60,021 nucleotides of DNA from a virus, in IMG/VR virus record IMGVR_UViG_3300042476_000858, positions 1-60,021 of that record. The stretch is one strand, 5' to 3'. Each line of letters opens with the position of its first letter. Position 1 is the stretch's first letter. The notes under the pieces are model-generated. The model did no database searches, was not told the origin of the DNA, and worked only from the letters and a program-made list of their open reading frames with translations. Positions 1-60,021 of this stretch are shown here, piece by piece. The position numbers and the translations under genes are program-made.

Positions 1-474
1 TATTTCCCCTAAGCTAAGGGCAATAATATTGTACTGATAAGCTGAATCACCAAGATTTTCCACTTTACAAGCAATTAGTTTCCCAGTAGCCCTAACTCCC
101 CCTTTAGGGTTTTTGCTTCTACTAGCATAAATAATTGGAATAGCGGAGCCTTGTATTGCTATATCATCCCCAGACATGGAGGAAAAAGAAGAACTAGGCG
201 CACGGGGTTTTTTCTTCTTTTTAGGCTCTGAGCCAAATAAGGCAGAACCCAGAGCAAATCCTAGAGTTAAACCGGTGAAAAGGAAACTTGTACCCCCCGT
301 GAAAAACCCGATTGCCCCCCCTACAATACCCAGAGCAATTGCTCCACCCATTCTCCCATTATAAATTTTTAAATCTTCACTAACCACGGACACGGGAACA
401 TTGGCAAGTTTAGACTCTGTTTTTAAACTTAGACTAAAAAAGAAGTCTTGAAAATTTTTCTCAGGGTTAATCAC
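1..474 (-). CDS. Tail tip (J-like) protein, N-terminal part, truncated by window edge
   Basis: Open frame running off the left edge, about 158 residues visible. It starts at a GTG (472-474) that overlaps the TGA of the upstream NlpC/P60 gene by four bases, so the two are probably translationally coupled. After about 40 residues comes a long Gly/Ala-rich hydrophobic stretch (AIALGIVGGAIGFFTGG), then a basic cluster (EPKKKKKPRAP) and the phrase IQGSAIPIIYA. This layout, placed directly after an NlpC/P60 gene, is typical of the N-terminus of lambda gpJ-like central tail-tip proteins that form the receptor-contacting tip. The call rests mainly on gene order; the receptor-binding part lies outside the window. 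Confidence 0.7.
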   Translation of the reverse strand, partial: MINPEKNFQDFFFSLSLKTESKLANVPVSVVSEDLKIYNGRMGGAIALGIVGGAIGFFTGGTSFLFTGLTLGFALGSALFGSEPKKKKKPRAPSSSFSSMSGDDIAIQGSAIPIIYASRSKNPKGGVRATGKLIACKVENLGDSAYQYNIIALSLGEI

Positions 475-914
475 TTTCCGCCCCCCTTAACACATTTCCA
501 AGATTTAACTATTCGTTGTTTAATTCTTCTAAGGGGGATAAATGCGCTAGTTCCAGTACCAGCACTCCCTGTATATACCACATATTTTTGGTTCATGTGT
601 TCTACAATAACTCCTAAACCGTGTTTACCCCACCAATCAATAAGAACCAGGTCTAAAGTTGATATTACTTGGCTTTCTTCTCGTTCCAGAGTATCACAAA
701 GTTCCGCCAATTTACCAGTAGGTAAATCAGAATCAGAGCCATACTCCCCATAGACCCAATCATAACCATTAATCTGCTCACAATTAAATTTTCTATAGAC
801 TTGGTTCGTTAATCCAAAACAATCCAGTCCTTCTTTATAGGATTTACCACCCCAAGCATAGGGGATACCTTGAAAGTCAAATACTGAGGGAGTGGGTGTA
901 TATGGTGTTTCCAT
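471..914 (-). CDS. NlpC/P60 tail-assembly cysteine peptidase (gpK-like)
   Basis: 147 residues. The segment GLDCFGLTNQVYR holds the presumed nucleophile Cys of the NlpC/P60 fold, and the histidine in WWGKHGLGVIVE fits the catalytic His, followed by a beta-strand-rich end (KYVVYTG). Family members in this position are tail-tip proteins that may trim peptidoglycan or process tail parts during entry. It lies between a gpL-like gene and the J-like gene, the usual lambda K position, and overlaps the next start by four bases. Length fits the family. Family fairly sure, exact role inferred from context. Confidence 0.8.
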   Translation of the reverse strand: METPYTPTPSVFDFQGIPYAWGGKSYKEGLDCFGLTNQVYRKFNCEQINGYDWVYGEYGSDSDLPTGKLAELCDTLEREESQVISTLDLVLIDWWGKHGLGVIVEHMNQKYVVYTGSAGTGTSAFIPLRRIKQRIVKSWKCVKGGGK

Positions 915-917
915 GAT

Positions 918-1406
918 TTATAAGGGTCTATAGTTAGTTTTTACACTGTTCACATACGGTAGCTCTGGGAACACTTCTGGGTCAAATACTTTAGAGGGTA
1001 TTTGATTAGAAATGGCATCTACAGGGGAACGACAACTGACACTGACTACTCCCTTTTGAAAAGAGTAGGAAGATATTCGGGTATTTTGTGTTTCATAAAT
1101 AGCCCCTTCTTCTTCGGGAAAGATTGTGTATACTCTAAGCCTACACCCTCTAATATCAGTCTCCCTTAATAAGTTTCTGAGTGTTTCAGTGTTGGCCAAC
1201 ATTATCTCCACTGAAGACGAACTTATCTCCAAATCTTCTTTACTAGATAACATACTGAAAGGAAGATAGAGATAATTCTCCCCTTCAAAGCTGTAGGGGG
1301 CTGTCTGAAAATTCTGAAAGTAGTATTCTGTACCTTCCTTTGTTTTCAGATACACCAATCTTCCATAGAAATGTTCAGGTGATAAGTGTGGGGCTTGGGC
1401 TGTCAT
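918..1406 (-). CDS. Minor tail protein, gpL/DUF2163-like position
   Basis: About 162 residues, beta-rich, with no catalytic motif seen. The text LYLPFSMLSSKEDLEISSSSVEI resembles the hub-type minor tail proteins encoded just before NlpC/P60 genes. An in-frame GTG at 1418 is an alternative start; I chose the ATG at 1406 because the putative late promoter ends near 1430 and the GTG would leave almost no leader. The gene follows late motif 1431-1450. Assignment is by position rather than by motif. Confidence 0.6.
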   Translation of the reverse strand: MTAQAPHLSPEHFYGRLVYLKTKEGTEYYFQNFQTAPYSFEGENYLYLPFSMLSSKEDLEISSSSVEIMLANTETLRNLLRETDIRGCRLRVYTIFPEEEGAIYETQNTRISSYSFQKGVVSVSCRSPVDAISNQIPSKVFDPEVFPELPYVNSVKTNYRPL

Positions 1407-1430
1407 CAGTTTTATCACTCAACTTTTCTA

Positions 1431-1450
1431 TAGTCTGGGCGTTATCGTTA
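1431..1450 (-). promoter_or_regulatory. Putative late promoter motif
   Basis: Minus strand reads GATAACGCCCAGACTATAG, matching the recurring core ACGCYCAAACTA, about 25 nt before the start of the downstream minor tail gene. Motif seen; promoter role inferred. Confidence 0.55.
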
Positions 1451-1840
1451 CTGAATTACTGAAATTAGGGGTACATCAAAATTATAAATTTTTGTAAAGA
1501 CTGTAACAATTTTAATGGGGGCTTCAAATCGCCAAAGAGTTGTATCCCCTAATAAGCTAATACCGGATTGGTAAGCACTAGGGTGACGATTAATTCCTTC
1601 AGGGAGTATGAAGGCCTCCTTCATACCCTTAACCAGACCCCAAAAATTGATTAGAGACGAAACTTCAATTTCACTTCTCCCCTCATATTTTAACAATATT
1701 TTGGTATGGTTCCCTGTTTGATGAACGAATCTCCGAGTCTCAGACCCGTCATCATTGTCGTATATCTTTACACCGAAATCTGGCAACTCTAAGTTGTCGA
1801 TAACGTTGGGAACTAGGGAGGGATAAGTAAATCCAGACAT
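1448..1840 (-). CDS. Minor tail protein, paralogue of the N-terminus of the 590-residue tail protein
   Basis: 130 residues. It aligns end to end with the first about 130 residues of the product of 2309-4081: both have a DYG/DFG-(L/V)K segment, (E/T)RRF followed by TGN, an SL-NFWG/LSFFRD loop, a LPEG/LPTS strand, WRFEAP/WRFLRQPI, and finish with (N/D)-(L/V)PLISV/INLISL. The family looks like a lambda gpM-type distal tail component. Only three bases separate it from the upstream gene, so it is part of the tail operon. Paralogy is directly visible; the gpM comparison is inferred. Confidence 0.6.
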   Translation of the reverse strand: MSGFTYPSLVPNVIDNLELPDFGVKIYDNDDGSETRRFVHQTGNHTKILLKYEGRSEIEVSSLINFWGLVKGMKEAFILPEGINRHPSAYQSGISLLGDTTLWRFEAPIKIVTVFTKIYNFDVPLISVIQ

Positions 1841-1842
1841 GA

Positions 1843-2265
1843 TTAGGTTGCGGTTAGGATACCGGTGTTAACTGGAATATCCACTTGGAACGTGGCTCCA
1901 CTTGGGGTAAAAGCAGTGTTAAACTCTAAAAAACATACTGGTTGGTCGGATGTAGCAGGACTTCCACTAGCTTGTTTCACAATCACCATCCCAACTATTG
2001 GGGCGGAGTTTGCAGTAGTCAAATTGTTCCAAATAGGATTTGAGAATGTCCATCTGACAGTCGAAGCCGTCGGGTTGTCCAGTATTCTTCCAGTTAAAGC
2101 CTGTATTGCATAATTACCCCCTGTAGCTTCGGTCAACCCGGTTCTTTGGGTTACAGTGGCCGCAGGACTGGCTGTTACTAAACACGCATAAAACGTATCC
2201 CCATCAAGGTCTAGTAACGCTTGTAGAATTTTAGTTTTAGCATCGTTGAATAAAAATGATGGCAT
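1843..2265 (-). CDS. Phage tail structural protein of unknown fold
   Basis: 140 residues, starting MPSFLFNDAKTKILQALLDLD and continuing as a Thr/Ala/Asn-rich beta protein (TVRWTFSNPIWNNLTTANSAPIVGMVIVKQ). Proteins that begin with this 'make a small number of units from a length' type of N-terminus are common in siphovirus tail or head clusters. It has its own late motif about 30 nt upstream (2291-2312). I do not recognise a catalytic site. A tail-fibre-associated or decoration role is possible, inferred from the neighbours only. Confidence 0.55.
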   Translation of the reverse strand: MPSFLFNDAKTKILQALLDLDGDTFYACLVTASPAATVTQRTGLTEATGGNYAIQALTGRILDNPTASTVRWTFSNPIWNNLTTANSAPIVGMVIVKQASGSPATSDQPVCFLEFNTAFTPSGATFQVDIPVNTGILTAT

Positions 2266-2290
2266 AGGTTTTTATCGGGTTTACTAGACT

Positions 2291-2312
2291 TAGTTTGGGC
2301 GTTATTGTCTAA
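2291..2312 (-). promoter_or_regulatory. Putative late promoter motif (best match)
   Basis: Minus strand reads AGACAATAACGCCCAAACTA. The same AGACAATAACGCCCAAA string recurs before the scaffold gene and, on the plus strand, before the putative lysis gene. It sits about 35 nt before the ATG at 2265. Confidence 0.65.
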
Positions 2313-4081
2313 GTTCTCAGGGTTCCTAGAGAGAAAACCAATTCACTAGCACTACTGTTACTAGATACCACGAAGGTTACTCGTTGTCCCGTGGTTACTG
2401 TCTTGGCCGTCGTACTATTAACAGTTTGACTAGAGCTAGTCACGTTAATACCACTTAATGCCCCTACATTTACCCCATTAATTTGGACGGCAACAGTACA
2501 AGTTCCACTGGTAGTAAAGACTGTTAAGTTTTCAATAGTGAAACCATATCTAGCACTGGCTATTAAAGTGTATGTTTTGTTTGATGGGGAGTCAATTTGC
2601 CCATCCATGGATTCTGTAAGGGGTGTCGTTGCTAATGCCCCCGCTCCAGATAAGTTAAGCCCGTTCCCAATCGATTTTATAAAGTTAGATAGCTTTTGGA
2701 AATACCAATTGTTACTTCCATTACATATTAGTAATCCTAACTCATTTTGACCTAGTGTTAAACCGTTACTATGGTTTATTGTTACACCCGATGAGGGATT
2801 TACAGTGATGATACAATTACTATCATTTCTTACATAGCAGTACCAACCGTTAATAAATAAAGTATTTTGAGTTAAAGTTAAATTAAAGTTACTGGTGTTG
2901 ACACTATTTGCAAGAATTTTCCCAGCTTGATTAGTATTTAAATCTAAGTTACCTCCGTTCTGAGTTTGAAGGGACTCCACTGGCAAATTATTACCACCAC
3001 TAGAATTTCCAGTAGCCAATTCTGTCCCTACTATATTCCAACGGGTTCCTTTCTTTATCAACTGAATAGAAGTGTTTTCAACGTTAAAAACCCTACTATT
3101 TTGCCCCTGAATTGTTTGACCCGCAGGAGCGTTCAGGGTAAAACTATTTAACCCAAACCCCGTGGGGCTTTGGCTACTTGTACCGGCATAATCCGAGTAG
3201 ATGATTATTGAATTATCAGGGGCATTTGAGGGTAAAGTTGTGGATGCCACACCACTACCTGTATTCACCAGATGGATTGTTCTTAATGTCGATGTAAAAG
3301 TCCCAGAAACTATTATGCTTTGCATTTCATCCCATCCTGCTAATTCATAGTAACCTGTACTACCTTGTGTTAACTCTAGTGTTATAGATTCAAAACCCAT
3401 AAGCACCGGTATTCTGGGAATCACTATGGGTAGACTAAAGTTTAGACTGCCAGATGATGCCCCCGCCCCCGCATTAGCCAAAGTAGTCAGACTAGCTAGA
3501 CTAAAGTTTAAATTAGTGAGTAGGGCGGTAGTTCTAGGAATAACTGTTGAACCCCCCTCGCTAAAATCCAACTGGATTGAATCAAAAACCCTACTAACAA
3601 GAAGGGGGGCTAGTGTTATTTTTGAAGGTGTTAAACTTAAAACCACTGATTCCACAAACCCCACTACATTTCCTGAACTTTGGGATGGTGGTTCTTTCAG
3701 CGAAATAAGGTTTATTTCGGTCTGGTAAATATCACTTATAATTGTTTTTATTATTGGTTGTCTTAGGAAACGCCAAGTTTCTGTGTCGTCTAATCCTGCC
3801 AAAGAGTTAGTGATTTCATCAGGACTTAAGTAAAAACTTGTTGGCAGGGTAAAAGCTTCAAATGTCCCCTTTGTATCCCTGAAAAAGGATAAAAGAGTAT
3901 TTACCTCCGTAGCCCTCATCCCCGTATAAAGAACTCTTAACTCTGTTTCATTCCCTGTAGTCTCTGTAAAACGTCTAATTTCCCGTCCTAATTCGTTTTC
4001 ATGTAGTTTTAGCCCGTAATCGGGTAGTTTATCCACATGAAAGAAGTTGGGGGCTAGATTTGACGGAAATTCTAAAGGCAT
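2309..4081 (-). CDS. Large minor tail protein / tail-fibre-like protein with gpM-like N-terminus
   Basis: 590 residues. Residues 1-130 match the separate 130-residue tail protein at 1448-1840. The remainder is rich in Ser, Thr, Asn and Gly with repeated beta-strand patterns (SSTTLPSNAPDNSIIIY, NCIITVNPSSGVTINHSN), typical of extended fibre or baseplate-decoration regions; the final 100 residues (SQTVNSTTAKTVTTGQRVTFVVS) look like a trimerising beta domain. It lies right after the tape-measure gene, where distal tail proteins are encoded. A receptor-binding or decorated distal-tail role is an inference. Confidence 0.6.
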   Translation of the reverse strand: MPLEFPSNLAPNFFHVDKLPDYGLKLHENELGREIRRFTETTGNETELRVLYTGMRATEVNTLLSFFRDTKGTFEAFTLPTSFYLSPDEITNSLAGLDDTETWRFLRQPIIKTIISDIYQTEINLISLKEPPSQSSGNVVGFVESVVLSLTPSKITLAPLLVSRVFDSIQLDFSEGGSTVIPRTTALLTNLNFSLASLTTLANAGAGASSGSLNFSLPIVIPRIPVLMGFESITLELTQGSTGYYELAGWDEMQSIIVSGTFTSTLRTIHLVNTGSGVASTTLPSNAPDNSIIIYSDYAGTSSQSPTGFGLNSFTLNAPAGQTIQGQNSRVFNVENTSIQLIKKGTRWNIVGTELATGNSSGGNNLPVESLQTQNGGNLDLNTNQAGKILANSVNTSNFNLTLTQNTLFINGWYCYVRNDSNCIITVNPSSGVTINHSNGLTLGQNELGLLICNGSNNWYFQKLSNFIKSIGNGLNLSGAGALATTPLTESMDGQIDSPSNKTYTLIASARYGFTIENLTVFTTSGTCTVAVQINGVNVGALSGINVTSSSQTVNSTTAKTVTTGQRVTFVVSSNSSASELVFSLGTLRT

Positions 4082-4104
4082 CCGAAATTAAGGCAGGTTT
4101 CTTT

Positions 4105-4124
4105 TAGTTTGAGCGATACAGTTT
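4105..4124 (-). promoter_or_regulatory. Putative late promoter motif
   Basis: Minus strand reads TGTATCGCTCAAACTAAAAG, the CGCTC variant of the late motif, about 30 nt before the ATG at 4081, in the 100-bp gap after the tape-measure gene. Confidence 0.5.
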
Positions 4125-4182
4125 GACTTAAGAGACGAAGAAAGATTCTGTTAGGGAATTTCAATTAAACCCCTAAACCTGG

Positions 4183-7100
4183 TCAAAGCCCCAATTTACG
4201 CCTAGTGTTGGGGGAATTTTTTAATGTACCGAAAACTTCCATTTTAGCCCGTTCCACTGATTGCTCAATGGCCGACTTGAACATTTGTTCGGTAACATAA
4301 TTTTGACCAGCTATGGTAGTGCTGGTGTACGATAGTTCAATTGGTGGTAAGCTGTATTCCTCATTACCACCCATATATTGGGCTATCGTTTTTTCAGCCT
4401 CCGTTTTAACTGGAACGGGTATTGCACTCTTACTCTTGTTGGCTTCTGCGGTAGGTAGATTGGGCATCCCTAAGTTTTTGGGGGGTTGAATCGCCCCCAT
4501 TTTCAGACTGCCAGAGTTCAAGGCATAAAGATTTTTCTCACCACCAATTCTGGACATACCAGCGTTGGTTAAAATCCCCTCACCAGGAGTTAACATGGCA
4601 GGTACAGTATCGGTAGTACCAGCACCGGGGACAACCCCTCCGGAGTTGTATCTTTTACGCTTCCCAGAATTAAATAGGGACATGATAAAGGGTAATGCCA
4701 TCATACCCATGCTCATCCAGTTCATACCCCCCATTCCCCCTAGAAATTTAGATAACCAACCTCCACCCCCTTGTTGGGAGGCGACACTGAGCATATCTAA
4801 ATTTTCCAATGAGAAAGCTGGGGTAGCACCAAATCCTTGCCCTTGCCCTTGTTGTAGCCCTAAACCCATTAAGAAATTGCCAGGGTTTAATCCTGAACCC
4901 GTTTGAAGATTGTCAAGGATAAGTCGGTCTAATCCTGTACCCATTTGGAGATTAGTTAGGGATTGGAAGTTAGAAGTGGGGGTTGAAGCCCCAAACCAAT
5001 CTACCGGCATATCCCCCATTAACCCTGAAACAAGAGTTTCATTAGGGGTAGAACTTCTTAACTGATTCTGTAGATTTCTACGAGTGCGATTCTTCTCATT
5101 TTTAAACATCCCCCTTCTTAACTGGTCATCCAGAATCCTCCGGGTGTCCTCATCCTTAAGCGGTTGTGGTACTTCTGGTTTCCCAGTTCTCTCTAGGGTT
5201 CCCCCTGTCAATCCTTGTCTCTTTCTCTCTTTGAACAAACGATTAAACTCTGCGTTGGCAGGGTTGTTATTCAATTGGTAATCTACTGCTTGTTCATTGA
5301 CAACTGGTTTAGGTTTAGGTTGGGGTTTAACCGGAGTTTGCCCAACACTGGGGGGAGCAGGTAAAACATTAGACTGGGAGCCAGTTTGGGGCTTTGTACC
5401 AGGTTTTACGTTAGGAGGCGGGGGTAGAATCTCAGCACCAAAGTTACTAGGATACTGGGTGTTAGCGGTTGAAGAATATTGAGGATTAGCTGTTGGGTTT
5501 TGTACAGTATTAGAGCTTAACTTAACTAAAATCTCTTTCAGTGTAGTCTGACTTTGCAACAGCGTGTTTTTGATGTTTTCTTGAATGGAAGTTTGTAAGG
5601 CAATATTTGTTGCCATACCTTCTTGACCATTCGCAGAACCTATTGAGATTAATTTAGATAATTCAGCGTCCTTAGTGTTGTTAGCAATTTCCTTGGCCAA
5701 AGTTGAATACATCGTAGAAGCCGCTTTGCCCGCATCATCTATGTTGGCAGAGGAAACTATTTGACGACGCATTCTCTCGTTTAACTCTTTTAATGCTGTT
5801 TGTTGTTGGGCATCTACAGCTAAAATTTGCTCTCTGAGTTTTTCCTTCGATTTCGGGTCGTCAGGGTTGGACATTGCGGCGGACTGGAAGTTTAAATTAG
5901 CCCCCACCCTACTAAAATCAGGCATACTTGGGTTTAATATCCCAGATGTGTCTCTTTTAGTTAGCATATCCTTGAAGGGGGATACAATCACATCCCTCAA
6001 TTGTTCCCAACCTATCCGTCCAAAGTCTTTGATTAAACTCTGGGAAAAATCTCTCATTCTATCAGCAAAAGATTTACTGGAGTCGGTGAGAATATCATAA
6101 AGATTGGAGAAAGCCCCATCAACAGTATTGGCTATTTGAACGTTTGCACGATAGCCTTCATCCAACTCTAAGGCAGATTTTTCAACTTGGACTTTTAAGT
6201 TGTTGTACGCCATCACACGGGCATTCCCAACTTCATTGTCTATTGCTATGAGTCGAGATTGGTACTCAACATATTTTCTAGCTATTTCCGCTTGAGCTTC
6301 AGGTGTGTTATACATACCCTTAGCCGCATTTGAGTCCATGTTGGCTAATTCTGCAACTATATTAGCTCTTTCTTCAGCACTTTTGAGAGTAGCTTCTGTT
6401 ACTCTTTTTATTGCATCAATACGGGAATTTTCTAAATCTATAGAAGCGGCTTCCCTACGAGTAGACCGGGAATCTGACATTCCGAGAATTTGTGACCGGG
6501 CAGAATTAGATTCCATCAATGCACTTTGAGCATTACCCCTAGCATCCTCTTGGACTTTAGCTATTGCCAATTTCCCTAATTCCCCTCTTAGTGCATCATT
6601 GATTTTTTGAAGGGCTATTGTGGCTTGTTTTTGTTGCTCTAAATATTTCTTACCTTCTTCTAGTCTCTCACGGTCAACTAAACTCAGAGAACCAAATACA
6701 CTATTCATGGTCTCAAGTTGAGATTCCATTAGCTGTATTTGAGTTTCTAAGTCGAAGATAGATTTAGTAATTGCTTCTCGTCTTTGCTCTACTTCTGTTA
6801 CAGCATCTGAGACACTACTGAATCCTCTGCTAAGACCTCTAGCTCCTTGAAATAACTCAATAAAGCTGTTGAAGTAGGTTATATTGGCTTTAATTTTGGA
6901 AGTCTCTAGGAGATTTTTAGCTTCTAACTCTAACCCCCCTCTTTTTGCATCATTCACACCTATAGATGCCTCACCCATCGATACTTTTTGGGCAAAGAAT
7001 TGGTCAGGGAACACAGCCCCCAGTGAACGGTTTAGCTCTACTTGTCTTCTTATCTGTGAAGATTCTTGTTGTAGTTCTAAACTCTCTTGTTGATTTTTGA

Positions 7101-10100
7101 ACAGACTATTTTGTAAGTCCCCCACAATCGTCAATAAACCCGAAGAAGCTCCACCAGGCATCACCATACCCATCAATTCATTACTTCTTTGTCTAGACCG
7201 TTCTGATAGGTCTTGGAAGAAAGTATTTACCTGACGGAGTAGGGAAGCAAGTGCGTCTCCTAACGCTTCCTTCAGCATCCTGGGAATTTGCTTAAATACA
7301 CCTTCTAATCCTGAGAGGGCTTTAGCATCCTGCGCCCCAAAACCACTAGGATTTGTCTGTTGAATAACTTTTAAGGCTTGTATTTGTTGAGCTAATTGTA
7401 CCCCTTGAGTTCTTACCCCATCAAAGAGTTGAGTGGTTTTTACCATAAACTCACTGTTACCCCCGAAAGATGAGGCTAACCCAGTTGCTGTGTTTGTGGC
7501 TTGTTGGAACGTTTGGGCTACAGCATTTCTTATTTGTTGGGTAAGATTACGCTGAATTAGCTCATTCTGTTTAGCAATCTCAGCCCTTTCATTCTGTTTC
7601 TCTTTGATAGCATCTAATTGCCCTTTTATCAAGTCTTTAGATAGTGCATTAACATTTTTATCAGGGGATGCTTTAGGTACAAATACTGGTTGCCCCGTAC
7701 CCTCATAGTTGTCCTGGATGCCCCCACCTACCTGCGGGTTTACATCTTTAAACTGATTAGCAAGATTGTTCCGACGGTCAACAAAGAATTGGTCTATTTG
7801 TCTTAGTTTTGTCTGATTCCCTAACAGGGTATTTTCTGCCTGACTTAAGATACCAAAGAATTGCTCCAAATTAGCATTTACTTGTCCTTTAAATGCCGTA
7901 GCCAACACAAAAGATTGACGCTCCAATTCTAAAGATTTTTGCCTTAGTTGGAGAATCTGGTTTTCTTGCTCAATTCTGCTCCGGTTCATATCGTCAATAA
8001 GACGACGGTACTTTTCTAGGTCAGCAGGAACACCTTCTTTAACTGCCCCAGGTTTTTCTAAAGGTTTTGGTTTATCCGTGTTTAAATCTTTAGTCAATGC
8101 AATTAAATTCTCATTCATTGCATTTCTTTCGGCAAACGGGGTTTTATTGTCGCTTACCTTTTCACGGGCTTTTGTGATAAATTGTTCTAGGAACGTTGTG
8201 CTGTCCCCTACAATTTCTCCAGACTCAATCTGTTTCTTAATTCTATCCCACGCAGGTTTTAATTGTCCCTTTTTCCGTAGGGCTTCCTCTAATTCTTTGG
8301 TTGTGTCTTGTGTTAACTCCGAAGCAGTTTTGGCTATGTCCGCCCCTTCTTTCTCATTTCTCCTTACCGTTTCTAAGACATCTGCTTGACTTAATAAGAA
8401 GGCTTCCCCCTCTTTACCTTTGGTTTTACCAGAAGATAGACCAGTAATTGTTTGTAGATTGGTGATTTTGCTTCTGCTTGCCGTTTCTCTTAGGGCTTGC
8501 TCCGCAGAACTTCCCTCTAGACCTGCCCCAGTACGGATTAAGGCATTCAGACGTTCAGGGGTTTTGGATAATGCCTCTGTACCGAAACTACTAGAAGATA
8601 AATCTGCTCTGTTACCCTCACTATCCTGTTCTCTTACTTTCCCTGTTTTCTCATCAAAAACTGCATTATTACCAAATAAGTCCCGAACTCTTGATTGTTG
8701 GGCTTCTAATGTGGCGGCTTGACGGTTTTTAAGATTCCCATTTTCCTTAGCGATTTCTGCCAGTATTTTAGGATTTAGGAATGACCCCATACCAGCCGTT
8801 GATAAATCCATTGGGGGGGGATTATTCCCCTCCCTAGGCATTAGAGTTTCTATCAGATTTTCACGGGTTTTAGGGTCTGAGTCGATTGTTCCTGTGGCCT
8901 TTCTAAAATCACCATCTATTAATTCGTAAAACTGACTCTGACCCTCCCCTGTACCTCCGGTTATATAGTAGGTTCTACCGTTAGCTTCTACCCTTTTCAT
9001 TCCTTGTTGGATTAACCCAACACTGGTAGATTCATCCACATCCGCAAAACTTTCTGGGGCTGTTACTGCCCCAAACATTCCAGCATGAGACCGTTCTCTC
9101 CCAGTTCTTATATAACTTTGTGTGGCAGTAGAGCTTTTACCCTTAATGGATTTTGCTATTTGTTTAGCTTCTTCCTCCGATACTGTCCCTAGTGCCTCGG
9201 AGTTTGTAATTTTAATTCCCTCTACATTGCCTACTTGACTCCCATAGTTAAATACTCTTTCACTAACCTCTCCTACTCCCCTGATTTTTAGTTCTTCTGA
9301 AACTTGTCTTACTTCGGACTCTACCCCCGCTTTAGATAATGCACCAGTGGCTTCGTTTATCAAAGGTAGAAATGACTTAAATGCTACTGCTAGGTTTTGC
9401 ATTAACCCCGCAAAATCCGATAACAGATTGTTAAGATTTAAAAATACTGTATCTACGTTTTCCCCTTTAGATACAAATTCTATTGCTGAGTTTAACCAGT
9501 TCTCAAAGATTCTACCAACATTACCCATTGTACTGGAAATTCCATCCACAAATTTATCAATGAGTTTATTCTCTGATAGATTGCCAAATACTTCGCCTAA
9601 TTTTTCAGATATTCTCTCCAGTGGCCCGGAAAACTTCTCCATACCAGCAGTTAACTCGTTGGCTACTTTGTTGAAAAATAGCACCATTTGAGTAAAACCA
9701 GGAGCCAATTTAGCGGCAAACGATTCCACGTTTTCTTTGGTGGATTCGATTAACTCCATTGCCCCCTTTAATCCCTTTTGGCGCAGTCGAATGAAGTCGG
9801 GTAGTAATTCCCCGTCTTTCTCATTATTAAAGTTGGCAAACTCTCGTTTTTGTTCTTCTGCTTTTTCACGTCCTTCAAGAGTTAAGTTTCTATAACCAAT
9901 TTGGAAGGTGTCTCCACCACCGAACAGATTAGATACCCCTCTAGCCCTCATATCTGCTTGTTCTTGTAACCCTAGACTTTTGTAATAGTCTCCTGTTACA
10001 TTCTCCATCCCCGCAATTCCCACTGCCTCACCCTTTTTCAGGATTGAATCCATCACAGTGTCTAATCTAGCAAATTCTGCGGCAAAGTCTCCAGGATTTC

Positions 10101-12021
10101 TTAATGCTGTTAGTAAATCTCCTTGCCCATCCTCTCCCTGATAATACTTGGACACTACCCCGTACATCTGGCGGTTTACATTACCCCCACTTATACCGTT
10201 GTAGATGGTTTTTAACATTGTACCCGCTACTTCAGGGGTACTTAAGTTAAACATCGTTGCAAACCCTTGCATCACATCTCTCATCGGGATTCCAGCTACG
10301 GCCGCCGCAGATAGCGAATCCTGAGTTGCATATTTAAATCTATCAAATTGGGCAGGAGTGGACAGTCCCAATGCGGCGATTTCTCTAACAATAGTTTTTA
10401 TACTATTTTCAGGGAATGCCATTTTAAATTGTTTTACTAAGATGCTGGTTTCATCTAATTGGTCTCCTGGTAACTCTACTGCTTCCCCTAAACCAGCAGT
10501 TTGATACAATGCCCCCCGTCTCATTTCTTCGGGGGTTGTTCCACCTATAATCTCATTATAATTAAACCCGGCTTTTACCAATTGTTTGAATAGTTCCGCA
10601 ATTTCTACCCGTCCATAAGACAGGTCAGATGCAGTCAAGGTAACTGCCCTCTGTACGTCCTTAGATTTTGTGTTAAATTCCTCACTATCTTGTCCAAAGC
10701 CTTCCCTTTTCCCCGTAACATATAAACCCATGTTTATACGCCTTTCTTCTTCGGCAAAGTTCATCATCCCACGGGCTACCGTGTTCATATAACCGCCGAG
10801 AGTAGCTTTAATGACCTCCATTCTGGAGTTTAAAGCTAACTGAAGTCCGTTGGCCAGGGCTTCTGCTATTGCCGCACCTAGAAGACTTCCCACCGGGCCA
10901 CCAACGACCCCCCCTAAAGCCGCTCCAAATCCACCTCCGAATGCAGACCCCGCTTCACTCCCCGCTTTACCCATTTCTTTGGATATGCTTTGGGTTGCTT
11001 GGGTAGCACTTTCTCTCACTGATGCTATGGTGTTCACTGACGTTAAACGAACACTATTGGCTAAAGCATAAAGTCTTTCGGCTTCAGCCATGGCCACAGT
11101 TGTACCCAAGACTTGAAACTGTTGCGCTTTTTTAGACAAATCGTTGGCTGTACTTTCTACCGCTCTCTCATATTCTTTAATTGCGGATTCTACACCTTTT
11201 GATAGACTATTTATCGCTTTCTCTGCTGAACCTACTCCTTCTTTAGCAAAAGTTTCCGATGCTTGTTTGTAGGCTGAACCTACTTTTTCAGCAAATTTTA
11301 CCCCAGATTCTTCTAAGGCTTTGTCAGCTATTCCTACTGCTTCTTGGGTCTTTTTTAACGAGTTATTTAATGCCTTTTCTAATTCTTCCGCAGGTTGGGC
11401 TAGGCTATTTCTTATGTCTCCTACCTGTTTTTCCAGTGTAGACCCTAAATCTAAAGCTTTTCTTTGAATAGCTTGTAAACTCCCCTCTATTTGCGAAAAG
11501 TCCATCGCTTTTAGTTGCCTAGAAAGACTACCGGCCATCGCCCCTATTACCTTATCTTGGTCTAGATTGGAGGATGCCGCTAAATTTCTTATACCGTCTA
11601 ATTGTCGTTTTACTTCTTTTTGAGTGTTTTCTAAGGTTTTTTTGGAATTGGCTTCTAAATCTTTTAAGGCTTTGTTGACCTCACTTAAAGCCCCAGTTGT
11701 GGCACTTGATACTTCACTTAAACCTGTTTGAGCCGCTTTATTTATATTTGCTAAGGATTCTGTGGCTTCTTTCTCAATTCTCTTGGTTTGCCCCATAGCC
11801 TCGTTCAGACTTCTTTGGACAGAGTTACCAATGCCACGACCTAGACCTTCAAAACTTCTGGCGAATCTTTGCGATACGTCTTCTGTAAATGTGAAGATTA
11901 ACCGATTTACAGAACTTTGCAATAAGTTCTCAAATTGGTTTAAAGTTCTTTCTGCTGGACTTGTATCTAATCCTATCGAAACAAATAGTGACGATACATT
12001 GTATCCTTGCTGTTCTGGCAT
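4183..12021 (-). CDS. Tail tape-measure protein
   Basis: 2,612 residues, the largest protein here. It has long coiled-coil, Gln/Glu/Ala-rich helices, a Gly/Ala hydrophobic segment near residues 360-395 (GGGFGAALGGVVGGPVGSLL), more coiled coil, and near the C-terminus a hydrophobic patch (MSMGMMALPFIMSLF) followed by GGVVPGAGTTDTVPAMLTPGE, a phrase very common at the end of siphovirus tape-measure proteins. It sets tail length and leaves during DNA ejection. At about 0.15 nm per residue the tail would be near 390 nm, unusually long. No peptidase motif was recognised. Late motif lies 38 nt upstream of the ATG. Confidence 0.95.
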   Translation of the reverse strand: MPEQQGYNVSSLFVSIGLDTSPAERTLNQFENLLQSSVNRLIFTFTEDVSQRFARSFEGLGRGIGNSVQRSLNEAMGQTKRIEKEATESLANINKAAQTGLSEVSSATTGALSEVNKALKDLEANSKKTLENTQKEVKRQLDGIRNLAASSNLDQDKVIGAMAGSLSRQLKAMDFSQIEGSLQAIQRKALDLGSTLEKQVGDIRNSLAQPAEELEKALNNSLKKTQEAVGIADKALEESGVKFAEKVGSAYKQASETFAKEGVGSAEKAINSLSKGVESAIKEYERAVESTANDLSKKAQQFQVLGTTVAMAEAERLYALANSVRLTSVNTIASVRESATQATQSISKEMGKAGSEAGSAFGGGFGAALGGVVGGPVGSLLGAAIAEALANGLQLALNSRMEVIKATLGGYMNTVARGMMNFAEEERRINMGLYVTGKREGFGQDSEEFNTKSKDVQRAVTLTASDLSYGRVEIAELFKQLVKAGFNYNEIIGGTTPEEMRRGALYQTAGLGEAVELPGDQLDETSILVKQFKMAFPENSIKTIVREIAALGLSTPAQFDRFKYATQDSLSAAAVAGIPMRDVMQGFATMFNLSTPEVAGTMLKTIYNGISGGNVNRQMYGVVSKYYQGEDGQGDLLTALRNPGDFAAEFARLDTVMDSILKKGEAVGIAGMENVTGDYYKSLGLQEQADMRARGVSNLFGGGDTFQIGYRNLTLEGREKAEEQKREFANFNNEKDGELLPDFIRLRQKGLKGAMELIESTKENVESFAAKLAPGFTQMVLFFNKVANELTAGMEKFSGPLERISEKLGEVFGNLSENKLIDKFVDGISSTMGNVGRIFENWLNSAIEFVSKGENVDTVFLNLNNLLSDFAGLMQNLAVAFKSFLPLINEATGALSKAGVESEVRQVSEELKIRGVGEVSERVFNYGSQVGNVEGIKITNSEALGTVSEEEAKQIAKSIKGKSSTATQSYIRTGRERSHAGMFGAVTAPESFADVDESTSVGLIQQGMKRVEANGRTYYITGGTGEGQSQFYELIDGDFRKATGTIDSDPKTRENLIETLMPREGNNPPPMDLSTAGMGSFLNPKILAEIAKENGNLKNRQAATLEAQQSRVRDLFGNNAVFDEKTGKVREQDSEGNRADLSSSSFGTEALSKTPERLNALIRTGAGLEGSSAEQALRETASRSKITNLQTITGLSSGKTKGKEGEAFLLSQADVLETVRRNEKEGADIAKTASELTQDTTKELEEALRKKGQLKPAWDRIKKQIESGEIVGDSTTFLEQFITKAREKVSDNKTPFAERNAMNENLIALTKDLNTDKPKPLEKPGAVKEGVPADLEKYRRLIDDMNRSRIEQENQILQLRQKSLELERQSFVLATAFKGQVNANLEQFFGILSQAENTLLGNQTKLRQIDQFFVDRRNNLANQFKDVNPQVGGGIQDNYEGTGQPVFVPKASPDKNVNALSKDLIKGQLDAIKEKQNERAEIAKQNELIQRNLTQQIRNAVAQTFQQATNTATGLASSFGGNSEFMVKTTQLFDGVRTQGVQLAQQIQALKVIQQTNPSGFGAQDAKALSGLEGVFKQIPRMLKEALGDALASLLRQVNTFFQDLSERSRQRSNELMGMVMPGGASSGLLTIVGDLQNSLFKNQQESLELQQESSQIRRQVELNRSLGAVFPDQFFAQKVSMGEASIGVNDAKRGGLELEAKNLLETSKIKANITYFNSFIELFQGARGLSRGFSSVSDAVTEVEQRREAITKSIFDLETQIQLMESQLETMNSVFGSLSLVDRERLEEGKKYLEQQKQATIALQKINDALRGELGKLAIAKVQEDARGNAQSALMESNSARSQILGMSDSRSTRREAASIDLENSRIDAIKRVTEATLKSAEERANIVAELANMDSNAAKGMYNTPEAQAEIARKYVEYQSRLIAIDNEVGNARVMAYNNLKVQVEKSALELDEGYRANVQIANTVDGAFSNLYDILTDSSKSFADRMRDFSQSLIKDFGRIGWEQLRDVIVSPFKDMLTKRDTSGILNPSMPDFSRVGANLNFQSAAMSNPDDPKSKEKLREQILAVDAQQQTALKELNERMRRQIVSSANIDDAGKAASTMYSTLAKEIANNTKDAELSKLISIGSANGQEGMATNIALQTSIQENIKNTLLQSQTTLKEILVKLSSNTVQNPTANPQYSSTANTQYPSNFGAEILPPPPNVKPGTKPQTGSQSNVLPAPPSVGQTPVKPQPKPKPVVNEQAVDYQLNNNPANAEFNRLFKERKRQGLTGGTLERTGKPEVPQPLKDEDTRRILDDQLRRGMFKNEKNRTRRNLQNQLRSSTPNETLVSGLMGDMPVDWFGASTPTSNFQSLTNLQMGTGLDRLILDNLQTGSGLNPGNFLMGLGLQQGQGQGFGATPAFSLENLDMLSVASQQGGGGWLSKFLGGMGGMNWMSMGMMALPFIMSLFNSGKRKRYNSGGVVPGAGTTDTVPAMLTPGEGILTNAGMSRIGGEKNLYALNSGSLKMGAIQPPKNLGMPNLPTAEANKSKSAIPVPVKTEAEKTIAQYMGGNEEYSLPPIELSYTSTTIAGQNYVTEQMFKSAIEQSVERAKMEVFGTLKNSPNTRRKLGL

Positions 12022-12050
12022 CCTCAGTTATACTCCAAGCGGGGTCTAAC

Positions 12051-12070
12051 TTAGCTTTGGGCGATTTTTT
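12051..12070 (-). promoter_or_regulatory. Putative late promoter for the tape-measure gene
   Basis: Minus strand reads AAAATCGCCCAAAGCTAAG, late-motif core about 38 nt before the ATG at 12021. Divergent from the sigma-gene promoter at 12081. Confidence 0.55.
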
Positions 12071-12080
12071 CTCAAACCCC

Positions 12081-12109
12081 TTGACACCTAATCTACTCTC
12101 TGTTATACT
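12081..12109 (+). promoter_or_regulatory. Sigma-70 promoter of the sigma-like gene
   Basis: TTGACA (12081-12086), 17-bp spacer, TATACT (12104-12109). The core and the following leader are near-identical to those in front of the DNA polymerase gene (minus strand, 48627-48655), and the core also recurs at 40700-40728. Confidence 0.85.
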
Positions 12110-12228
12110 GGGGTTAACCCAACAAAAAACTGGTTAAGTGAGAACCAAGCTTAATCAATCAGGGTTAAAACCCCCTTTAACTAGGGTAAAACGAGCAGTT
12201 AGCTTGTGGAGTGGGGTTAAGCCGTCTA
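12110..12228 (+). promoter_or_regulatory. Shared structured 5' leader (copy 1, sigma gene)
   Basis: About 120 nt of leader repeated, inverted in the genome, before polA (48500-48626). A stem ACGAGC / GCTTGT with loop AGTTA (12191-12207) lies just before a GGAG and the GTG at 12211. In the polA copy the stem reads ACGGGC / GCTCGT: two pairs differ and both remain paired. This suggests a cis-acting RNA structure controlling translation. Confidence 0.6.
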
Positions 12229-12738
12229 AAATTCAAAACCTCTGTCATGGAATACTGTCATCTAACCATCGAACAACAAGCCTGTGAAACGTCTAAACTA
12301 AATTTGGTTAAATCCCAAATCCCCGCTATCCGTCGTGCTATGCGTGATACGTCAGTCAAAGGAGAGGATTACTTTCAGGAAGGTCTTTGTCTGGTTCTAG
12401 AAAAACTTAAGACTTGGAACCCCAACAAAGGAACGCTCACCAGCTATTGCTGGTTGGATATTCGCAAAAGGTTCCGCCTTATTCGGCACAAAACCTATGT
12501 CATGGAATGCCAACTTCGAGATTTTCCCCTAGACAATATGGCATCCCTAGTCGATTCCACTGAATACCAAATGACCCTGAACCTCTTCTGGTCAAAACTC
12601 ACCCCCCTCCAAAAGCAAATTGTCCGCAAACGTCTAATGGGTCTTACCCAAGAGGTAATAGCTAAAACTCTGGGTCTTACCCTGCGAACTTATAAGTCAG
12701 AAGTCAGAAAAATTAAGAAATTAGGAGCAAATTCTTGA
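12211..12738 (+). CDS. Phage RNA polymerase sigma-like factor
   Basis: 175 residues from the GTG at 12211; an ATG at 12247 is the alternative. The middle (GEDYFQEGLCLVLEKLKTWNP..GTLTSYCWLDIRKRF) matches sigma-70 region 2, where the polymerase-binding and -10 contacts lie, and the end (LTPLQKQIVRKRLMGLTQEVIAKTLGLT) is a region 4-like helix-turn-helix. It is small, like phage or ECF-type factors. The GTG is favoured because the same M-x-LSRL start is conserved in a short leader frame before polA. Its own promoter is host-like, so it could be made early or mid and then switch on the late-motif genes; this is inferred. thyX overlaps its stop by four bases. Confidence 0.75.
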   Translation: MGLSRLKFKTSVMEYCHLTIEQQACETSKLNLVKSQIPAIRRAMRDTSVKGEDYFQEGLCLVLEKLKTWNPNKGTLTSYCWLDIRKRFRLIRHKTYVMECQLRDFPLDNMASLVDSTEYQMTLNLFWSKLTPLQKQIVRKRLMGLTQEVIAKTLGLTLRTYKSEVRKIKKLGANS

Positions 12739-13691
12739 AACCTACCCAATACCACGCTAAGGTCATCGAACAAAGTGTCAATTCCATCACAGGCGACACT
12801 ATTACCACTTTTCAAATTCGTATTCCCCGATTTGTCTTAGCTCAACTCAATAAACACCGTATTTTGTCCTCTAATACCGAGTCGAATCGGGCTGTTCCGA
12901 TTAAGAAAAAAGACCGAAAATTAGTAGAGAATCCCTATCACCCTGACCAATGGGGTACGAATAAGTCAGGAATGCAAGCTGGTAAGCCCCTGACGGGTCT
13001 AAAGGCTAAATTAGCTGACCTTGTATGGTTCTGCTCCATGCACTCCCAACGGTTTTGGGCTAATTTATTGAACCTGCTTGGGGTTCATAAAGAAATTGTG
13101 AACCGACTTACTGAGCCTTTTCAAATGGTGGATGTGGTGCTGACCGGCACTCAATGGTTCAACTTTTTTGAACTTCGTACTTCTGAAAAAGCCCAGCCAG
13201 AGATTAGAAAAGTAGCCCGCTTAATGCTTGAGGCTTACCACAAATGTTCTGCTTATATCCTATCAGATGGTGGTTTGCATCTGCCCTATGTAACCCATGA
13301 GGAAAGAGAACTGTACAAAGGTAATACTCTTTTACTCATTGCTCTGTCAGCCTCTCGTTGTGCGAGAGTGTCTTACCTAAACCACGAAGGGAATATGGAT
13401 GTGGAAAAGGATGTTAAACTATTTTTACGTCTAGTTAGCTCAAAGCATTGGTCAGCTTTAGAGCATACTGCCGTAGCCATCGACGCATCTGTGATGTGTG
13501 GCGGGTTTATTGGTTGGGTTCCTGCCCGTAAATTTTTTACAGGTGAGTCTGGTGACTCTGCTATGGAAAAAGATACCAGGATTCTTAATGGGACTGAAAT
13601 CCGCCAAAAAATTACCCAATGGGTTAAGCCATTTAACTCCGATTTAGAAGCAAAGGACTTTTTTGATTCTGACCAAGATTCTCATCTTTAG
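12735..13691 (+). CDS. thyX: FAD-dependent thymidylate synthase
   Basis: 318 residues. The signature appears as KHRILSSNTESNRAVP, a ThyX RHRxxSxxxxSxR-type motif with Lys for the first Arg. Additional ThyX features include NKHR, an aromatic-rich middle (LTGTQWFNFFELR) and HWSALEHTAVAIDA. It makes dTMP from dUMP using methylene-tetrahydrofolate, FAD and NADPH. Longer than bacterial ThyX (about 220-250), as in some phages. The start is a TTG at 12735 with AGGAG at 12723-12727, overlapping the sigma stop (TTGA), so both genes form one operon. It complements RNR and the kinases encoded further right. Confidence 0.9.
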   Translation: MKPTQYHAKVIEQSVNSITGDTITTFQIRIPRFVLAQLNKHRILSSNTESNRAVPIKKKDRKLVENPYHPDQWGTNKSGMQAGKPLTGLKAKLADLVWFCSMHSQRFWANLLNLLGVHKEIVNRLTEPFQMVDVVLTGTQWFNFFELRTSEKAQPEIRKVARLMLEAYHKCSAYILSDGGLHLPYVTHEERELYKGNTLLLIALSASRCARVSYLNHEGNMDVEKDVKLFLRLVSSKHWSALEHTAVAIDASVMCGGFIGWVPARKFFTGESGDSAMEKDTRILNGTEIRQKITQWVKPFNSDLEAKDFFDSDQDSHL

Positions 13692-13867
13692 GAGTAAAAC
13701 CCGTCCCTTTGACCACGGAAAACTAGGACTTTCATTGAAAACCTTGACATCCTGACTACTCTGGCTGAGACGGAAACGGATGATGCAGAGGATTTGCTCG
13801 ACCACTGGTTAGAACAGCACATCAAAGATTCTGAAGGATGGGGTTGTCTTTTCACCTCATCCCAGGG
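13692..13867 (+). other. Intergenic stretch with a startless open frame
   Basis: A frame of about 45 codons ending at the TGA near 13871 reads coding-like (DDAEDLLDHWLEQHIKD) but has no ATG, GTG or TTG in frame after its preceding stop, although an AGGAG lies at thyX's end. It may be a decayed small gene or a gene broken by a frameshift. Confidence 0.3.
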
Positions 13868-13896
13868 TTGACAACGGTATTGTAATCTGTTAAACT
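13868..13896 (+). promoter_or_regulatory. Sigma-70 promoter
   Basis: TTGACA (13868-13873), 17 bp, TAAACT (13891-13896); an AGGAG follows before the ATG at 13921. Confidence 0.7.
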
Positions 13897-13920
13897 GAAC
13901 ACAACTAACAAGGAGTTTAT

Positions 13921-14370
13921 ATGACTAAGGGATTTCTCGAATTAGGCGATGTCTTCATCCTACGGGGTCAAGATTGTTTTGAGGGAGAACCTTGTGGGGG
14001 GGCGATTTTTGAAGTGACTGAGTTAAAGCAAAATGGGGATATGGCAGTTGTTTTTTGCCGAGGAAAGTATTACCTTGCTTGGACTAAAATAAAAACAGGT
14101 ATCGTACCTCAAGTAATTTGGTTAATTACCGAGAATCCCCCCTTCAAAGGCGGTACTGTACAATTTCTACCCCCAGAAGACAAAGACATGGCACGTCAAG
14201 CAGAAATCGCTACCCGATTGGAATTGGAAGAAGTCATGGATGACCTAAAATATTGGTCTTGGCATATTCAAGATGGGGTAGACTACTCTGATGTCTTGAT
14301 GAAAGCCGAGCAACTCCAGTTCCTAATCAAAACAACAGAAACCTGTAAACTACCTCCCTTTTCTCAATAG
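13921..14370 (+). CDS. Hypothetical phage protein
   Basis: 149 residues with a good AAGGAG ribosome site seven bases before the ATG. The N-terminal half is beta-rich (GDVFILRGQDCFEGEPCGGAIFEVTEL) and looks like a small barrel; the C-terminal half is helical and acidic (LELEEVMDDLKYWSWHIQDG). No family recognised. It has a private promoter and its tail overlaps the end of the convergent gene by seven bases. Confidence 0.65.
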   Translation: MTKGFLELGDVFILRGQDCFEGEPCGGAIFEVTELKQNGDMAVVFCRGKYYLAWTKIKTGIVPQVIWLITENPPFKGGTVQFLPPEDKDMARQAEIATRLELEEVMDDLKYWSWHIQDGVDYSDVLMKAEQLQFLIKTTETCKLPPFSQ

Positions 14371-14723
14371 GCGACAAAGCTAAACCCTGACTCCCCGCCT
14401 TTGAACGGGGAGTTTCTTATATCTAAGTTGGTCTGCCAAGACAATTCTTTTAGTCTCCGCAGACCTTCTTTTTTCAATCCCAGTACCACTTTTTCATAGT
14501 TCAAAGTTATACCCTCTACCTGTTCTACATAGAGTTTCTCTACATATTGTTGTATTTTACTATCTATTTCTTCCACTTTGTCCAGTAGAAATAAGATTCT
14601 GTTATAGCGCACTTCGTCTTCAATCACTTCTAGCATGAACTGCACATCAGCTTCATACTTAGGAAATTCTTCATACCCAAGTGCTATTTTAATTCTAGAT
14701 ATTTCATCTGGTGTGAACAGCAT
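14364..14723 (-). CDS. Hypothetical protein, possible head-tail connector
   Basis: 119 residues, mostly helical and acidic (EADVQFMLEVIEDEVRYNRILFLLDKVEEIDSK). It follows a late motif and sits near the capsid genes, which suggests a small virion or connector protein, but I recognise no family. Its C-terminus (NSPFKGGESGF) is encoded within the terminator hairpin of the convergent gene. Confidence 0.6.
   Translation of the reverse strand: MLFTPDEISRIKIALGYEEFPKYEADVQFMLEVIEDEVRYNRILFLLDKVEEIDSKIQQYVEKLYVEQVEGITLNYEKVVLGLKKEGLRRLKELSWQTNLDIRNSPFKGGESGFSFVAY
14390..14416 (+). terminator. Terminator of the 13921 gene, inside the convergent gene
   Basis: ACTCCCCG, eight-base loop, CGGGGAGT then TTT. 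It lies in the 3' coding end of the minus-strand gene. Confidence 0.6.
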
Positions 14724-14749
14724 TTTTATCTCTTGGCAGGTGTTTTATT

Positions 14750-14766
14750 TAGTTTGAGCGTTGTGG
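14750..14766 (-). promoter_or_regulatory. Putative late promoter motif
   Basis: Minus strand reads CACAACGCTCAAACTAAAT, about 33 nt before the ATG at 14723. Confidence 0.5.
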
Positions 14767-14805
14767 TTTTACCCATGTTAAGTTTTGTTAAGACTGGTAA
14801 GGACA

Positions 14806-14838
14806 AAAAAAAGAGGGCTTTTAGACCCTCCCCATTTT
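14806..14838 (-). terminator. Terminator of the GIY-YIG gene
   Basis: On the minus strand GAGGG, eight-base loop, CCCTC, then eight T. It lies just past the gene end at 14846. The following GTCCTTACC is shared with the capsid terminator. Confidence 0.8.
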
Positions 14839-14845
14839 GTTTAGT

Positions 14846-15523
14846 TTAGCCTAATCCGTTAGACTTACTATTGGACTTAGTTAAATTAGTGACCACATCT
14901 TGAGGTAGCGCAAACCATTCGCCTAAGACATGATATTCTTTATATTGTCTGTGAATACGTTTCTCTATTTCATATAAATCACAATTATTATACCGCTTTT
15001 TATGTATTAAGGTTAAACGGGTAGGCGATGCCACTTGTAATGAACTTAGTCTTTTATAGGGGTCTACACTAACCCCTATCTTTGTGTAACCTGTTGTAGC
15101 TTGCTGTATCCAATAAATATAGCCTGTAACCTTACTTTTCCCCTTGTTAGTTTGCTGAAATAATCCTTTGAGGCAATCCTCAGAACTTAGTGCGGCTGTC
15201 TTATAAGCTTGTCCTAAACTCACCCCATCAAACAAATGGATTGTCGAAGCATAAATACCCAGTAAGCCAAAGCGTCTAACAAAACTTTCGGATAATAATG
15301 TACTATCTGTTTCAGATAAATAATCCAATAGTAGAACGGTATCGGACGGCTTTATAGTTTCATCCTCCATGTATATCTCTAGAAATTTACAGGCTCGGAT
15401 GATAGACATATCGTCTACTCCCACCATTTTCGCCACGCCACGGATTGACAAATTCCCTTGTTCACTGGCATCTTGGGAAACGAAAGCGAGTAATTCAGTC
15501 TGATTGCTTGGAATGATAGCCAT
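14846..15523 (-). CDS. GIY-YIG (T5orf172-like) protein
   Basis: About 225 residues from the ATG at 15523, which has an AGG eight bases upstream; the longer frame to 15553 starts inside a TATAAT-like box and is unlikely. Residues about 140-215 hold the GIY-YIG core: GYIYWIQQATTGYTKIGVSVDP, then RLSSLQ, and a conserved Glu-containing C-terminus (EIEKRIHRQYKEYHVLGEWF) as in Bro/T5orf172 domain proteins. The N-terminal part (LSIRGVAKMVGVDDMSIIRACKF) looks like a helix-turn-helix. Similar two-domain proteins occur in phages and act on DNA or as regulators. It lies between head genes and has its own terminator, hence probably a later insertion. Confidence 0.75.
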   Translation of the reverse strand: MAIIPSNQTELLAFVSQDASEQGNLSIRGVAKMVGVDDMSIIRACKFLEIYMEDETIKPSDTVLLLDYLSETDSTLLSESFVRRFGLLGIYASTIHLFDGVSLGQAYKTAALSSEDCLKGLFQQTNKGKSKVTGYIYWIQQATTGYTKIGVSVDPYKRLSSLQVASPTRLTLIHKKRYNNCDLYEIEKRIHRQYKEYHVLGEWFALPQDVVTNLTKSNSKSNGLG

Positions 15524-15627
15524 ATTTGACCTATAATGTATGTTCCCTTCCATTATATGCCAATTTTTCCAGCATTATCTACGGTCTTTCAGTAGGGATT
15601 CCCGTACACTTAGGCGTGGGGTAAGGA

Positions 15628-15660
15628 CAAAAAACCACCCCCCGTTAAAGGGGTGATTTA
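15628..15660 (-). terminator. Terminator of the capsid gene
   Basis: On the minus strand ATCACCCC, short loop, GGGGTGGT then TTTTTT, right after the stop at 15675. Fits the high expression expected for the major capsid gene. Confidence 0.8.
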
Positions 15661-15674
15661 GGGTTTATTAAGTC

Positions 15675-16721
15675 TTAGGCGACTTTAATATTACGGATAA
15701 CTCCAACGTTTTTCCGAGTGGCTAATTGCAACTGGGCAATACAACCAACTACGAAGTTGTCCACATACAAGCTAGTTTGAGCCAGTTGACGCATTAAGGT
15801 ATAAACACCGTTAGCCGAAAACGAGTTCTGTACGGGTGCGGAATAGAACGTTAAGTCTTCACGACGTAAGAAATACATTACACCTTCGTCAACATCAGTA
15901 CCGAGAGCAGTGGTAATGGCCGATTCAGCCGCAGTACGGGTACGGTTACAATACACATCATCGATGATTGGGGTTCCCATGTAACCAGCCACGTTGAATC
16001 CTAAGTCCACCAAAGGAACTCGGTTGCCGTCAAAAGTCATGATTTGGAAGCTACGATTGGCTTCAAAGACTTTCTTGTATTGTTCAACGACTTTAGGGGT
16101 AGTTAGGATTAGGTCATACCGACCAGGACGGTAGCGGATTTTACGGTCTAATTCCAGCATAAAGTCGGTTTTTAAGGCTTGGCGTTTGTCGGCGGCGGCG
16201 GCGGCGGCATCCCAGCAATCTACGACCTGTCCTTGCCATAAAGGGTAGGTCGCTGAAGGAATACCCGCATAATCTCCAGTACCAGCCGCAATGGATAGAC
16301 CGATGATTCCTCCATCAGAAATCGCACCGGTTCCATTGTATAATTTACGGTTTAAAGTAGTAGCTTGTTCGTCTACTGCATTACGCATTTGTGCAGACAG
16401 CAACTGACGTAATTCTGCATTGGAAACCATTTCTTTAGCTTCCTCAATCTCTTTCAAGTTCAAGGTGAAAGTAGATTGTAACGAAGAACTATTGATGGGT
16501 AACTGTGCCGGAATAGTTACGTCTTGGCTGGCCGCAGGTGCTGAACCAGTAATTGCTACTCCCGTTGCTTGCGTTCCACCAACTCCTACAGACCACTGGA
16601 TATTGGACTTACGTTCGGGTAACTTCGACAGCAACGACAAGAAGGTTGCTTCACGGTTTACCTCTTTGGTCAACAATTCCGAAAAAATCGTGTTGACTAC
16701 TGCTAAATTAAGCTTTGCCAT
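15675..16721 (-). CDS. Major capsid protein (HK97 fold)
   Basis: 348 residues without signal peptide. The pattern is that of HK97-type capsids without an attached protease domain: N-terminal helix (VNTIFSELLTKEVNREA), Ser/Thr/Ala strands, ELRQLLSAQMRNAVDEQATTLN, a long E-loop-like region and DLILTTPKVVEQYKKVFEAN typical of the A/P domains. It follows the scaffold gene, with one small opposing gene between them. No late motif lies within 60 nt; one CGCCC box lies near 16823 inside a hairpin, so transcription may come from the scaffold promoter. A possible cyanophage capsid family; call based on fold pattern and context. Confidence 0.85.
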   Translation of the reverse strand: MAKLNLAVVNTIFSELLTKEVNREATFLSLLSKLPERKSNIQWSVGVGGTQATGVAITGSAPAASQDVTIPAQLPINSSSLQSTFTLNLKEIEEAKEMVSNAELRQLLSAQMRNAVDEQATTLNRKLYNGTGAISDGGIIGLSIAAGTGDYAGIPSATYPLWQGQVVDCWDAAAAAADKRQALKTDFMLELDRKIRYRPGRYDLILTTPKVVEQYKKVFEANRSFQIMTFDGNRVPLVDLGFNVAGYMGTPIIDDVYCNRTRTAAESAITTALGTDVDEGVMYFLRREDLTFYSAPVQNSFSANGVYTLMRQLAQTSLYVDNFVVGCIAQLQLATRKNVGVIRNIKVA

Positions 16722-16786
16722 TTTCTAATTTTCCTATTATTTTCAGTAGATTCTTTTGTGTTTTATCCCACACAGGGTTTCTACTG

Positions 16787-16815
16787 TTCAATAGGCCGTA
16801 GTTCGCCTCTATAAT
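16787..16815 (+). promoter_or_regulatory. Possible promoter of the small plus-strand gene
   Basis: TTCAAT (-35-like), 17 bp, TATAAT ending near 16815. The GTTCGCC...GGCGAAC inverted repeat (16801-16829) overlaps it and also contains a CGCCCAT on the minus strand. Confidence 0.4.
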
Positions 16816-16878
16816 AGGAAATGGGCGAACCCCTTTTTACTCCGCTCAATCTAAGTCTAAATATTGGTAGGTGTTAAG

Positions 16879-17196
16879 ATGCGTATATTTCAGTTGGAAT
16901 TGGAAAAGTTTGAGACCCATTGCAATATTTCTTTCCTTATCTCTGGTCTCGACTCCGCCCCCTATGAATTGGCTGAACGCCTTGCCCTACTAGGTTCTTC
17001 TGACTATAACAACCCTATCTGTGTTAGTCTTTCTGTTATCCGTTGTAATGCTTTTGATGGTATCATTCGTGATTTGTTTGCCCTCTCTAAACTACCCGAA
17101 CTTACCCCGTTTCTGACTTTAAAACTAATTAAGGTAGTCGAGGCTCTATATTGCCTGACTACCCATGATGGACTCGTTTGGGGTAATTTGGGGTAG
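16879..17196 (+). CDS. Small hypothetical protein between scaffold and capsid genes
   Basis: 105 residues from the ATG with AGGTG five bases upstream. It contains helices and hydrophobic stretches (NISFLISGLDSAPYELAERLALLG, LTLKLIKVVEALYCL). It is encoded on the plus strand between two head genes read leftwards, an arrangement typical of inserted accessory genes. No family recognised. A hairpin with AGGGTTCT/AGAACCCT follows at 17202-17225. Confidence 0.55.
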   Translation: MRIFQLELEKFETHCNISFLISGLDSAPYELAERLALLGSSDYNNPICVSLSVIRCNAFDGIIRDLFALSKLPELTPFLTLKLIKVVEALYCLTTHDGLVWGNLG

Positions 17197-17201
17197 GGGG
17201 G

Positions 17202-17225
17202 GAGGGTTCTGTTTTAGAACCCTCT
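17202..17225. terminator. Hairpin between accessory gene and scaffold gene
   Basis: GAGGGTTCT, gtttt, AGAACCCTC: perfect nine-pair stem between two converging genes, without a clear T tract. Possible bidirectional terminator. Confidence 0.5.
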
Positions 17226-17235
17226 TAACCTTAAC

Positions 17236-17853
17236 TTAATCCTCAATAAACAAATCTTCCAGAATGTCCCGTTTCCCCTCTGTGGGGGCAGGGCTACTGT
17301 TTTGGGGTTTTAATCCAGCACCACGAGCTTTGGATGTCGGGGGTAATAGACTTTTACCGAAATCAGTTTCTAGGAATTTTCCTAACGCCTCATCCAGACT
17401 TTCCACATTATCCCCATTTTTGACAAAGGCTACACCATCCTCGTAAACTAAGTTATCCTCGTACTGTAGCTTAAAGGCTTTGGTCGCAATTCCTAAGTCT
17501 AGCGGTTTAAATTTGGAGATTGTTGCATTTAATGTGGATTCTAATTCTTTGGCAACTATTTTTCTGTCTTTTTCCTCTGACTGTTTTTTCAAATCTTCAA
17601 TCTGTTTCTGTAGGGCTTGAAGACTTAGTTTCTGTTTGGGTGTCTCCACTTCCACTTCTAATTCTGGCTCAGGTTCGGGTGCTTTAGTGGTTTTTTTATC
17701 CCAGGATTTTTGTAGACTACTCGCCAATCCACTGTTTTTTCGGTCTACCTCGCTTAAGATGCCTGCCTTTAGCGTTCCCAATTCCCCTTGTAGTTGGGAT
17801 AGAAACGCCTGTTGCGATTCCTCTAATAATAGTTTAATTTCTTCCGGTGTCAT
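17236..17853 (-). CDS. Capsid scaffolding protein
   Basis: 205 residues, highly charged, without aromatic core. A Gln-rich helical N-terminus, a Pro/Glu linker (PEPEPELEVEVE) and a coiled coil (LQALQKQIEDLKKQSEEKDRK) then a small C-terminal domain ending KRDILEDLFIED. This composition immediately before the capsid gene is the classical scaffold pattern: it guides capsid assembly and is removed later. Late motif about 42 nt upstream. Confidence 0.8.
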   Translation of the reverse strand: MTPEEIKLLLEESQQAFLSQLQGELGTLKAGILSEVDRKNSGLASSLQKSWDKKTTKAPEPEPELEVEVETPKQKLSLQALQKQIEDLKKQSEEKDRKIVAKELESTLNATISKFKPLDLGIATKAFKLQYEDNLVYEDGVAFVKNGDNVESLDEALGKFLETDFGKSLLPPTSKARGAGLKPQNSSPAPTEGKRDILEDLFIED

Positions 17854-17889
17854 ATCTCTTTTAATTGTACACTTGGGTTTACATTTTCT

Positions 17890-17910
17890 GCTTTGGGCGT
17901 TATTGTCTAA
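17890..17910 (-). promoter_or_regulatory. Putative late promoter of the head operon
   Basis: Minus strand reads AGACAATAACGCCCAAAG, sharing 17 bases with the site at 2291-2312; about 42 nt before the scaffold ATG. Confidence 0.65.
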
Positions 17911-17935
17911 CAGGGGTCAGGATTTCCGTATTTTT

Positions 17936-17964
17936 CACATTGTCTGAACATTGACAAATTGCTA
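17936..17964 (+). promoter_or_regulatory. Sigma-70 promoter
   Basis: TTGTCT, 17 bp, TATAAT, then a short leader to the ATG at 18013. A closer TTGACA lies at a spacing too short to act as -35. Confidence 0.6.
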
Positions 17965-18012
17965 TAATTGATTTATGGTCTGTTATTCTTTTTCACAGAC
18001 TGGAATTTAGCT

Positions 18013-18750
18013 ATGAACAACAAAGCCAAAAAAGCCACAATTAAATTAGGCGGCATCCAACTTGAAGGGTATCAATTACCTGATGGTAGCTATGCTATGT
18101 CCCAAAATGGTTGCAAAGCATTAGATATTCTTATAGGTGACTCAACCGGTAAAAAATACGCCAAACCCTTACTGGCACTGGACAATCTTTCTGTTGAGAA
18201 GGTTCATGTAGAGGGTACTAACGCATTAGCTAGACTTATGGGTATGGAGACCTTTTGTACTATAGTAAGTGCTTATGCTCAACTGGGCAACAAAAAATGC
18301 CAAGCCGTAGCTTTTTCCTGTTTGGTAGAATCTTTAGAACGTCGCTTAGACCATGCTTTCAATATTCAACGTACTGAAGAAGAACGCAATGACCGTCTCC
18401 AAACCAGAGTTGAAAGCAAAATCGCCCGTCGCACCCTAACTGACTCTTTCAAATATTATTTGGAAAATAACCCAGAACTAAGTTCTAATTACAAAAAGTT
18501 CATCTATCCTAATTCTACAGACTATCTCAATGGGCTAGTCTTAGGCGTTAAATCAAAACAAGCCAAAGACCACTATCAACTTAAGGAATCAGGAGCTATC
18601 CGTGACCATATTCCTACTGAAGCCTTAAGAGAGCTAAAGTTTGCAGAAGAATTAGCTTCCAGATTTATTGTTGAAGATGGTTTAGAACCATTTGAAGCTG
18701 TCAAAAAGGCTTGTGAAATTGGCAAAATCAAACAAATTGGTTTAGAGTAA
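18013..18750 (+). CDS. Cyanobacterial-type antirepressor-like protein
   Basis: 245 residues from the ATG at 18013. N-terminal pattern GYQLPDGSYAMSQNGCKALDILIG and the middle KCQAVAFSCLVESLERRLDHAFN resemble a family I know from many cyanobacterial genomes and phages (typically described as hypothetical or antirepressor-like, with a Bro-N-like N-terminal fold). The C-terminal half is helical and charged. It has its own promoter and stands alone at the edge of the repeat-rich region, where early regulators are often found. Family memory moderate, function inferred. Confidence 0.55.
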   Translation: MNNKAKKATIKLGGIQLEGYQLPDGSYAMSQNGCKALDILIGDSTGKKYAKPLLALDNLSVEKVHVEGTNALARLMGMETFCTIVSAYAQLGNKKCQAVAFSCLVESLERRLDHAFNIQRTEEERNDRLQTRVESKIARRTLTDSFKYYLENNPELSSNYKKFIYPNSTDYLNGLVLGVKSKQAKDHYQLKESGAIRDHIPTEALRELKFAEELASRFIVEDGLEPFEAVKKACEIGKIKQIGLE

Positions 18751-19148
18751 GGCTAACATAGCGAATAGGTTTTATCAATGTCTAACCTGTTTAGAGTTGA
18801 TAAAACCCTATTTGTTTTAGGTATTAAATTCCCAACTAGGGGGGGTCTGAATCCTAAAATAACCCCCCTAGTTGTTACTGAAGTCCCGACCCCGTAGAGT
18901 TTCTAGGTTAACCCGTCAACGGGGTAGGTAGGGGGGTGGATAAGTTTTTTTCTACGGGGGAGACCTAATTCCCCCCGCACTGCCTTCGACTAACCAGTCT
19001 CTCATCTCCTAGGGGGGGTGGGGGGGGGGTAGGTCAGTTTTTTCTACAGGGGAGGACTAATTCTCCCCGCACTGCCCTCGACTAACCGTTATGTACAAGG
19101 TATGAGTATTTATACCTACCTCTAAAGATATAGCCCTGTTTTAACCCA

Positions 19149-19313
19149 TCAAGTGGGGGGGTTGCTTTGGTTTTTTATGTCCAGGGCATCAATTTCCCAG
19201 TTAGCCCTATCTACTCCAGTTTCGACTTGGCAAATCCCCCGCAAACCCCATGCTGGAATGGTTTGACGATGTTGGTGTCCCTTAAGCCCCAGTTTGACCC
19301 AAAATGTATCCAT
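19149..19313 (-). CDS. Small hidden gene inside the repeat region
   Basis: 54 residues, ATG at 19313 with AGGA nine bases upstream, starting MDTFWVKLGLKGHQHRQ and containing ICQVETGVDRANWEIDALDI. The composition is protein-like, unlike the surrounding low-complexity DNA. A late-like box (CACGCCCAAG, 19392-19406) lies about 84 nt upstream. No family recognised. Judged real from the start, ribosome site and composition. Confidence 0.5.
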   Translation of the reverse strand: MDTFWVKLGLKGHQHRQTIPAWGLRGICQVETGVDRANWEIDALDIKNQSNPPT

Positions 19314-19391
19314 TTATACATTTCCTAAAAATGGTTAGGTTAAATGTTTGTCCTAGAGTATAATTTGACCTCAAGACTCTTTCCCTATTAT

Positions 19392-19406
19392 AACTTGGGC
19401 GTGAAT
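19392..19406 (-). promoter_or_regulatory. Putative late promoter motif
   Basis: Minus strand reads ATTCACGCCCAAGTTATAAT, followed by the small gene at 19149-19313. Confidence 0.4.
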
Positions 19407-20569
19407 ATTTTGCAACCCTTAAAACACTGAACTTTTGACAGATTTTAAACTTGGTCTAACCATCATCAACAACGGCAATTAAGTCCTAATAGGGGAAGTC
19501 AGGGGGCAACCTGGAAACCTTGTCCTGTCTAGGTTTCACCTGGGTCTAAGGGGGCAAGTGGGGGGGTTCGGAGAGAATTTCAGATTCAAGTAACCCCCCT
19601 ACTTGTTAGACCCTTAGTACACTTGTACCAGACTGGGTTAAGCATGGCCAGACGGGGTTGAACATGACCAGACTGGGTTGAACATGGCCAGACTGGGTTT
19701 CATCTGAGTCTAAAGGGGAAACTAGGGGGGTGAAAAATGCCTCGAACCCCCCCAGTTGTGGATTTATATAGTACAAATGTATTAAACTGGGGTTGAACCG
19801 GGCTAAAACAGGTCAGACCAGGTGCGGAGTTATAACTGTCCGTTATAAAAACCAACCTAACCCCCCCTACCCCCCTAGTATAGAATAGTTGGGACTGGTT
19901 GGCTAAGACTGGTCTGGCAGGGTCAAACCCCGTACTATGTCTTTAGAAATAGGTATAAATACTCATACCCAAGGTAAAAGGGGGTCTGGGGGGTCAAACC
20001 CAGTTAAGCCCTGTTAAACTTGGGAGGGATGAAATAAGGGGGGTCGCCCTGAAAAACCAACCTAACCCCCCTACCCCCTTAGTAAGGAATGGCTGGGGCT
20101 GGTTGGCTTAGGCTGGGGCTGGCAGGGTCAAACCAGATTCAACCCAATCCGACCAAGTGGAATCAAGGAGGTCTCCATAAAAAAACCCAAGAACCCCCCC
20201 ACTTCCACCCTTAGCTAACTGGGTCAGGTTGGGTGGAAGTGGTTAAACGGGGTCTGGTCGGGTCAAACCCCGTACTATGTCTTTAGGGATAGGTATAAAT
20301 ACTCATACCCAAGGTAAAAGGGGGTCTAGGGGTCAAACCCAGTTAAGCCCTGTCAAACTTGGGGGGGATGGAATAGGAAGGGTCGCCCTGAAAAAAGAGA
20401 ACCCCCCCCTACCCCCCCCAGTTCATCTTTGTCTAGTACATTTGAACCACCCCCCAGCTTAACCGGGGCAGACTGGGGGTTGACAATAAAAAACCCCTTC
20501 CAAAGGGGTCAGGAGGGGTCAGGTAGGGTTGAGGATGGGTCAGACCCCGTTAGACCCCGTTAGACCCAA

Positions 20570-21061
20570 TTAATCCCAAAAGTCTGATGGTAAAGGTTCG
20601 TCTGAATCTTCACCATCGATTTTAGGTTCATACCTACCATCGGATAAATAAGGAGAAGACCCTATATCATGGTTCAAACGACACATAGCTTTGGTATCAG
20701 AATCCATACGACGTTCGGTATATACTTTAGGTCGTTGCCCTGGATTCATTTGGTCTTCAAGAGCTTGCATTAGGAGTTCTGCTTGATTCTTCCGATACCA
20801 TTCAGCCGCCCTGCGTAAGTGAATACCTTCTAGACGACTTAAATGTTCTTTAATCACAGCATGGACAGTCCCTTCATCTGCTCTATGTTTGGTATACTGT
20901 TTTCCATATTGGGAACGAAATCTATCTCTTAAAGTAGTCCAGGGAATATCGAACCGTTCTGCTAAAGTCCTAACAGACACCCCTCCCAGTTTATAGATTT
21001 GGAACAATTTTTTGGTTTGTTCCACGACCTCTTTGCTCATTCTAACGTCTTTCTTTCTCAT
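20570..21061 (-). CDS. HTH protein, candidate small terminase subunit
   Basis: 163 residues. A helix-turn-helix occupies about residues 25-50 (KLGGVSVRTLAERFDIPWTTLRDRFR); a helical middle (AVIKEHLSRLEGIHLRRAAEWY) and an acidic tail (DGEDSDEPLPSDFW) follow. Small terminases share a DNA-binding N-terminus, an oligomerising helical middle and an acidic end, and the gene has a late motif about 40 nt upstream and a GAGGG ribosome site. No large terminase is in the window, so a plain transcriptional regulator remains possible. The adjoining repeats could be its DNA target. Confidence 0.5.
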   Translation of the reverse strand: MRKKDVRMSKEVVEQTKKLFQIYKLGGVSVRTLAERFDIPWTTLRDRFRSQYGKQYTKHRADEGTVHAVIKEHLSRLEGIHLRRAAEWYRKNQAELLMQALEDQMNPGQRPKVYTERRMDSDTKAMCRLNHDIGSSPYLSDGRYEPKIDGEDSDEPLPSDFWD

Positions 21062-21095
21062 ATCCCTCTATAAATAGTTTTAGAATCCAATTTCT

Positions 21096-21114
21096 GGATT
21101 GGGCGTATAGTCTA
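21096..21114 (-). promoter_or_regulatory. Putative late promoter motif
   Basis: Minus strand reads AGACTATACGCCCAATCCAG, about 40 nt before the ATG at 21061. Confidence 0.55.
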
Positions 21115-21183
21115 AAAGGCTGACCCTGAGCCAATCTTAGGTATGATAAGACACTCAAAGAGCTTTAACCGAAGAAACATTTC

Positions 21184-21414
21184 TCAACAAATCCCCACCC
21201 CCCCCAACCCAAGATAATAATGGTAAAAATTACCATAACTCTTTTTCCACCTAAGATAATAATGGTGAAATTCACCATAACTCTTTTTCCCCCTCAACCC
21301 CAAATAATGGTAAAATCCACCATAACTCTTTTTCATAATTGTCTCACAATCCTTTAGGTTGACCAGAGAAAACCAATACCGACCAGGAGTTTGATATACA
21401 TCATTATACATCAT
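21184..21414 (-). CDS. Doubtful repeat-derived ORF
   Basis: 76 codons giving three copies of a K-K-S-Y-G-x-F-x-H-Y pattern (KKSYGGFYHY, KKSYGEFHHY, KKSYGNFYHY). The protein repeat simply follows the three DNA palindromes at 21220-21323, and no ribosome site is present, so it is more likely a by-product of the DNA repeats than a gene. Kept because the frame stays open across all three copies. Confidence 0.2.
   Translation of the reverse strand: MMYNDVYQTPGRYWFSLVNLKDCETIMKKSYGGFYHYLGLRGKKSYGEFHHYYLRWKKSYGNFYHYYLGLGGVGIC
21220..21323. repeat. Three tandem palindromic operators
   Basis: ATGGTAAAAATTACCAT (21220-21236), ATGGTGAAATTCACCAT (21262-21278, perfect dyad) and ATGGTAAAATCCACCAT (21307-21323), each followed by AACTCTTTTTC. 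Centres are 42 and 45 bp apart, about four helical turns. Looks like a repressor- or initiator-binding cluster. Confidence 0.65.
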
Positions 21415-21483
21415 TTTGGAGGCGAAATTAGGAAGGTTTAGGGTTAGGGGCTGATTTCAGCCACACAAAAAGCACTTTTTGAC

Positions 21484-21555
21484 CATATAATTATATAACT
21501 ATACAGTTATATATTAGTTCATTTGTACTGTTCAAGGGGGTTAAAGTTATCCACA
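21484..21555. other. Origin-like patch: AT-rich tract plus DnaA box
   Basis: A run of about 34 bp with almost only A and T (21484-21517) is followed by TTATCCACA (21547-21555), a perfect DnaA-box consensus. Together with the palindromes 160 bp away this resembles a DNA-unwinding element and initiator sites. Confidence 0.4.
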
Positions 21556-21624
21556 CCCATCACCCAAAAGGATGACCCCTTATCACCCATTAGAACACAA
21601 CAAAAATGTGTGGTTGTTGACGGT

Positions 21625-21864
21625 TTAATTACGGTCAGCAAATTCCCTAGGGTCTAATAAATCGAAATCGGATAAATCATCAAAGCGTTGAGGTTCAGGA
21701 GGTTGACGGTAAGCCAACAGTAAACCAACAATGGCTACAATAGTAATGGCAAAGACCATTAAAGAAGCTAAAAGCAATAAAAAAACCATTATGGAAAGGG
21801 GTTTGGGACTTAATAATAATATGCTTGCAATAAGGGGAATAGGTACAAAAAAATACCCACCCAT
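21625..21864 (-). CDS. Small membrane protein
   Basis: 79 residues. A hydrophobic N-terminal region with one or two transmembrane segments (PLIASILLLSP; MVFLLLLASLMVFAITIVAIVG) is followed by a polar acidic tail (RFDDLSDFDLLDPREFADR). An internal ATG at 21787 would give the second segment only. No ribosome site is obvious. A holin-like or envelope role is possible but not supported beyond topology. Confidence 0.5.
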   Translation of the reverse strand: MGGYFFVPIPLIASILLLSPKPLSIMVFLLLLASLMVFAITIVAIVGLLLAYRQPPEPQRFDDLSDFDLLDPREFADRN

Positions 21865-21911
21865 GACTGGGGGGCTTGGTTAAGGCTGAATCAGACCCAG
21901 ATTAGGACGGA

Positions 21912-22196
21912 TTAAGCAGTTAATTTAGTAACCAACGCCGAAACGAAGGAAACAGGGGTAGTAACACCAGCAGTAGCGGCAATTGCCTGAATAGCATTAA
22001 CGAAAGCGGTATCTTCGATAGCAAACTCTAAAAGAGCAATGATGGCTTGACGTTGAAGTAATTGGTCAGCATCAGCAGTACCATTCAAATCATAACCGTA
22101 AGAAGCACGAACGATGTCAACACCGGAGTTAACATATAAAGGGTCTAGTTGATAATGTCCACTTGCGGGGACTGGGGGGGCAAAAGTTAAAGCCAT
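21912..22196 (-). CDS. Small late protein, likely virion-associated
   Basis: 94 residues, Ala/Thr/Val-rich, starting MALTFAPPVPASGHYQLDPLYVNS and ending FVSALVTKLTA. It has a late motif 46 nt upstream, so it is grouped with structural genes. The composition suits a capsid decoration or tail protein. No family recognised. Confidence 0.6.
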   Translation of the reverse strand: MALTFAPPVPASGHYQLDPLYVNSGVDIVRASYGYDLNGTADADQLLQRQAIIALLEFAIEDTAFVNAIQAIAATAGVTTPVSFVSALVTKLTA

Positions 22197-22236
22197 ATTT
22201 TCTATCCTAGCTAGGAATAATTATCTTGTCCAATAT

Positions 22237-22252
22237 AGTTTGGGCGGACACC
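22237..22252 (-). promoter_or_regulatory. Putative late promoter motif
   Basis: Minus strand reads TGTCCGCCCAAACTATATT, about 46 nt before the ATG at 22196. Confidence 0.5.
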
Positions 22253-22314
22253 TCCTCCACCCCTAGTACACTTGTACTAGCCCAAGTGTTAAAGGGGAGT
22301 TTAGGGCGTAAAAA

Positions 22315-22594
22315 ACATTGCAGGCACAAATCTGAGTCTCACGTCAGCCGATGAAGCCCACCCTTTGGTACACTTGTACTAGACATAGGGAAGATGGGTT
22401 AAGACTGGGTTAAGACTGGGTTAAGAGAGGTTAAGACTGGGTTAAGTGTAAAAACATTGCAGGCACGAATAAGGCTTTCCCGCCAACCATAACCAAATCT
22501 TAACCTGTGGTAAATGAATTGCAGGTACAAATAAGGCTTTCACGTCAGCCGATGAAGCCCATCCTTTGGTACACTTGTACTAAACATAGGGAAG
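22315..22594. repeat. Direct repeats with ATTGCAGG and TAGTACA palindromes
   Basis: Copies at 22315-22393 and 22519-22594 share about 75 bp, including CACGTCAGCCGATGAAGCCC and TACACTTGTACTA. Between them runs an imperfect 11-bp tandem (GGTTAAGACTG). No gene is visible in 22197-22643. Confidence 0.7.
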
Positions 22595-22643
22595 AGGGGT
22601 AAATATTACCCAGTGTGCCAATTATCAAAGTGTCCACTAGGGG

Positions 22644-22673
22644 TTGCACTACCATAGAAAACACTGCTATAGT
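22644..22673 (+). promoter_or_regulatory. Cassette promoter in front of a gene remnant
   Basis: TTGCAC, 18 bp, TATAGT, then the standard leader with AGGAG and a GTG frame of only 11 codons (22707-22742). A TGTCCACT half-operator sits just upstream. Confidence 0.55.
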
Positions 22674-22706
22674 AGTGACATCGAAAGAAAAACAGGAGTC
22701 AAACAA

Positions 22707-22742
22707 GTGGGAACCAATCAAAACAATGTGAAGTATCCCTAG
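22707..22742 (+). pseudogene. Cassette remnant: 11-codon frame behind a full promoter and ribosome site
   Basis: GTG to TAG in 36 bases, with the same AGGAGTCAAACAAGTG leader as the intact gene at 22851. The body of the gene seems to have been deleted and the next operator follows immediately at 22753. Confidence 0.45.
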
Positions 22743-22752
22743 TAAAACCCCT

Positions 22753-22778
22753 AGTGGACACTTCCTAAACTGTCCACT
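22753..22778 (+). promoter_or_regulatory. Class 2 operator (AGTGGACA dyad)
   Basis: AGTGGACA, ten-base spacer, TGTCCACT. This dyad recurs at 23077, 23508, 29790, 31148 and 32378, always just before a -35 box, with weaker versions at 25675, 26560 and 30204. Confidence 0.7.
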
Positions 22779-22788
22779 CCAAAAAGAC

Positions 22789-22817
22789 TTGACAGACCAG
22801 ATGAACAATGCCATAAT
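22789..22817 (+). promoter_or_regulatory. Cassette promoter
   Basis: TTGACA, 17 bp, CATAAT with TGC extension directly before the -10. Confidence 0.8.
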
Positions 22818-22850
22818 AGACACATAAGCCGAAAAACAGGAGTCAAACAA

Positions 22851-23078
22851 GTGGACGAGAGCAAAATATTTATAGGTAATCTCCCTAAACCCAATGGGGA
22901 AATTTTCCCCCGATATATAGAACGGGGAGTAGGATTTTTCAGTCGCAGGGTGTACCATTTGCACGGTACTCAATTGGTGCATACAATCTATATGGGAAGT
23001 AACAGTTTTGACTTTAGTGAATACTGTCAAGAGTACAGGGGACGTTTGAGAGACAGTTATCCCCAATTCAACCCCTAG
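22851..23078 (+). CDS. Small cassette protein
   Basis: 75 residues from a GTG eight bases after AGGAG. Starts MDESKIFIGNLPKPNGEIFPRYI; a basic middle (FFSRRVYHLHG) and an end rich in aromatic and polar residues. The first ten residues look superficially like an RNA-recognition motif start, but the domain is too short to be one. No family recognised. Expressed from its own class 2 operator promoter, therefore probably early. Confidence 0.6.
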   Translation: MDESKIFIGNLPKPNGEIFPRYIERGVGFFSRRVYHLHGTQLVHTIYMGSNSFDFSEYCQEYRGRLRDSYPQFNP

Positions 23079-23141
23079 TGGACACTTCCTAAACTGTCCA
23101 CCCCAAAAAAGGTTGACAGTCCAGAAAAACAATGCCATAAT
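23077..23141 (+). promoter_or_regulatory. Class 2 operator plus cassette promoter
   Basis: AGTGGACA...TGTCCACC dyad (23077-23102), TTGACA (23113-23118), 17 bp, CATAAT (23136-23141). Confidence 0.8.
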
Positions 23142-23178
23142 AGACACATCAACCAAAACAAACAGGAAACCAAAAATC

Positions 23179-23481
23179 ATGAAGTACATAGTAGTTAAAA
23201 GCTTCGTAAGACTAATCGGGTACGGTTGGTACGGTCAAGAACAGTGTCAAGAGATTTTCCTAGACAGCTATCAATTAGATGGCATTGAGGAAAAAATAAA
23301 ACAGAATGGAGATGTTAAAGAAGGAATAGAGGAATGGTTACTGTATAATACTGGGGATTTTCAGGGAATGCCAACTGATTTTATGGCAGACTTGGAAATT
23401 AAATCGGAGAATGTAGTTATAGACTGGACAGACCCTGAAAGTGAATATAAATTCAGGGATTGTTACTCCGATGAAGACTAA
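23179..23481 (+). CDS. Cassette protein, family A (first of three paralogues)
   Basis: 100 residues from the ATG at 23179, behind a CAGGAAACC leader. It shares the plan MKY-V-KS, a Gln-Glu strand, I-(E/D)EK-(I/V), GDVKEGI-EW, DFMADLE and V-(I/V)DWTDPES with the products of 29894-30178 and 30833-31138. Acidic, no transmembrane segment. The longer frame upstream reads through the promoter and is not real. Family function unknown; small acidic early phage proteins often act on host or defence proteins, but nothing here proves that. Confidence 0.75.
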   Translation: MKYIVVKSFVRLIGYGWYGQEQCQEIFLDSYQLDGIEEKIKQNGDVKEGIEEWLLYNTGDFQGMPTDFMADLEIKSENVVIDWTDPESEYKFRDCYSDED

Positions 23482-23507
23482 TATAACCCGTAGCTAAGGG
23501 CTTAGAC

Positions 23508-23572
23508 AGTGGACACTTCCTAAACTGTCCACTCCAAAAAGACTTGACAGACCAGATGAAAAATGCCATAAT
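23508..23572 (+). promoter_or_regulatory. Class 2 operator plus cassette promoter
   Basis: AGTGGACA/TGTCCACT dyad (23508-23533), TTGACA (23544-23549), 17 bp, CATAAT (23567-23572). Confidence 0.8.
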
Positions 23573-23591
23573 GGATACCAACGAGGAAACA

Positions 23592-23795
23592 ATGACAAAA
23601 CTTAAAGAATTTACTGGAATACTTCGCATTGAATTGGAAGTAACCTTGCCCGCTTCTAGCAAAAAACAAGCCTTAGAATTGCTTGAAAACATCTACCCGG
23701 CTATCACGCTTAGTTTTGGGGATGAGAATGAGATGCCCAATCTGCTTGACTGGCGTGATAATCTCGATTATGTAGATTGGGAATTAGAGGATTAA
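23592..23795 (+). CDS. Small acidic cassette protein
   Basis: 67 residues from the ATG at 23592, directly after GAGGAAACA. The frame can be read back to 23544 only because the -35 box TTGACA supplies a TTG and the -10 region an ATG. Reads as two beta-alpha units (LRIELEVTLPASSKKQALELLENIYP) with an acidic aromatic end (DYVDWELED). No family recognised. Confidence 0.65.
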   Translation: MTKLKEFTGILRIELEVTLPASSKKQALELLENIYPAITLSFGDENEMPNLLDWRDNLDYVDWELED

Positions 23796-23830
23796 TTATC
23801 AGTCATCAGTTATCAGTTATCGGTAAACAG
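23796..23830. repeat. ATCAGTTATC tandem, host-type repeat
   Basis: Overlapping copies of TCAGTTATCAGTTATC. An inverted version occurs near 54180-54200. Repeats of this kind are abundant between genes of many cyanobacteria. Confidence 0.6.
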
Positions 23831-23852
23831 TAGAAACACAAAAGAGGGCAAA

Positions 23853-24125
23853 ATGTCGGAAAAATTTGTTATTTGTTTTGAAGTTCGCAACTCTGAAAAT
23901 CGCTTAATTAAGGATACAACTGGCGAGATTCAAAATCGATTAAGCTTTGATTTAGAAGTCAAGAATAATGCACAACTAAAAAGCTTCTTAAAGTCATATT
24001 ATACTACTTTAGAAGCTTGGATGCCAGAAAATCAAATAAAGATTAAGGCTTTTGTTCATTCTAAAATTTCTCGAACTTATATGGAGTTATTTTGCTTCGA
24101 TAGCAAGGGATTTCATACCTACTAG
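23853..24125 (+). CDS. Hypothetical cassette protein without a private promoter
   Basis: 90 residues with AGAGGG before the ATG. Starts MSEKFVICFEVRNSENRLIK; alternating strands and helices, ending LFCFDSKGFHTY. No TTGACA promoter is visible, and the upstream 60 bp is the host-type repeat, so it is probably read from the previous promoter. AT-rich. No family recognised. Confidence 0.6.
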   Translation: MSEKFVICFEVRNSENRLIKDTTGEIQNRLSFDLEVKNNAQLKSFLKSYYTTLEAWMPENQIKIKAFVHSKISRTYMELFCFDSKGFHTY

Positions 24126-24184
24126 CCCAATCTAACCCAATCTAACCCTATCTAACCCAATCTAAACCAATCTAAACCAATCAA
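24125..24184. repeat. Decamer tandem repeat (CCAATCTAAC)
   Basis: About six copies of a 10-bp unit, C(C/A)CAATCTAA-type, ending just before the ribosome site of the next gene. Ten-bp spacing puts every copy on the same face of the helix. Weaker copies occur at 24896-24920. Confidence 0.75.
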
Positions 24185-24195
24185 GGAAGGAAAAA

Positions 24196-24813
24196 ATGAA
24201 AGCGAAACACCTGAAATTATGCCAAGATAACTTCTTTGGCATAAACTACGAAGGATATTATGTTGTCTATTCACAGTCCGATGCGTCGGATTTAATGGAT
24301 ATGGCGAACTATCGAGTGCTATCCCGTTTTATTAACAATGAGGACTGTATAGAAGCTAGTTTTCGTGGGTTTTTCGGACGGTTTACAGCCATCCTGTTAA
24401 AAAAGGATAGTCCCCTAGTGGAAGAGATTGACAACCTTATTGAGAAGACAAAGACCGTTTATTACCTGCTAGACGAACAAGTGTACGGTGAAATACTAAA
24501 TGAAAAATGGATGGAATATTGGAACGAGACAGGATGTAATGAGTGTGCTAAGGAAATTTTGGAGATATTACCAGAATTAGAGGACAAAATAGCCTATAAG
24601 TATCGTCATGAAATAGACCTATTGGTATCCCCAGAAGACTTACTAAAGGTCATAAATCCATTCTTAGACTATCTAAACGATGAAACAGTTAGTATATGTG
24701 AAGTATATCAGGGTTTACATGGTAGTTTCGGATTTGAAGATTTAAGCACACCACAACGGTCGGATTTACTTGATGCACTAATGTTACTCGTTGGGAAGAC
24801 GGTATCCAATTAG
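24196..24813 (+). CDS. Hypothetical acidic cassette protein
   Basis: 205 residues with AAGGAAGGA upstream of the ATG. N-terminal half mixed (KLCQDNFFGINYEGYYVVYSQ), C-terminal half helical and strongly acidic (CAKEILEILPELEDKIAYKY; LLKVINPFLDYLNDETV). Largest gene of this part of the island. No transmembrane segment, no known motif. Confidence 0.7.
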   Translation: MKAKHLKLCQDNFFGINYEGYYVVYSQSDASDLMDMANYRVLSRFINNEDCIEASFRGFFGRFTAILLKKDSPLVEEIDNLIEKTKTVYYLLDEQVYGEILNEKWMEYWNETGCNECAKEILEILPELEDKIAYKYRHEIDLLVSPEDLLKVINPFLDYLNDETVSICEVYQGLHGSFGFEDLSTPQRSDLLDALMLLVGKTVSN

Positions 24814-24840
24814 AATTAACCCTGTCCTAACCTTAATCAA

Positions 24841-24876
24841 GGGTTAACCAAAATTTAACCTAGTTAACCCTTGACA
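24841..24876 (+). promoter_or_regulatory. Class 1 operator with orphan -35 box
   Basis: GGGTTAACC...GTTAACCC dyad followed by TTGACA (24871-24876), but no -10-like hexamer at the expected distance; decamer repeats occupy the place. Confidence 0.6.
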
Positions 24877-24933
24877 AGTAGTGAATCTTCCTAACCCAAT
24901 CTAACCCCATTTAACCCTTACCAATTAAAACGT

Positions 24934-25206
24934 ATGACTCATTCAAGATTACCAATTCTGTCCAAAATTTTGCCCGATTTATCAGATTGGGGAGAAGGAA
25001 TTATTTCCGATGAACAATGGTTAAAAAAATCTAAAGGTTTTTATGAATACCTAGTCGGAAAACGATGCCCCCATTGCGGTTCATTTAATGTTCGGAAACG
25101 AGCCACTAAAAAGGATGTAAACGGAAAACCTTACTCCGTGTTCCAGTGTAATGATTGCAAAAAAACCTACTCTGGCAAGAAATTTAATCTTGACACACAG
25201 ACTTAA
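24934..25206 (+). CDS. Zinc-ribbon protein
   Basis: 90 residues. A four-cysteine ribbon fills the C-terminal half: CPHCGSFNVRKRATKK followed by CNDCKKTYSGKKF. The pattern with Val-Arg-Lys and a Tyr-Ser-Val-Phe-Gln strand between the pairs matches zinc ribbons of transposase N-termini and small nucleic-acid-binding proteins. The N-terminal 50 residues are helical (SDEQWLKKSKGFYEYLVGK). Probably binds nucleic acid; whether it is a phage regulator or a transposase fragment is open. Confidence 0.65.
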   Translation: MTHSRLPILSKILPDLSDWGEGIISDEQWLKKSKGFYEYLVGKRCPHCGSFNVRKRATKKDVNGKPYSVFQCNDCKKTYSGKKFNLDTQT

Positions 25207-25237
25207 ACCCTTAAAACCAAGCACAGGAGCCAAAAAT

Positions 25238-25630
25238 ATGCCCCAATTTAACCCTAACCACGTCCCTGATGATGTTTTCCCCTTTATAAGTGGTTATTTA
25301 ACGGCCGCAGAATGGTGTTGTCAGGGGGAAAATGGAGAGGATTTCCCTAAAATGGGTCACGGTTTCACCAAAAAATCACTACTGTCCGCACGGGATGATG
25401 TAGAACGATTCGTAAGCGAAAACCAAGAGGATATTAATATCTTTCTAGAGTCTGGGTTTAGCGAAGACCACGTTGGTCATAACTTCTATCTAAACCGTAA
25501 TCGTTATGGTTCTGGGTTCTGGGATGAGAAAGGTTGTGATAAGGCGGTCTTAGACCGACTTTCTGAAGCTTCAAAAAATTTTGGTGAGTGCGACTCTATG
25601 GCCATTCGTGGATGGATTTACTTAGAATAG
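25238..25630 (+). CDS. Conserved phage protein of unknown function
   Basis: 130 residues from the ATG at 25238 with AGGAG upstream. The C-terminal phrase VGHNFYLNRNRYGSGFWDEKG resembles a widespread phage and plasmid family that reads (A/V)GHDFWLTRN-HGAGFWDR; the start of that family also has 'Y-TA-W' as here (GYLTAAEWC). Function not established. The upstream extension overlaps the zinc-ribbon gene and is not used. Confidence 0.7.
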   Translation: MPQFNPNHVPDDVFPFISGYLTAAEWCCQGENGEDFPKMGHGFTKKSLLSARDDVERFVSENQEDINIFLESGFSEDHVGHNFYLNRNRYGSGFWDEKGCDKAVLDRLSEASKNFGECDSMAIRGWIYLE

Positions 25631-25674
25631 AGTTCAACTAAGTTAAACTCAATCCAACCTAGTTAAGTAGGGAG

Positions 25675-25727
25675 TGTGACAGTTCCTTAACTGTCCACTA
25701 GACTTTACCCTTAGACAATGCCATAAT
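25675..25727 (+). promoter_or_regulatory. Variant class 2 operator plus promoter
   Basis: GTGTGACAGTTCCTTAACTGTCCAC, weak -35 TAGACT (25699-25704), CATAAT (25722-25727). Confidence 0.6.
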
Positions 25728-25756
25728 AGTAACATACCAACCAAAGAGGAAACATT

Positions 25757-26083
25757 ATGACTACTGACAACTCCCCGACAAAAGTAATCTTCCGTAAATG
25801 GGTAAAATACTCAAATAGTATTATCGCCATTTTTCCAGAAATCGTCAGTACGGATAACCCTTATGAATGTCTATCATGGGTATATGTAGGAGGGCATGGT
25901 TCATGTGACCCCCATTGGGTCATTAGCGATACTGTACCGGCAAGTCCCGATGAATATGCTTGGGATAAGGAAGTCCTAGAAAAACAATACGGCTATCAAC
26001 TCAAGGTAATAACCCGAAACCGTCGGGAGTTCCTAGAAATCAGAGAAGCTGAAATAGCTCGCATGGCACAGTTTCTAGTCTAA
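25757..26083 (+). CDS. Cassette protein, family B (copy 1)
   Basis: 108 residues. Strongly similar to the neighbouring 26181 product: TKVIFRKW, IIAIFPEIVS, a CLSW-YVG-HGSCDP strand, WDK-(E/Y)-LE and GYQLKVITRNR. The family pattern 'KVIFRKW...IALFPE...HGAADP' is common in phages and bacteria as a small protein of unknown function. Own promoter; good GAGGAAAC ribosome site. Confidence 0.75.
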   Translation: MTTDNSPTKVIFRKWVKYSNSIIAIFPEIVSTDNPYECLSWVYVGGHGSCDPHWVISDTVPASPDEYAWDKEVLEKQYGYQLKVITRNRREFLEIREAEIARMAQFLV

Positions 26084-26098
26084 CCTCAACTTAATCAC

Positions 26099-26156
26099 GG
26101 GTTAACCAAAATTTAACCAAGTTAACCCTTGACAGTCCCCCGAAAAGTGCTATAAT
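26099..26156 (+). promoter_or_regulatory. Class 1 operator plus cassette promoter
   Basis: GGGTTAACC (26099-26107)...GTTAACCC (26121-26128), TTGACA (26129-26134), 16 bp, TATAAT (26151-26156). The right arm touches the -35 box, so a bound protein would block polymerase. Confidence 0.8.
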
Positions 26157-26180
26157 GAAAACATCACGAGGAAACCAATT

Positions 26181-26537
26181 ATGACCACTGAAAACCCCAC
26201 AAAAGTAATCTTCCGTAAATGGGAAAAATACACTTGGCGTATTATCGCCATTTTTCCAGAAATCGTCAGTTGCGATAACCCCTATAAATGTCTATCATGG
26301 GAATATGTAGGGGAGCATGGTTCATGTGACCCCTGTGAGGTTATTAACAATACTTTCCCTGCCACTTTTTATGATTATTCATGGGATAAAAAATACCTAG
26401 AGGAACACTACGGGTATCAACTCAAGGTGATAACCCGTAACCGTCCGGAGTTCCTAGAAACCAGAAAAACACACATAGACTTAATCAGGTTAGCCCTTGA
26501 CACACCGCTTCAAAACGGCTATAAAAGACCTGCATAA
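26181..26537 (+). CDS. Cassette protein, family B (copy 2)
   Basis: 118 residues, the tandem paralogue of 25757-26083; N-terminal two thirds nearly identical, C-terminus diverged and longer (HIDLIRLALDTPLQNGYKRPA). The final residues overlap sequence resembling another promoter (LTRLALDT encoded near TTGACA), suggesting that the 3' end was rebuilt by recombination inside a promoter repeat. Confidence 0.75.
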   Translation: MTTENPTKVIFRKWEKYTWRIIAIFPEIVSCDNPYKCLSWEYVGEHGSCDPCEVINNTFPATFYDYSWDKKYLEEHYGYQLKVITRNRPEFLETRKTHIDLIRLALDTPLQNGYKRPA

Positions 26538-26559
26538 ACTTAACCTAGTTAAGTAGGGA

Positions 26560-26614
26560 GTGTGACAGTTCCTTAACTGTCCACTAGACTTTACCCCTTA
26601 AACAATGCCATAAT
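26560..26614 (+). promoter_or_regulatory. Variant class 2 operator plus promoter
   Basis: Near-copy of 25675-25727: GTGTGACAGTTCC dyad and CATAAT at 26609-26614, with weak -35 (TAGACT) and an 18-bp spacer. Confidence 0.6.
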
Positions 26615-26644
26615 AGTAACAACCAACCAAAAAGGAAACCGATT

Positions 26645-26947
26645 ATGACTACTTACCTCCGGTATCTAGAAACACTGTCAACCAGTAAATTACAAGAAAT
26701 CTTTGCTGAAAACTTAACTTGTGAGCAATTACTAGCAGAAGATGGATTAGAAATTTCCGACTTAGAAAACCCACTGGGGGACGACTTGTACTACGATGAA
26801 AAAATATTCTATCAGAATTTATCCACAATGGAAGACGACCGAGATTTTTTGATAGATGCTATAAGTGATTGGGTAGAGGCATTTCCACCTAACCGAAAGG
26901 GTTCTGCCGAGTTCTTTTTAACACCCTACGGAACATTTAAGTGCTAA
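26645..26947 (+). CDS. Cassette protein, family C (copy 1)
   Basis: 100 residues, acidic: YLETLSTSKLQEIFAE, CEQLLAEDGLEISDLENPLGD, DFLIDAISDWVEAFPPN. Nearly the same as the 27496 product (about 70% identical by eye). The N-terminal helix pair and the DLENPLG turn are kept. No family recognised. Confidence 0.75.
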   Translation: MTTYLRYLETLSTSKLQEIFAENLTCEQLLAEDGLEISDLENPLGDDLYYDEKIFYQNLSTMEDDRDFLIDAISDWVEAFPPNRKGSAEFFLTPYGTFKC

Positions 26948-26958
26948 AACTTAATCAA

Positions 26959-27017
26959 GGGTTAACCAAAATTTAACCAAGTTAACCCTTGACAGACCCC
27001 CGAAAAAATGCCATAAT
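26959..27017 (+). promoter_or_regulatory. Class 1 operator plus cassette promoter
   Basis: GGGTTAACC...GTTAACCC dyad, TTGACA (26989-26994), 17 bp, CATAAT (27012-27017). Confidence 0.8.
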
Positions 27018-27048
27018 GGACACATACCAACCAACGAGGAAAAAAAAA

Positions 27049-27402
27049 ATGAGAGAATTTAAAGAATGGTTTGAGGAAAATCTTTACGAGTATGCTAAAG
27101 ATATTGCAAGTTACGGAGCAGACATGGGTTTTCCCTATATATCCTATACATCGGACTGTGTTAAGTTATGGGAAAAGTACGGGGTTTCAATCTGGAAATA
27201 TGCAGTTGAACAAGCGAAACAATTGGGCTATACCAACGTGGCTAAAATGATTTCCTCTTTTAGCCGGGCTGATATGTTAGAAAGTCTAGATTCGTTTTAT
27301 AACCTCATGGTCTGGTATGCCTGTGAGGAAATAGCCCGTGAAATAACCGACCAGCAGGATGAAGATGAATATGAGGATGAAGATGAAGATTCCTTAGACT
27401 AA
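27049..27402 (+). CDS. Cassette protein, DUF7222-like
   Basis: 117 residues from the ATG at 27049; the longer frame to 26989 again begins in the TTGACA box. Mostly helical (EWFEENLYEYAKDIASYGADMGFPYISYTSD) with LMVWYACEEIAREI near the end and an extreme acidic tail of Asp/Glu. The layout recalls a phage family (DUF7222-like) that has a 'YYxDTxxFYDxYxxEI' middle and a 'Lx-W-AxEE-Axxi' end; that recollection is moderate. A truncated copy lies at 27806-27910. Confidence 0.7.
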   Translation: MREFKEWFEENLYEYAKDIASYGADMGFPYISYTSDCVKLWEKYGVSIWKYAVEQAKQLGYTNVAKMISSFSRADMLESLDSFYNLMVWYACEEIAREITDQQDEDEYEDEDEDSLD

Positions 27403-27412
27403 CCTTAACTCA

Positions 27413-27471
27413 GGGTTAACCAAAATTTAACCAAGTTAACCCTTGACAGTCCCGAAAAAAACTGCTGTAAT
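27413..27471 (+). promoter_or_regulatory. Class 1 operator plus cassette promoter
   Basis: Dyad, TTGACA (27443-27448), 17 bp, TGTAAT (27466-27471). Confidence 0.8.
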
Positions 27472-27495
27472 AGTGACATTACAAGGAAACCGATT

Positions 27496-27804
27496 ATGTT
27501 TACTTACCTCTCGTATCTAGAAACACTGTCAACCAGTGAATTACAAGAAATCTTTGCTCAAATCCGAACCTGTGAGCAGTTACTAGCGGAAGATGGATTA
27601 GAAATTTCCGACTTAGAAAACCCACTGGGAGACGTACACTTGTTCTACTGGGATGACAAAGTATTCTATCAGAATTTATCCCGAATGACAGGCGACCGAG
27701 ATTTATTGATAGATGCTATAAGTGAATGGGTAGAGGCATTCCCACCTAACCAAGAGGATATTACAGAGTTCTATCTAAGCCCCTACGGAAGATTTAAATT
27801 TTAA
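27496..27804 (+). CDS. Cassette protein, family C (copy 2)
   Basis: 102 residues, tandem paralogue of 26645-26947 with local changes (ENLT to QIRT, DDLYYDEK to DVHLFYWDDK). Same operator class as its upstream neighbour. The stop lies at the junction with the truncated 27049-like fragment, so the whole unit looks like a duplication. Confidence 0.75.
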   Translation: MFTYLSYLETLSTSELQEIFAQIRTCEQLLAEDGLEISDLENPLGDVHLFYWDDKVFYQNLSRMTGDRDLLIDAISEWVEAFPPNQEDITEFYLSPYGRFKF

Positions 27805-27805
27805 A

Positions 27806-27910
27806 CGGGCTGATATGTTAGAGGTCTGGTATGCCTGTGAGGAAATAGCCCGTGAAATAACCGACCAGCAGGATGAAGATGAAGATGAGGATGAAGATTC
27901 CTTAGACTAA
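27806..27910 (+). pseudogene. Truncated copy of the 27049 gene
   Basis: The sequence GGGCTGATATGTTAGA, then VWYACEEIAREITDQQDED-type coding, repeats the 3' end of 27049-27402 with a deletion of about 30 bp and an in-frame acidic-tail contraction. No start or promoter of its own. Confidence 0.85.
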
Positions 27911-27920
27911 ACTCAACTCA

Positions 27921-27979
27921 GGGTTAACCAAAATTTAACCAAGTTAACCCTTGACAGTCTAGAAAAAAACTGCTATAAT
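27921..27979 (+). promoter_or_regulatory. Class 1 operator plus consensus promoter
   Basis: Dyad, TTGACA (27951-27956), 17 bp, TGC-extended TATAAT (27974-27979): perfect sigma-70 consensus. Confidence 0.9.
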
Positions 27980-28009
27980 AGTAACAACCAACCAAAAAGG
28001 AAACCGATT

Positions 28010-28387
28010 ATGTCTCAATTTAGAATCGTCTATCAGTATGTTACACCAGAGTCAGCATTCGATTGGGGATATTTGGAACAAGGGTATTATTTCAAGGGTA
28101 CTCACTACGAATCTGATTATTCTTCTGAGGATTACTGGCAAGAAATATCGGAAATAGGCTTGGATAATCTAATCAAATTAGCGCACAGTTTAGGGATTGT
28201 CGCTAACAGTTCTAACGACTTAAGCAATTGGTTTTCCAGTGAAGACCCAGAAGACCCAGACCCAGACCAATACTACTATACATCCTACTCCCTACATCTT
28301 CGTTCAGACCGTTACGATTCTCTTTTCCGGCGAGTCAATCTGTTATTGTTTGAATATGATTTTAACTACTGTGTACATCAAGGATAA
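28010..28387 (+). CDS. Acidic cassette protein
   Basis: 125 residues. Aromatic and acidic (WGYLEQGYYFKGTHYESDYS, a DPEDPDPDQYYY stretch) with leucine-rich ends. No transmembrane segment, no known motif. Such Asp/Glu-rich, Tyr-rich proteins include DNA mimics, but that is only a thought. Its promoter is the strongest in the island. Confidence 0.7.
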   Translation: MSQFRIVYQYVTPESAFDWGYLEQGYYFKGTHYESDYSSEDYWQEISEIGLDNLIKLAHSLGIVANSSNDLSNWFSSEDPEDPDPDQYYYTSYSLHLRSDRYDSLFRRVNLLLFEYDFNYCVHQG

Positions 28388-28401
28388 TTAACCCCTGCAA
28401 T

Positions 28402-28443
28402 ACTCCCTAACCCAACCAATAGGATTAGGGAGTCCATTGCAGG
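28402..28443 (+). terminator. Hairpin followed by ATTGCAGG
   Basis: ACTCCCTAACCC, eight-base loop, GGATTAGGGAGT (12 pairs), then CCATTGCAGG. Further ATTGCAGG copies follow in this 260-bp gap, and a 65-bp block (TTCACCTATGCCTATAC) shared with 29149 and 31930. Confidence 0.6.
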
Positions 28444-28584
28444 TATGTGTAGGGGAGTCCATTGCAGGTATGTGAGTAAGTAGGTTCACCTATGCCTATA
28501 CGGGTTATGTGAGGGTAAAGATGGACGACGGAGTGGATAAGTTTCTCTTATACCCACTGATAAGAAATTCTAATAGTTGAGGGC

Positions 28585-28614
28585 TTGACAATACCTAGTA
28601 AACCCTGATATAGT
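28585..28614 (+). promoter_or_regulatory. Cassette promoter, class 3 context
   Basis: TTGACA (28585-28590), 18 bp, TATAGT (28609-28614). The stretch GAGGGCTTGACAATACC is shared with 34262 and, in part, 32854. An upstream ATAAGAAATTCTAAT half-site replaces the usual dyad. Confidence 0.75.
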
Positions 28615-28646
28615 AGTAACATACCGAACCAAAAGGGAGCCAAAAA

Positions 28647-29039
28647 ATGTTATTCATACTAAGCGAAAGATTCCAAGACAACCTAGTGCGTGAGGGGGAA
28701 TACATTAGTATCTATAGACTGGATGATGTAATATACCTAGTCCCTACTTTAGCATTTTTTCAAGAATTAGAGGAAAATCCAGAGTTTTTCGATAAACCTG
28801 CGGATTACTTATGGTATGACTTGTTAGAGGATGCGTTATGCGACGAATGGTTATCTCCTCGTGTTGAGGGCATGGGAGATTACTTTTTCCTGACTGATGA
28901 TTATTACTGTGATTATGATGGTGAGTTAAGTATAATTTATGACCGATTATGGTTCATAGACTTAGCTAATCATTTCCCTTATTCATTGGTAGAAATTCTA
29001 AAAACCAAAGGGTATATTGACTTATACCGGTTTGAATAG
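28647..29039 (+). CDS. Acidic cassette protein
   Basis: 130 residues, strongly acidic and aromatic: YLVPTLAFFQELEENPEFFDKPADY, LLEDALCDEWLSPRV, DDYYCDYDGELSIIYDRLWF. Resembles the 28010 product in composition but does not align clearly. No family recognised. Confidence 0.7.
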   Translation: MLFILSERFQDNLVREGEYISIYRLDDVIYLVPTLAFFQELEENPEFFDKPADYLWYDLLEDALCDEWLSPRVEGMGDYFFLTDDYYCDYDGELSIIYDRLWFIDLANHFPYSLVEILKTKGYIDLYRFE

Positions 29040-29047
29040 TTAACTCA

Positions 29048-29106
29048 GGGTTAACCAAAATTTAAACTGGTTAACCCTTGACAGGCCCTAGAAATATTGC
29101 CACAAT
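29048..29106 (+). promoter_or_regulatory. Class 1 operator with degenerate promoter
   Basis: GGTTAACC...GGTTAACCC dyad, TTGACA (29078-29083), 17 bp, CACAAT (29101-29106). No gene follows; a hairpin with TGAAAAC/GTTTTCA arms (29106-29140) and ATTGCAGG come instead. Confidence 0.6.
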
Positions 29107-29219
29107 GAAAACCCTAACCTCGTTGGTTGGTGTGTTTTCATTGCAGGTGTGTGTGTGTAGGTGAACTCCCCCTACACCTATACGGGTTATGCGTGGGTAA
29201 TGATGGACGACTCTGATAA

Positions 29220-29307
29220 GCTAATCTTATATAAGTTACCATTATCAATTCCATAAGAAAGATTAATGAATGAACTACTTGACAGACCCTAGAAATATTG
29301 CTATAGT
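29220..29307 (+). promoter_or_regulatory. Class 4 operator plus cassette promoter
   Basis: ATAAGCTAATCTTATATAAG (one array-type unit), a CCATAAGAAAGATTAATGA element, TTGACA (29279-29284), 17 bp, TATAGT (29302-29307). Confidence 0.75.
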
Positions 29308-29349
29308 AGTAACATGAAAGAAAACAAGCCCCCCTGATAAGTACCAACC

Positions 29350-29691
29350 ATGATTTACCACTATTTGATAGGGTTTCCTAAAGATTTCCAGTTTCCTATA
29401 GCTAAACGTAGCCTACGGTACAGCAACCATGCACGGATAGAGGCCATGACAGACGGTGCTATTGATTTACCGACTGTCATAAAACCCTCAAGCGGTAAGT
29501 TGATAGAATTAAACTTGACCAGAGAAGTTCCCCAATATGTTTACCGTTTTCAATACTCAAGCACCAAAGACTTGGTCATGGTGCTTTCTGCCAAAACACC
29601 CCTACACTGGACAGTCGTTACGGTCTGGTTAAACAATACTATCGATGCCCATGAAAGCCTAGACCGTACACGGTACGCTATACCTGCCTAG
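29350..29691 (+). CDS. Cassette protein with DUF4258-like features
   Basis: 113 residues. The phrase LRYSNHARIEAMTD resembles the 'S-HA-xR' start of DUF4258 or RelE-like small toxin folds, followed by strands (SGKLIELNL, YRFQYSSTKDLVMVLS) and TVVTVWLN. That order fits a small beta-alpha toxin or RNase fold, and RelE-type proteins often lack obvious catalytic motifs. Identification is tentative. A standalone toxin-like protein in a phage early region would be notable. Confidence 0.6.
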   Translation: MIYHYLIGFPKDFQFPIAKRSLRYSNHARIEAMTDGAIDLPTVIKPSSGKLIELNLTREVPQYVYRFQYSSTKDLVMVLSAKTPLHWTVVTVWLNNTIDAHESLDRTRYAIPA

Positions 29692-29789
29692 AAAAAATAA
29701 TCAAGAGTTAACCCTAACCCATTAGTAACTATTATAACCCTGATAAGTTATCCTAATACATTAACTCTTGAAAAAAGTTTAAAGCAGAC

Positions 29790-29854
29790 AGTGGACACTT
29801 TCTAAACTGTCCACTCCCAAAAGGGTTGACAAGGGTTAGGAACAATGCCATAAT
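29790..29854 (+). promoter_or_regulatory. Class 2 operator plus cassette promoter
   Basis: AGTGGACA (29790-29797)...TGTCCACT (29808-29815), TTGACA (29826-29831), 17 bp, CATAAT (29849-29854). Confidence 0.8.
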
Positions 29855-29893
29855 AGAAACATAAACCGAAACAAACCAACGAGGAAAGCGAAA

Positions 29894-30178
29894 ATGAAGT
29901 ACACAGTAGTTAAAAGTTTAATCAGATGGTATGACCCATTACAGTGTCTAGGAATTACTCTAGACAGCTATCAATTAATGGAAATTGAGGAAAAAGTTAA
30001 AGCAGGCCATGAAGTAAGGGGGGTTGTCAAAGAATGGATAATAGATAATGCTGGTGATTATTCTGGAATTACTGACTTTATGGCCGACTTAGAATTTAGC
30101 TCTGGGAATGTAGTTATAGACTGGACAGACCCTGAAAGTGAGAATAAATTCTGTGATTGTTACTATGGGGATTACTAA
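29894..30178 (+). CDS. Cassette protein, family A (copy 2)
   Basis: 94 residues, paralogue of 23179-23481: MKYTVVKSLIRW, LDSYQLMEIEEKV, DFMADLEF, VVIDWTDPESENKF. Same operator class 2 as the first copy, so operator and gene travelled together. Ends in acidic CDCYYGDY. Confidence 0.75.
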   Translation: MKYTVVKSLIRWYDPLQCLGITLDSYQLMEIEEKVKAGHEVRGVVKEWIIDNAGDYSGITDFMADLEFSSGNVVIDWTDPESENKFCDCYYGDY

Positions 30179-30203
30179 ATAACCCGTAACTAGGGGCTTA
30201 GAA

Positions 30204-30245
30204 AGTGGACAGTTCCCAAACTGTCCACCTCAAAAAGGGTTGACA
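30204..30245 (+). promoter_or_regulatory. Class 2 dyad with orphan -35
   Basis: GTGGACAGTTCCCAAACTGTCCAC then TTGACA (30240-30245), but the -10 place holds TTAGTCCATTGCAGG. Decayed cassette start. Confidence 0.6.
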
Positions 30246-30334
30246 AGGGTTAGTCCATTGCAGGTATGTGTAGGGGAGTTTATTGCAGGTGTGTAGGGGT
30301 TAGTTCATTGCAGGTGTGTAGGGGAGTACATCCC

Positions 30335-30730
30335 ATAAGCTAATCTTATATAAGTAAAAACTATCTAACGGATAAGCTAATCTTATATAAGTAAAAACTA
30401 TCTAACGGATAAGCTAATCTTATATAAGTAAAAACTATCTAACGGATAAGCTAATCTTATATAAGTAAAAACTATCTAACAGATAAGCTAATCTTATATA
30501 AGTAAAAACTATCTAACGGATAAGCTAATCTTATATAAGTAAAAACTATCTAACAGATAAGCTAATCTTATATAAGTAAAAACTATCTAACAGATAAGCT
30601 AATCTTATATAAGTAAAAACTATCTAACAGATAAGCTAATCTTATATAAGTAAAAACTATCTAACGGATAAGCTAATCTTATATAAGTAAAAACTATCTA
30701 ACGGTTAAGTTAATCTTATATAAGTAACCA
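30335..30730. repeat. 37-bp tandem array (class 4 operator, ten full copies)
   Basis: Units start at 30335, 30372, 30409 and every 37 bp to 30668, then one decayed unit. Each contains ATAAGCTAATCTTAT and the overlapping palindrome CTTATATAAG, then TAAAAACTATCTAAC; the only variable base is in the last few (CGG or CAG). No spacers, so not a CRISPR. It lies 40 bp upstream of the -35 of the third family A gene. Confidence 0.95.
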
Positions 30731-30767
30731 TTATCAATCCCATAAGAAAGATTAATGATTTACCTAC

Positions 30768-30796
30768 TTGACAGACCCTAGAAATATTGCTATAGT
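30768..30796 (+). promoter_or_regulatory. Cassette promoter after the array
   Basis: TTGACA (30768-30773), 17 bp, TATAGT (30791-30796), with the CCATAAGAAAGATTAATGA element between array and -35. Confidence 0.8.
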
Positions 30797-30832
30797 AGAT
30801 ACATAAACCAAAACAAACAGGAACCAAAAACC

Positions 30833-31138
30833 ATGAAGTACGTTAAAAGCTCTATCAAATTAATTGGGTACGGTCGGTACGATAAATCCTTTTTTCAGTG
30901 TCAAGAGTTAACGATAGACAGTAGTGAGCTATTGGATATTGACGAAAAAATAGAACAGAAGGGGGATGTTAAAGAAGGAATAAAGGAATGGTTAGAATAT
31001 AATGCTGATTTATCTGAGTTAGTTGACTTTATGGCAGACTTGGAGTTTAAAACAGGGAATGTGATTGTGAACTGGAATGACCCTGTAAATGAACAAGTAT
31101 TCCAGTTTATAGAATATGGAAGGGTAGTAGAGGCTTAG
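30833..31138 (+). CDS. Cassette protein, family A (copy 3)
   Basis: 101 residues, most diverged member: MKYVKSSIKLIGYGRYDKSFF, LDIDEKIEQKGDVKEGIKEW, VDFMADLEF. The GDVKEGI-EW phrase ties it to copy 1. Unlike the other two it sits behind the class 4 array rather than a class 2 dyad, so gene family and operator class can be recombined. Confidence 0.75.
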   Translation: MKYVKSSIKLIGYGRYDKSFFQCQELTIDSSELLDIDEKIEQKGDVKEGIKEWLEYNADLSELVDFMADLEFKTGNVIVNWNDPVNEQVFQFIEYGRVVEA

Positions 31139-31147
31139 ACAGTGGAC

Positions 31148-31212
31148 AGTGGACACTTCCTAAACTGTCCACTCCAAAAAGACTTGACATACTGGATGAA
31201 AAATGCCATAAT
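31148..31212 (+). promoter_or_regulatory. Class 2 operator plus promoter
   Basis: AGTGGACA/TGTCCACT (31148-31173; the left half is doubled), TTGACA (31184-31189), 17 bp, CATAAT (31207-31212). Confidence 0.8.
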
Positions 31213-31228
31213 AGTAACATAGGCAAAA

Positions 31229-31257
31229 AGTTAACCCACTCACTTCACCGGGTTAAC
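31229..31257 (+). promoter_or_regulatory. Leader dyad GTTAACCC...GGGTTAACC
   Basis: A GTTAAC-type dyad inside the leader of the SAP-domain gene; the same leader of about 60 nt recurs before the HigA-like gene (32458-32488). Downstream of the start point, so it could act as RNA hairpin or as operator. Confidence 0.6.
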
Positions 31258-31289
31258 CAAGTTCAAACCAAAACAAGAGGACAAATCGA

Positions 31290-31712
31290 ATGTCAAATTA
31301 TCAACTGGCTAATCTAATTCTAGGACAAACGGTTCATTTTAGTATCTCTGTTCTAATGTTCTTTGCATCGGTATCAGCTTGTATCCACTTCATTGACGAG
31401 GTTTTTACTAAAACCCCCCATAAATCCTTTGTAGGGGTAGAAACCCCTCCGACCATCGTTGAACCTGTCCCTGATTTTACCCCTGAACCTGTCCCTGATT
31501 TTACCCCTGAACCTGTCCCTGATTTTACCCCTGAACCTGTTCCTGATTTTACCCTTGAACCTGTCCCTGCCACCGTTGAACCTGTCCCTGATTTTACCCT
31601 TACAAACCTAAATATCCGAGAATTGAAAGCTATGGCTCGTAAGAAAAAAGTTAAAAACTATGGAAGTTTGAAAAAAGCCCAATTAGTTGAAGCTTTAACC
31701 TCTAAAGCCTAA
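31290..31712 (+). CDS. Membrane-anchored protein with a SAP/Rho-N-like C-terminus
   Basis: 140 residues. Residues about 12-35 form one transmembrane helix (FSISVLMFFASVSACIHFI); then a linker with repeated EPVPDFT units (24-bp DNA repeats, at least four); then a C-terminal 36-residue fold LNIRELKAMARKKKVKNYGS ... QLVEAL, which matches the SAP or Rho-terminator N-domain pattern that binds nucleic acid. The design would tether DNA or RNA to a membrane on a flexible arm. The AAAGAGG site and class 2 promoter support expression. Function inferred from domain order. Confidence 0.75.
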   Translation: MSNYQLANLILGQTVHFSISVLMFFASVSACIHFIDEVFTKTPHKSFVGVETPPTIVEPVPDFTPEPVPDFTPEPVPDFTPEPVPDFTLEPVPATVEPVPDFTLTNLNIRELKAMARKKKVKNYGSLKKAQLVEALTSKA

Positions 31713-31713
31713 C

Positions 31714-31756
31714 CCCAATAAGGATTTCTTATGGTTGAATGATAAGAAATCCTTAT
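31714..31756 (+). promoter_or_regulatory. Class 5 dyad AAGGATTTCTTAT
   Basis: CCCCAATAAGGATTTCTTAT, seven to nine-base loop, then the complement; a second copy at 32805-32847 keeps outer pairs with changed bases (CCCCTA with TAGGG). Lies between a stop codon and a -35 box. Confidence 0.7.
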
Positions 31757-31766
31757 TGATTGGGGC

Positions 31767-31796
31767 TTGACAACCTAGACCCAACTTTGCTATAAT
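31767..31796 (+). promoter_or_regulatory. Promoter with no open reading frame behind it
   Basis: TTGACA (31767-31772), 18 bp, TGC-extended TATAAT (31791-31796). The transcript would meet a perfect hairpin within about 10 nt. Confidence 0.8.
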
Positions 31797-31802
31797 GGAT
31801 AC

Positions 31803-31852
31803 ATACCAATAAACCCACCCCTGCAATCTTAATCAGGGGTGGGTTTATTGCA
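31803..31852 (+). ncRNA. Candidate hairpin RNA of about 50 nt
   Basis: Starts near 31803 and folds AATAAACCCACCCCTG (31808-31823), ten-base loop, CAGGGGTGGGTTTATT (31834-31849): 16 perfect pairs. It ends TTTATT then GCAGG. No start codon or ribosome site. Either a small stable RNA or an attenuated transcript. Confidence 0.5.
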
Positions 31853-31854
31853 GG

Positions 31855-32167
31855 TAAAGGAGTTTATTGCAGGTGTGTGAGTGGGTAGGTTCATTGCAGG
31901 TGCGTGTAGGGGAGTCCATTGCAGGTGCGTGAGTGGGTAGGTTCACCTATGCCTATACAAGTTATGCGTGGGTAAAGATGCAAGAACGGGTACAACGGTT
32001 ACTAGATAAAACCAAAAATAAATAAATCTTAAAGGCCGCCCTCAGATAAGGTAGCCTTATCAATTTCTTAAGTAAGACTTATATAAGTAAAAACTATCTA
32101 ACGGTTAAGCTAATCTTATATAAGTTACCATTATCAATCCTATGAGAAAGATTAATGATTGACCTAC
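31855..32167. other. Gap with ATTGCAGG copies, shared block and class 4 site
   Basis: At least three ATTGCAGG copies, the shared TTCACCTATGCCTATAC block (also at 28495 and 29170 area), and a tiny frame from ATG 31978 (15 codons). Class 4 sequences (CTTATATAAG) lie at 32085-32130. No gene of normal size. Confidence 0.5.
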
Positions 32168-32196
32168 TTGACAGACCCTAAAAAGTAAGGCATAAT
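32168..32196 (+). promoter_or_regulatory. Cassette promoter, class 4 context
   Basis: TTGACA (32168-32173), 17 bp, CATAAT (32191-32196). Confidence 0.75.
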
Positions 32197-32220
32197 TGAT
32201 ACATAGAACGGAAATGTGCA

Positions 32221-32370
32221 ATGAACAAAATTTACACACTGGCAGTATTTACTTTATTGGCTCCTTTTATTCTGTGGGGGGTGGTTAATCTCTCTCAGGA
32301 ATCACCACTGGCGAATAATAAAGTCTGTACGGACTTGGAAGTGGTCAGTGGTGAATGCAAACCTTACTAA
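32221..32370 (+). CDS. Small single-pass membrane protein
   Basis: 49 residues, starting MNKIYTLAVFTLLAPFILWGVV, one N-terminal transmembrane or signal segment, then a short outside-facing part with two cysteines (KVCTDLEVVSGECKPY) that could form a disulphide. It has its own promoter but no strong ribosome site. Too short for normal gene callers. Could be a small envelope or superinfection-exclusion protein. Confidence 0.65.
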   Translation: MNKIYTLAVFTLLAPFILWGVVNLSQESPLANNKVCTDLEVVSGECKPY

Positions 32371-32377
32371 GTGAGAC

Positions 32378-32442
32378 AGTGGACAGTTTAGAAAGTGTCC
32401 ACTTTAAAAAGGGTTGACAGACCCTAAAAAGTAAGGCATAAT
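32378..32442 (+). promoter_or_regulatory. Class 2 operator plus promoter
   Basis: AGTGGACA (32378-32385)...TGTCCACT (32396-32403), TTGACA (32414-32419), 17 bp, CATAAT (32437-32442). Leader dyad at 32458-32488. Confidence 0.8.
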
Positions 32443-32520
32443 GGAAACATAAGCAAAGGGTTAACCCACTCACTTCACCGGGTTAACCAGATTCAAACCA
32501 AAACAAGAGGAACTTCTAAG

Positions 32521-32802
32521 ATGACACCCATGACTAATACTATTGAGAACAGGTATGTACCGGATTTTATTTCTCCACCAGGTGAAACCCTTGCTGAAAT
32601 CCTAGAGGAAAGAAATATGTCTCAATCGGAACTCGCCCAACGCATGGGCAGACCAAGAGAGACTATCAATGAGGTCATAAAAGGTAAAGCGGAGATTACT
32701 AGCGATACCGCTTTACAGATAGAGTTAGTGTTAGGAACTCCGTCCAGTTTCTGGATAGAGCGGGAAAGACTTTATCGGGAATATTTAGCCAAAAAAGACT
32801 AA
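32521..32802 (+). CDS. HigA/XRE-family antitoxin-like regulator
   Basis: 93 residues. Typical HigA pattern: PPGETLAEILEERNMSQSELAQ, RMGRPRETINEVIKGKAEIT, TALQIELVLGTPSSFWIERE, i.e. the VapI/HigA helix-turn-helix with the conserved 'P-S-FW-x-x-E' end. Normally it pairs with a HigB toxin; no such toxin lies next to it. An orphan antitoxin can neutralise a host toxin-antitoxin defence or serve as a repressor of the neighbouring promoters. Starts at the first ATG (32521); a second ATG follows three codons later. Confidence 0.85.
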   Translation: MTPMTNTIENRYVPDFISPPGETLAEILEERNMSQSELAQRMGRPRETINEVIKGKAEITSDTALQIELVLGTPSSFWIERERLYREYLAKKD

Positions 32803-32804
32803 CC

Positions 32805-32886
32805 CCTATAAGGATTTCTTATCATTCAACTATAAGAAATCCTTATTAATTAGGGCTTGACAATACCTAATAAACCCTGATATAGT
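32805..32886 (+). promoter_or_regulatory. Class 5 dyad plus promoter
   Basis: AAGGATTTCTTAT (32810-32822)...ATAAGAAATCCTT (32832-32844), TTGACA (32857-32862), 18 bp, TATAGT (32881-32886). Confidence 0.75.
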
Positions 32887-32912
32887 AGTAACATACCAAC
32901 GGAGCTAAGATT

Positions 32913-33293
32913 ATGCTAATAAACGCTACCCCGCACAACATCACAATTTTAGGCAGAACTAGCATCACTCAGGATGCTAAGAAACAATTCTTGGGAACCA
33001 AAGAATCAATCGTGATTCACAAAGAAATCCCAGCATCAGGGATTCTCCCCCGTGTTAAACTGGACAACCAACCATCGGAACCTATTGACGGTATCCCTGT
33101 AGAAGCTGTCATCTACGGGGAAATTGTGGGATTACCCGACCCTGTGGATGGGACGTTTTACATTGTATCGGGGCTAGTGGCGGCGGCCGCTAGTAAGCAA
33201 GGGCGAACGGACTGCTTGGCCCCTGGCGCAATCGTCCGAGATTCGGATAACCCCTCGAATGTTCTAGGGTGCTTGTTCCTTCAAAAGCCGTGA
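32913..33293 (+). CDS. Conserved phage protein (NATPHxI family)
   Basis: 126 residues. Starts MLINATPHNITILG, a start shared by a large family of phage proteins of unknown function, followed by beta strands (IPASGILPRVKL, VEAVIYGEIVGLPDPVDGTFYIVSGLVAAA) and DCLAPGAIVRDSDNP. Single small beta domain. Own promoter, terminator at 33320-33345. Confidence 0.75.
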   Translation: MLINATPHNITILGRTSITQDAKKQFLGTKESIVIHKEIPASGILPRVKLDNQPSEPIDGIPVEAVIYGEIVGLPDPVDGTFYIVSGLVAAAASKQGRTDCLAPGAIVRDSDNPSNVLGCLFLQKP

Positions 33294-33319
33294 CAATTTG
33301 AACCTCCCTATTAAATCCA

Positions 33320-33345
33320 AAACCCACCCTTGATTGGGTGGGTTT
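33320..33345 (+). terminator. Terminator of the 32913 gene
   Basis: AAACCCACCC, six-base loop, GGGTGGGTTT, then ATTGCAAGG. Same hairpin plus ATTGCA layout as at 28402, 29106 and 31808. Confidence 0.7.
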
Positions 33346-33361
33346 ATTGCAAGGGTTAGGA

Positions 33362-34123
33362 CTATACGGTTCCGTAGCGGGGGATATGGCTACGGTGGGT
33401 CTCAAAGAATCCCACCATGATAGCGGCACTGGTATCTTTAAACTCTATATAATTTCCCTCATGTAGTAGTTTGTAAGACTGGTCAAGATAGCTTTTCTGT
33501 TGCCCGTAAATGCCATCTATAGAGCCATCTAAGTCACTGGTGAGCCATTCCATCGTTTCCTGTCTTAGGTCGTCTAATTCAGGCGTTATTTGTTGACCTA
33601 GCATTTTTGACATAGTACCATTGGTACGGGCATGGATAGCCTCATCTCGACTAATCTCGGAGGCCACACTAGCCAACTGTACACCGCCTAGTCTTCGGTA
33701 GATGGTTAGTACGGGAAAGAATACAGATTGTTCAGCAATCCAAGTGACTAAGATGGGGTGGTATTTTTCACCCATCTTGAACCATTTCTGGATGATTTCT
33801 TGAGATTCCTTTTCTATTTCCGCTTTAGTCTCACGGTCACATAGAGTTAAGTTACGGTAGCAATAATCTAATTGCTCATCGTGTTTTTGCTCATCTTTAA
33901 AATTAGAGGCCAACAAACGCAAGCCATCTTCGCTTAACCAACGCTTTTCCCGTCTGGCTCCTTCTTTAATCCATTCGCCTACGGGTAGTTCCAATAACCG
34001 TGCCTGAAGTGCTTTCTGTACGGTCTTTTCTGCTCCAGGTACACAGTTTCCAGATTGTATCGGCATTACAGACCAGTTTCTCTTGGCCTTGAATAGTTTA
34101 CCGAAAATCGCTTGCTCTGACAT
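33362..34123 (-). CDS. Ribonucleotide reductase small-subunit-like (ferritin-like)
   Basis: 253 residues. Diiron-type helices: DEQKHDEQ (E-x-x-H), a Glu in WIAEQSVFFPVLTIYRR, and EISRDEAIHARTN (second E-x-x-H). These match the R2 metal ligands E115/H118, E204 and E238/H241. It would make the radical for the large subunit encoded at 38755-40305. It is shorter than bacterial NrdB (about 350 residues) and lacks part of the N-terminus; the radical tyrosine could not be assigned. It is the only gene of the metabolic set with a late-like motif (34154-34175). Confidence 0.75.
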   Translation of the reverse strand: MSEQAIFGKLFKAKRNWSVMPIQSGNCVPGAEKTVQKALQARLLELPVGEWIKEGARREKRWLSEDGLRLLASNFKDEQKHDEQLDYCYRNLTLCDRETKAEIEKESQEIIQKWFKMGEKYHPILVTWIAEQSVFFPVLTIYRRLGGVQLASVASEISRDEAIHARTNGTMSKMLGQQITPELDDLRQETMEWLTSDLDGSIDGIYGQQKSYLDQSYKLLHEGNYIEFKDTSAAIMVGFFETHRSHIPRYGTV

Positions 34124-34153
34124 ATCTTTTATCCTAATCTAGGGTCTGTTATT

Positions 34154-34175
34154 ATTTTGGGTGTATTGTCTATCT
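34154..34175 (-). promoter_or_regulatory. Putative late promoter motif, variant
   Basis: Minus strand reads AGACAATACACCCAAAATAA, like the AGACAATAACGCCC sites but with CACCC; about 36 nt before the ATG at 34123. Confidence 0.5.
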
Positions 34176-34220
34176 TAGTCCATCCTTAACCATATTGTCA
34201 ATCGGTGTATCCATGTATAA

Positions 34221-34238
34221 GCAACGCCCATAGTTATA
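34221..34238 (+). promoter_or_regulatory. Late-like motif on the plus strand
   Basis: GCAACGCCCATAGTTATAG, about 85 nt before the haloperoxidase-like gene. Confidence 0.35.
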
Positions 34239-34264
34239 GATAAGTTATTCTAATATATGAGGGC

Positions 34265-34294
34265 TTGACAATACCTAGTAAACCCTGATATATT
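34265..34294 (+). promoter_or_regulatory. Sigma-70 promoter of the haloperoxidase-like gene
   Basis: TTGACA (34265-34270), 18 bp, TATATT (34289-34294), followed by AAAGGAG eight bases before the ATG. The block GGGCTTGACAATACCTAG recurs at 28582. Confidence 0.8.
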
Positions 34295-34320
34295 AGACAT
34301 ATACTTAATAAAGGAGTCAA

Positions 34321-35994
34321 ATGTTCAACTTTCCTAATCTACCAGATTTAGTGGCCAGTTTTGGCACGATAAATTTACCAACTACGGTTGACTTCGGGTC
34401 TCAGGGAAGCGCACAGGTAATTCTTACCAATAAAGGTCTCAGTTCTGTCACCAATCGAGCGGGGATTGCCAATGGTCTCATTACTGTCAACCTGTACATT
34501 TCTACTGACGGTCAGATTGACAGTAACGATGCCTTACTCACCAGTGTCAGCACAAACTTGAACCTAAATGCTGGGCAGTCAGTTACCTTGGACTTAACGT
34601 ATCAAAACAATACTTCAGTCATCGCTCCAGGGGCTTACTTTCTCATCGCTCAAGTTGATGCAAATAACCAAATTGCCGAACAACTGGAAACCAATAATGT
34701 CACCAGTAAATTAGTATCGGGACTCAATACTAACGCCGTCATCGACTGGAATGCGGTCGCCTTAAATGCAATTCAAGCTGAAGGAAAAGCGGGTCGGGGA
34801 GTCGCACCGACAGTAGGTTCTCGCTTAATGGCGTTGGTTTCTACTGCCGTCTATGATACGGTCAATGCCTTCAACACTTTATATCCCTCCTACGCTGTAA
34901 ATGTGAACGCACCAACAAATACCTCGTTAGAGGCGGCGGTAGTTGGTGCGGCTTATCAAGTTCTTTCTACTCAATTACCTGGACAAAGTAGTTTGTTCTC
35001 ACAGCAATTATCTAATTCTCTGGCAGAGATTCAGGACAGTGCCATTGCGAAAAGCCAGGGGTTTGATTTTGGTATTTCAGTGGCCAATCAGAGCATCAAT
35101 TTACGGGCTAATGATGGTTCTAACGACAATACACCTTTCACTCCGCCACTGGGAGACTACGTTTGGCGACCAGAAACCTCCGGCCCTACTGCTGGGGTAG
35201 CAGTTGGTGCGAATTGGGGGGGAGTAGATACTTGGACAATTGGCGACATTGACCAGTTTGTTGCGGACAATCAACTTGATGTGACTCTTGATGGCCGTCC
35301 TGACACAAATCCTACATTGTATGCCCAAGAAATTGAAGAAGTCCGGCTCTATGGGGGATTGGAAAACACTGCTCTCACTACCACTTTACGCAATGCAGAC
35401 CAGACAGAAATGGCTGTTTTCTGGGCTTATGACCGGGCTGATACCTTCCGTCCCTATGGTCACTTAAATCAAATTGCTCAAGAAATCGCCGTGCGTGAGG
35501 GCAATACCTTACAAGAAGATGCCAGCCTATTTGCCGCTTTAAATACTGCGCTGGCAGATTCGGTAATCGTTGCTTGGAAAGAAAAATACACTGAACTCCA
35601 ACCTCGCCCCGATGACGTAATTGCTGGAGGATTTGCGGCTAATGACGGGATAGCTGATACGGTGGGCGACCCCAATTGGAAACCCTTGCTGTCAGAATTA
35701 ATGGGGGTTAATTCCCCACCTTTCCCAGATTATATGTCAGGACATTCTGCCATGGGGGGAGCATTTGCGGGAGTGATGACCGAGTATTTTGGTGACAACT
35801 ATGTGTTTAGTGCTGTCTCCCAAGAACTTCCAGGTATCGTTCGTCATTTCGATAGCTTCTATGAAGCGGGATTGGAAGATGCCCTCAGCCGTGTTTATGG
35901 CGGAGTTCACGTCCGGGAGGCTAGTATTGATTCTTTTAACATGGGGTTAGCTGTAGGACAGTTTGTTGCGGCAAATTTCTTTCAGCTTATCTAG
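34321..35994 (+). CDS. CARDB domain plus vanadium haloperoxidase/PAP2-like protein
   Basis: 557 residues. Residues about 5-140 form a CARDB adhesion-like beta domain (LVASFGTINLP, GLITVNLYISTDGQIDSND, DANNQIAEQLETNNV). The rest carries the vanadium-dependent haloperoxidase signature: KYTELQPRP (K-x6-RP), DYMSGHSAMGG (PSGH with Met for Pro) and SRVYGGVHVREASIDS (SR-x5-H, the usual Asp replaced). So Lys, Arg, Ser, Gly, His, Arg and His are all present, suggesting a working oxyanion site. Such enzymes oxidise halides with peroxide; close relatives are acid phosphatases. No signal peptide is obvious. Very unusual in a phage; role could be virion surface or quorum and envelope chemistry, unknown. 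Confidence 0.85.
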   Translation: MFNFPNLPDLVASFGTINLPTTVDFGSQGSAQVILTNKGLSSVTNRAGIANGLITVNLYISTDGQIDSNDALLTSVSTNLNLNAGQSVTLDLTYQNNTSVIAPGAYFLIAQVDANNQIAEQLETNNVTSKLVSGLNTNAVIDWNAVALNAIQAEGKAGRGVAPTVGSRLMALVSTAVYDTVNAFNTLYPSYAVNVNAPTNTSLEAAVVGAAYQVLSTQLPGQSSLFSQQLSNSLAEIQDSAIAKSQGFDFGISVANQSINLRANDGSNDNTPFTPPLGDYVWRPETSGPTAGVAVGANWGGVDTWTIGDIDQFVADNQLDVTLDGRPDTNPTLYAQEIEEVRLYGGLENTALTTTLRNADQTEMAVFWAYDRADTFRPYGHLNQIAQEIAVREGNTLQEDASLFAALNTALADSVIVAWKEKYTELQPRPDDVIAGGFAANDGIADTVGDPNWKPLLSELMGVNSPPFPDYMSGHSAMGGAFAGVMTEYFGDNYVFSAVSQELPGIVRHFDSFYEAGLEDALSRVYGGVHVREASIDSFNMGLAVGQFVAANFFQLI

Positions 35995-36052
35995 TATCAA
36001 AAGGAACTAACGGGGTTCAGTACCAGGAATCACCCTAAAGCACGTTCTGTAC

Positions 36053-36097
36053 AAAAAAGCTAGTGGGCAGTTTAAAAGCAGTCCACTAGCTTTTTTG
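36053..36097. terminator. Strong bidirectional terminator
   Basis: AAAAAAGCTAGTGG, loop, CCACTAGCTTTTTT: A tract and T tract on both sides. Ends the haloperoxidase transcript and could stop leftward late transcripts from 36655 and 36702. Confidence 0.9.
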
Positions 36098-36276
36098 TAT
36101 CCCTAGTACAGCCTTACCCCAGTACAACCATACTCTTACAGTCACCTTGTTGCATGGCGTATACTTAGTACAACCATATTCTTCTCGATTAAGCATTAGC
36201 TGTTGCTTGCAAACTGGTGAGTAAAACTAGCATCCCACAATCGCTCATCCTAAATGTGTAATCTAGCTCATGTAAT

Positions 36277-36441
36277 ATGAAACCCTGTCAGATAATTATG
36301 TACCTGGCCTCTATAGGCTTTGTTTTTTTAGGTATCCTATCCATTAAAGAACCCGATAAGTACGCCCCCAAATTAGTAGATGCCACTACTACCCTTATTG
36401 CTGGGGTTCTAGCCCTATCTATTCCTAAATCTACTCCTTAG
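36277..36441 (+). CDS. Small two-pass membrane protein
   Basis: 54 residues from the ATG at 36277: a hydrophobic N-terminus (IIMYLASIGFVFLGIL), a short charged turn (SIKEPDKYAPKL) and a second hydrophobic part (ATTTLIAGVLALSI). Typical of a tiny holin or membrane modulator. No ribosome site is obvious. Antisense transcripts from the late motifs at 36655 and 36702 would overlap it. Confidence 0.45.
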   Translation: MKPCQIIMYLASIGFVFLGILSIKEPDKYAPKLVDATTTLIAGVLALSIPKSTP

Positions 36442-36649
36442 TCTGGATTGGTTAATCCCTAGTTTAACCCCCTTTAAAGCTTCTTTGCAATGGTTAACTA
36501 TCTTAACCCTGTCTTACCCCTGTTCCGCTTGTTCTAGCCCCGATTAAACTCTACCGTAGACCCCCCATACCCCTCTTTTAAGTATCCCCTAAAGCGTCAG
36601 TTATTCCTCATCCAAATTTTTTTTGTTTTTTAACTTTTTGGTCTGGGCG

Positions 36650-36665
36650 GACACAAAGCTATACC
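36650..36665 (-). promoter_or_regulatory. Late motif without a downstream gene (site 1)
   Basis: Minus strand reads GTGTCCGCCCAGACC. No minus-strand gene follows for 550 bp. Confidence 0.45.
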
Positions 36666-36667
36666 CA

Positions 36668-36690
36668 GTGCGGCTTTTGGCTACACTGGG
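36668..36690. terminator. Hairpin between the two orphan late motifs
   Basis: CCCAGTG, 13-base loop, CACTGGG (36664-36692 area). Sits between the motifs at 36655 and 36702. Confidence 0.4.
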
Positions 36691-36698
36691 CTGTATTG

Positions 36699-36712
36699 TT
36701 TGGGCGTTAACA
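36699..36712 (-). promoter_or_regulatory. Late motif without a downstream gene (site 2)
   Basis: Minus strand reads TTAACGCCCAAACAATAC, a good match to the consensus. Confidence 0.5.
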
Positions 36713-36843
36713 AGGTCTGAACGGGTCTAGACAGGTTTATATAGTTCAGAACGGGTCTGGACTGAAAAACTTAACTGTTCTAATTCGGAAATTCTCTGAT
36801 TAAGAGATTTTAATGTTTTTATTTTCTCATCGTTAAATTGTGG

Positions 36844-37731
36844 TTAAGATAGGGTCAAACCTGGTAAACCCAGACTATACTTCAGAAAGTACCCTAATTC
36901 GTAACACTCAGCTTTCCACTCTGCTAAAGTGGGGAAGTAATTAGTCCTCAAGTAGATTTGGGTTTTAGGAACTACCCCATGCAAAGCATTGAACATCTCA
37001 TCTTGTTCCACATCAGTAAATAAGCCTTCATAACCAGGACGGTTAATTTTTACTAAATGGGGAATACAGTTACCTTGCTCCATTACCTCCTGGATTAAAA
37101 CTTGTTCATGCTGGTTTCTTATTGCCAACATTACTACGTCCTTGCCTTCTCGCAGTAACCGGGTTAATTCTCGTCTGACATAGGGTAGAGAAAAATGAGG
37201 GTCAATGTCTTTCATTTCTTTCCAAGCCAGGGTTTCTATTTCCCCTAAAGTTTTGGCTTGGGCAAATATACGGTCTACCATTAGTCTGGTGATTGTACCT
37301 AGTGTTTTCCCTGTTCCATTAACATAGTCTGGCGTTTCAATTCCGGTAATACCATAGTGGTCTGCTAAGAACCAATACAGATGGATTTCTAAGTCTTTGG
37401 ATAAAAACTTATTGAACTCAAACTTTGTGGCTTTTCCTTCAGGGGTGTGCATCGCCCCCTCCTGTAAACCAAATTTTCGCTCCAGGAATTGTTTAAAGTC
37501 ATTAATTGGGTGAATCCAGGAAAAATGGAGACAAGATTCTAAAATCCGTTGGAACTCCGATTTCCCAGAGCCAGACTCCCCAAAACAGATAACCAGTTTC
37601 GGTAATGGTTTTAAGTCAGCAAATTCAGGTTTTAGCATCGTTAGTACTGGGGTTTGGTTATTTAACATTTTTTCAGCTTGATTTTTGAGCATTTCCATTT
37701 GTTTTTGAGTTGGGTAGTGAAGTAGTTCCAT
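36844..37731 (-). CDS. P-loop kinase or ATPase
   Basis: 295 residues. Walker A at about residues 50-58 (CFGESGSGKSEF). Also DIDPHFSLPYVRRELTRLL, DVVMLAIRNQHEQVLIQ and a segment NGTGKTLGTITR that could be a second nucleotide loop. Resembles phage nucleoside or polynucleotide kinases and AAA proteins; I cannot tell which. It lies in the nucleotide-metabolism region next to RNR, which favours a dNMP kinase-like role. Confidence 0.65.
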   Translation of the reverse strand: MELLHYPTQKQMEMLKNQAEKMLNNQTPVLTMLKPEFADLKPLPKLVICFGESGSGKSEFQRILESCLHFSWIHPINDFKQFLERKFGLQEGAMHTPEGKATKFEFNKFLSKDLEIHLYWFLADHYGITGIETPDYVNGTGKTLGTITRLMVDRIFAQAKTLGEIETLAWKEMKDIDPHFSLPYVRRELTRLLREGKDVVMLAIRNQHEQVLIQEVMEQGNCIPHLVKINRPGYEGLFTDVEQDEMFNALHGVVPKTQIYLRTNYFPTLAEWKAECYELGYFLKYSLGLPGLTLS

Positions 37732-37752
37732 CTCTTTTTACCGGTTAGGGGG

Positions 37753-38013
37753 TCATTTCAGGGGATAATTTCTGTTCCGTTCTTCAAAGTATTGTCCGAG
37801 TTCAAGTATTTCTTCCTCTACGAAAGTTAGGCTGTCTTGTAGTTTCTGGGCTAGTTCCTGTGTGTCACTTAACTGCTGACACAATGCTAGTACCAAGCCA
37901 TCTCCCATTAAATCTCGCCATTTTTCACCGTGTCGTAATGCGTAAAATTGGTGTGGTTTATCTTCTTGAACAATGATATATTTCCCACCTTCTAACTCCA
38001 GTCTAATTGCCAT
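37753..38013 (-). CDS. Hypothetical protein
   Basis: 86 residues with a strong promoter (38045-38074). Mixed fold, starting MAIRLELEGGKYIIVQEDK, ending with a coiled-coil-like EEEILELGQYFEERN. Overlaps no other gene; probably co-transcribed with the kinase gene. Confidence 0.6.
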   Translation of the reverse strand: MAIRLELEGGKYIIVQEDKPHQFYALRHGEKWRDLMGDGLVLALCQQLSDTQELAQKLQDSLTFVEEEILELGQYFEERNRNYPLK

Positions 38014-38044
38014 TTTGAAATCTCCGCTTTGCTGATTTAATCAC

Positions 38045-38074
38045 AGTATAACACTTGGTTAGTCAGGTGTCAAC
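38045..38074 (-). promoter_or_regulatory. Sigma-70 promoter
   Basis: Minus strand TTGACA (38069-38074), 18 bp, TATACT (38045-38050), directly before the ATG at 38013. Confidence 0.75.
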
Positions 38075-38341
38075 AGTATTTACCTTTTTAGCATAGAAAA
38101 ACTCTAATTCCTTTAACTCAGCCAATTTCTTTTCCATACTTGAGATTTCTTTTTCTTTTCGTTTTAGGAAATCTTCTTTAGCTTCTTCGATTGACTCAAA
38201 AACGTCTCTCCCCAACTGAAGATAGTCTTTCGCACCATAACTGTATCTCAGATGGACATAGGAGGATTCCCCCTTAATATCCCCTTCTGCCTCGTATACC
38301 CCATTAGTCAGGCAGAGTTTCGTCACATAGAGTTTAGCCAT
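38063..38341 (-). CDS. Hypothetical protein
   Basis: 92 residues. Starts MAKLYVTKLCLTNGVYEAEGD, has SYGAKDYLQLGRDVFESIEEAK and a lysine-rich coiled coil (FLKRKEKEISSMEKKLAELK). No family recognised. Preceded by a doubled AACACCTGTACTAGACATTG element (38368-38422). Confidence 0.6.
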   Translation of the reverse strand: MAKLYVTKLCLTNGVYEAEGDIKGESSYVHLRYSYGAKDYLQLGRDVFESIEEAKEDFLKRKEKEISSMEKKLAELKELEFFYAKKVNTVDT

Positions 38342-38430
38342 TTTTCACCTTTAGATTGGGTTTATAGTAGAACACCTGTACTAGACATTGGGTTATAGAA
38401 GAACACCTGTACTAGACATTGGGTTGAAAA

Positions 38431-38652
38431 TTAGGTCGTCTGGAGTTGGGTAGTGATTACTAAGTCCCCATCAGGATTTACAAGGAAGTAAAAGGTTAAT
38501 TCACCTTCATACATCTTATCCCATATCTCCCCAGATATTACAGTTCTTGTACTTAACCCGCTTCCATTACCCGCTTCCGTTGCTTGTAGATGCAAACCGA
38601 ACAGGAGAATACGGGATATATTTATTAATTCTTCTCTAGTGTATTCTTCCAT
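38431..38652 (-). CDS. Small hypothetical protein under class 1 operator control
   Basis: 73 residues starting MEEYTREELINISRILLFGLH. Its minus-strand promoter (TTGACA 38705-38710, 17 bp, TAAAAT 38682-38687) has the same GGGTTAACC...GTTAACCC dyad as the right-hand island (38711-38740). Hence the same regulator serves genes on both strands. Confidence 0.7.
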   Translation of the reverse strand: MEEYTREELINISRILLFGLHLQATEAGNGSGLSTRTVISGEIWDKMYEGELTFYFLVNPDGDLVITTQLQTT

Positions 38653-38754
38653 GTCTAAATCTTGCTCTTGGTGTTTTTACTATTTTAACAGGGTTCAAAG
38701 GGTTTGTCAAGGGTTAACTTGGTTAAATTTTGGTTAACCCTTTTAGAACTAGAG

Positions 38755-40305
38755 TTAGTCTCCGCCGCAGGCCTCACAGTACCCGTCACCAATGTTGCAC
38801 ACGGGTTGAACAGGGGTTGGGGTCGGGTCGGTTTCTCCAAATAACTCCGCAAATAAGTCGTCTACTTCATCCATTTCTTTCGAGGGAAGATAACCTAATT
38901 TTTCTAGTGCCTCATCTGAAATATAGCCAGATTTGTCATTTGCCTGTTGAAGGGTTGAGAGGCGATAATAGGTCGTTTTGATGTCCGCATCCATAAAGTC
39001 GTCAATGAACTGTTCATTGACAGGGCAAGTATCCCAAATGTTGGAAGAAATCGAATGACCTAATCCAGTGGAATCCATCAACCGTTGCCATCCGTTCAGT
39101 AGTCTCCATTGAACGTCCCACCCTACTTCCGACGCAATTTCTACATCGGGATGAAAAGCGAACATCTGTGAACCAAATGTTTCGGATGTTCTTTCAATTT
39201 CCCGACCTAGCGGTGGGCTGATTTCAGGGGTGATTGCATACCCTAACTTGTCAAAGTTTTTTGTGAAACTCGTTGCAGTTGGAGCTACAGTAAAGATTCT
39301 ATCCATATTGTACTTACGTCCCACTACCGCCGCTTCCATGAAGCCTAGAGCTATTTTATGGACTAGGTATATTGGTCTCGAACATCCACCAATGAAATAG
39401 TCATTCCCTTCGTTCTCTTTGATGATGTCCTCCCGGAACCCTGAAGTTAGGATTTCGTATTCTTCCAAAGCATCGACAAATTCAGCGTATTTTACTTTTT
39501 GAATCGCTAAAAACGATGCTAATCCAATAACCCCTAATCCTATTTGTCGGTCTTCTTCAGGACTCAGGTATCGACCTGTCTCTCCCACACCGGTGATTGC
39601 ATGGAGTTGGCACAGCCATTCTGCCCCTTCCCGATATGCTTGTGGGAAGTCTTCTGGCTCCAGTAATCCGTAATTTTCATTAGAGATTAGACAGGTCGCA
39701 CGACTTTTAAGCCCGATTTCAAGGCAAACGTTTGAGAACAGACGTTCTCCCTCCTTATCCCACCATTTCTTGGCTAACCATACAGTACCTTCGTCTACTG
39801 CTTTAGCTAGTAGTTTCTTGATTGGGTGGTTACGGATTCCTTCGTCTACATAGACTGCCAATTTTACCCACGCATTGGCAAATTCATTGCAATTGATAAA
39901 TTTCTCAATGTCAGGGTGGTCGTAGTCTAGGTAAATCGTGCAAGCTCCGTTTTTGAAAATTCCCCCACGACGGAGGATTTCATTCATCTTAGAATAGAAC
40001 TCCGTAAAACTTACTGGCCCAGATGCCGTTAACCCTAACTCATTCTGAGTCCCCGCAGGTCTTAGATTCGATAGATTAATTGCTACTCCAGCCGCATTTC
40101 TTAATCCGTGACTCGTAAATAACCAAGAATCTTCGATACCGTCTTTACCTTCCATACTGTCTTGGACATCGAACACAGTACAGCTAACTGGGAGTCGTCC
40201 TTGAGGTTGTTTACCCCAGTCCCTTACCCGTCCAGTAAGGGCTAATCCATAGGGTATTGTGTTAAATAACTCTTTCTTTTTCTCGTTTCTTTCTTGTTCA
40301 AGCAT
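38755..40305 (-). CDS. nrdA: Class I ribonucleotide reductase large subunit
   Basis: 516 residues. Active-site pieces in order: RLPVSCTVFDVQDS (first redox Cys), NGACTIYLDYDHPDIEKFINC, SNVCLEIGL (N-x-C-x-E with the radical Cys), ATCLISNENYG (second redox Cys), VAPTATSF, TYYRLSTLQQ (radical-transfer tyrosines) and a C-terminal CEACGGD tail that shuttles reducing power. It converts ribonucleotides to deoxyribonucleotides with the R2-like protein at 33362. No ATP cone is visible, so allosteric activity control is probably absent. Shorter than bacterial NrdA. Confidence 0.9.
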   Translation of the reverse strand: MLEQERNEKKKELFNTIPYGLALTGRVRDWGKQPQGRLPVSCTVFDVQDSMEGKDGIEDSWLFTSHGLRNAAGVAINLSNLRPAGTQNELGLTASGPVSFTEFYSKMNEILRRGGIFKNGACTIYLDYDHPDIEKFINCNEFANAWVKLAVYVDEGIRNHPIKKLLAKAVDEGTVWLAKKWWDKEGERLFSNVCLEIGLKSRATCLISNENYGLLEPEDFPQAYREGAEWLCQLHAITGVGETGRYLSPEEDRQIGLGVIGLASFLAIQKVKYAEFVDALEEYEILTSGFREDIIKENEGNDYFIGGCSRPIYLVHKIALGFMEAAVVGRKYNMDRIFTVAPTATSFTKNFDKLGYAITPEISPPLGREIERTSETFGSQMFAFHPDVEIASEVGWDVQWRLLNGWQRLMDSTGLGHSISSNIWDTCPVNEQFIDDFMDADIKTTYYRLSTLQQANDKSGYISDEALEKLGYLPSKEMDEVDDLFAELFGETDPTPTPVQPVCNIGDGYCEACGGD

Positions 40306-40320
40306 ATTTTTTGACTAGGG

Positions 40321-40346
40321 AAAAACCCTAGTTTGATAGGGTTTTT
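40321..40346 (-). terminator. Terminator upstream of RNR
   Basis: AAAAACCCTA, six-base loop, TAGGGTTTTT; ends the leftward transcript of the 40372 gene just before the RNR start. Confidence 0.75.
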
Positions 40347-40371
40347 ATTGGCTGATTATGGTTGTCAGGGG

Positions 40372-40668
40372 TCATTTTTCAATGCCCCATTTCTCCGCTA
40401 ATGCTTTCTGGGTGAACAATTGTGTTGCTACCATATTACAGTACATCTCGGAGTACATTCCTTTTAGTCGGTTGACAATTTTTTGTAAGTCTTCTTTCGG
40501 GAATCTAATGTGTGTTGCTGACGGGTCTTTATCCAGCGAAAACTCTGCCTCTATTGCTCTCAGCAGTAGTGATAGTTTTAATTGGTACTCTAGTGGCAGG
40601 TCTATTTGCGCTTCGACTAGCTTATGATAATCATTATCATCTGGTCTTTCTGGTTCTAATACAGCCAT
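40372..40668 (-). CDS. Small protein with polA/sigma-type promoter
   Basis: About 98 residues from the ATG at 40668. The frame is open to 40728 only because the -35 box TTGACA provides a TTG there; those extra 20 codons are promoter. It starts MAVLEPERPDDNDYHKLVE and is helical (LEYQLKLSLLLRAIEAEFSLD; RFPKEDLQKIVNRLKGMYSEM). No family recognised. Promoter at 40700-40728 has the same core and the same downstream GGGGTTAACCC as sigma and polA. Confidence 0.7.
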   Translation of the reverse strand: MAVLEPERPDDNDYHKLVEAQIDLPLEYQLKLSLLLRAIEAEFSLDKDPSATHIRFPKEDLQKIVNRLKGMYSEMYCNMVATQLFTQKALAEKWGIEK

Positions 40669-40699
40669 TTCAGGTTCTGGTTTTTGTTGGGTTAACCCC

Positions 40700-40728
40700 A
40701 GTATAACAGAGAGTGGATTGGATGTCAA
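40700..40728 (-). promoter_or_regulatory. Sigma-70 promoter shared with sigma and polA
   Basis: Minus strand TTGACA (40723-40728), 17 bp, TATACT (40700-40705). The 45 bp upstream (TTTTTTCTAAACCC-type) is repeated before the helicase promoter. Confidence 0.8.
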
Positions 40729-40774
40729 GGGGGTTTAGAAAAAACTTTTAGACTTTACCTTAGTTAAAGGTGGT

Positions 40775-40942
40775 TTAACCCTTTCTGCCTTTTTTAAAAG
40801 CTTCCTCTACAGTCCTCGAAGCGGAATCTCTCTTTTTTTGATTGTCTCCTACTGCCCCAAACGCACGCTCTACTACGTTAGGACTCGATTTTTTTCTCTC
40901 TCTACGGTCAGGGCGACCGTCTCCACCGGTTGGCTTTACCAT
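40775..40942 (-). CDS. Small basic late protein
   Basis: 55 residues from the ATG at 40942, with AGGAAG upstream. Very basic (GRPDRRERKKSSPNVVERAF, KKRDSASRTVEEAFKKGRKG), could bind nucleic acid. It has a late motif about 48 nt upstream. The ORF caller start at 41002 lies inside that motif. Confidence 0.55.
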   Translation of the reverse strand: MVKPTGGDGRPDRRERKKSSPNVVERAFGAVGDNQKKRDSASRTVEEAFKKGRKG

Positions 40943-40985
40943 CTTAGTTTCTTCCTGTATTCCATTATTAGACTGTCCACATCTG

Positions 40986-41000
40986 GTTTGGGCGGAAATC
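40986..41000 (-). promoter_or_regulatory. Putative late promoter motif
   Basis: Minus strand reads TTTCCGCCCAAACCAGAT, 48 nt before the ATG at 40942. Confidence 0.5.
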
Positions 41001-41009
41001 ACACCCCCC

Positions 41010-41717
41010 CTAAAATGCCCTGACTTTTTGACTTTCTACTACTTTAGCAGTCTCTACCACATAATCTTTTATCGAAAATTCATCTTTGAATCTTCCTCTC
41101 GCTCTGTCAGATTCCTCCACTACATGAACCCATCCCATCTTTTCACACTCCTCTTTTACCTTCCGTCCTCCCCCGTATACTGTGAAATAGATTTCTCTAC
41201 TCTGGGCATGACGACAGGCCATCTCATACTCATCGTATGTTGCTTGGATTCTTTCACTATATCCATGTGTACAGTAGGCTTTCCACCCTTTCGGTACTCC
41301 TAATAAGGCGATTTCTTCAAACTCCGTCGGTACATTCAGGTCTACTAGGATTTTTATCCCCGCTTCCCCCCAATAACGGGATAGCCATCTTTTTTGGAAT
41401 ACCTTCTGGATTGCTATTGCTTTTGGACTTTGTAAGGAAATCGTATAGTTTACTTCCCCCACTAAAGTTATTTCTGTTTCAATCAGTTTTGAGGGATTTT
41501 TCCAATGTCCCGACATTCTATAGTCATCAGTGTAATGGAATATTGTTCCCTTTAATTTATTCGTTCTTGCCTTTGCTCCCCAGATGTTTATTGGTAACTC
41601 TGGCCATTTTCCTTGCATATCTAAGCTCAAGACGGGTATTCCCCATTCATTATTTGTTGGGAATATCCAATTAATCACGTTATTCCCTATTGGATTTAAT
41701 ATTTCTTTAATTGTCAC
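41010..41717 (-). CDS. DUF4417-like phage protein
   Basis: 235 residues. IFHYTDDYRMSGHWKNPSKL, then SLQSPKAIAIQKVFQKRWLSRY, WGEAGIKILVDLN and GVPKGWKAYCTHGYSE follow the order I know from DUF4417 proteins of phages and mobile elements (DDY-F-x-W, N/Q-RW-x-x-YW, a G-I-P turn). Function not established. Late motif about 29 nt upstream. Confidence 0.75.
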   Translation of the reverse strand: MTIKEILNPIGNNVINWIFPTNNEWGIPVLSLDMQGKWPELPINIWGAKARTNKLKGTIFHYTDDYRMSGHWKNPSKLIETEITLVGEVNYTISLQSPKAIAIQKVFQKRWLSRYWGEAGIKILVDLNVPTEFEEIALLGVPKGWKAYCTHGYSERIQATYDEYEMACRHAQSREIYFTVYGGGRKVKEECEKMGWVHVVEESDRARGRFKDEFSIKDYVVETAKVVESQKVRAF

Positions 41718-41741
41718 TTACTTTTCCCCCTTTTTCAACTG

Positions 41742-41755
41742 TTTTGGGCGTAGTC
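41742..41755 (-). promoter_or_regulatory. Putative late promoter motif
   Basis: Minus strand reads GACTACGCCCAAAACAG, about 29 nt before the ATG at 41717. Confidence 0.5.
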
Positions 41756-41811
41756 GGGGGGGGAATCTACCACCCTATTTACCCCATTAGTATTTGAAGT
41801 CTTCGTTGTTG

Positions 41812-41832
41812 ATAGACAATAACGCCCAAAAC
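41812..41832 (+). promoter_or_regulatory. Putative late promoter on the plus strand
   Basis: GATAGACAATAACGCCCAAA, the same 17-base core as at 2291 and 17890, but directed to the right, 126 nt before the gene at 41953; AGGAG and a four-codon frame follow at once. Confidence 0.55.
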
Positions 41833-41952
41833 TATTTACAGGAGATAGGGAGTTAAATGCTCTTGATTTGACCACCCTAGAAAAAGAAAAAAAAAAAAGT
41901 AAACCCCCCGCTCGATTCCTAAAATGGTTCACCCTGTTTTAGACTTTTTTCT

Positions 41953-42405
41953 ATGTCTTATCCTGTTTCTGCTGAATATATTTTTCGTCCTCGTCAAAGT
42001 ACCGAACTACTTTGGGGTACTTTTGTTCTTCGTGATTCGGAGGGCAAACAACTTTGTGCCGTAGTCGCTACTTCTGGTGCTACTGGGTTTCAGAATCACA
42101 CCCACTATAAGACTAAAGGTAAGGGTTTGTTACCCCCTTATAGTGAATACACCATTTCTACTGAAGGTTATTTTCTTGCTACCAAAGGTATTGAAGGTAT
42201 GTTTTACCCTATTTTACCCTCCCCCGTCCCCGGTTATGGTCGGTCTGAACTGGGTTTACACGATGATGCCAATGTCCCAGGTTCAGCAGGGTGTATTGTT
42301 ATCGAAAATCGTGCTACTTTCCGAAACACGGTAGTTCCACTATTGTCCGCCACACTAAAACAGGGGATTAAAGAAATCCCCCTTAAAATTACATACCAGC
42401 GTTAA
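41953..42405 (+). CDS. L,D-transpeptidase/DUF2778-like wall enzyme
   Basis: 150 residues. The key segment is LGLHDDANVPGSAGCIVIE: in L,D-transpeptidase-like and DUF2778 enzymes a His lies in 'IHGD' and the catalytic Cys in 'GS-GCI'. Both are visible here. The family cuts or forms cross-links in peptidoglycan, so it may be part of lysis, together with the membrane proteins that follow. It is the plus-strand member of a cassette opposed to the late genes on each side; late motif upstream fits lysis timing. Confidence 0.65.
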   Translation: MSYPVSAEYIFRPRQSTELLWGTFVLRDSEGKQLCAVVATSGATGFQNHTHYKTKGKGLLPPYSEYTISTEGYFLATKGIEGMFYPILPSPVPGYGRSELGLHDDANVPGSAGCIVIENRATFRNTVVPLLSATLKQGIKEIPLKITYQR

Positions 42406-42408
42406 AGA

Positions 42409-42855
42409 CTATTGGGGGTGGTTTTCATTTTCCACCTTAAAGAAGAATTTTTCTGCTAACCCCGTGTCCGCAAAACAAATACCCTTTTTCAACCATTTGC
42501 TAAACTGCTCAAAGGGTATTTGGGGGTTAACTTTCTGTAATTCTTTTACTAACTCTATCTTTTTGTCAACTATTATTTCCGCTTCTTTCTCTGATAGTAG
42601 TTTCTTGCTCGCTACTGGCTCATGGAGCAATAGGAATCCACCTTTTTCACAAAATCTTAATTCTGATTTTATCAGTAGTGCGAATACACCGCCCGCACTT
42701 ATAGCCCTTCTGACCAGTACAGGTGTACTACACATTTGGGCTAACTCTATCGCTATATCTAACTCTCCCCCCTTAGTGTCCACAATAATAGGAGTTCTAC
42801 CCTCTTTTTGGGCTTTTTCAAGCTCTTTTAGGGTAGAACTTTCAATATTCCCCAT
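42409..42855 (-). CDS. ClpP-class (SDH-like) serine protease
   Basis: About 148 residues from the ATG at 42855; a TTG at 42882 would add nine residues and overlap the previous gene. IIVDTKGGELDIAIELAQM (oxyanion G-G) and LVRRAISAGGVFALLIKSE (nucleophile Ser in R-A-x-SAG) match ClpP-class serine dehydrogenase proteinases, and HEPVASKK could provide the His. Phage ClpP-like enzymes often process capsids; this one is far from the capsid gene. Family fairly likely, target unknown. Confidence 0.6.
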   Translation of the reverse strand: MGNIESSTLKELEKAQKEGRTPIIVDTKGGELDIAIELAQMCSTPVLVRRAISAGGVFALLIKSELRFCEKGGFLLLHEPVASKKLLSEKEAEIIVDKKIELVKELQKVNPQIPFEQFSKWLKKGICFADTGLAEKFFFKVENENHPQ

Positions 42856-42865
42856 TGTATAGGGA

Positions 42866-43198
42866 TTATTCCACAATAGCAACCGTTTTTTCCCCAGGGA
42901 ATAAGTTTACCGTTTTCCCATTCACGGATAAGACCAACTTGGTATTTTCTACTGCTCGAACTACGCCTAGCAATAACTCTGCTTTTTCTCCTGTCCAAGC
43001 AAAGTACACCACTTTGTTCTCTGGGTAAATCCTTTTCCCTTGTATTTCCCAGTATTCAGGGGTAGGGATTTCCCCAGGCACTTCTACGGAATCTTCTGCA
43101 TTTAAGCTTAGTTCTTCCTCTTTACGCAATTGTGCATCCAGAAGTTTGCCCGCATGATACGAAGGGCTTAAAAGTTCCATTTCTTCCATTTTTTCCAT
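42866..43198 (-). CDS. Hypothetical protein upstream of the protease
   Basis: About 110 residues from the ATG at 43198, with AAGAGGTAAAA just before it; an earlier in-frame ATG at 43234 is the alternative. Acidic N-terminal half (KEEELSLNAEDSVEVPGEI), beta-rich C-terminal half (VVYFAWTGEKAELLLGVVRAVENTKLVLSV). Late motif at 43273-43290. Overlaps the protease frame. Confidence 0.6.
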   Translation of the reverse strand: MEKMEEMELLSPSYHAGKLLDAQLRKEEELSLNAEDSVEVPGEIPTPEYWEIQGKRIYPENKVVYFAWTGEKAELLLGVVRAVENTKLVLSVNGKTVNLFPGEKTVAIVE

Positions 43199-43272
43199 TT
43201 TTACCTCTTGGGGTTTTCTTTGTTTTTTTATCATAGACCGTGTGAACTCCTTTTGTCAAGTCATCAATTAAT

Positions 43273-43290
43273 ATTGAGCGTTAAGACTTT
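43273..43290 (-). promoter_or_regulatory. Putative late promoter motif
   Basis: Minus strand reads GTCTTAACGCTCAATATTAA, before the 42866 gene. Confidence 0.45.
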
Positions 43291-43338
43291 TTTAAGAGTA
43301 GCACCCACTCTACTAAGGCAGACCATGTTAGTAAACTT

Positions 43339-43926
43339 ATGTTACGAATTTTTATTTATCTATCCCTTATTTTTTGGGAACTGCTCATGATAGCTGTTTT
43401 CCTTTTTCAAGCTCAAGATAATAATCCCCCCGCCCTGAACCCCCCACCAGCGAAGTTTTGCTATCCTGGTACTCCCTTAAATTTAACCTACAATTTGGAT
43501 ACAACCATTTTCTTTCTTGGAAAATATAGCCTTCAGTCTTCCCCATTAGAGCTTAGTAAGGGCTGTGTTATGAGTGCGGGGACTCTAAATGCTCTTACTC
43601 AATCTGTCTCCGTCTTTTTAAAACATCGGTTCCCTCAAGCTCTTATTGTTCGTTCTAATGAGAATGTTAGGGCTGATTTAGGTTTCACTAAGGGTTTAAT
43701 TACTCCGGTTTTTTGGGAGAAAACTAAGATTTTAGTCACTATTACTCAGGTTTCTGATTCCTACCGCTTATCCGTTATTGTTTCTGCTAATAAGGCAGGT
43801 GGGAACTTACTCTCCCCTCCCCCCGATGATGATTTTAATTCTATCAGTGATAACTACGCTCAATATTTGGATGTGTTCACTTTGAAACTTTTAACAGATT
43901 TGGGGCAATATTTGAGTGGCAAATAA
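43339..43926 (+). CDS. Membrane-anchored or secreted protein
   Basis: 195 residues. An N-terminal hydrophobic segment (IFIYLSLIFWELLMIAVFLF) is followed by a Pro-rich linker (NNPPALNPPPAKF) and a soluble beta domain with a cysteine pair (FCYPG, KGCVMS). This suits a spanin-like or secreted envelope protein. It overlaps the next gene by eleven bases, so both are probably produced together. Confidence 0.6.
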   Translation: MLRIFIYLSLIFWELLMIAVFLFQAQDNNPPALNPPPAKFCYPGTPLNLTYNLDTTIFFLGKYSLQSSPLELSKGCVMSAGTLNALTQSVSVFLKHRFPQALIVRSNENVRADLGFTKGLITPVFWEKTKILVTITQVSDSYRLSVIVSANKAGGNLLSPPPDDDFNSISDNYAQYLDVFTLKLLTDLGQYLSGK

Positions 43927-44341
43927 TTTGGAAATGGCAGATGTAAAGTCCCAAATCGGTAGGGAGTTCTTTGTGGGGGTTGGCGTAATCTATTTTTCTA
44001 CGACCCTGGTTCGTCTATTTGGTGGACTTAGTGATGACCAACTCCAACAGACTTATTTACTTTTATTGTCTAGTCTTGTCGATTTTAGTATACCTGTTTT
44101 AAGCTTTTTTCTCCGAAATAAACTACAAAAGTCTGAGCCTATCCCCAAAGCTAATGCTCAAACTTTAATTTGGGTATCTCGTACTTATCCTTTGGTTATT
44201 ACCCTAGTAAATCTGGTTAGGGTTGCCCCTTTACCACTTTTAACCTCGTTCTCTACTTATTTTACTATGGTATCGTCTGTTCAAGCTATCTTTGGTTTGT
44301 GGACATCTTGGATTTTACATACTTTCTACGAGAAGCACTGA
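43916..44341 (+). CDS. Polytopic membrane protein, holin-like candidate
   Basis: 141 residues with about four hydrophobic segments (FFVGVGVIYFSTTLVRLF; TYLLLLSSLVDFSIPVLSFF; YPLVITLVNLVRV; YFTMVSSVQAIFGLWTSWIL). Start GTG at 43916 or ATG at 43934. A late plus-strand set of wall enzyme, anchored protein and membrane protein suggests a lysis cassette. Function not proven. Confidence 0.55.
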   Translation: MANNLEMADVKSQIGREFFVGVGVIYFSTTLVRLFGGLSDDQLQQTYLLLLSSLVDFSIPVLSFFLRNKLQKSEPIPKANAQTLIWVSRTYPLVITLVNLVRVAPLPLLTSFSTYFTMVSSVQAIFGLWTSWILHTFYEKH

Positions 44342-44541
44342 GTTCTTAAGAAATATTCACCGTTAAAAGTCATAATATAGACTTCATGACTTGTTCCGAT
44401 TAACGCCACTGGACGTATTAACCCTAACTTGGCTAAATACCTTAATTCAGGGTTCTTTGTATCCCCCAAGATAAACCCCGCTTTAAGGATTAACTTTAAA
44501 AGACGGGTATTGATTTCTGTATTTTGCTTTTTCTTACGCAT
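44326..44541 (-). CDS. Small hypothetical protein
   Basis: 71 residues, basic start (MRKKKQNTEINTRLLKLILK) and a GTSHEVYIMTFNGEYFL end; winged-helix-like order (RYLAKLGLIRPVALIG). Overlaps the upstream gene by eight bases and the convergent gene by 16. Probably one operon with 44534-44800. Confidence 0.6.
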   Translation of the reverse strand: MRKKKQNTEINTRLLKLILKAGFILGDTKNPELRYLAKLGLIRPVALIGTSHEVYIMTFNGEYFLRTQCFS

Positions 44542-44800
44542 CGCTAAAAAGGTTGTCTAATTTTTCTAAGTAAATTCTCATTTTTAATCCCATTTGGGAC
44601 AGTCTGAAATATGCTTCTGGTTTGGCAAAATAAATAACTGGTTCTACCACTTCTACTGCTCCCAACTCAATACCAAATACTAAGGCTAATTCTAAGTCAT
44701 CTAATTTTAGTTCCTCTAATTCCTCCATTCTAGCCATTTTATTTGGACTTAACGCAATTAGAAGCCTAATGACATCTGCATTTACATATTCAATCCACAT
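44534..44800 (-). CDS. Small hypothetical protein
   Basis: 88 residues, acidic and leucine-rich (RMEELEELKLDDLELALVFGIELG). Resembles winged-helix or wHTH scaffolds (IRLLIALSPNKMARMEEL). Late motif 31 nt upstream. Confidence 0.6.
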   Translation of the reverse strand: MWIEYVNADVIRLLIALSPNKMARMEELEELKLDDLELALVFGIELGAVEVVEPVIYFAKPEAYFRLSQMGLKMRIYLEKLDNLFSDA

Positions 44801-44826
44801 TTTTTACCCCTTGCTTTTCAGAACTA

Positions 44827-44838
44827 CTTTGGGCGAAA
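44827..44838 (-). promoter_or_regulatory. Putative late promoter motif
   Basis: Minus strand reads TTTCGCCCAAAGTAGTTC, about 31 nt before the ATG at 44800; it abuts the polA terminator. Confidence 0.45.
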
Positions 44839-44862
44839 GGGGGCATCGAAACCCCCTTTTTT
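44837..44862 (-). terminator. Hairpin after polA
   Basis: GGGGG, eight-base loop, CCCCC with a T tract on one side, between the polA end and the late motif. Confidence 0.6.
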
Positions 44863-44867
44863 AAGGC

Positions 44868-45719
44868 CTATTTAGTTAAAGAACCACCAGTTGCTTTCAA
44901 AATCTCAGGCATCGTTCGGAGTTTTCCTAACGGTAATCCTTGAGGTTGACTTGGTGTAATCGCTGGACTGTCTGGAGACTTACGAATTGTGAAGTCGATG
45001 TCCACCCCAGAGAACCATGCTACTGATGCGGGGAGGTCGTATATCCCCACTGAATAGCAGAACATCGCACGAGTCCAGAGGTGGGCAATCTGGAAGGCCA
45101 AGCAAAACCTCGCTGAATCTTCTTTCTTTACGATGTAACGGTACTCGTCGTGAATCGTGATACATAGGCGGGCGTTAATTTTGTACTCTCGACATAGATA
45201 GGATGTGGCGGTTAGACAGAGGTGCATAAAGTCTACACCAGAACTTTGGCAAACCCAGTTTACTTTGGAGGTCATGAAGTCCCGATTACCAGTATACCGG
45301 GGGTGCAAAGCGTCGCTTAAGGTTCTCCCTAAAGCGGGGGTTCGGGGGTCGCGGGAGGTAGCAACCCTTTCCATTTCATTGAACATTGCAGACTCGCTAC
45401 CCAATTTCCATTGTCCTTCAATTTTCTTCCCCTTGGTTTTGGTAAACATCTCTGTGGCAATCTGTTTAGCCTGAGAGGAAGTCAAAGATTTTCGGAACTG
45501 TCTCAGATAATTAGTCATCGCAGTTAACCCGGCTCCATATCTCCGGCTGTAGACCGAAATTTTTGCTTCATCTCTGGTCACACCCAGCAATTTTGCGGTC
45601 ATTGAATGGACATCACTGCCATCCTCCTTGCGCCCCGCTAGGGTTTGGAAACTGGCAGGGGTTCCCCCAATAAGCCCTACCTTTGAATCACCAAATAAGT
45701 CGGATAACCATAACTCTTG
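44868..45719 (-). CDS. polA: DNA polymerase I family, 3' exon (motifs B and C)
   Basis: About 284 codons after the intron. It opens QELWLSDLFGD, directly continuing motif A (GADVDS) of the first exon. Motif B is DEAKISVYSRRYGAG (the O-helix K and YG) and motif C is ITIHDEYRYIV (catalytic HDE). Together with exon 1 it makes a complete family A replicative polymerase (T7/gamma-like). An in-frame ATG at 45720-45722 gives a false start for a separate gene. Splicing is needed for a working enzyme. Confidence 0.9.
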   Translation of the reverse strand, partial: QELWLSDLFGDSKVGLIGGTPASFQTLAGRKEDGSDVHSMTAKLLGVTRDEAKISVYSRRYGAGLTAMTNYLRQFRKSLTSSQAKQIATEMFTKTKGKKIEGQWKLGSESAMFNEMERVATSRDPRTPALGRTLSDALHPRYTGNRDFMTSKVNWVCQSSGVDFMHLCLTATSYLCREYKINARLCITIHDEYRYIVKKEDSARFCLAFQIAHLWTRAMFCYSVGIYDLPASVAWFSGVDIDFTIRKSPDSPAITPSQPQGLPLGKLRTMPEILKATGGSLTK

Positions 45720-46617
45720 CATTTGTATTACGAATAGCCCGCTTCCGACTATTCTCTGTAAGTTTCCCTACAGATTTGACTATATCTTCACGGTTTCCCG
45801 TGTCCCCCATTTCGAGCTTGCTTAAGCCCTACGATACTAGGCCTTTAGACTTTAAGAGTTTGTGGTACAGCTTACCTCTCTTTATACATGAGACTGTATT
45901 TTGGCTAACAGAGTATTTCTCGGCTATACCAGATTGAGTCCCATCATCCAAAAAGATTTTTATAACTTCCTTATCCTCTAGTTTATTGAGCTTTTCTCTA
46001 GTCGATGAAGATTCCTGTACAACCTTTCCCACCGTGACACCTGAAACTCCCACTAGCTTTCCTATCCGAACGTTAGATAATCCTTGGGCTTTAAGTTCCA
46101 ATACCCTATCTTTAATACGTTCTCTTGTTTCAGCAAATTGGTTTATACCTTTCATTCTTCTGACCTTTCTTCCCTCTCCCTTCAAAACAAAATCCATGCG
46201 GTTATTGTGAGAGTAGGTACACCATTCTAAGTTATCAAGACAATTATTAGTTTTGCAGTCGTCTATGTGGTGAACTACTGGGAACCCTTCAGGGTTTGGT
46301 AAAAAAGCGAAAGCAACTAATCGGTGTATGGTTTTCTTAGACCATTTACCATTGTCATCTTTGACGGTCACTCGGTAGTAACCCCACTTATCTGGTACAG
46401 GCTTCAGGTATTTTTGTGTTAGGTGGGAGTAGATACGACCCGTTTTAGAGGCACTGTAGTATCTAAAACCGGGGATTGTAGCTAGGCTTTCCTGCTGATT
46501 GTCCATAACCTTTAACTTTTTAAACGCTACCCTAATTGTATCCTAAAAGGGTCGTGGTGTAAAGGCTTAACTGGATTTTCCAGCAGTTAAAGGGATTTAA
46601 CGACAGCCATTGTGTTA
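45720..46617 (-). other. Group I intron in polA
   Basis: Exon 1 ends GACAGT and the intron starts TAACAC. GACAGT pairs with GGCTGTC a few bases inside (P1), leaving the usual U-G pair at the 5' splice site. The 3' part has GAAGATATAGTC, a group I core hallmark, and the intron ends in G (ACAAATG) before CAAGAG. 898 nt; it contains an HNH endonuclease gene. Confidence 0.85.
45829..46506 (-). CDS. Intron-encoded HNH homing endonuclease
   Basis: 225 residues. NUMOD4-type N-terminus (FRYYSASKTGRIYSHLTQKY), then HNH_3 core HRLVAFAFLPNPEGFPVVHH, ...CKTNNCLDNLEWCT, and a C-terminal helix-turn-helix (GLSNVRIGKLVGVSGVTVGKV) for target binding. The second part (GIAEKYSVSQNTVSCIKRGKL) is a further such domain. 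It lies inside the polA intron and would spread it to uninterrupted alleles. Confidence 0.9.
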   Translation of the reverse strand: MDNQQESLATIPGFRYYSASKTGRIYSHLTQKYLKPVPDKWGYYRVTVKDDNGKWSKKTIHRLVAFAFLPNPEGFPVVHHIDDCKTNNCLDNLEWCTYSHNNRMDFVLKGEGRKVRRMKGINQFAETRERIKDRVLELKAQGLSNVRIGKLVGVSGVTVGKVVQESSSTREKLNKLEDKEVIKIFLDDGTQSGIAEKYSVSQNTVSCIKRGKLYHKLLKSKGLVS

Positions 46618-48492
46618 ACTGTCAACATCAGCACCGATTTGCAAATAACCTTCAGGAATCCGAATTGTGGTTTTAATCTCGCTTCCTATACGGTTCTTTT
46701 TGCTGTTAGATGCTGTCAGCCAAGTGCTTTCTACTGCCCGTCCCGTGACTGTCCCTGCTACCACCATCTGGGGAATAATATATCCCGTTTGGTTGTCTTT
46801 GTTCATCACAACAAACTGGGATTTTACCCGACTTTGTACTGATACCCAGTACGAACAGGAAATTGCCGCTTCAAGAGCTTGTTTTGCTTCAGGGAAATCA
46901 GAGTTTAGCACCCCTTTCTCCATTTCAGACAAATAATCTTTGGATAGTGGGCAACCCACATTTGAGTCATCCCCGTCTTTATGGGGTATAGGGTAGTACA
47001 CCTTAGTCGCTTCAGTTTCCCCCACTTCTTCCCCGACATCATTTAGATAAATTGGGTCTAAATTGGATTCGACTTCTTCCCCAACTGGTGTCACAAAGCC
47101 CCATTTTCTTTTGGGATGGTGGTAGAGTGGGTAGTCAAACCATTTTAAACGAAGTAAGTAAGGAGTACACTGGGTTTTCACCGTTAGATTGATTTTTTCC
47201 CCCTTAAATAATTTTCTGTACCACTCAGGCTTATCCTTCATGATTTTTGCCCGGGAAGAAGGCATAGTCCAATCCAGATTACATAACCACGGGTCTAGTT
47301 TTGGGTCAAGACTCCCGTTTAAGAATCCCTCAACCGCTTCATCTGCCAATAGACGCAAATGTTTCTCAACACGGGTTTTTTCTTCAACAAATTTACTTTC
47401 GGCTCTGTCTATATAACCGAACCACGATTCACGGGTAATAGGCAGGATAGCCGTACCCATTTCTAGCATCCCAAAGAAAGTCACGTTAGATGGGCATTTT
47501 TCCCGAAATCTTGCCCACAATAGCTTATAAAGTTTGAAGGTAATCTCAGTGTCTTTCACACAATAGTCAGCTAATTGTTGAAAACGATTTTTGATTTCAA
47601 GCAAGGTTCCAGTAACAAAATAATCTCGGTCGTCTTTGGACATCTCAACACCCAGGTATAACCGAGCGGCATCTTTTAAAGAATTACCAGAGCTTACATC
47701 AAGCCATGCAGAGGCATAATCTAATCCAGCGTCCTCACCATTAGCTTTTGCTTTGGCATTTTTTAGACTTAGGGGACGTTGTTTAGAAGAAAGCCCTCCC
47801 ACGCATTGGTGCATGGACATGACATCCCAAAATCGGAGTCCGCCTAACTCTAGGCTATACGGTTCAAGGGTTCTTTGTTTATCATAAGAACAATTCCACC
47901 CAGCTACCAGTTTAGGGCTATTTCCTAGCGGACAGAGGACATCACTGCCATCTGTTGCCAACTTCGGAGAAACCCAAAAGTACCAAGCTACGGGTGAGAC
48001 AGCACTAGCCATCACAGGGTAATTTGAACTTCTTACAGCAACTTCCACGTCATACACCAGTCCATCTTCTGCTGGGTACGGAACGGGGTAGGGTTCTTCA
48101 CCTGGTTCATAGCACGTCCAACCTGGACGTAACAGAATTTCGTGGGGTCTCGCTGGAATAACGGCTCTGGCCATTTGTTCTGCGATAGATAAATAAGGTT
48201 GGGCTTGGGATTCTGCTATTTTATTGAAATGTTCTTCCAGGTCTGCCCCCTGTAGTGGGGGTAACTCAAATTCAATGTCTTCTGGTACATCGACTTCCAC
48301 ATTATCCAGTCCAAATCGGGCTAATTCAGCTTTAGCCAATTTAACACTACCAGCGAAGGGCTTTTGACGTTCCCCTCCGAATAGTTGCTTCCGCATGGAT
48401 TCAGGGATAAGTGGGATTCCTACTTCGTTTAACCTTGGCATTAGACCGTTATAAAAATGTTTACTTTGACTAACATTGATTTCTTGCTTCAC
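46615..48492 (-). CDS. polA: DNA polymerase I family, 5' exon (exonuclease and motif A)
   Basis: 625 codons from the GTG at 48492 to the intron-encoded stop. The 3'-5' exonuclease shows Exo I (YDVEVAV), Exo II (GWNCSYDK) and Exo III (YCVKDTE). The thumb and palm follow, ending at motif A GADVDS where the intron begins. No 5'-3' nuclease domain. It has the shared leader with an overlapping 15-codon frame (48470-48517) and no ribosome site near the GTG, so translation may be coupled. A strong class of promoter lies at 48627-48655. Confidence 0.9.
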   Translation of the reverse strand: MKQEINVSQSKHFYNGLMPRLNEVGIPLIPESMRKQLFGGERQKPFAGSVKLAKAELARFGLDNVEVDVPEDIEFELPPLQGADLEEHFNKIAESQAQPYLSIAEQMARAVIPARPHEILLRPGWTCYEPGEEPYPVPYPAEDGLVYDVEVAVRSSNYPVMASAVSPVAWYFWVSPKLATDGSDVLCPLGNSPKLVAGWNCSYDKQRTLEPYSLELGGLRFWDVMSMHQCVGGLSSKQRPLSLKNAKAKANGEDAGLDYASAWLDVSSGNSLKDAARLYLGVEMSKDDRDYFVTGTLLEIKNRFQQLADYCVKDTEITFKLYKLLWARFREKCPSNVTFFGMLEMGTAILPITRESWFGYIDRAESKFVEEKTRVEKHLRLLADEAVEGFLNGSLDPKLDPWLCNLDWTMPSSRAKIMKDKPEWYRKLFKGEKINLTVKTQCTPYLLRLKWFDYPLYHHPKRKWGFVTPVGEEVESNLDPIYLNDVGEEVGETEATKVYYPIPHKDGDDSNVGCPLSKDYLSEMEKGVLNSDFPEAKQALEAAISCSYWVSVQSRVKSQFVVMNKDNQTGYIIPQMVVAGTVTGRAVESTWLTASNSKKNRIGSEIKTTIRIPEGYLQIGADVDS

Positions 48493-48499
48493 AGTGGGT

Positions 48500-48626
48500 A
48501 AGACGGCTTAACTCCACTCCACAAGCTAACACGAGCTAACTGCCCGTTTTACCCCAGTTAAAGGGGGTTTAACCCTGATTAATTAAGCTTGGTTCTCACT
48601 TAACCAGTTTTTGTTGGGTTAACCCC
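48500..48626 (-). promoter_or_regulatory. Shared structured 5' leader (copy 2, polA)
   Basis: Matches 12110-12228 at about 90%, including the ACGGGC/GCTCGT stem with AGTTA loop and a GGAG-GTG start. Here the GTG opens a 15-codon frame (MELSRLTHCEARNQC) that ends 20 nt after the polA GTG. A 10-base insertion separates the copies. Confidence 0.6.
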
Positions 48627-48655
48627 AGTATAACTGAGAGTAGATTAGATGTCAA
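48627..48655 (-). promoter_or_regulatory. Sigma-70 promoter of polA
   Basis: Minus strand TTGACA (48650-48655), 17 bp, TATACT (48627-48632). Confidence 0.85.
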
Positions 48656-48807
48656 GGGGTTCCGGTATTAGAAATTGTTATTACTTTGGGGGGGCTTGGG
48701 GCGGTGATAAGTTTTTCTGATTGTAGAACCCATACAAGACCTACTGCCCCTACCAGTGCCAAACTTTTTAGCACGTTGACCATGCTTGGAACTTTAGTGC
48801 TTAACAT
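48652..48807 (-). CDS. Small membrane protein
   Basis: 51 residues, ATG at 48807 with ACGGAAAAA upstream; MLSTKVPSMVNVLKSLALVG, then AVGLVWVL gives one transmembrane segment, followed by a Pro-rich tail (TAPSPPKVITISNTGTP). Its stop overlaps the -35 box of the polA promoter. Confidence 0.5.
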   Translation of the reverse strand: MLSTKVPSMVNVLKSLALVGAVGLVWVLQSEKLITAPSPPKVITISNTGTP

Positions 48808-48833
48808 TTTTTCCGTAATTAAAGACTTTCACT

Positions 48834-49385
48834 TTAATCTTGGGTGGTTTCAGTTTCTTCTGGTAGTTCACCACCATAGAGTCGTCTTAACTTCTCCCCT
48901 AAGACTTTTTTTGTGACGGGGTGAATGAACCGTGACTCCGTTAAGCTCATTGAATTTGCTGTTTCTACTTCTATTTTCAGTTGTATGACCTCAAATATGT
49001 ATTTGTCCGTTGTTTGTTTTCTGGCAAATGCCCCATATTTAGTCGGGCAGGGTCTGCTAATCACCCAATTCTGGTACTCTAAGAGTTTTTCAATTAGCGG
49101 TTTAAGTATCAGACAGTAGGGTTCTATGTCTTCTAGGACATCCGCCGCATTCTGATACCTTACAAACAGCTTAAACTGTTTACTCCTTTTTTTCTTCGTT
49201 ACCGTTCCTCCGATATAACTCTGCATTAGATACAGGTAATCCGCACTCTTATGGTAAAGCTCTATACTAGGGTAGACAATATCTCTAGCTGTTTCTACAG
49301 TTAAACCTACCGATGCTTTTGCCTCAATTACCCCCGCTACATACGCTACGACCACTGGTGGATGATTCTTTAATATTGATAACAT
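48834..49385 (-). CDS. LAGLIDADG-like protein
   Basis: 183 residues. VAYVAGVIEAKASVGLTVE corresponds to the first LAGLIDADG helix (normally 'YLAGLIDGEG'); the acidic residue is present in degraded form. FVRYQNAADVLEDIEPYCLI and LIEKLLEYQNW follow the fold order. A homing endonuclease or maturase relative placed next to polA; catalysis doubtful because the motif is not canonical. Confidence 0.65.
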   Translation of the reverse strand: MLSILKNHPPVVVAYVAGVIEAKASVGLTVETARDIVYPSIELYHKSADYLYLMQSYIGGTVTKKKRSKQFKLFVRYQNAADVLEDIEPYCLILKPLIEKLLEYQNWVISRPCPTKYGAFARKQTTDKYIFEVIQLKIEVETANSMSLTESRFIHPVTKKVLGEKLRRLYGGELPEETETTQD

Positions 49386-49876
49386 TTTGCTAACTTTGGG
49401 TTAAACCCTACATCAAATATCTTACTTAATCTTACCTTATTTTCGCCCCAGGATAGCCTTTCCCCATTTACTTCCTTACAGGGTACAAGGACTCCTTTTG
49501 ACCAATACCCGTTGGCATTGTGACAGGGTTTAATAGGGTATCTGCTTTTCCAATGTTCTATTTTACTTCTTAGATAGTCAGGTGTTGTGAATAATAGATT
49601 GTCCCCGCAAACCAGAACTAACCGGTCTGCTTGGCAACTCATCACCCAACCCAACTTGTCTTGGGGTAATTCTATCTCTAAGTAAAAGTTTCGGGTCTGT
49701 TTAGCTTTGAAGTCACTCTTTATTTCTAAGGAGTATTCCCCCACAAAACAATCTATCCCCCTTCTTTGGTCAACCATTTCCGCCAATTTGAGAGGTTTTC
49801 CTAACTCCTCAAGCATCTGGATTACCCGTTGCTCAACGGCTTGACCTTTTTTAAGCTGTTCTTGAAAAGTGTACAT
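49370..49876 (-). CDS. PD-(D/E)xK nuclease-like protein
   Basis: 168 residues. RRGIDCFVGEYSLEIKSDFK shows D...E-x-K, the active-site order of PD-(D/E)xK nucleases; helices before it (GQAVEQRVIQMLEELG) fit as well. Such phage proteins serve in recombination or DNA repair. Overlaps the LAGLIDADG gene by 16 bases. Confidence 0.65.
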   Translation of the reverse strand: MYTFQEQLKKGQAVEQRVIQMLEELGKPLKLAEMVDQRRGIDCFVGEYSLEIKSDFKAKQTRNFYLEIELPQDKLGWVMSCQADRLVLVCGDNLLFTTPDYLRSKIEHWKSRYPIKPCHNANGYWSKGVLVPCKEVNGERLSWGENKVRLSKIFDVGFNPKLAKCYQY

Positions 49877-49881
49877 TATTG

Positions 49882-50448
49882 CTAACTCAGGGCTACAATG
49901 GTTGAACCGAAATTGTCAGAAATAAACGTCAGTAGGTCTGCTCTATTTTTCTGCCCTGCTATTAGGTTTTTTTCCATGTCAAACATGGCCAAGGTTCCAT
50001 GGTGAAGTAGCCATTTATCCAGCAAATCCGCCTTAGAGACTTTGAACATCCTTACATACTCTTCGTAATTTCCCCCCAATATTAAACTTTGGCACAGAAC
50101 GTAGGCATGGTAATTTTTTAACAGGAACGCCGATAGCTCATAATTCGAGCTAAAATTGTACCCTACATAGTAAACATTACCTTCGACTTCTAAGGGTAAA
50201 ACCTCATACCACCCTCTTGTCTCCTCTAAGGGGTAACAACGGTTACGCCAGTCAAAATATCTTTCTGCAACTGCTTCATAACCTAGCCCCACTAATGTTT
50301 CTATGGTATCACTATACAGTGATATTTTTCCCACTAATGGCATTTGTGCCTTTTGTAGTGTTTTCAGGAAAGTCTCAAACTTTTCTTTTATTAGCATCTC
50401 TGTTAGAATTACGATTCTTTCTGTCTCTTTGTCAAATACTGGTTCCAT
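49882..50448 (-). CDS. Hypothetical protein
   Basis: 188 residues, mixed fold with aromatic-rich middle (VYYVGYNFSSNYELSAFLLKNYH). Close to the nuclease gene (five bases). No family recognised. Confidence 0.6.
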   Translation of the reverse strand: MEPVFDKETERIVILTEMLIKEKFETFLKTLQKAQMPLVGKISLYSDTIETLVGLGYEAVAERYFDWRNRCYPLEETRGWYEVLPLEVEGNVYYVGYNFSSNYELSAFLLKNYHAYVLCQSLILGGNYEEYVRMFKVSKADLLDKWLLHHGTLAMFDMEKNLIAGQKNRADLLTFISDNFGSTIVALS

Positions 50449-50522
50449 AATAATATAGAGTTGTTTTTCTTTACAACTCTATATTATCTAATTTTTCACT
50501 TTCTGTCAATAGGTGTTTTCAC

Positions 50523-51212
50523 CTATCTTTGTATGGTTTTCACTATCCTGTCCACTATTTCCATCGGTTCTAACTGGAGATTAACTATTTCTAGCACTTT
50601 TCCTGAATTATGGTCATAGCACATACGATAGCTTACTAGCTTTTGGTATTCTTCGTATTCCGCTATTAGTGCTTCTTTGAACATAGGGGTTAGCTCCTCG
50701 TACCCCCGACTTCTTCCCTGTATTCGGGATACCAAAAACTCAAACGGGGGGTTTAAAAATACCCTTAAAGTTTCTTTAGGGTAATCGTGCGGGTTATGCC
50801 CCTGAAGTGCGCTGGATACCACAAATATTCTTTTTTCCCCTAAGTAGTAGTCCGAGGCGTAGATGGATTTAATGTCTTCAAAAGTGGTGTCTTGGATTAC
50901 GTTGAACCCCTTTTCCCACCAGAATCGTCCTACCATTAGCTGTGTTTTAGCGTTTTGGAGTTGTAACTCGGTTAAATGTATTGCCTCTTTCGACTTTGGC
51001 TCTGGGTTAAGAGGTATATAAGGGTTATTCTCCCACAACTCTGGCACTATTTGGGTCATTCTTTGCCACATTCCTAGTGCGTTCAAGGGGGTTTTTAAGC
51101 TTTCTACCAAAGTGCTTTTTCCTGAACCCCTTAGCCCTGAGATTACGATGTACTGTTGGGCTATAGGATTTTCACTAACTCTCACGGGGGTTACAAGTTT
51201 TAGTTTTCTCAT
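50523..51212 (-). CDS. Deoxynucleoside-kinase-like P-loop protein
   Basis: 229 residues. Walker A GLRGSGKSTL at about residue 30; NVIQDTTFEDIKSIYASDYYLG resembles the 'ERSIxSDxxVF' region of dNK enzymes, and RIQGRSRGYEE resembles their lid 'RIxxRGRxxE'. Would supply dNMPs beside ThyX and RNR. Moderate confidence because the DRY-like motif is unusual. Confidence 0.7.
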   Translation of the reverse strand: MRKLKLVTPVRVSENPIAQQYIVISGLRGSGKSTLVESLKTPLNALGMWQRMTQIVPELWENNPYIPLNPEPKSKEAIHLTELQLQNAKTQLMVGRFWWEKGFNVIQDTTFEDIKSIYASDYYLGEKRIFVVSSALQGHNPHDYPKETLRVFLNPPFEFLVSRIQGRSRGYEELTPMFKEALIAEYEEYQKLVSYRMCYDHNSGKVLEIVNLQLEPMEIVDRIVKTIQR

Positions 51213-51214
51213 CC

Positions 51215-51370
51215 TTAATTCTCTCCTTTATTTTTTGATGAAGATTTGTTTCTTACTTTATAGGGTTCATGTCCCATTTCCCATAGAGTTTGTAGAATCT
51301 CCTCCAAGGTCGGGGGTTTGGACACTTTATCCCATGTTAAACCCTTATTTTTAGTCTTCCTTTTCTTCAT
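51215..51370 (-). CDS. Small basic protein (too short for normal calling)
   Basis: 51 residues, ATG at 51370 with GGAG upstream. Starts MKKRKTKNKGLTWDKVSKPP, continues LEEILQTLWEMGHEP and ends in a lysine-rich tail. Lies in the gap between the kinase and the helicase, two bases before the kinase start, so it is co-transcribed. Confidence 0.65.
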   Translation of the reverse strand: MKKRKTKNKGLTWDKVSKPPTLEEILQTLWEMGHEPYKVRNKSSSKNKGEN

Positions 51371-51377
51371 TTTTTTC

Positions 51378-52976
51378 TTACTCCTTAATGAACACTTGTT
51401 TTTTAGCTCGTGTCACTGCCACATAAAGCAGTTTCTTCCAGTTTGGGGCTGAATAAATGTCCTCTCCATCTACGAACACTGTGTCCCATCCAGAGCCTTG
51501 CGATTTATACACGGTAATCGCATTGTTATAACTCCAGTGGTAGGTCAGGAAACATAGGTTTTGCCATTCTTTATAAGCACCGTATAGTGCTTTACAATTT
51601 TTTTGCAAAACATTTCCAATTGCAATTACTTCCTCTTTGTACTGTGTCCCTGTCCCTATGTATTTCAGAATTTCTGAAGCTGATTTCTCTGTGTCCATAT
51701 TTCGGTCATATCCTGATTTTCCAGTAATCATTTCTTGTACCCGGTAAAGCACGTTCGTTACAAACTGTATGTCTTCCTGAATACTTTTTGAACGATTTAA
51801 AGTGTCCACCATTTGTTCATGTTTTGATGGGTCAACAAAAATCAATCTCCATGCCGCAGGTCTGTCTAATGACCGCACTTCGGTATCCCAGACTTCAACA
51901 GGATAGTTTTTCCATTGCTGGAAGTTTAAAGTGAAATCCACCACTTCTTTTGCATCGAATATGTCCAAGCCTTTTTCAGGTAGGGGGTCGCAAAAGCGTT
52001 TTACAGTTTTTTGACTGAATACGACTTCCACTTCTTCCCCATTGGTAAAGGATATTCTTCTCACTTGACCGTTTTCAAACTTTTGGTAGAGATTTCTTTT
52101 TAGTGATAATAACTGCTCCCCACTTGAAAATGGTTTGTCATCGATTCCCCGTAAAGCTCGGATTAGGTTATTATAGCTACAGACTTTTTCGTTTCTGTGT
52201 GCTAGAACCTTATATTCCTTTTGAGCTAACGCATATTCTCTGATTTTTCCGAACCAATCTCCTTCCGATAGAAGAAAGACATTGTGATACTTTTCTTCAA
52301 GTTCCCCCTGTCCACGCAGAATCTGCTCCAATGGTGGTTTTTCAGGGGTTTGGACTTTGATTAACTTTCTAAGGTAGTCGGCTACCTTTAAAGCCCCAGC
52401 ATCAAATCTCACCACCTGTTCTAGGATTGAGGAACTTTTAATCCTGAACACTGAGCTTGGTTTTTTACCTGGCGGGGGAAGTTGACACTCATCTCCCACC
52501 CATAGGATTTTCGATTTTATTTCTGTTGCCTTTTGTCGGATTTTTGTTTCGACTTCCAAATCTATAACAGACACTTCGTCTACAATTATTAAGTCGTAGG
52601 TGTTATCCATTTTTGTAGACCCAGTATCCAGTATTTGGCTTTCCGAGTCTCTGATGACTCTGGAACCTTTTACCTTGTAGTTTCCCCCAGTTTCTTGAAC
52701 TACCAGCCCTAGAATGGCATGGATAGTTGACACATCCGCCTGAAAGGTTAATTTTTCTTTCAATACTTTGGCCGCTTTGTTTGTAGGGGCGAGCATCACC
52801 ACCTTGATTTCAGGGTGTAATGAAATCCAGTGCGCTATAAGCGTGGATTTTCCAGTACCCGCCGCACCGATTAGCAGATGCTCTCGTAACCCCATTCTCC
52901 ACCAGGTTTCTAGTTCATTTGTGGCCATAACTTGGTCATCGGTTAATGTTAGGACTGATGGGGTTAATTGAGTCAT
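51378..52976 (-). CDS. RecD/Dda-like SF1 helicase
   Basis: 532 residues. Walker A GAAGTGKST, motif II LIIVDEVS, motif III GDECQLPP and a C-terminal YVAVTRAKKQV, all of SF1B RecD2/Dda helicases. VFVDGEDIYSAP fits the second RecA-like lobe. It probably helps at forks or in recombination. Strong promoter at 53003-53032. Confidence 0.9.
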   Translation of the reverse strand: MTQLTPSVLTLTDDQVMATNELETWWRMGLREHLLIGAAGTGKSTLIAHWISLHPEIKVVMLAPTNKAAKVLKEKLTFQADVSTIHAILGLVVQETGGNYKVKGSRVIRDSESQILDTGSTKMDNTYDLIIVDEVSVIDLEVETKIRQKATEIKSKILWVGDECQLPPPGKKPSSVFRIKSSSILEQVVRFDAGALKVADYLRKLIKVQTPEKPPLEQILRGQGELEEKYHNVFLLSEGDWFGKIREYALAQKEYKVLAHRNEKVCSYNNLIRALRGIDDKPFSSGEQLLSLKRNLYQKFENGQVRRISFTNGEEVEVVFSQKTVKRFCDPLPEKGLDIFDAKEVVDFTLNFQQWKNYPVEVWDTEVRSLDRPAAWRLIFVDPSKHEQMVDTLNRSKSIQEDIQFVTNVLYRVQEMITGKSGYDRNMDTEKSASEILKYIGTGTQYKEEVIAIGNVLQKNCKALYGAYKEWQNLCFLTYHWSYNNAITVYKSQGSGWDTVFVDGEDIYSAPNWKKLLYVAVTRAKKQVFIKE

Positions 52977-53002
52977 AGGTTTTGTTTGAAATGGTTGAAT
53001 CC

Positions 53003-53032
53003 AGTATATCAGGGTTATCCAGGGTCTGTCAA
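53003..53032 (-). promoter_or_regulatory. Sigma-70 promoter of the helicase gene
   Basis: Minus strand TTGACA (53027-53032), 18 bp, TATACT (53003-53008). The upstream 45 bp is shared with 40724-40770. Confidence 0.75.
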
Positions 53033-53203
53033 GGGGTTTTAGAAAAAACTTTTAGACTTTAACCTTAGTAGAAAACTATTGTAAATGTTAATGAGTATCA
53101 ACAAGGGTGGGTCTAAAACAGAACCCTGTTTTGACAATGTGAAAATTAATTAGTCTTTCTGTTTTAGTAGGAACTGGTTAGATATTGCCTTAAAGGAGGT
53201 AAA

Positions 53204-53608
53204 CTACATATTTTTCCATATTCCAGGCGAAATTAGACATTTCTGAACACCCCATAAAGCGCATTGTTCTTCTTCGTCATCGTCAATCATATCTTTGGCT
53301 ATATCCCATCCCGTATGCTGATAGAAAAAGAACATAAACTTAGGTTGAGTCGAAATATTAAATTTTTTTAAAATTGCCGTCGTATAATCATTTACTATTT
53401 CAGTTTTTAGTAAAAGTTTTTTAGCAATTTCTTTGTTATCGAACCCACAAAGGAAATAAAAACAGACCTTTTTCTCTAGAAGAGATAATTGATACCAGCA
53501 AAGCCAAAAATGACGATGGCTTGGTGACATACATTCTTCAATTTCTTCCCCCATTGTTTCTTCATCTTCTTCCATTGTTTCTTCGATTGTCTCCATATAT
53601 TCTCCCAT
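53204..53608 (-). CDS. LuxR-type HTH regulator with acidic repeat start
   Basis: 134 residues from the ATG at 53608 with GAGGAG upstream. The first about 25 residues are repeated MGE/ETMEE units, a very acidic tail. Then LSLLEKKVCFYFLCGFDNKEIAKKLLL...VNDYTTAILKKFNI matches the LuxR DNA-binding domain. More AT-rich than its neighbours, suggesting recent transfer. Could regulate host or phage promoters. Confidence 0.7.
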   Translation of the reverse strand: MGEYMETIEETMEEDEETMGEEIEECMSPSHRHFWLCWYQLSLLEKKVCFYFLCGFDNKEIAKKLLLKTEIVNDYTTAILKKFNISTQPKFMFFFYQHTGWDIAKDMIDDDEEEQCALWGVQKCLISPGIWKNM

Positions 53609-53703
53609 TGTTTTACTCCTCATTGATTACAAAAAAATCGTGAACAAAATAATTGACAACCTTGACCGCTTCCTTGACTCTTGGAATAAAGTCAATATCT
53701 AAG

Positions 53704-54162
53704 CTAATAAACATAAAAGGGTCTTCTGTTTTTTTTTGTGTTTTCCAGCTTATGGTAGCAGGATATGTCCAGTAGTAAAATATCTCCCGCTTTTAAGACT
53801 AATTTTTGAGTATCTTTTCTTTGGACTAATAAAGAGTTTATTTTATTATCCATACTTCTAGGGGGAGTACAATTTTTCAAGAGTTTTTCTAAAGTATTAT
53901 TGCCTACTGTAGAAGAGTAGAGTTTATAGTTGTCACTTTGAACAACTAGGATAATTGAATGTTTTCTACCCTTATAAATGTCGTCAATGTGCCAATTTAC
54001 TCCTATCGTTCCCCATGAAGCATAAGAGTCTTCGCTCGTATCATAAAGAGGGTGTATAAAGTTATGTGTTGCGAAACACTTAATGGTATAACAATAATCA
54101 GTTGCTATTTTGTTTAGCTTGTCTAAATTGTGATACTTGCCTAATTTATACAGAGGTTTCAT
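53704..54162 (-). CDS. 2-oxoglutarate/Fe(II) dioxygenase-like protein
   Basis: 152 residues. NWHIDDIYKG gives the HxD metal pair; LKAGDILLLDISCYHKLENT supplies a third ligand His and the typical GD strand, and RRPFYVY an Arg. Order and spacing fit a small 2OG-Fe(II) oxygenase, as found in cyanophages. AT-rich like its neighbour. Substrate unknown. Confidence 0.6.
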   Translation of the reverse strand: MKPLYKLGKYHNLDKLNKIATDYCYTIKCFATHNFIHPLYDTSEDSYASWGTIGVNWHIDDIYKGRKHSIILVVQSDNYKLYSSTVGNNTLEKLLKNCTPPRSMDNKINSLLVQRKDTQKLVLKAGDILLLDISCYHKLENTKKNRRPFYVY

Positions 54163-54281
54163 TTTTTGTTTGGTTGATGGTTATTGACTGATAACTGATA
54201 ATGGGTTTCTCGAACTTGTACTGGGTCTAATAGAGCATAAATGGGTTTTTGGGTTCCCATTGAAACAGGGTAGAAATCGGG

Positions 54282-55118
54282 TCAACTTTTATAACTACGG
54301 ATTATTAACTCTTTTCCCGTTTTCCCATTGGTCATCCCATACCCTAACTCCCATGCTATTTTCTCGTACTTTTCTTCTGGGTATAGGTTTCTGACCGCTT
54401 CACTATCATCATAGGTTATCATTACTGGGTTTGTCAAGCCATGCACCACTTCTTTTAATCTCGCATGGGGAAAACCAGTGTGGAGGCTCCCGTTGACCCC
54501 ATACAGCTTAGATTTCTCAGCCGATAGGTACGGGGGGTCTAGAAAGACAAACTTCCCCTGTTTTGCTTTGGTGGATAGGCAACCTTCAAAATCTATATTG
54601 GTAATTACCGTCCCCTCCAATAACCCTTTCAGCTTCGCCAATCGTTCGATAGAACTGATTGTGAAACGCTTATGGAAAGCGTCTTTGGAGAATCCCCCGC
54701 TTTCTAACGTTCCGCTAAAAGTTACACGATTCAAAACATACCACCGTGCCGCTCTGTTCGTGAACCCTAAAGTTTCAGGGCATATATTTTTTAGGAACTC
54801 AAAGAACTTTTTCTCTTTTGTTAAAAAGTTCTTTTTAACACTATGCCATGCTTCTACCCCTTTGATGAGATTGTCCAAATCATCCCTTACAGATTTCCAG
54901 AAAATGTAGACTTCTGGGTTTAGGTCGTTAATCCATAGTTCAGCTTTGGGGTAATGTTGCCGAACATATAGCATTACCGAGCCTCCCCCTACCATAGGTT
55001 CCACAAAAGCATCAATTTCTTGGGGGAAAAATAGACTAAGAAAGTCTACTGCCTTTTGTTTACCACCGGGGTAGCGTAGGGGGGATTTGATAAATTGGTT
55101 AGACTTAATTTTGGACAT
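54282..55118 (-). CDS. DNA adenine methyltransferase (Dam/D12 class)
   Basis: About 278 residues from the ATG at 55118, with GAGGTTGGT just before it; the longer frame to 55190 overlaps the upstream gene by 86 bases. Motifs: PLRYPGGKQK (N-terminal Dam), FVEPMVGGGSV (AdoMet loop) and VFLDPPY (DPPY). Modifies adenines; probably protects the phage DNA from host enzymes. Confidence 0.85.
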   Translation of the reverse strand: MSKIKSNQFIKSPLRYPGGKQKAVDFLSLFFPQEIDAFVEPMVGGGSVMLYVRQHYPKAELWINDLNPEVYIFWKSVRDDLDNLIKGVEAWHSVKKNFLTKEKKFFEFLKNICPETLGFTNRAARWYVLNRVTFSGTLESGGFSKDAFHKRFTISSIERLAKLKGLLEGTVITNIDFEGCLSTKAKQGKFVFLDPPYLSAEKSKLYGVNGSLHTGFPHARLKEVVHGLTNPVMITYDDSEAVRNLYPEEKYEKIAWELGYGMTNGKTGKELIIRSYKS

Positions 55119-55662
55119 ACCAACCTCTAATAATTTTGGTTCCTTCAAGGACAAAAACAAACACCGCATCACAGTCAAACCCCGCATCACAGTAGACGTA
55201 CTCGTTTAGGGCGGATACACAAATTTCTAAACTAGAACAGGCACAATTGCAGTATTCTGTACCATCTTCCATTACCATCACTGGCGAGTAAGGAAAACGA
55301 CTGTCCATATAACCATAGAACGAGGTTAATTTAAAGCTTTCAAGGCTTTTTAGGGGGATTAGTTCTTTTTGTAATCTTTTATGTTGGCTCATTAAAACAA
55401 CCTCTATTACTAAGTATTTGCAAACACCCGTACTGTCTTGACCTTTCCTAATTTTTACCTCTTGTCCTACTTCAGGAGTTAAGGCTCTTTCAAACTCTCT
55501 CAGTATCATTTCGTTTAGGTAAAATTCTTCTGCTTGGTTGGTAAATATGCTACAGCTTTCTTTCCCTCTTTTTAAACTATCAGTTATCGCATTTCTCAAA
55601 TCACATAATAGAGTGATAAGAACATCATTGTCAAGTATTTCCAACGGTATTGTTTCAAACAT
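55105..55662 (-). CDS. Hypothetical protein
   Basis: 185 residues, several cysteines in CNCACSSLEICV and VYCDAGFDCDAVF, possibly metal-binding. Located between the methylases. No family recognised. Confidence 0.6.
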   Translation of the reverse strand: MFETIPLEILDNDVLITLLCDLRNAITDSLKRGKESCSIFTNQAEEFYLNEMILREFERALTPEVGQEVKIRKGQDSTGVCKYLVIEVVLMSQHKRLQKELIPLKSLESFKLTSFYGYMDSRFPYSPVMVMEDGTEYCNCACSSLEICVSALNEYVYCDAGFDCDAVFVFVLEGTKIIRGWYVQN

Positions 55663-55721
55663 TATTACTCCTATTTTTTTGGGGGTCTAAGCTAGTTTTA
55701 AACTGTAAACCCCGTTTAATT

Positions 55722-55988
55722 TTACGCAAACCAGTCTAGTAGGATTTTAAATCCTACCACACAAAGTAGGGGGATTTCCATTCCAGCATATTCGGGAACT
55801 TTTACCAGTTGGGCAGTGTCTCCAAACATTAGATGGTTTTGGTTTTTTACTTCTATTTGACCCAAGCCCCGGATTACCCAACCATCCTCATAGGATGGCA
55901 TTTTATAGCATAGACACTGGGTTTTTTCAACACTGAAAAATGTGTCTAAAGCGGGGGTCGTTTTTAAGGGGGTTAAACTGTTAATCAT
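55722..55988 (-). CDS. Hypothetical protein
   Basis: 88 residues. Beta-rich (VEKTQCLCYKMPSYEDGWVIRGLG) with a hydrophobic C-terminus (EIPLLCVVGFKILLDW). Three bases after the Dcm gene, likely translated together. Confidence 0.6.
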   Translation of the reverse strand: MINSLTPLKTTPALDTFFSVEKTQCLCYKMPSYEDGWVIRGLGQIEVKNQNHLMFGDTAQLVKVPEYAGMEIPLLCVVGFKILLDWFA

Positions 55989-55991
55989 GGT

Positions 55992-57020
55992 TTAAATTCC
56001 TGAGTGTAATTGTATCCAGTCTGTCGGATTCAAAAAGCTTAGTTCTGGTTCAGCTTCTTGGAGTCCCAACAAAACGTTTCGTGCTACCATTCTCACTACT
56101 GGGATGGCTACTGAATTGCCAAATTGTTTATAGGCTTGAGTGTCGGACACTACAATCTTAAAACTTTCTGGAAAACCTTGTAGTCTTGCCCATTCCCGTG
56201 GTGTCATGACTCTAATATACTCTGTATTAGATTTACTGTCAAGCCCTTCTCTCTTTTTTATTGACGGGTCATAAATTAAGTTTCGTTCCCGCCCTTGTCC
56301 CCCAACCATTATTGTGTTAGAAACACCGTAGGGGTCTAGAATCTGATACCCGAATCCATTGTCTTTCCCTTCGTGTCTGGACTTATGCGCCTTTAACCCT
56401 TCCCAATACCTCTGGGAAATGTAGTATTTAGGGGATACTTCTTGTTCTAGAATCTTTTGGACATAGTTATTGTGCGGTACGGGGTAGGGGTAGCTGAATA
56501 AGCCAATATTTAAGTCCCCCCGAAATCCCACAATAAAGACTCTCCGTCGGTTTTGGGCTAATCCAAAATCTTTGGCATTCAATATTCTCGGTTTAGGTAC
56601 AAGGTAGCCTAAGTCCTCTCTCAAGGCTTTCAGTATGGTCGTTAATGTTCTCCCTTTGTCATGTGTAATTAGACCTTTCACATTCTCCAAGATAAATGCT
56701 TTCGGTCTTTTGGCTTTTAGGATTCTCACTATGTCCAGAAAGAGTACCCCTCGGTCATCTTCAAATCCTAACTGCTTGCCAGCCTGTGAGAAGGCTTGAC
56801 ATGGGAATCCCCCACACAATATGTCGTGGTCTGGCACTAGGTTCTCATCCTGCTCCCGAATGTCGGAGTTTTCAGGTTTATGGGCGTAATTGACCTCATA
56901 GGTTTGTCGACAGAATTTGTCTATTTCAGAGGCAAATACACACTCCCCCCCTAAACTTTCCAGGGCTATCCGAAATCCGCCAATGCCCGCAAATAAGTCG
57001 ATAAACTTGAAATTACTCAT
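55992..57020 (-). CDS. DNA cytosine-5 methyltransferase (Dcm class)
   Basis: 342 residues, starting IDLFAGIGGFR (motif I), with DILCGGFPCQAFSQAG (PC catalytic motif IV), FILENVKGL (motif VI) and NRRRVFIVGFR (motif VIII). Complete C5 methylase. It overlaps the upstream gene by eight bases. Together with Dam it gives the phage two modification enzymes. Confidence 0.9.
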   Translation of the reverse strand: MSNFKFIDLFAGIGGFRIALESLGGECVFASEIDKFCRQTYEVNYAHKPENSDIREQDENLVPDHDILCGGFPCQAFSQAGKQLGFEDDRGVLFLDIVRILKAKRPKAFILENVKGLITHDKGRTLTTILKALREDLGYLVPKPRILNAKDFGLAQNRRRVFIVGFRGDLNIGLFSYPYPVPHNNYVQKILEQEVSPKYYISQRYWEGLKAHKSRHEGKDNGFGYQILDPYGVSNTIMVGGQGRERNLIYDPSIKKREGLDSKSNTEYIRVMTPREWARLQGFPESFKIVVSDTQAYKQFGNSVAIPVVRMVARNVLLGLQEAEPELSFLNPTDWIQLHSGI

Positions 57021-57450
57021 TTCCTCTTATTTCTTCCACAATTTGAGCCACTTCTGCCATTTTAGCATACAATACATGGTTTTTTTCTGTATAGGAATCT
57101 AAATTCTTAGACCATTCACAAACCATGAAAGCTTGTCGCTTGAATTTTTTCAGTTTTCGATACTCAGTTAATTGGTTCTCAATTTCTTCATCAAAGAAAA
57201 CCCCGTCTCCCCCTGTATAATCACCCTGAAACCGGTAGCAGTATTTCTCACTAAACGAATTGAAATAAGGCTTTCTGGCGACGAGAAATTCTCTGTCTCT
57301 AAATGTTTTGTCATTCAAACATTTTACTTTGGCTTTCTTTGGTGTTGTTCTTACTACCTCAAATACCCGAAAGTAGTCTGAAAAGTAGTCTGAAAAGGCA
57401 GAACTGTAACCGATTGACGCTATTTTGTCCCCTACTTGAAGTTCTTTCAT
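57013..57450 (-). CDS. Hypothetical protein, paralogue of the 57823 product
   Basis: 145 residues. MKELQVGDKIASIGY, then VFEVVRTTPKKAKVKCLNDK resembles the start LKVGDRLGVKTRNGS, VFEVKRVTRTLAYVEV of the 57823-58272 product: a small SH3-like beta domain, then helices. Family unknown; tandem duplication is visible. Confidence 0.6.
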   Translation of the reverse strand: MKELQVGDKIASIGYSSAFSDYFSDYFRVFEVVRTTPKKAKVKCLNDKTFRDREFLVARKPYFNSFSEKYCYRFQGDYTGGDGVFFDEEIENQLTEYRKLKKFKRQAFMVCEWSKNLDSYTEKNHVLYAKMAEVAQIVEEIRGNE

Positions 57451-57456
57451 CCTTAT

Positions 57457-57542
57457 TTTTCTCCTGCTAGTCTTTGTTTAACTGGTTTTACATCTAGGTT
57501 TATTTCTTCCATTAAACCGATAAGTTTAAGAACTGCATTTTC
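57457..57542 (-). pseudogene. Remnant of a 57823-like 3' end
   Basis: The minus strand reads ENAVLKLIGLMEEINLDVKP, then VKQRLAGEK and a stop, matching the last about 28 residues of the 57823 product with a few changes. Its 5' part has been replaced by the antitoxin-like gene. Confidence 0.8.
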
Positions 57543-57719
57543 CTAATCATCATCAAAAGGAAGAGCATCGGTATCTGACAAAGCATTAGCCTCGATTTCT
57601 GCATCACTCATCGATTTAACTCGCTCCCAATCGGTTAAATCGCTTAAATCTTGCTTTTCCTCTTTTGTGTTAAGAATACCCATCTTGGGGGCTACTCTCT
57701 TGATACTTTCTTCGCTCAC
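57543..57719 (-). CDS. BrnA-like orphan antitoxin
   Basis: 58 residues from a GTG with AGGAGAGC upstream. LTDWERVKSMSDAEIEANAL, then DTDALPFDDD matches the C-terminal pattern of BrnA-type antitoxins (DWERV..M-DEEI, a D-x-D-x-P end). No BrnT toxin gene is next to it. It is inserted in the middle of a duplicated gene. Could neutralise a host toxin during infection, or be a fragment of a host locus. Confidence 0.6.
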   Translation of the reverse strand: MSEESIKRVAPKMGILNTKEEKQDLSDLTDWERVKSMSDAEIEANALSDTDALPFDDD

Positions 57720-57822
57720 GTTCGTTTGCTCTCCTAGCACTAATCAATCGGCAAGTTTCCCCTCTTATACTATAAGACAACATAACAGATTATCCCGTTT
57801 AATTGTCCCAGTAAACACATCC

Positions 57823-58272
57823 TTATTTCTCTCCTGCGAGTCTTTGTTTAACTGGTTCTACATCTAGGTTTAATTCTTCCATTAGACTAATAAGTTTTAG
57901 AACCGCATTTTCTCGGTCTACTCCGTCTGAGGCAGGTAGATTTCTAATTGTTTTTTCTAGTTTCTCCACCCCATATTTCAGTGCGATGGTTGTTCTTCGT
58001 CCTTTTTCTAAATTCCCGCACTCCTCATCATAGAGATATAACATAGAACTTGTACCCACAGCACAGGGTATAATCCCGTACCAGTTTGCGTATTTTCTCC
58101 CGTTATTCTGTTTTATCTCTCTTTTTACCTTCCACTCACCACTTGGCCAGGTTGAGTTTACTACCTCGACATAGGCTAAGGTTCTAGTGACCCTTTTTAC
58201 CTCAAATACTAGGAAAGAGCCATTTCTTGTCTTAACTCCTAATCGGTCTCCTACTTTAAGTTCATTTTGCAT
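57823..58272 (-). CDS. Hypothetical protein
   Basis: 149 residues from the ATG at 58272 with AAGAGTAAAGA before it; the longer frame to 58326 lacks a ribosome site. SH3-like beginning (ELKVGDRLGVKT), middle NNGRKYANWYGIIPCAVGTS and helical end (ENAVLKLISLMEELNLDVE). Paralogue of 57013-57450 and source of the remnant at 57457. Confidence 0.65.
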   Translation of the reverse strand: MQNELKVGDRLGVKTRNGSFLVFEVKRVTRTLAYVEVVNSTWPSGEWKVKREIKQNNGRKYANWYGIIPCAVGTSSMLYLYDEECGNLEKGRRTTIALKYGVEKLEKTIRNLPASDGVDRENAVLKLISLMEELNLDVEPVKQRLAGEK

Positions 58273-58382
58273 TTCTTTACTCTTGTAACTTTCCCTAAGT
58301 ATAGCTCCTGACCTACCCCTTGTCAACCCTTAGCCGCATAGGGTTTTCTCTATGCTCTTTTGGGTTTGTATTTATTTTTCCC

Positions 58383-58398
58383 TATACTCGCCCATTCT
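58383..58398 (+). promoter_or_regulatory. Putative late promoter on the plus strand
   Basis: TATACTCGCCCATTCTAAAG, 32 nt before the GTG at 58425; the plus-strand late motif for the appendage genes. Confidence 0.45.
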
Positions 58399-58424
58399 AA
58401 AGCTGTCCCCTCCTTTTTAATAAA

Positions 58425-58664
58425 GTGCGTTGGCTTTATTTCCCTACTTCGTCAATCCCTAGTAATGGCACTTTTATCTATTGTCAATTAGCCGATAGTG
58501 CCATTAGTGGTATGCGACCCACACCTCAACCTGCTGATGGAACTTTACTTTATTGCCAACTTCAAACTTCTTTATTAACAGACTGGCGACCGCCCACACA
58601 GCCAGCAAATGGTACTTTACTTTATTGCTCTCAAGATATTAACCAATTTAATAGAACGCCATGA
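58425..58664 (+). CDS. Repeat-containing appendage protein
   Basis: 79 residues from a GTG. Three repeats of PxxGT(F/L)(I/L)YCQ: SIPSNGTFIYCQL, PQPADGTLLYCQL, TQPANGTLLYCSQ. Cysteines in each repeat. Its stop overlaps the next ATG by four bases. Short fibre or attachment-domain adaptor is an inference. Confidence 0.5.
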   Translation: MRWLYFPTSSIPSNGTFIYCQLADSAISGMRPTPQPADGTLLYCQLQTSLLTDWRPPTQPANGTLLYCSQDINQFNRTP

Positions 58665-59533
58665 GTCAACCAAATCTGATTACCTCTGATAACGTCGGAA
58701 ACTACTATATGGGTTTTCGTTCCGATTTATTTGCTTATGATACTCGCATTTCTGGTGGTAATAACGCACCCAACTTAAGAGACTTAATTAATCAGTTAGG
58801 GTCTGGATTAGCCGTTTCTAACAGCACAATAAGTATTAGTTTTAAATTGCCACAGGCTTTTGATACTTCTAACAATCCTACTACTACTCTAAATGGAAGA
58901 TTCAGGGAAAATTTGCTCTATACTAGCAATACCTCAAGCCTGAGTAGTGCTTTGTTTTATCAGGTTCCGGGCGGGGGTAGTGAATTTAATTTAAGTAATG
59001 CTGGTGCTTGGTATTTTGTTGTTAATAGCTTTTCGGTCTCAATGTTCAGATGTAATGTCAGTGGCAACGCATTAGATAACTCTAATTACTTTTTTAGACA
59101 GGTAGGATGGGCTAAAAATCCCCTATACACCGGGACAAACTACCCACTAAATGCTTATTATTATTTTTTAAATTCTTCCTCTAACTCAAGGGGGGGTGGT
59201 CGTCCTACCCTGCCCAATATCGATACTAGAACGGCTCTAAGAGTACCTACAGGAACAAGTGCCGACTCCATTGCCAATTACTCAATAACTTGTCAAACTT
59301 CTACACCGGGGGCAAATACTACCGACTTAGTGCTTAGGGACGATGCCAGTCCCAATAGAGCTATTGGTGTAGCATCCAATCTCCTAAAAACATCCCTAGC
59401 CATCCCCGTTGGTCAAATTTATCGTAATACGGGGGTAGACCCTGATGGTAGTGATAACCCTTTTTGGATATGTGTTGGGGTTATGGGTAGTGAGAGGATT
59501 CTAATGAGAGTAAGGACTCTAAACCTAACCTAA
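58661..59533 (+). CDS. Tail appendage or fibre protein
   Basis: 290 residues, beta-rich and Ser/Asn/Gly-rich (TSNTSSLSSALFYQVPGGGS, SVSMFRCNVSGNALDNSNY). Starts MSQPNLITSDNVGNYYMGFRS. Typical of phage fibres. Coupled to the previous gene by an ATGA overlap. Confidence 0.6.
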   Translation: MSQPNLITSDNVGNYYMGFRSDLFAYDTRISGGNNAPNLRDLINQLGSGLAVSNSTISISFKLPQAFDTSNNPTTTLNGRFRENLLYTSNTSSLSSALFYQVPGGGSEFNLSNAGAWYFVVNSFSVSMFRCNVSGNALDNSNYFFRQVGWAKNPLYTGTNYPLNAYYYFLNSSSNSRGGGRPTLPNIDTRTALRVPTGTSADSIANYSITCQTSTPGANTTDLVLRDDASPNRAIGVASNLLKTSLAIPVGQIYRNTGVDPDGSDNPFWICVGVMGSERILMRVRTLNLT

Positions 59534-59545
59534 TTTTTGGGTACT

Positions 59546-59851
59546 ATGACTAAAACTATTCGACAAACCTTTTCTAATTGGAGGAAATCTTCTAATGGAC
59601 AATCGGCTATCCAGATTCTCAAACGTAGTCAAAGATTCCTTTGCCCAAGCTGTTTACAACATCTTCCCCAAGACTACCACGTTCACCACTTATTCCCAAT
59701 TTCTAAAATGGATTCTTCCAACTCTAATTTAGCTATTGATATTAACAATTTAGTTCTCCTTTGTCCTAAATGCAATTTATCTCAGGGTGCAAAAATAGAT
59801 ACCCGTTTTTCTGATTTAGAACCAGAGGATAGGGTATCTATTGATGGTTAA
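59546..59851 (+). CDS. HNH nuclease
   Basis: About 101 residues from the ATG at 59546. CPSCLQHLPQDYHVHHLFPI, NNLVLLCPKCNLSQGAK: two CxxC pairs for zinc and H-H...N...C of the HNH core. A small, stand-alone HNH; could aid packaging or be a homing enzyme. It follows the fibre gene by twelve bases. Confidence 0.75.
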   Translation: MTKTIRQTFSNWRKSSNGQSAIQILKRSQRFLCPSCLQHLPQDYHVHHLFPISKMDSSNSNLAIDINNLVLLCPKCNLSQGAKIDTRFSDLEPEDRVSIDG

Positions 59852-59863
59852 CCTAGCTAATTA

Positions 59864-60021
59864 TTAGTCTGGTATAGAGTTATAGTCTAAGTAGGAACCA
59901 GCTTGAATGGGGTCTAGAATTTCTCTTTCCTCGATGAAACTACCAAGACAGGTTAAACTTTCGAGGGTGAGAGACTCTCTGGGGTGGGCATCAATAAGTT
60001 TTATAAACTGGTCATCCTGCT
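59864..60021 (-). CDS. Hypothetical protein, C-terminal end (cut by window edge)
   Basis: About 52 residues visible, ending IQAGSYLDYNSIPD. Helical (QFIKLIDAHPRESLTLESL). Convergent with the HNH gene. Too little for family assignment. Confidence 0.5.
   Translation of the reverse strand, partial: QDDQFIKLIDAHPRESLTLESLTCLGSFIEEREILDPIQAGSYLDYNSIPD

Follow-up and report, generated by a model that had tools for sequence, protein, structure and literature searches.

In phage lambda, the sites of the replication origin are located within the initiator gene O. The locus analysed here, in which three palindromes (hereafter the trio) lie in a non-coding gap, resembles the lambda-type origin in that dyad-symmetric sites are arranged in tandem and an AT-rich stretch is close by. 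It differs in that the sites are non-coding with a spacing of 42-45 bp and that a protein of the O/P type was not recognised; the iterons were found neither inside nor next to a gene for an O-type initiator, as they are non-coding and the neighbouring proteins match no initiator family. The consensus DnaA box, TTATCCACA, occurs at the locus in one perfect copy, as in a DnaA-dependent origin, but there is no cluster of boxes. In comparison with a headful pac site, the locus has repeats beside the gene of a small helix-turn-helix (HTH) protein, gp48, and the TerL of Mic1 is P22-like (PMC7156551), but gp48 of the present phage has no terminase match.

The gap between gp48/gp49 and gp50 of Microcystis phage Mic1 (MN013189) has the same gene neighbours as the present locus and, like it, a boundary of early and late genes, a switch of skew, dyads of GTATAAATACT and a copy of AGGTTAAATGTTT, but it has no trio, its tandem array consists of 51-bp GTATAAATACT units, a TnpB-type gene (gp49) lies within it, and the order of the cement gene and gp48 relative to the gap is different. 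According to PMC11237433, the early genes gp49-gp73 of Mic1 begin at the corresponding boundary. No title on a replication origin of Mic1 or another Microcystis phage was found in the literature searched, and the sections used of PMC7156551 and PMC11237433 do not discuss one.

The locus and its elements

The window, i.e., the whole stretch of DNA analysed, is a virus contig with a record length of 60,021 bases, from a virus of cyanobacteria related to Mic1. The full genome of this phage (hereafter the window phage) is that of a siphophage of roughly 102 kb, and was analysed as a circle of 102,205 bases in which contig G001 fills the part absent from the window (overlap, 48,462 bases; identity, 99.99-100%). 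The proteins of the window phage are mostly colinear with those of Mic1 (identity: major capsid protein (MCP), 82%; NrdA, 66%; parts of DNA polymerase gamma, 62-73%; gp48, 55%; cement protein, 70%). The features of the window referred to below are as follows.

18751..21911, no strand: best position interval of the skew up-switch, candidate origin region (4-switch fit, likelihood profile, homologous Mic1 switch)
18751..20569, no strand: gap A, repeat-rich and non-coding, left of gp48, sharing 12-mers with the gap of Mic1
19105..19115, strand -: GTATAAATACT dyad, conserved with the gap of Mic1
19337..19349, strand +: AGGTTAAATGTTT, common to the gap of Mic1
19953..19963, strand +: GTATAAATACT dyad
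20293..20303, strand +: GTATAAATACT dyad
20570..21061, strand -: gp48, HTH protein, homologue of Mic1_48 (55%), earlier small-terminase candidate
21207..21248, strand +: repeat unit 1, with dyad 21220-21236
21249..21290, strand +: repeat unit 2, with dyad 21262-21278
21294..21335, strand +: repeat unit 3, with dyad 21307-21323
21449..21462, no strand: further dyad GGCTGA-TT-TCAGCC, read from the sequence
21466..21481, no strand: further dyad CAAAAAG-CA-CTTTTTG
21491..21514, no strand: AT-rich dyad, 10/12 pairs, a perfect 24-bp palindrome in relative G004
21625..21789, strand -: small membrane-protein-like ORF, corresponding to Mic1_46 in position and length
21912..22196, strand -: cement protein gene, homologue of Mic1_47 (70%)
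22789..22817, strand +: first early-type promoter TTGACA-17-CATAAT of its family
57500..60021, no strand: second, stronger skew up-switch

A sequence-only reading of this DNA had proposed a possible origin from three equally spaced palindromes, a 34-bp AT-only tract and a DnaA box beside a repeat-rich region and a candidate small-terminase gene. The three palindromes are present as 17-bp dyads with the outer arms ATGGT/ACCAT, embedded in 42-nt direct repeats; the spacing is nearly equal (start-to-start distances, 42 and 45), but not exactly so. The repeat-rich region next to them is also present (gap A). When the whole 102-kb phage was scanned with a matrix built from the trio copies, those copies scored 49.8-52.1, the next-best sites scored 17.9 (second copy, reverse strand) and 13.5, and the maximum in three shuffles was 10.0; the trio is well beyond chance. 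The exact repeat unit was found in five viral contigs (three copies in four of them and two copies in one), the units being retained whole, in 2 or 3 copies, within the clade. The unit had no exact match across a genome collection of 84,980 species, and the trio, restricted to the clade of the window phage, is absent from Mic1. The repeat periods are multiples of 3, and the ORFs over the trio are of 76 aa on the - strand and 45 aa on the + strand; a coding role was nevertheless judged unlikely because the outer five bases of the dyads are kept while the inner ones vary (an A..T pair in copy 1 becomes G..C in copy 2). The trio is a lineage-specific array of putative protein-binding sites, which may be initiator sites, a gp48 operator or pac.

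The AT-only tract of 34 bp was not found; uninterrupted A+T extends over no more than 14 bp at this place (21485-21498), and the best 34-bp stretch is 30/34 A+T, a cluster of which the window has only one other. The AT-rich element is a 22-base dyad, TATATAACT-ATAC-AGTTATATA (21492-21513), of which the counterpart in relative G004 is the perfect palindrome listed above. The DnaA box is present at 21547-21555 on the + strand. There are three perfect copies of the box in the 60 kb vs 0.75 by shuffling, and at least three were obtained in 3.5% of 200 shuffles. The copy at 21547 is isolated, and no cluster was found at the trio locus among the 9 TTWTNCACA sites on the 102-kb circle (those closest to it have their starts at 17,989 and 26,819); the gap of Mic1 has no perfect TTATCCACA. 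The lone box is weak evidence for an origin.

No support was obtained for the small-terminase label of the gene left of the trio, the homologue of Mic1_48, for which no terminase family was matched at E<=1 (PHROGs and Pfam). The protein has 163 aa with an N-terminal HTH (HTH_psq; E 2e-4 for this protein, best 4e-5 among three members) and predicted helices, the AlphaFold model was poor (pLDDT, 47.6), and no PDB relative was found (best E, 0.24). Right of the trio are the small membrane-protein-like ORF, for which no alignment to Mic1_46 was found, the cement gene, and beyond it a gap rich in repeats, in which strong promoters of the early type, TTGACA-17-CATAAT, are present (22789, 23113 and 23544). 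On the circle this promoter occurs eight times in near-identical form, always on the + strand and within 22.8-32.5 kb (22789-32442); Mic1 has nine, of which eight are on the + strand in the early and neighbouring region. Note that a palindrome-like sequence, GTACACTTGTAC, occurs in four copies (22266, 22368, 22569 and 19617) in the gaps flanking gp48 and the cement gene. A reading of the motif TATAAATA as a T4-type late promoter was also considered and rejected; its numbers were near expectation (11 vs 11.4 expected in Mic1 and 13 vs 8.6 in the window phage), and no copy precedes a same-strand ORF of the mechanical ORF set by 150 bp or less.

Strand skew and elements shared with Mic1

For the complete Mic1 genome, the cumulative skew had its GC minimum at 52,597 and its AT minimum at 52,600, with the GC maximum roughly opposite (9,491). 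Both minima are in the gene-free gap a short way upstream of Mic1_48, whose counterpart in the window phage neighbours the trio, and the GC range was reached in 0 of 300 block permutations. At four-fold sites, with gene strand as a covariate, the GC switch was placed within 54-56 kb, where a gene-free gap precedes gp50, and the four-fold-site switch of a Mic1-like 96.8-kb contig agrees with it. Genes on the same strand reverse the sign of their skew across the switch; a strand-bias up-switch independent of gene strand is present in Mic1.

In the window phage, the plain detrended GC curve of the 102-kb circle is lowest near 60.5 kb, one-origin models put the origin at 58-64 kb, with 21.4 kb rejected by 14.7 log units for GC and 21.8 for AT, and with GC3 alone there was no switch at 20 kb. 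A joint GC and AT segmentation of four-fold sites was performed with correction for gene strand (mechanical ORFs of at least 80 aa; 106 in the one-origin fits). Four switches were preferred (up at 20, down at 36, up at 60 and down at 0/102 kb; BIC, 198.9 vs 225.7), and the gain of four over two switches was 29.5 log units, while none of 60 permutations within strand and segment gained more than 17.3. Since the gain exceeded this control, the one-origin model was replaced by the joint 4-switch model; the rejection of 21.4 kb under the one-origin reading was retained as counter-evidence to an origin there. The best placement of the first up-switch is 18.75-21.9 kb, which brackets the trio, and that of the second is 57.5-60 kb. 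The skew plot of the complete genome, which the sequence-only reading had named as a check, favours the locus in part, by this up-switch and by the Mic1 minimum beside Mic1_48, and disfavours it in that the deepest minimum is near 60 kb. Because + genes are scarce on the immediate left of 20 kb and - genes on its immediate right, an effect of early vs late expression on skew is only partly separable, the expression class being partly confounded with position.

We read the two up-switches as two origins, or as one old and one new origin; given the second up-switch at 57.5-60 kb, the site at 18.75-21.9 kb may be an ancestral or a secondary origin of the window phage. No obvious origin-like array was seen at the strongest up-switch (57500-60021 and beyond), and a repeat gap (gap B, 63.1-64.3 kb) is a few kb away. 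Gap B was considered as the second origin and is not favoured, because a switch at 63.5 kb has a likelihood 7.1 units lower than one at the best place, near 59 kb. Gaps A and B have about 300 bp in common at 71%.

All seven genome copies of GTATAAATACT in Mic1 are inside its gap, where four make up a 51-base tandem array, and the array is kept in three Mic1-related contigs (2, 2 and 4 copies). The window phage has 6 copies (3 in gap A at 19.1-20.3 kb, 1 in a gap at 63.6 kb and 2 inside late-region ORFs), and the Mic1-like contig G002 has 4 (three at gap ends and one at 56.5 kb); the expected numbers are about 0.1 for GTATAAATACT and about 0.02 for AGGTTAAATGTTT. In Mic1 and the window phage, AGGTYAAATGTTT is confined to these gaps; a scan for AGGTYAAATGTTT-N3-7-CTAG gave 43 stretches, known relatives included, most of which were estimated as chance. 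The proportion of 12-mers shared with the gap of Mic1 was 4.0% for gap A, 4.4% for the gap before gp50, 2.5% for the trio gap and 1.2% for gap B, vs a baseline of 1.15% for other non-coding DNA, so that the enrichment is modest and not confined to gap A. Sequence in common with the gap of Mic1 is mostly in the gaps neighbouring the trio gap. As the conserved GTATAAATACT and AGGTTAAATGTTT elements sit in gap A, the better-conserved candidates for origin elements are left of the trio. The trio and the dyads of gap A are both tandem and both within the skew interval, and skew cannot choose between them.

Candidate roles of the trio

The synteny with Mic1 and the skew make the locus a reasonable origin candidate. 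That an origin is near here, as had been proposed, is moderately supported, and one within 18.75-21.9 kb is rather probable; the assignment of the origin to the three proposed elements themselves fared worse, as the single-origin fits reject 21.4 kb and the trio is absent in Mic1, and the trio is only tentatively regarded as part of an origin in this interval. The repeats, their conservation in the clade, the strand-independent skew switch in two lineages and the dyads that the neighbouring gap has in common with Mic1 are observed features; initiation, protein binding and a role of the trio in both belong to our main reading, i.e., an origin region at 18.75-21.9 kb with the trio as an array of initiator sites, to which we assign a probability of roughly 0.45. 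This value and the wording used for the alternatives are rough shares for the main role of the trio and for the region, and the alternatives partly overlap (an origin in gap A is compatible with the trio as an operator). Under the main reading, the origin region would be located where late genes running leftward meet early genes running rightward, and forks would depart from it both ways. The trio would be an array of dyad-symmetric protein-binding sites inside this region, and melting might take place at the AT-rich dyad, at a distance of about 170 bp. A phage-encoded initiator, and not host DnaA, would bind the tandem dyads, gp48 being a candidate DNA-binding protein, and would recruit the phage replication proteins.

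The trio may instead be an operator array through which a phage HTH protein, most simply gp48, sets the expression of gp48 or of the late operon, in which case the origin, if near, would be in gap A. We hold this possible with considerable doubt: the array is upstream of gp48 (about 160 bp separate its start codon and the first dyad), dyads of 17 bp in which the outer bases are fixed and the inner ones vary resemble sites of HTH dimers, gp48 has an HTH, and it is gap A that contains the elements conserved with Mic1; on the other hand, Mic1 and its relatives have gp48 without the array, and in the promoter scan no sigma-70-like site overlapped the trio and no clear promoter was interleaved with the dyads. 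It is unlikely that the trio is a packaging start recognised by gp48 as the small terminase, since Mic1 has no trio, TerL is tens of kb distant, gp48 has neither a small-terminase match nor a PDB relative at the values given above, and its AlphaFold model was too poor for comparison. The same protein would suit this role in its length, N-terminal HTH and predicted helices, and its gene is on the late strand beside head genes; none of the 7 other proteins around TerL was found to be a small terminase, and the TerL of Mic1 clusters with those of P22-like headful phages (PMC7156551).

Transcription terminators or RNA-end hairpins are a very improbable role for the dyads. In a scan for terminator-like structures dyad 2 qualified on both strands, and on the + strand each dyad is followed by CTCTTTTTC, but the stems are weak (-3.5 to -7.8 kcal/mol on the + strand), dyad 3 folds no better than shuffles (28/200), the T run begins only after AACTC, and no + gene ends just upstream. 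A partition site can hardly be credited at all. Mic1 is reported to have ParA, ParB and a parS-like palindrome, but the proposed site is elsewhere, at 8828-8850 (both from PMC7156551), and ParA and ParB genes were not found together in the window phage: a tblastn search of the 102-kb circle with Mic1 ParA gave no match at 1e-6, and the counterpart of Mic1 'ParB' (Mic1_82; 27%) has no Pfam match at E<=0.01.

Returning to the trio as an array of initiator sites, a wider and rather unlikely proposal is that Mic1-like cyanophages initiate replication at the gene-free early/late boundary by means of tandem dyads and an undescribed phage initiator, and that the lineage of the window phage gained the trio and a second origin about 40 kb away, its forks now being co-directional with the replication genes. 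If true, this would be a visible case of the addition of an origin and a change of initiator sites inside one phage group. Since skew in two diverged lineages supports an interval of 3 kb and candidate binding sites are named, origin mapping is directly testable in this group, which also offers a test case for the shift of origins and strand bias after genome rearrangement.

Other features of the two genomes

In the window, an odd phage cargo is encoded at 34321-35994 on the + strand, with matches to vanadium chloroperoxidase N-terminal, PAP2 and CARDB (E 1e-7 to 3e-6). A 37-bp tandem repeat (10.6 copies at 98%) is present at 30335-30727, where contig G001 of the same phage ends. The DNA polymerase gamma-like gene at 44868-48492 on the - strand is split in two, with an HNH endonuclease gene (NUMOD4) between the parts; no Rfam match to an intron was obtained there at the gathering score. 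Outside the window, at 65.2-67.1 kb of the circle (G001; L024, 14675-16501), two related proteins are encoded side by side, of the kind annotated as 'serine/threonine kinase' in Mic1 (gp45). In Mic1 itself, one mostly non-coding sequence of several hundred bases, detected via the matches of contig G002, is present in three places of MN013189 (approximately 22.0-23.0, 72.3-73.5 and 88.2-89.6 kb).
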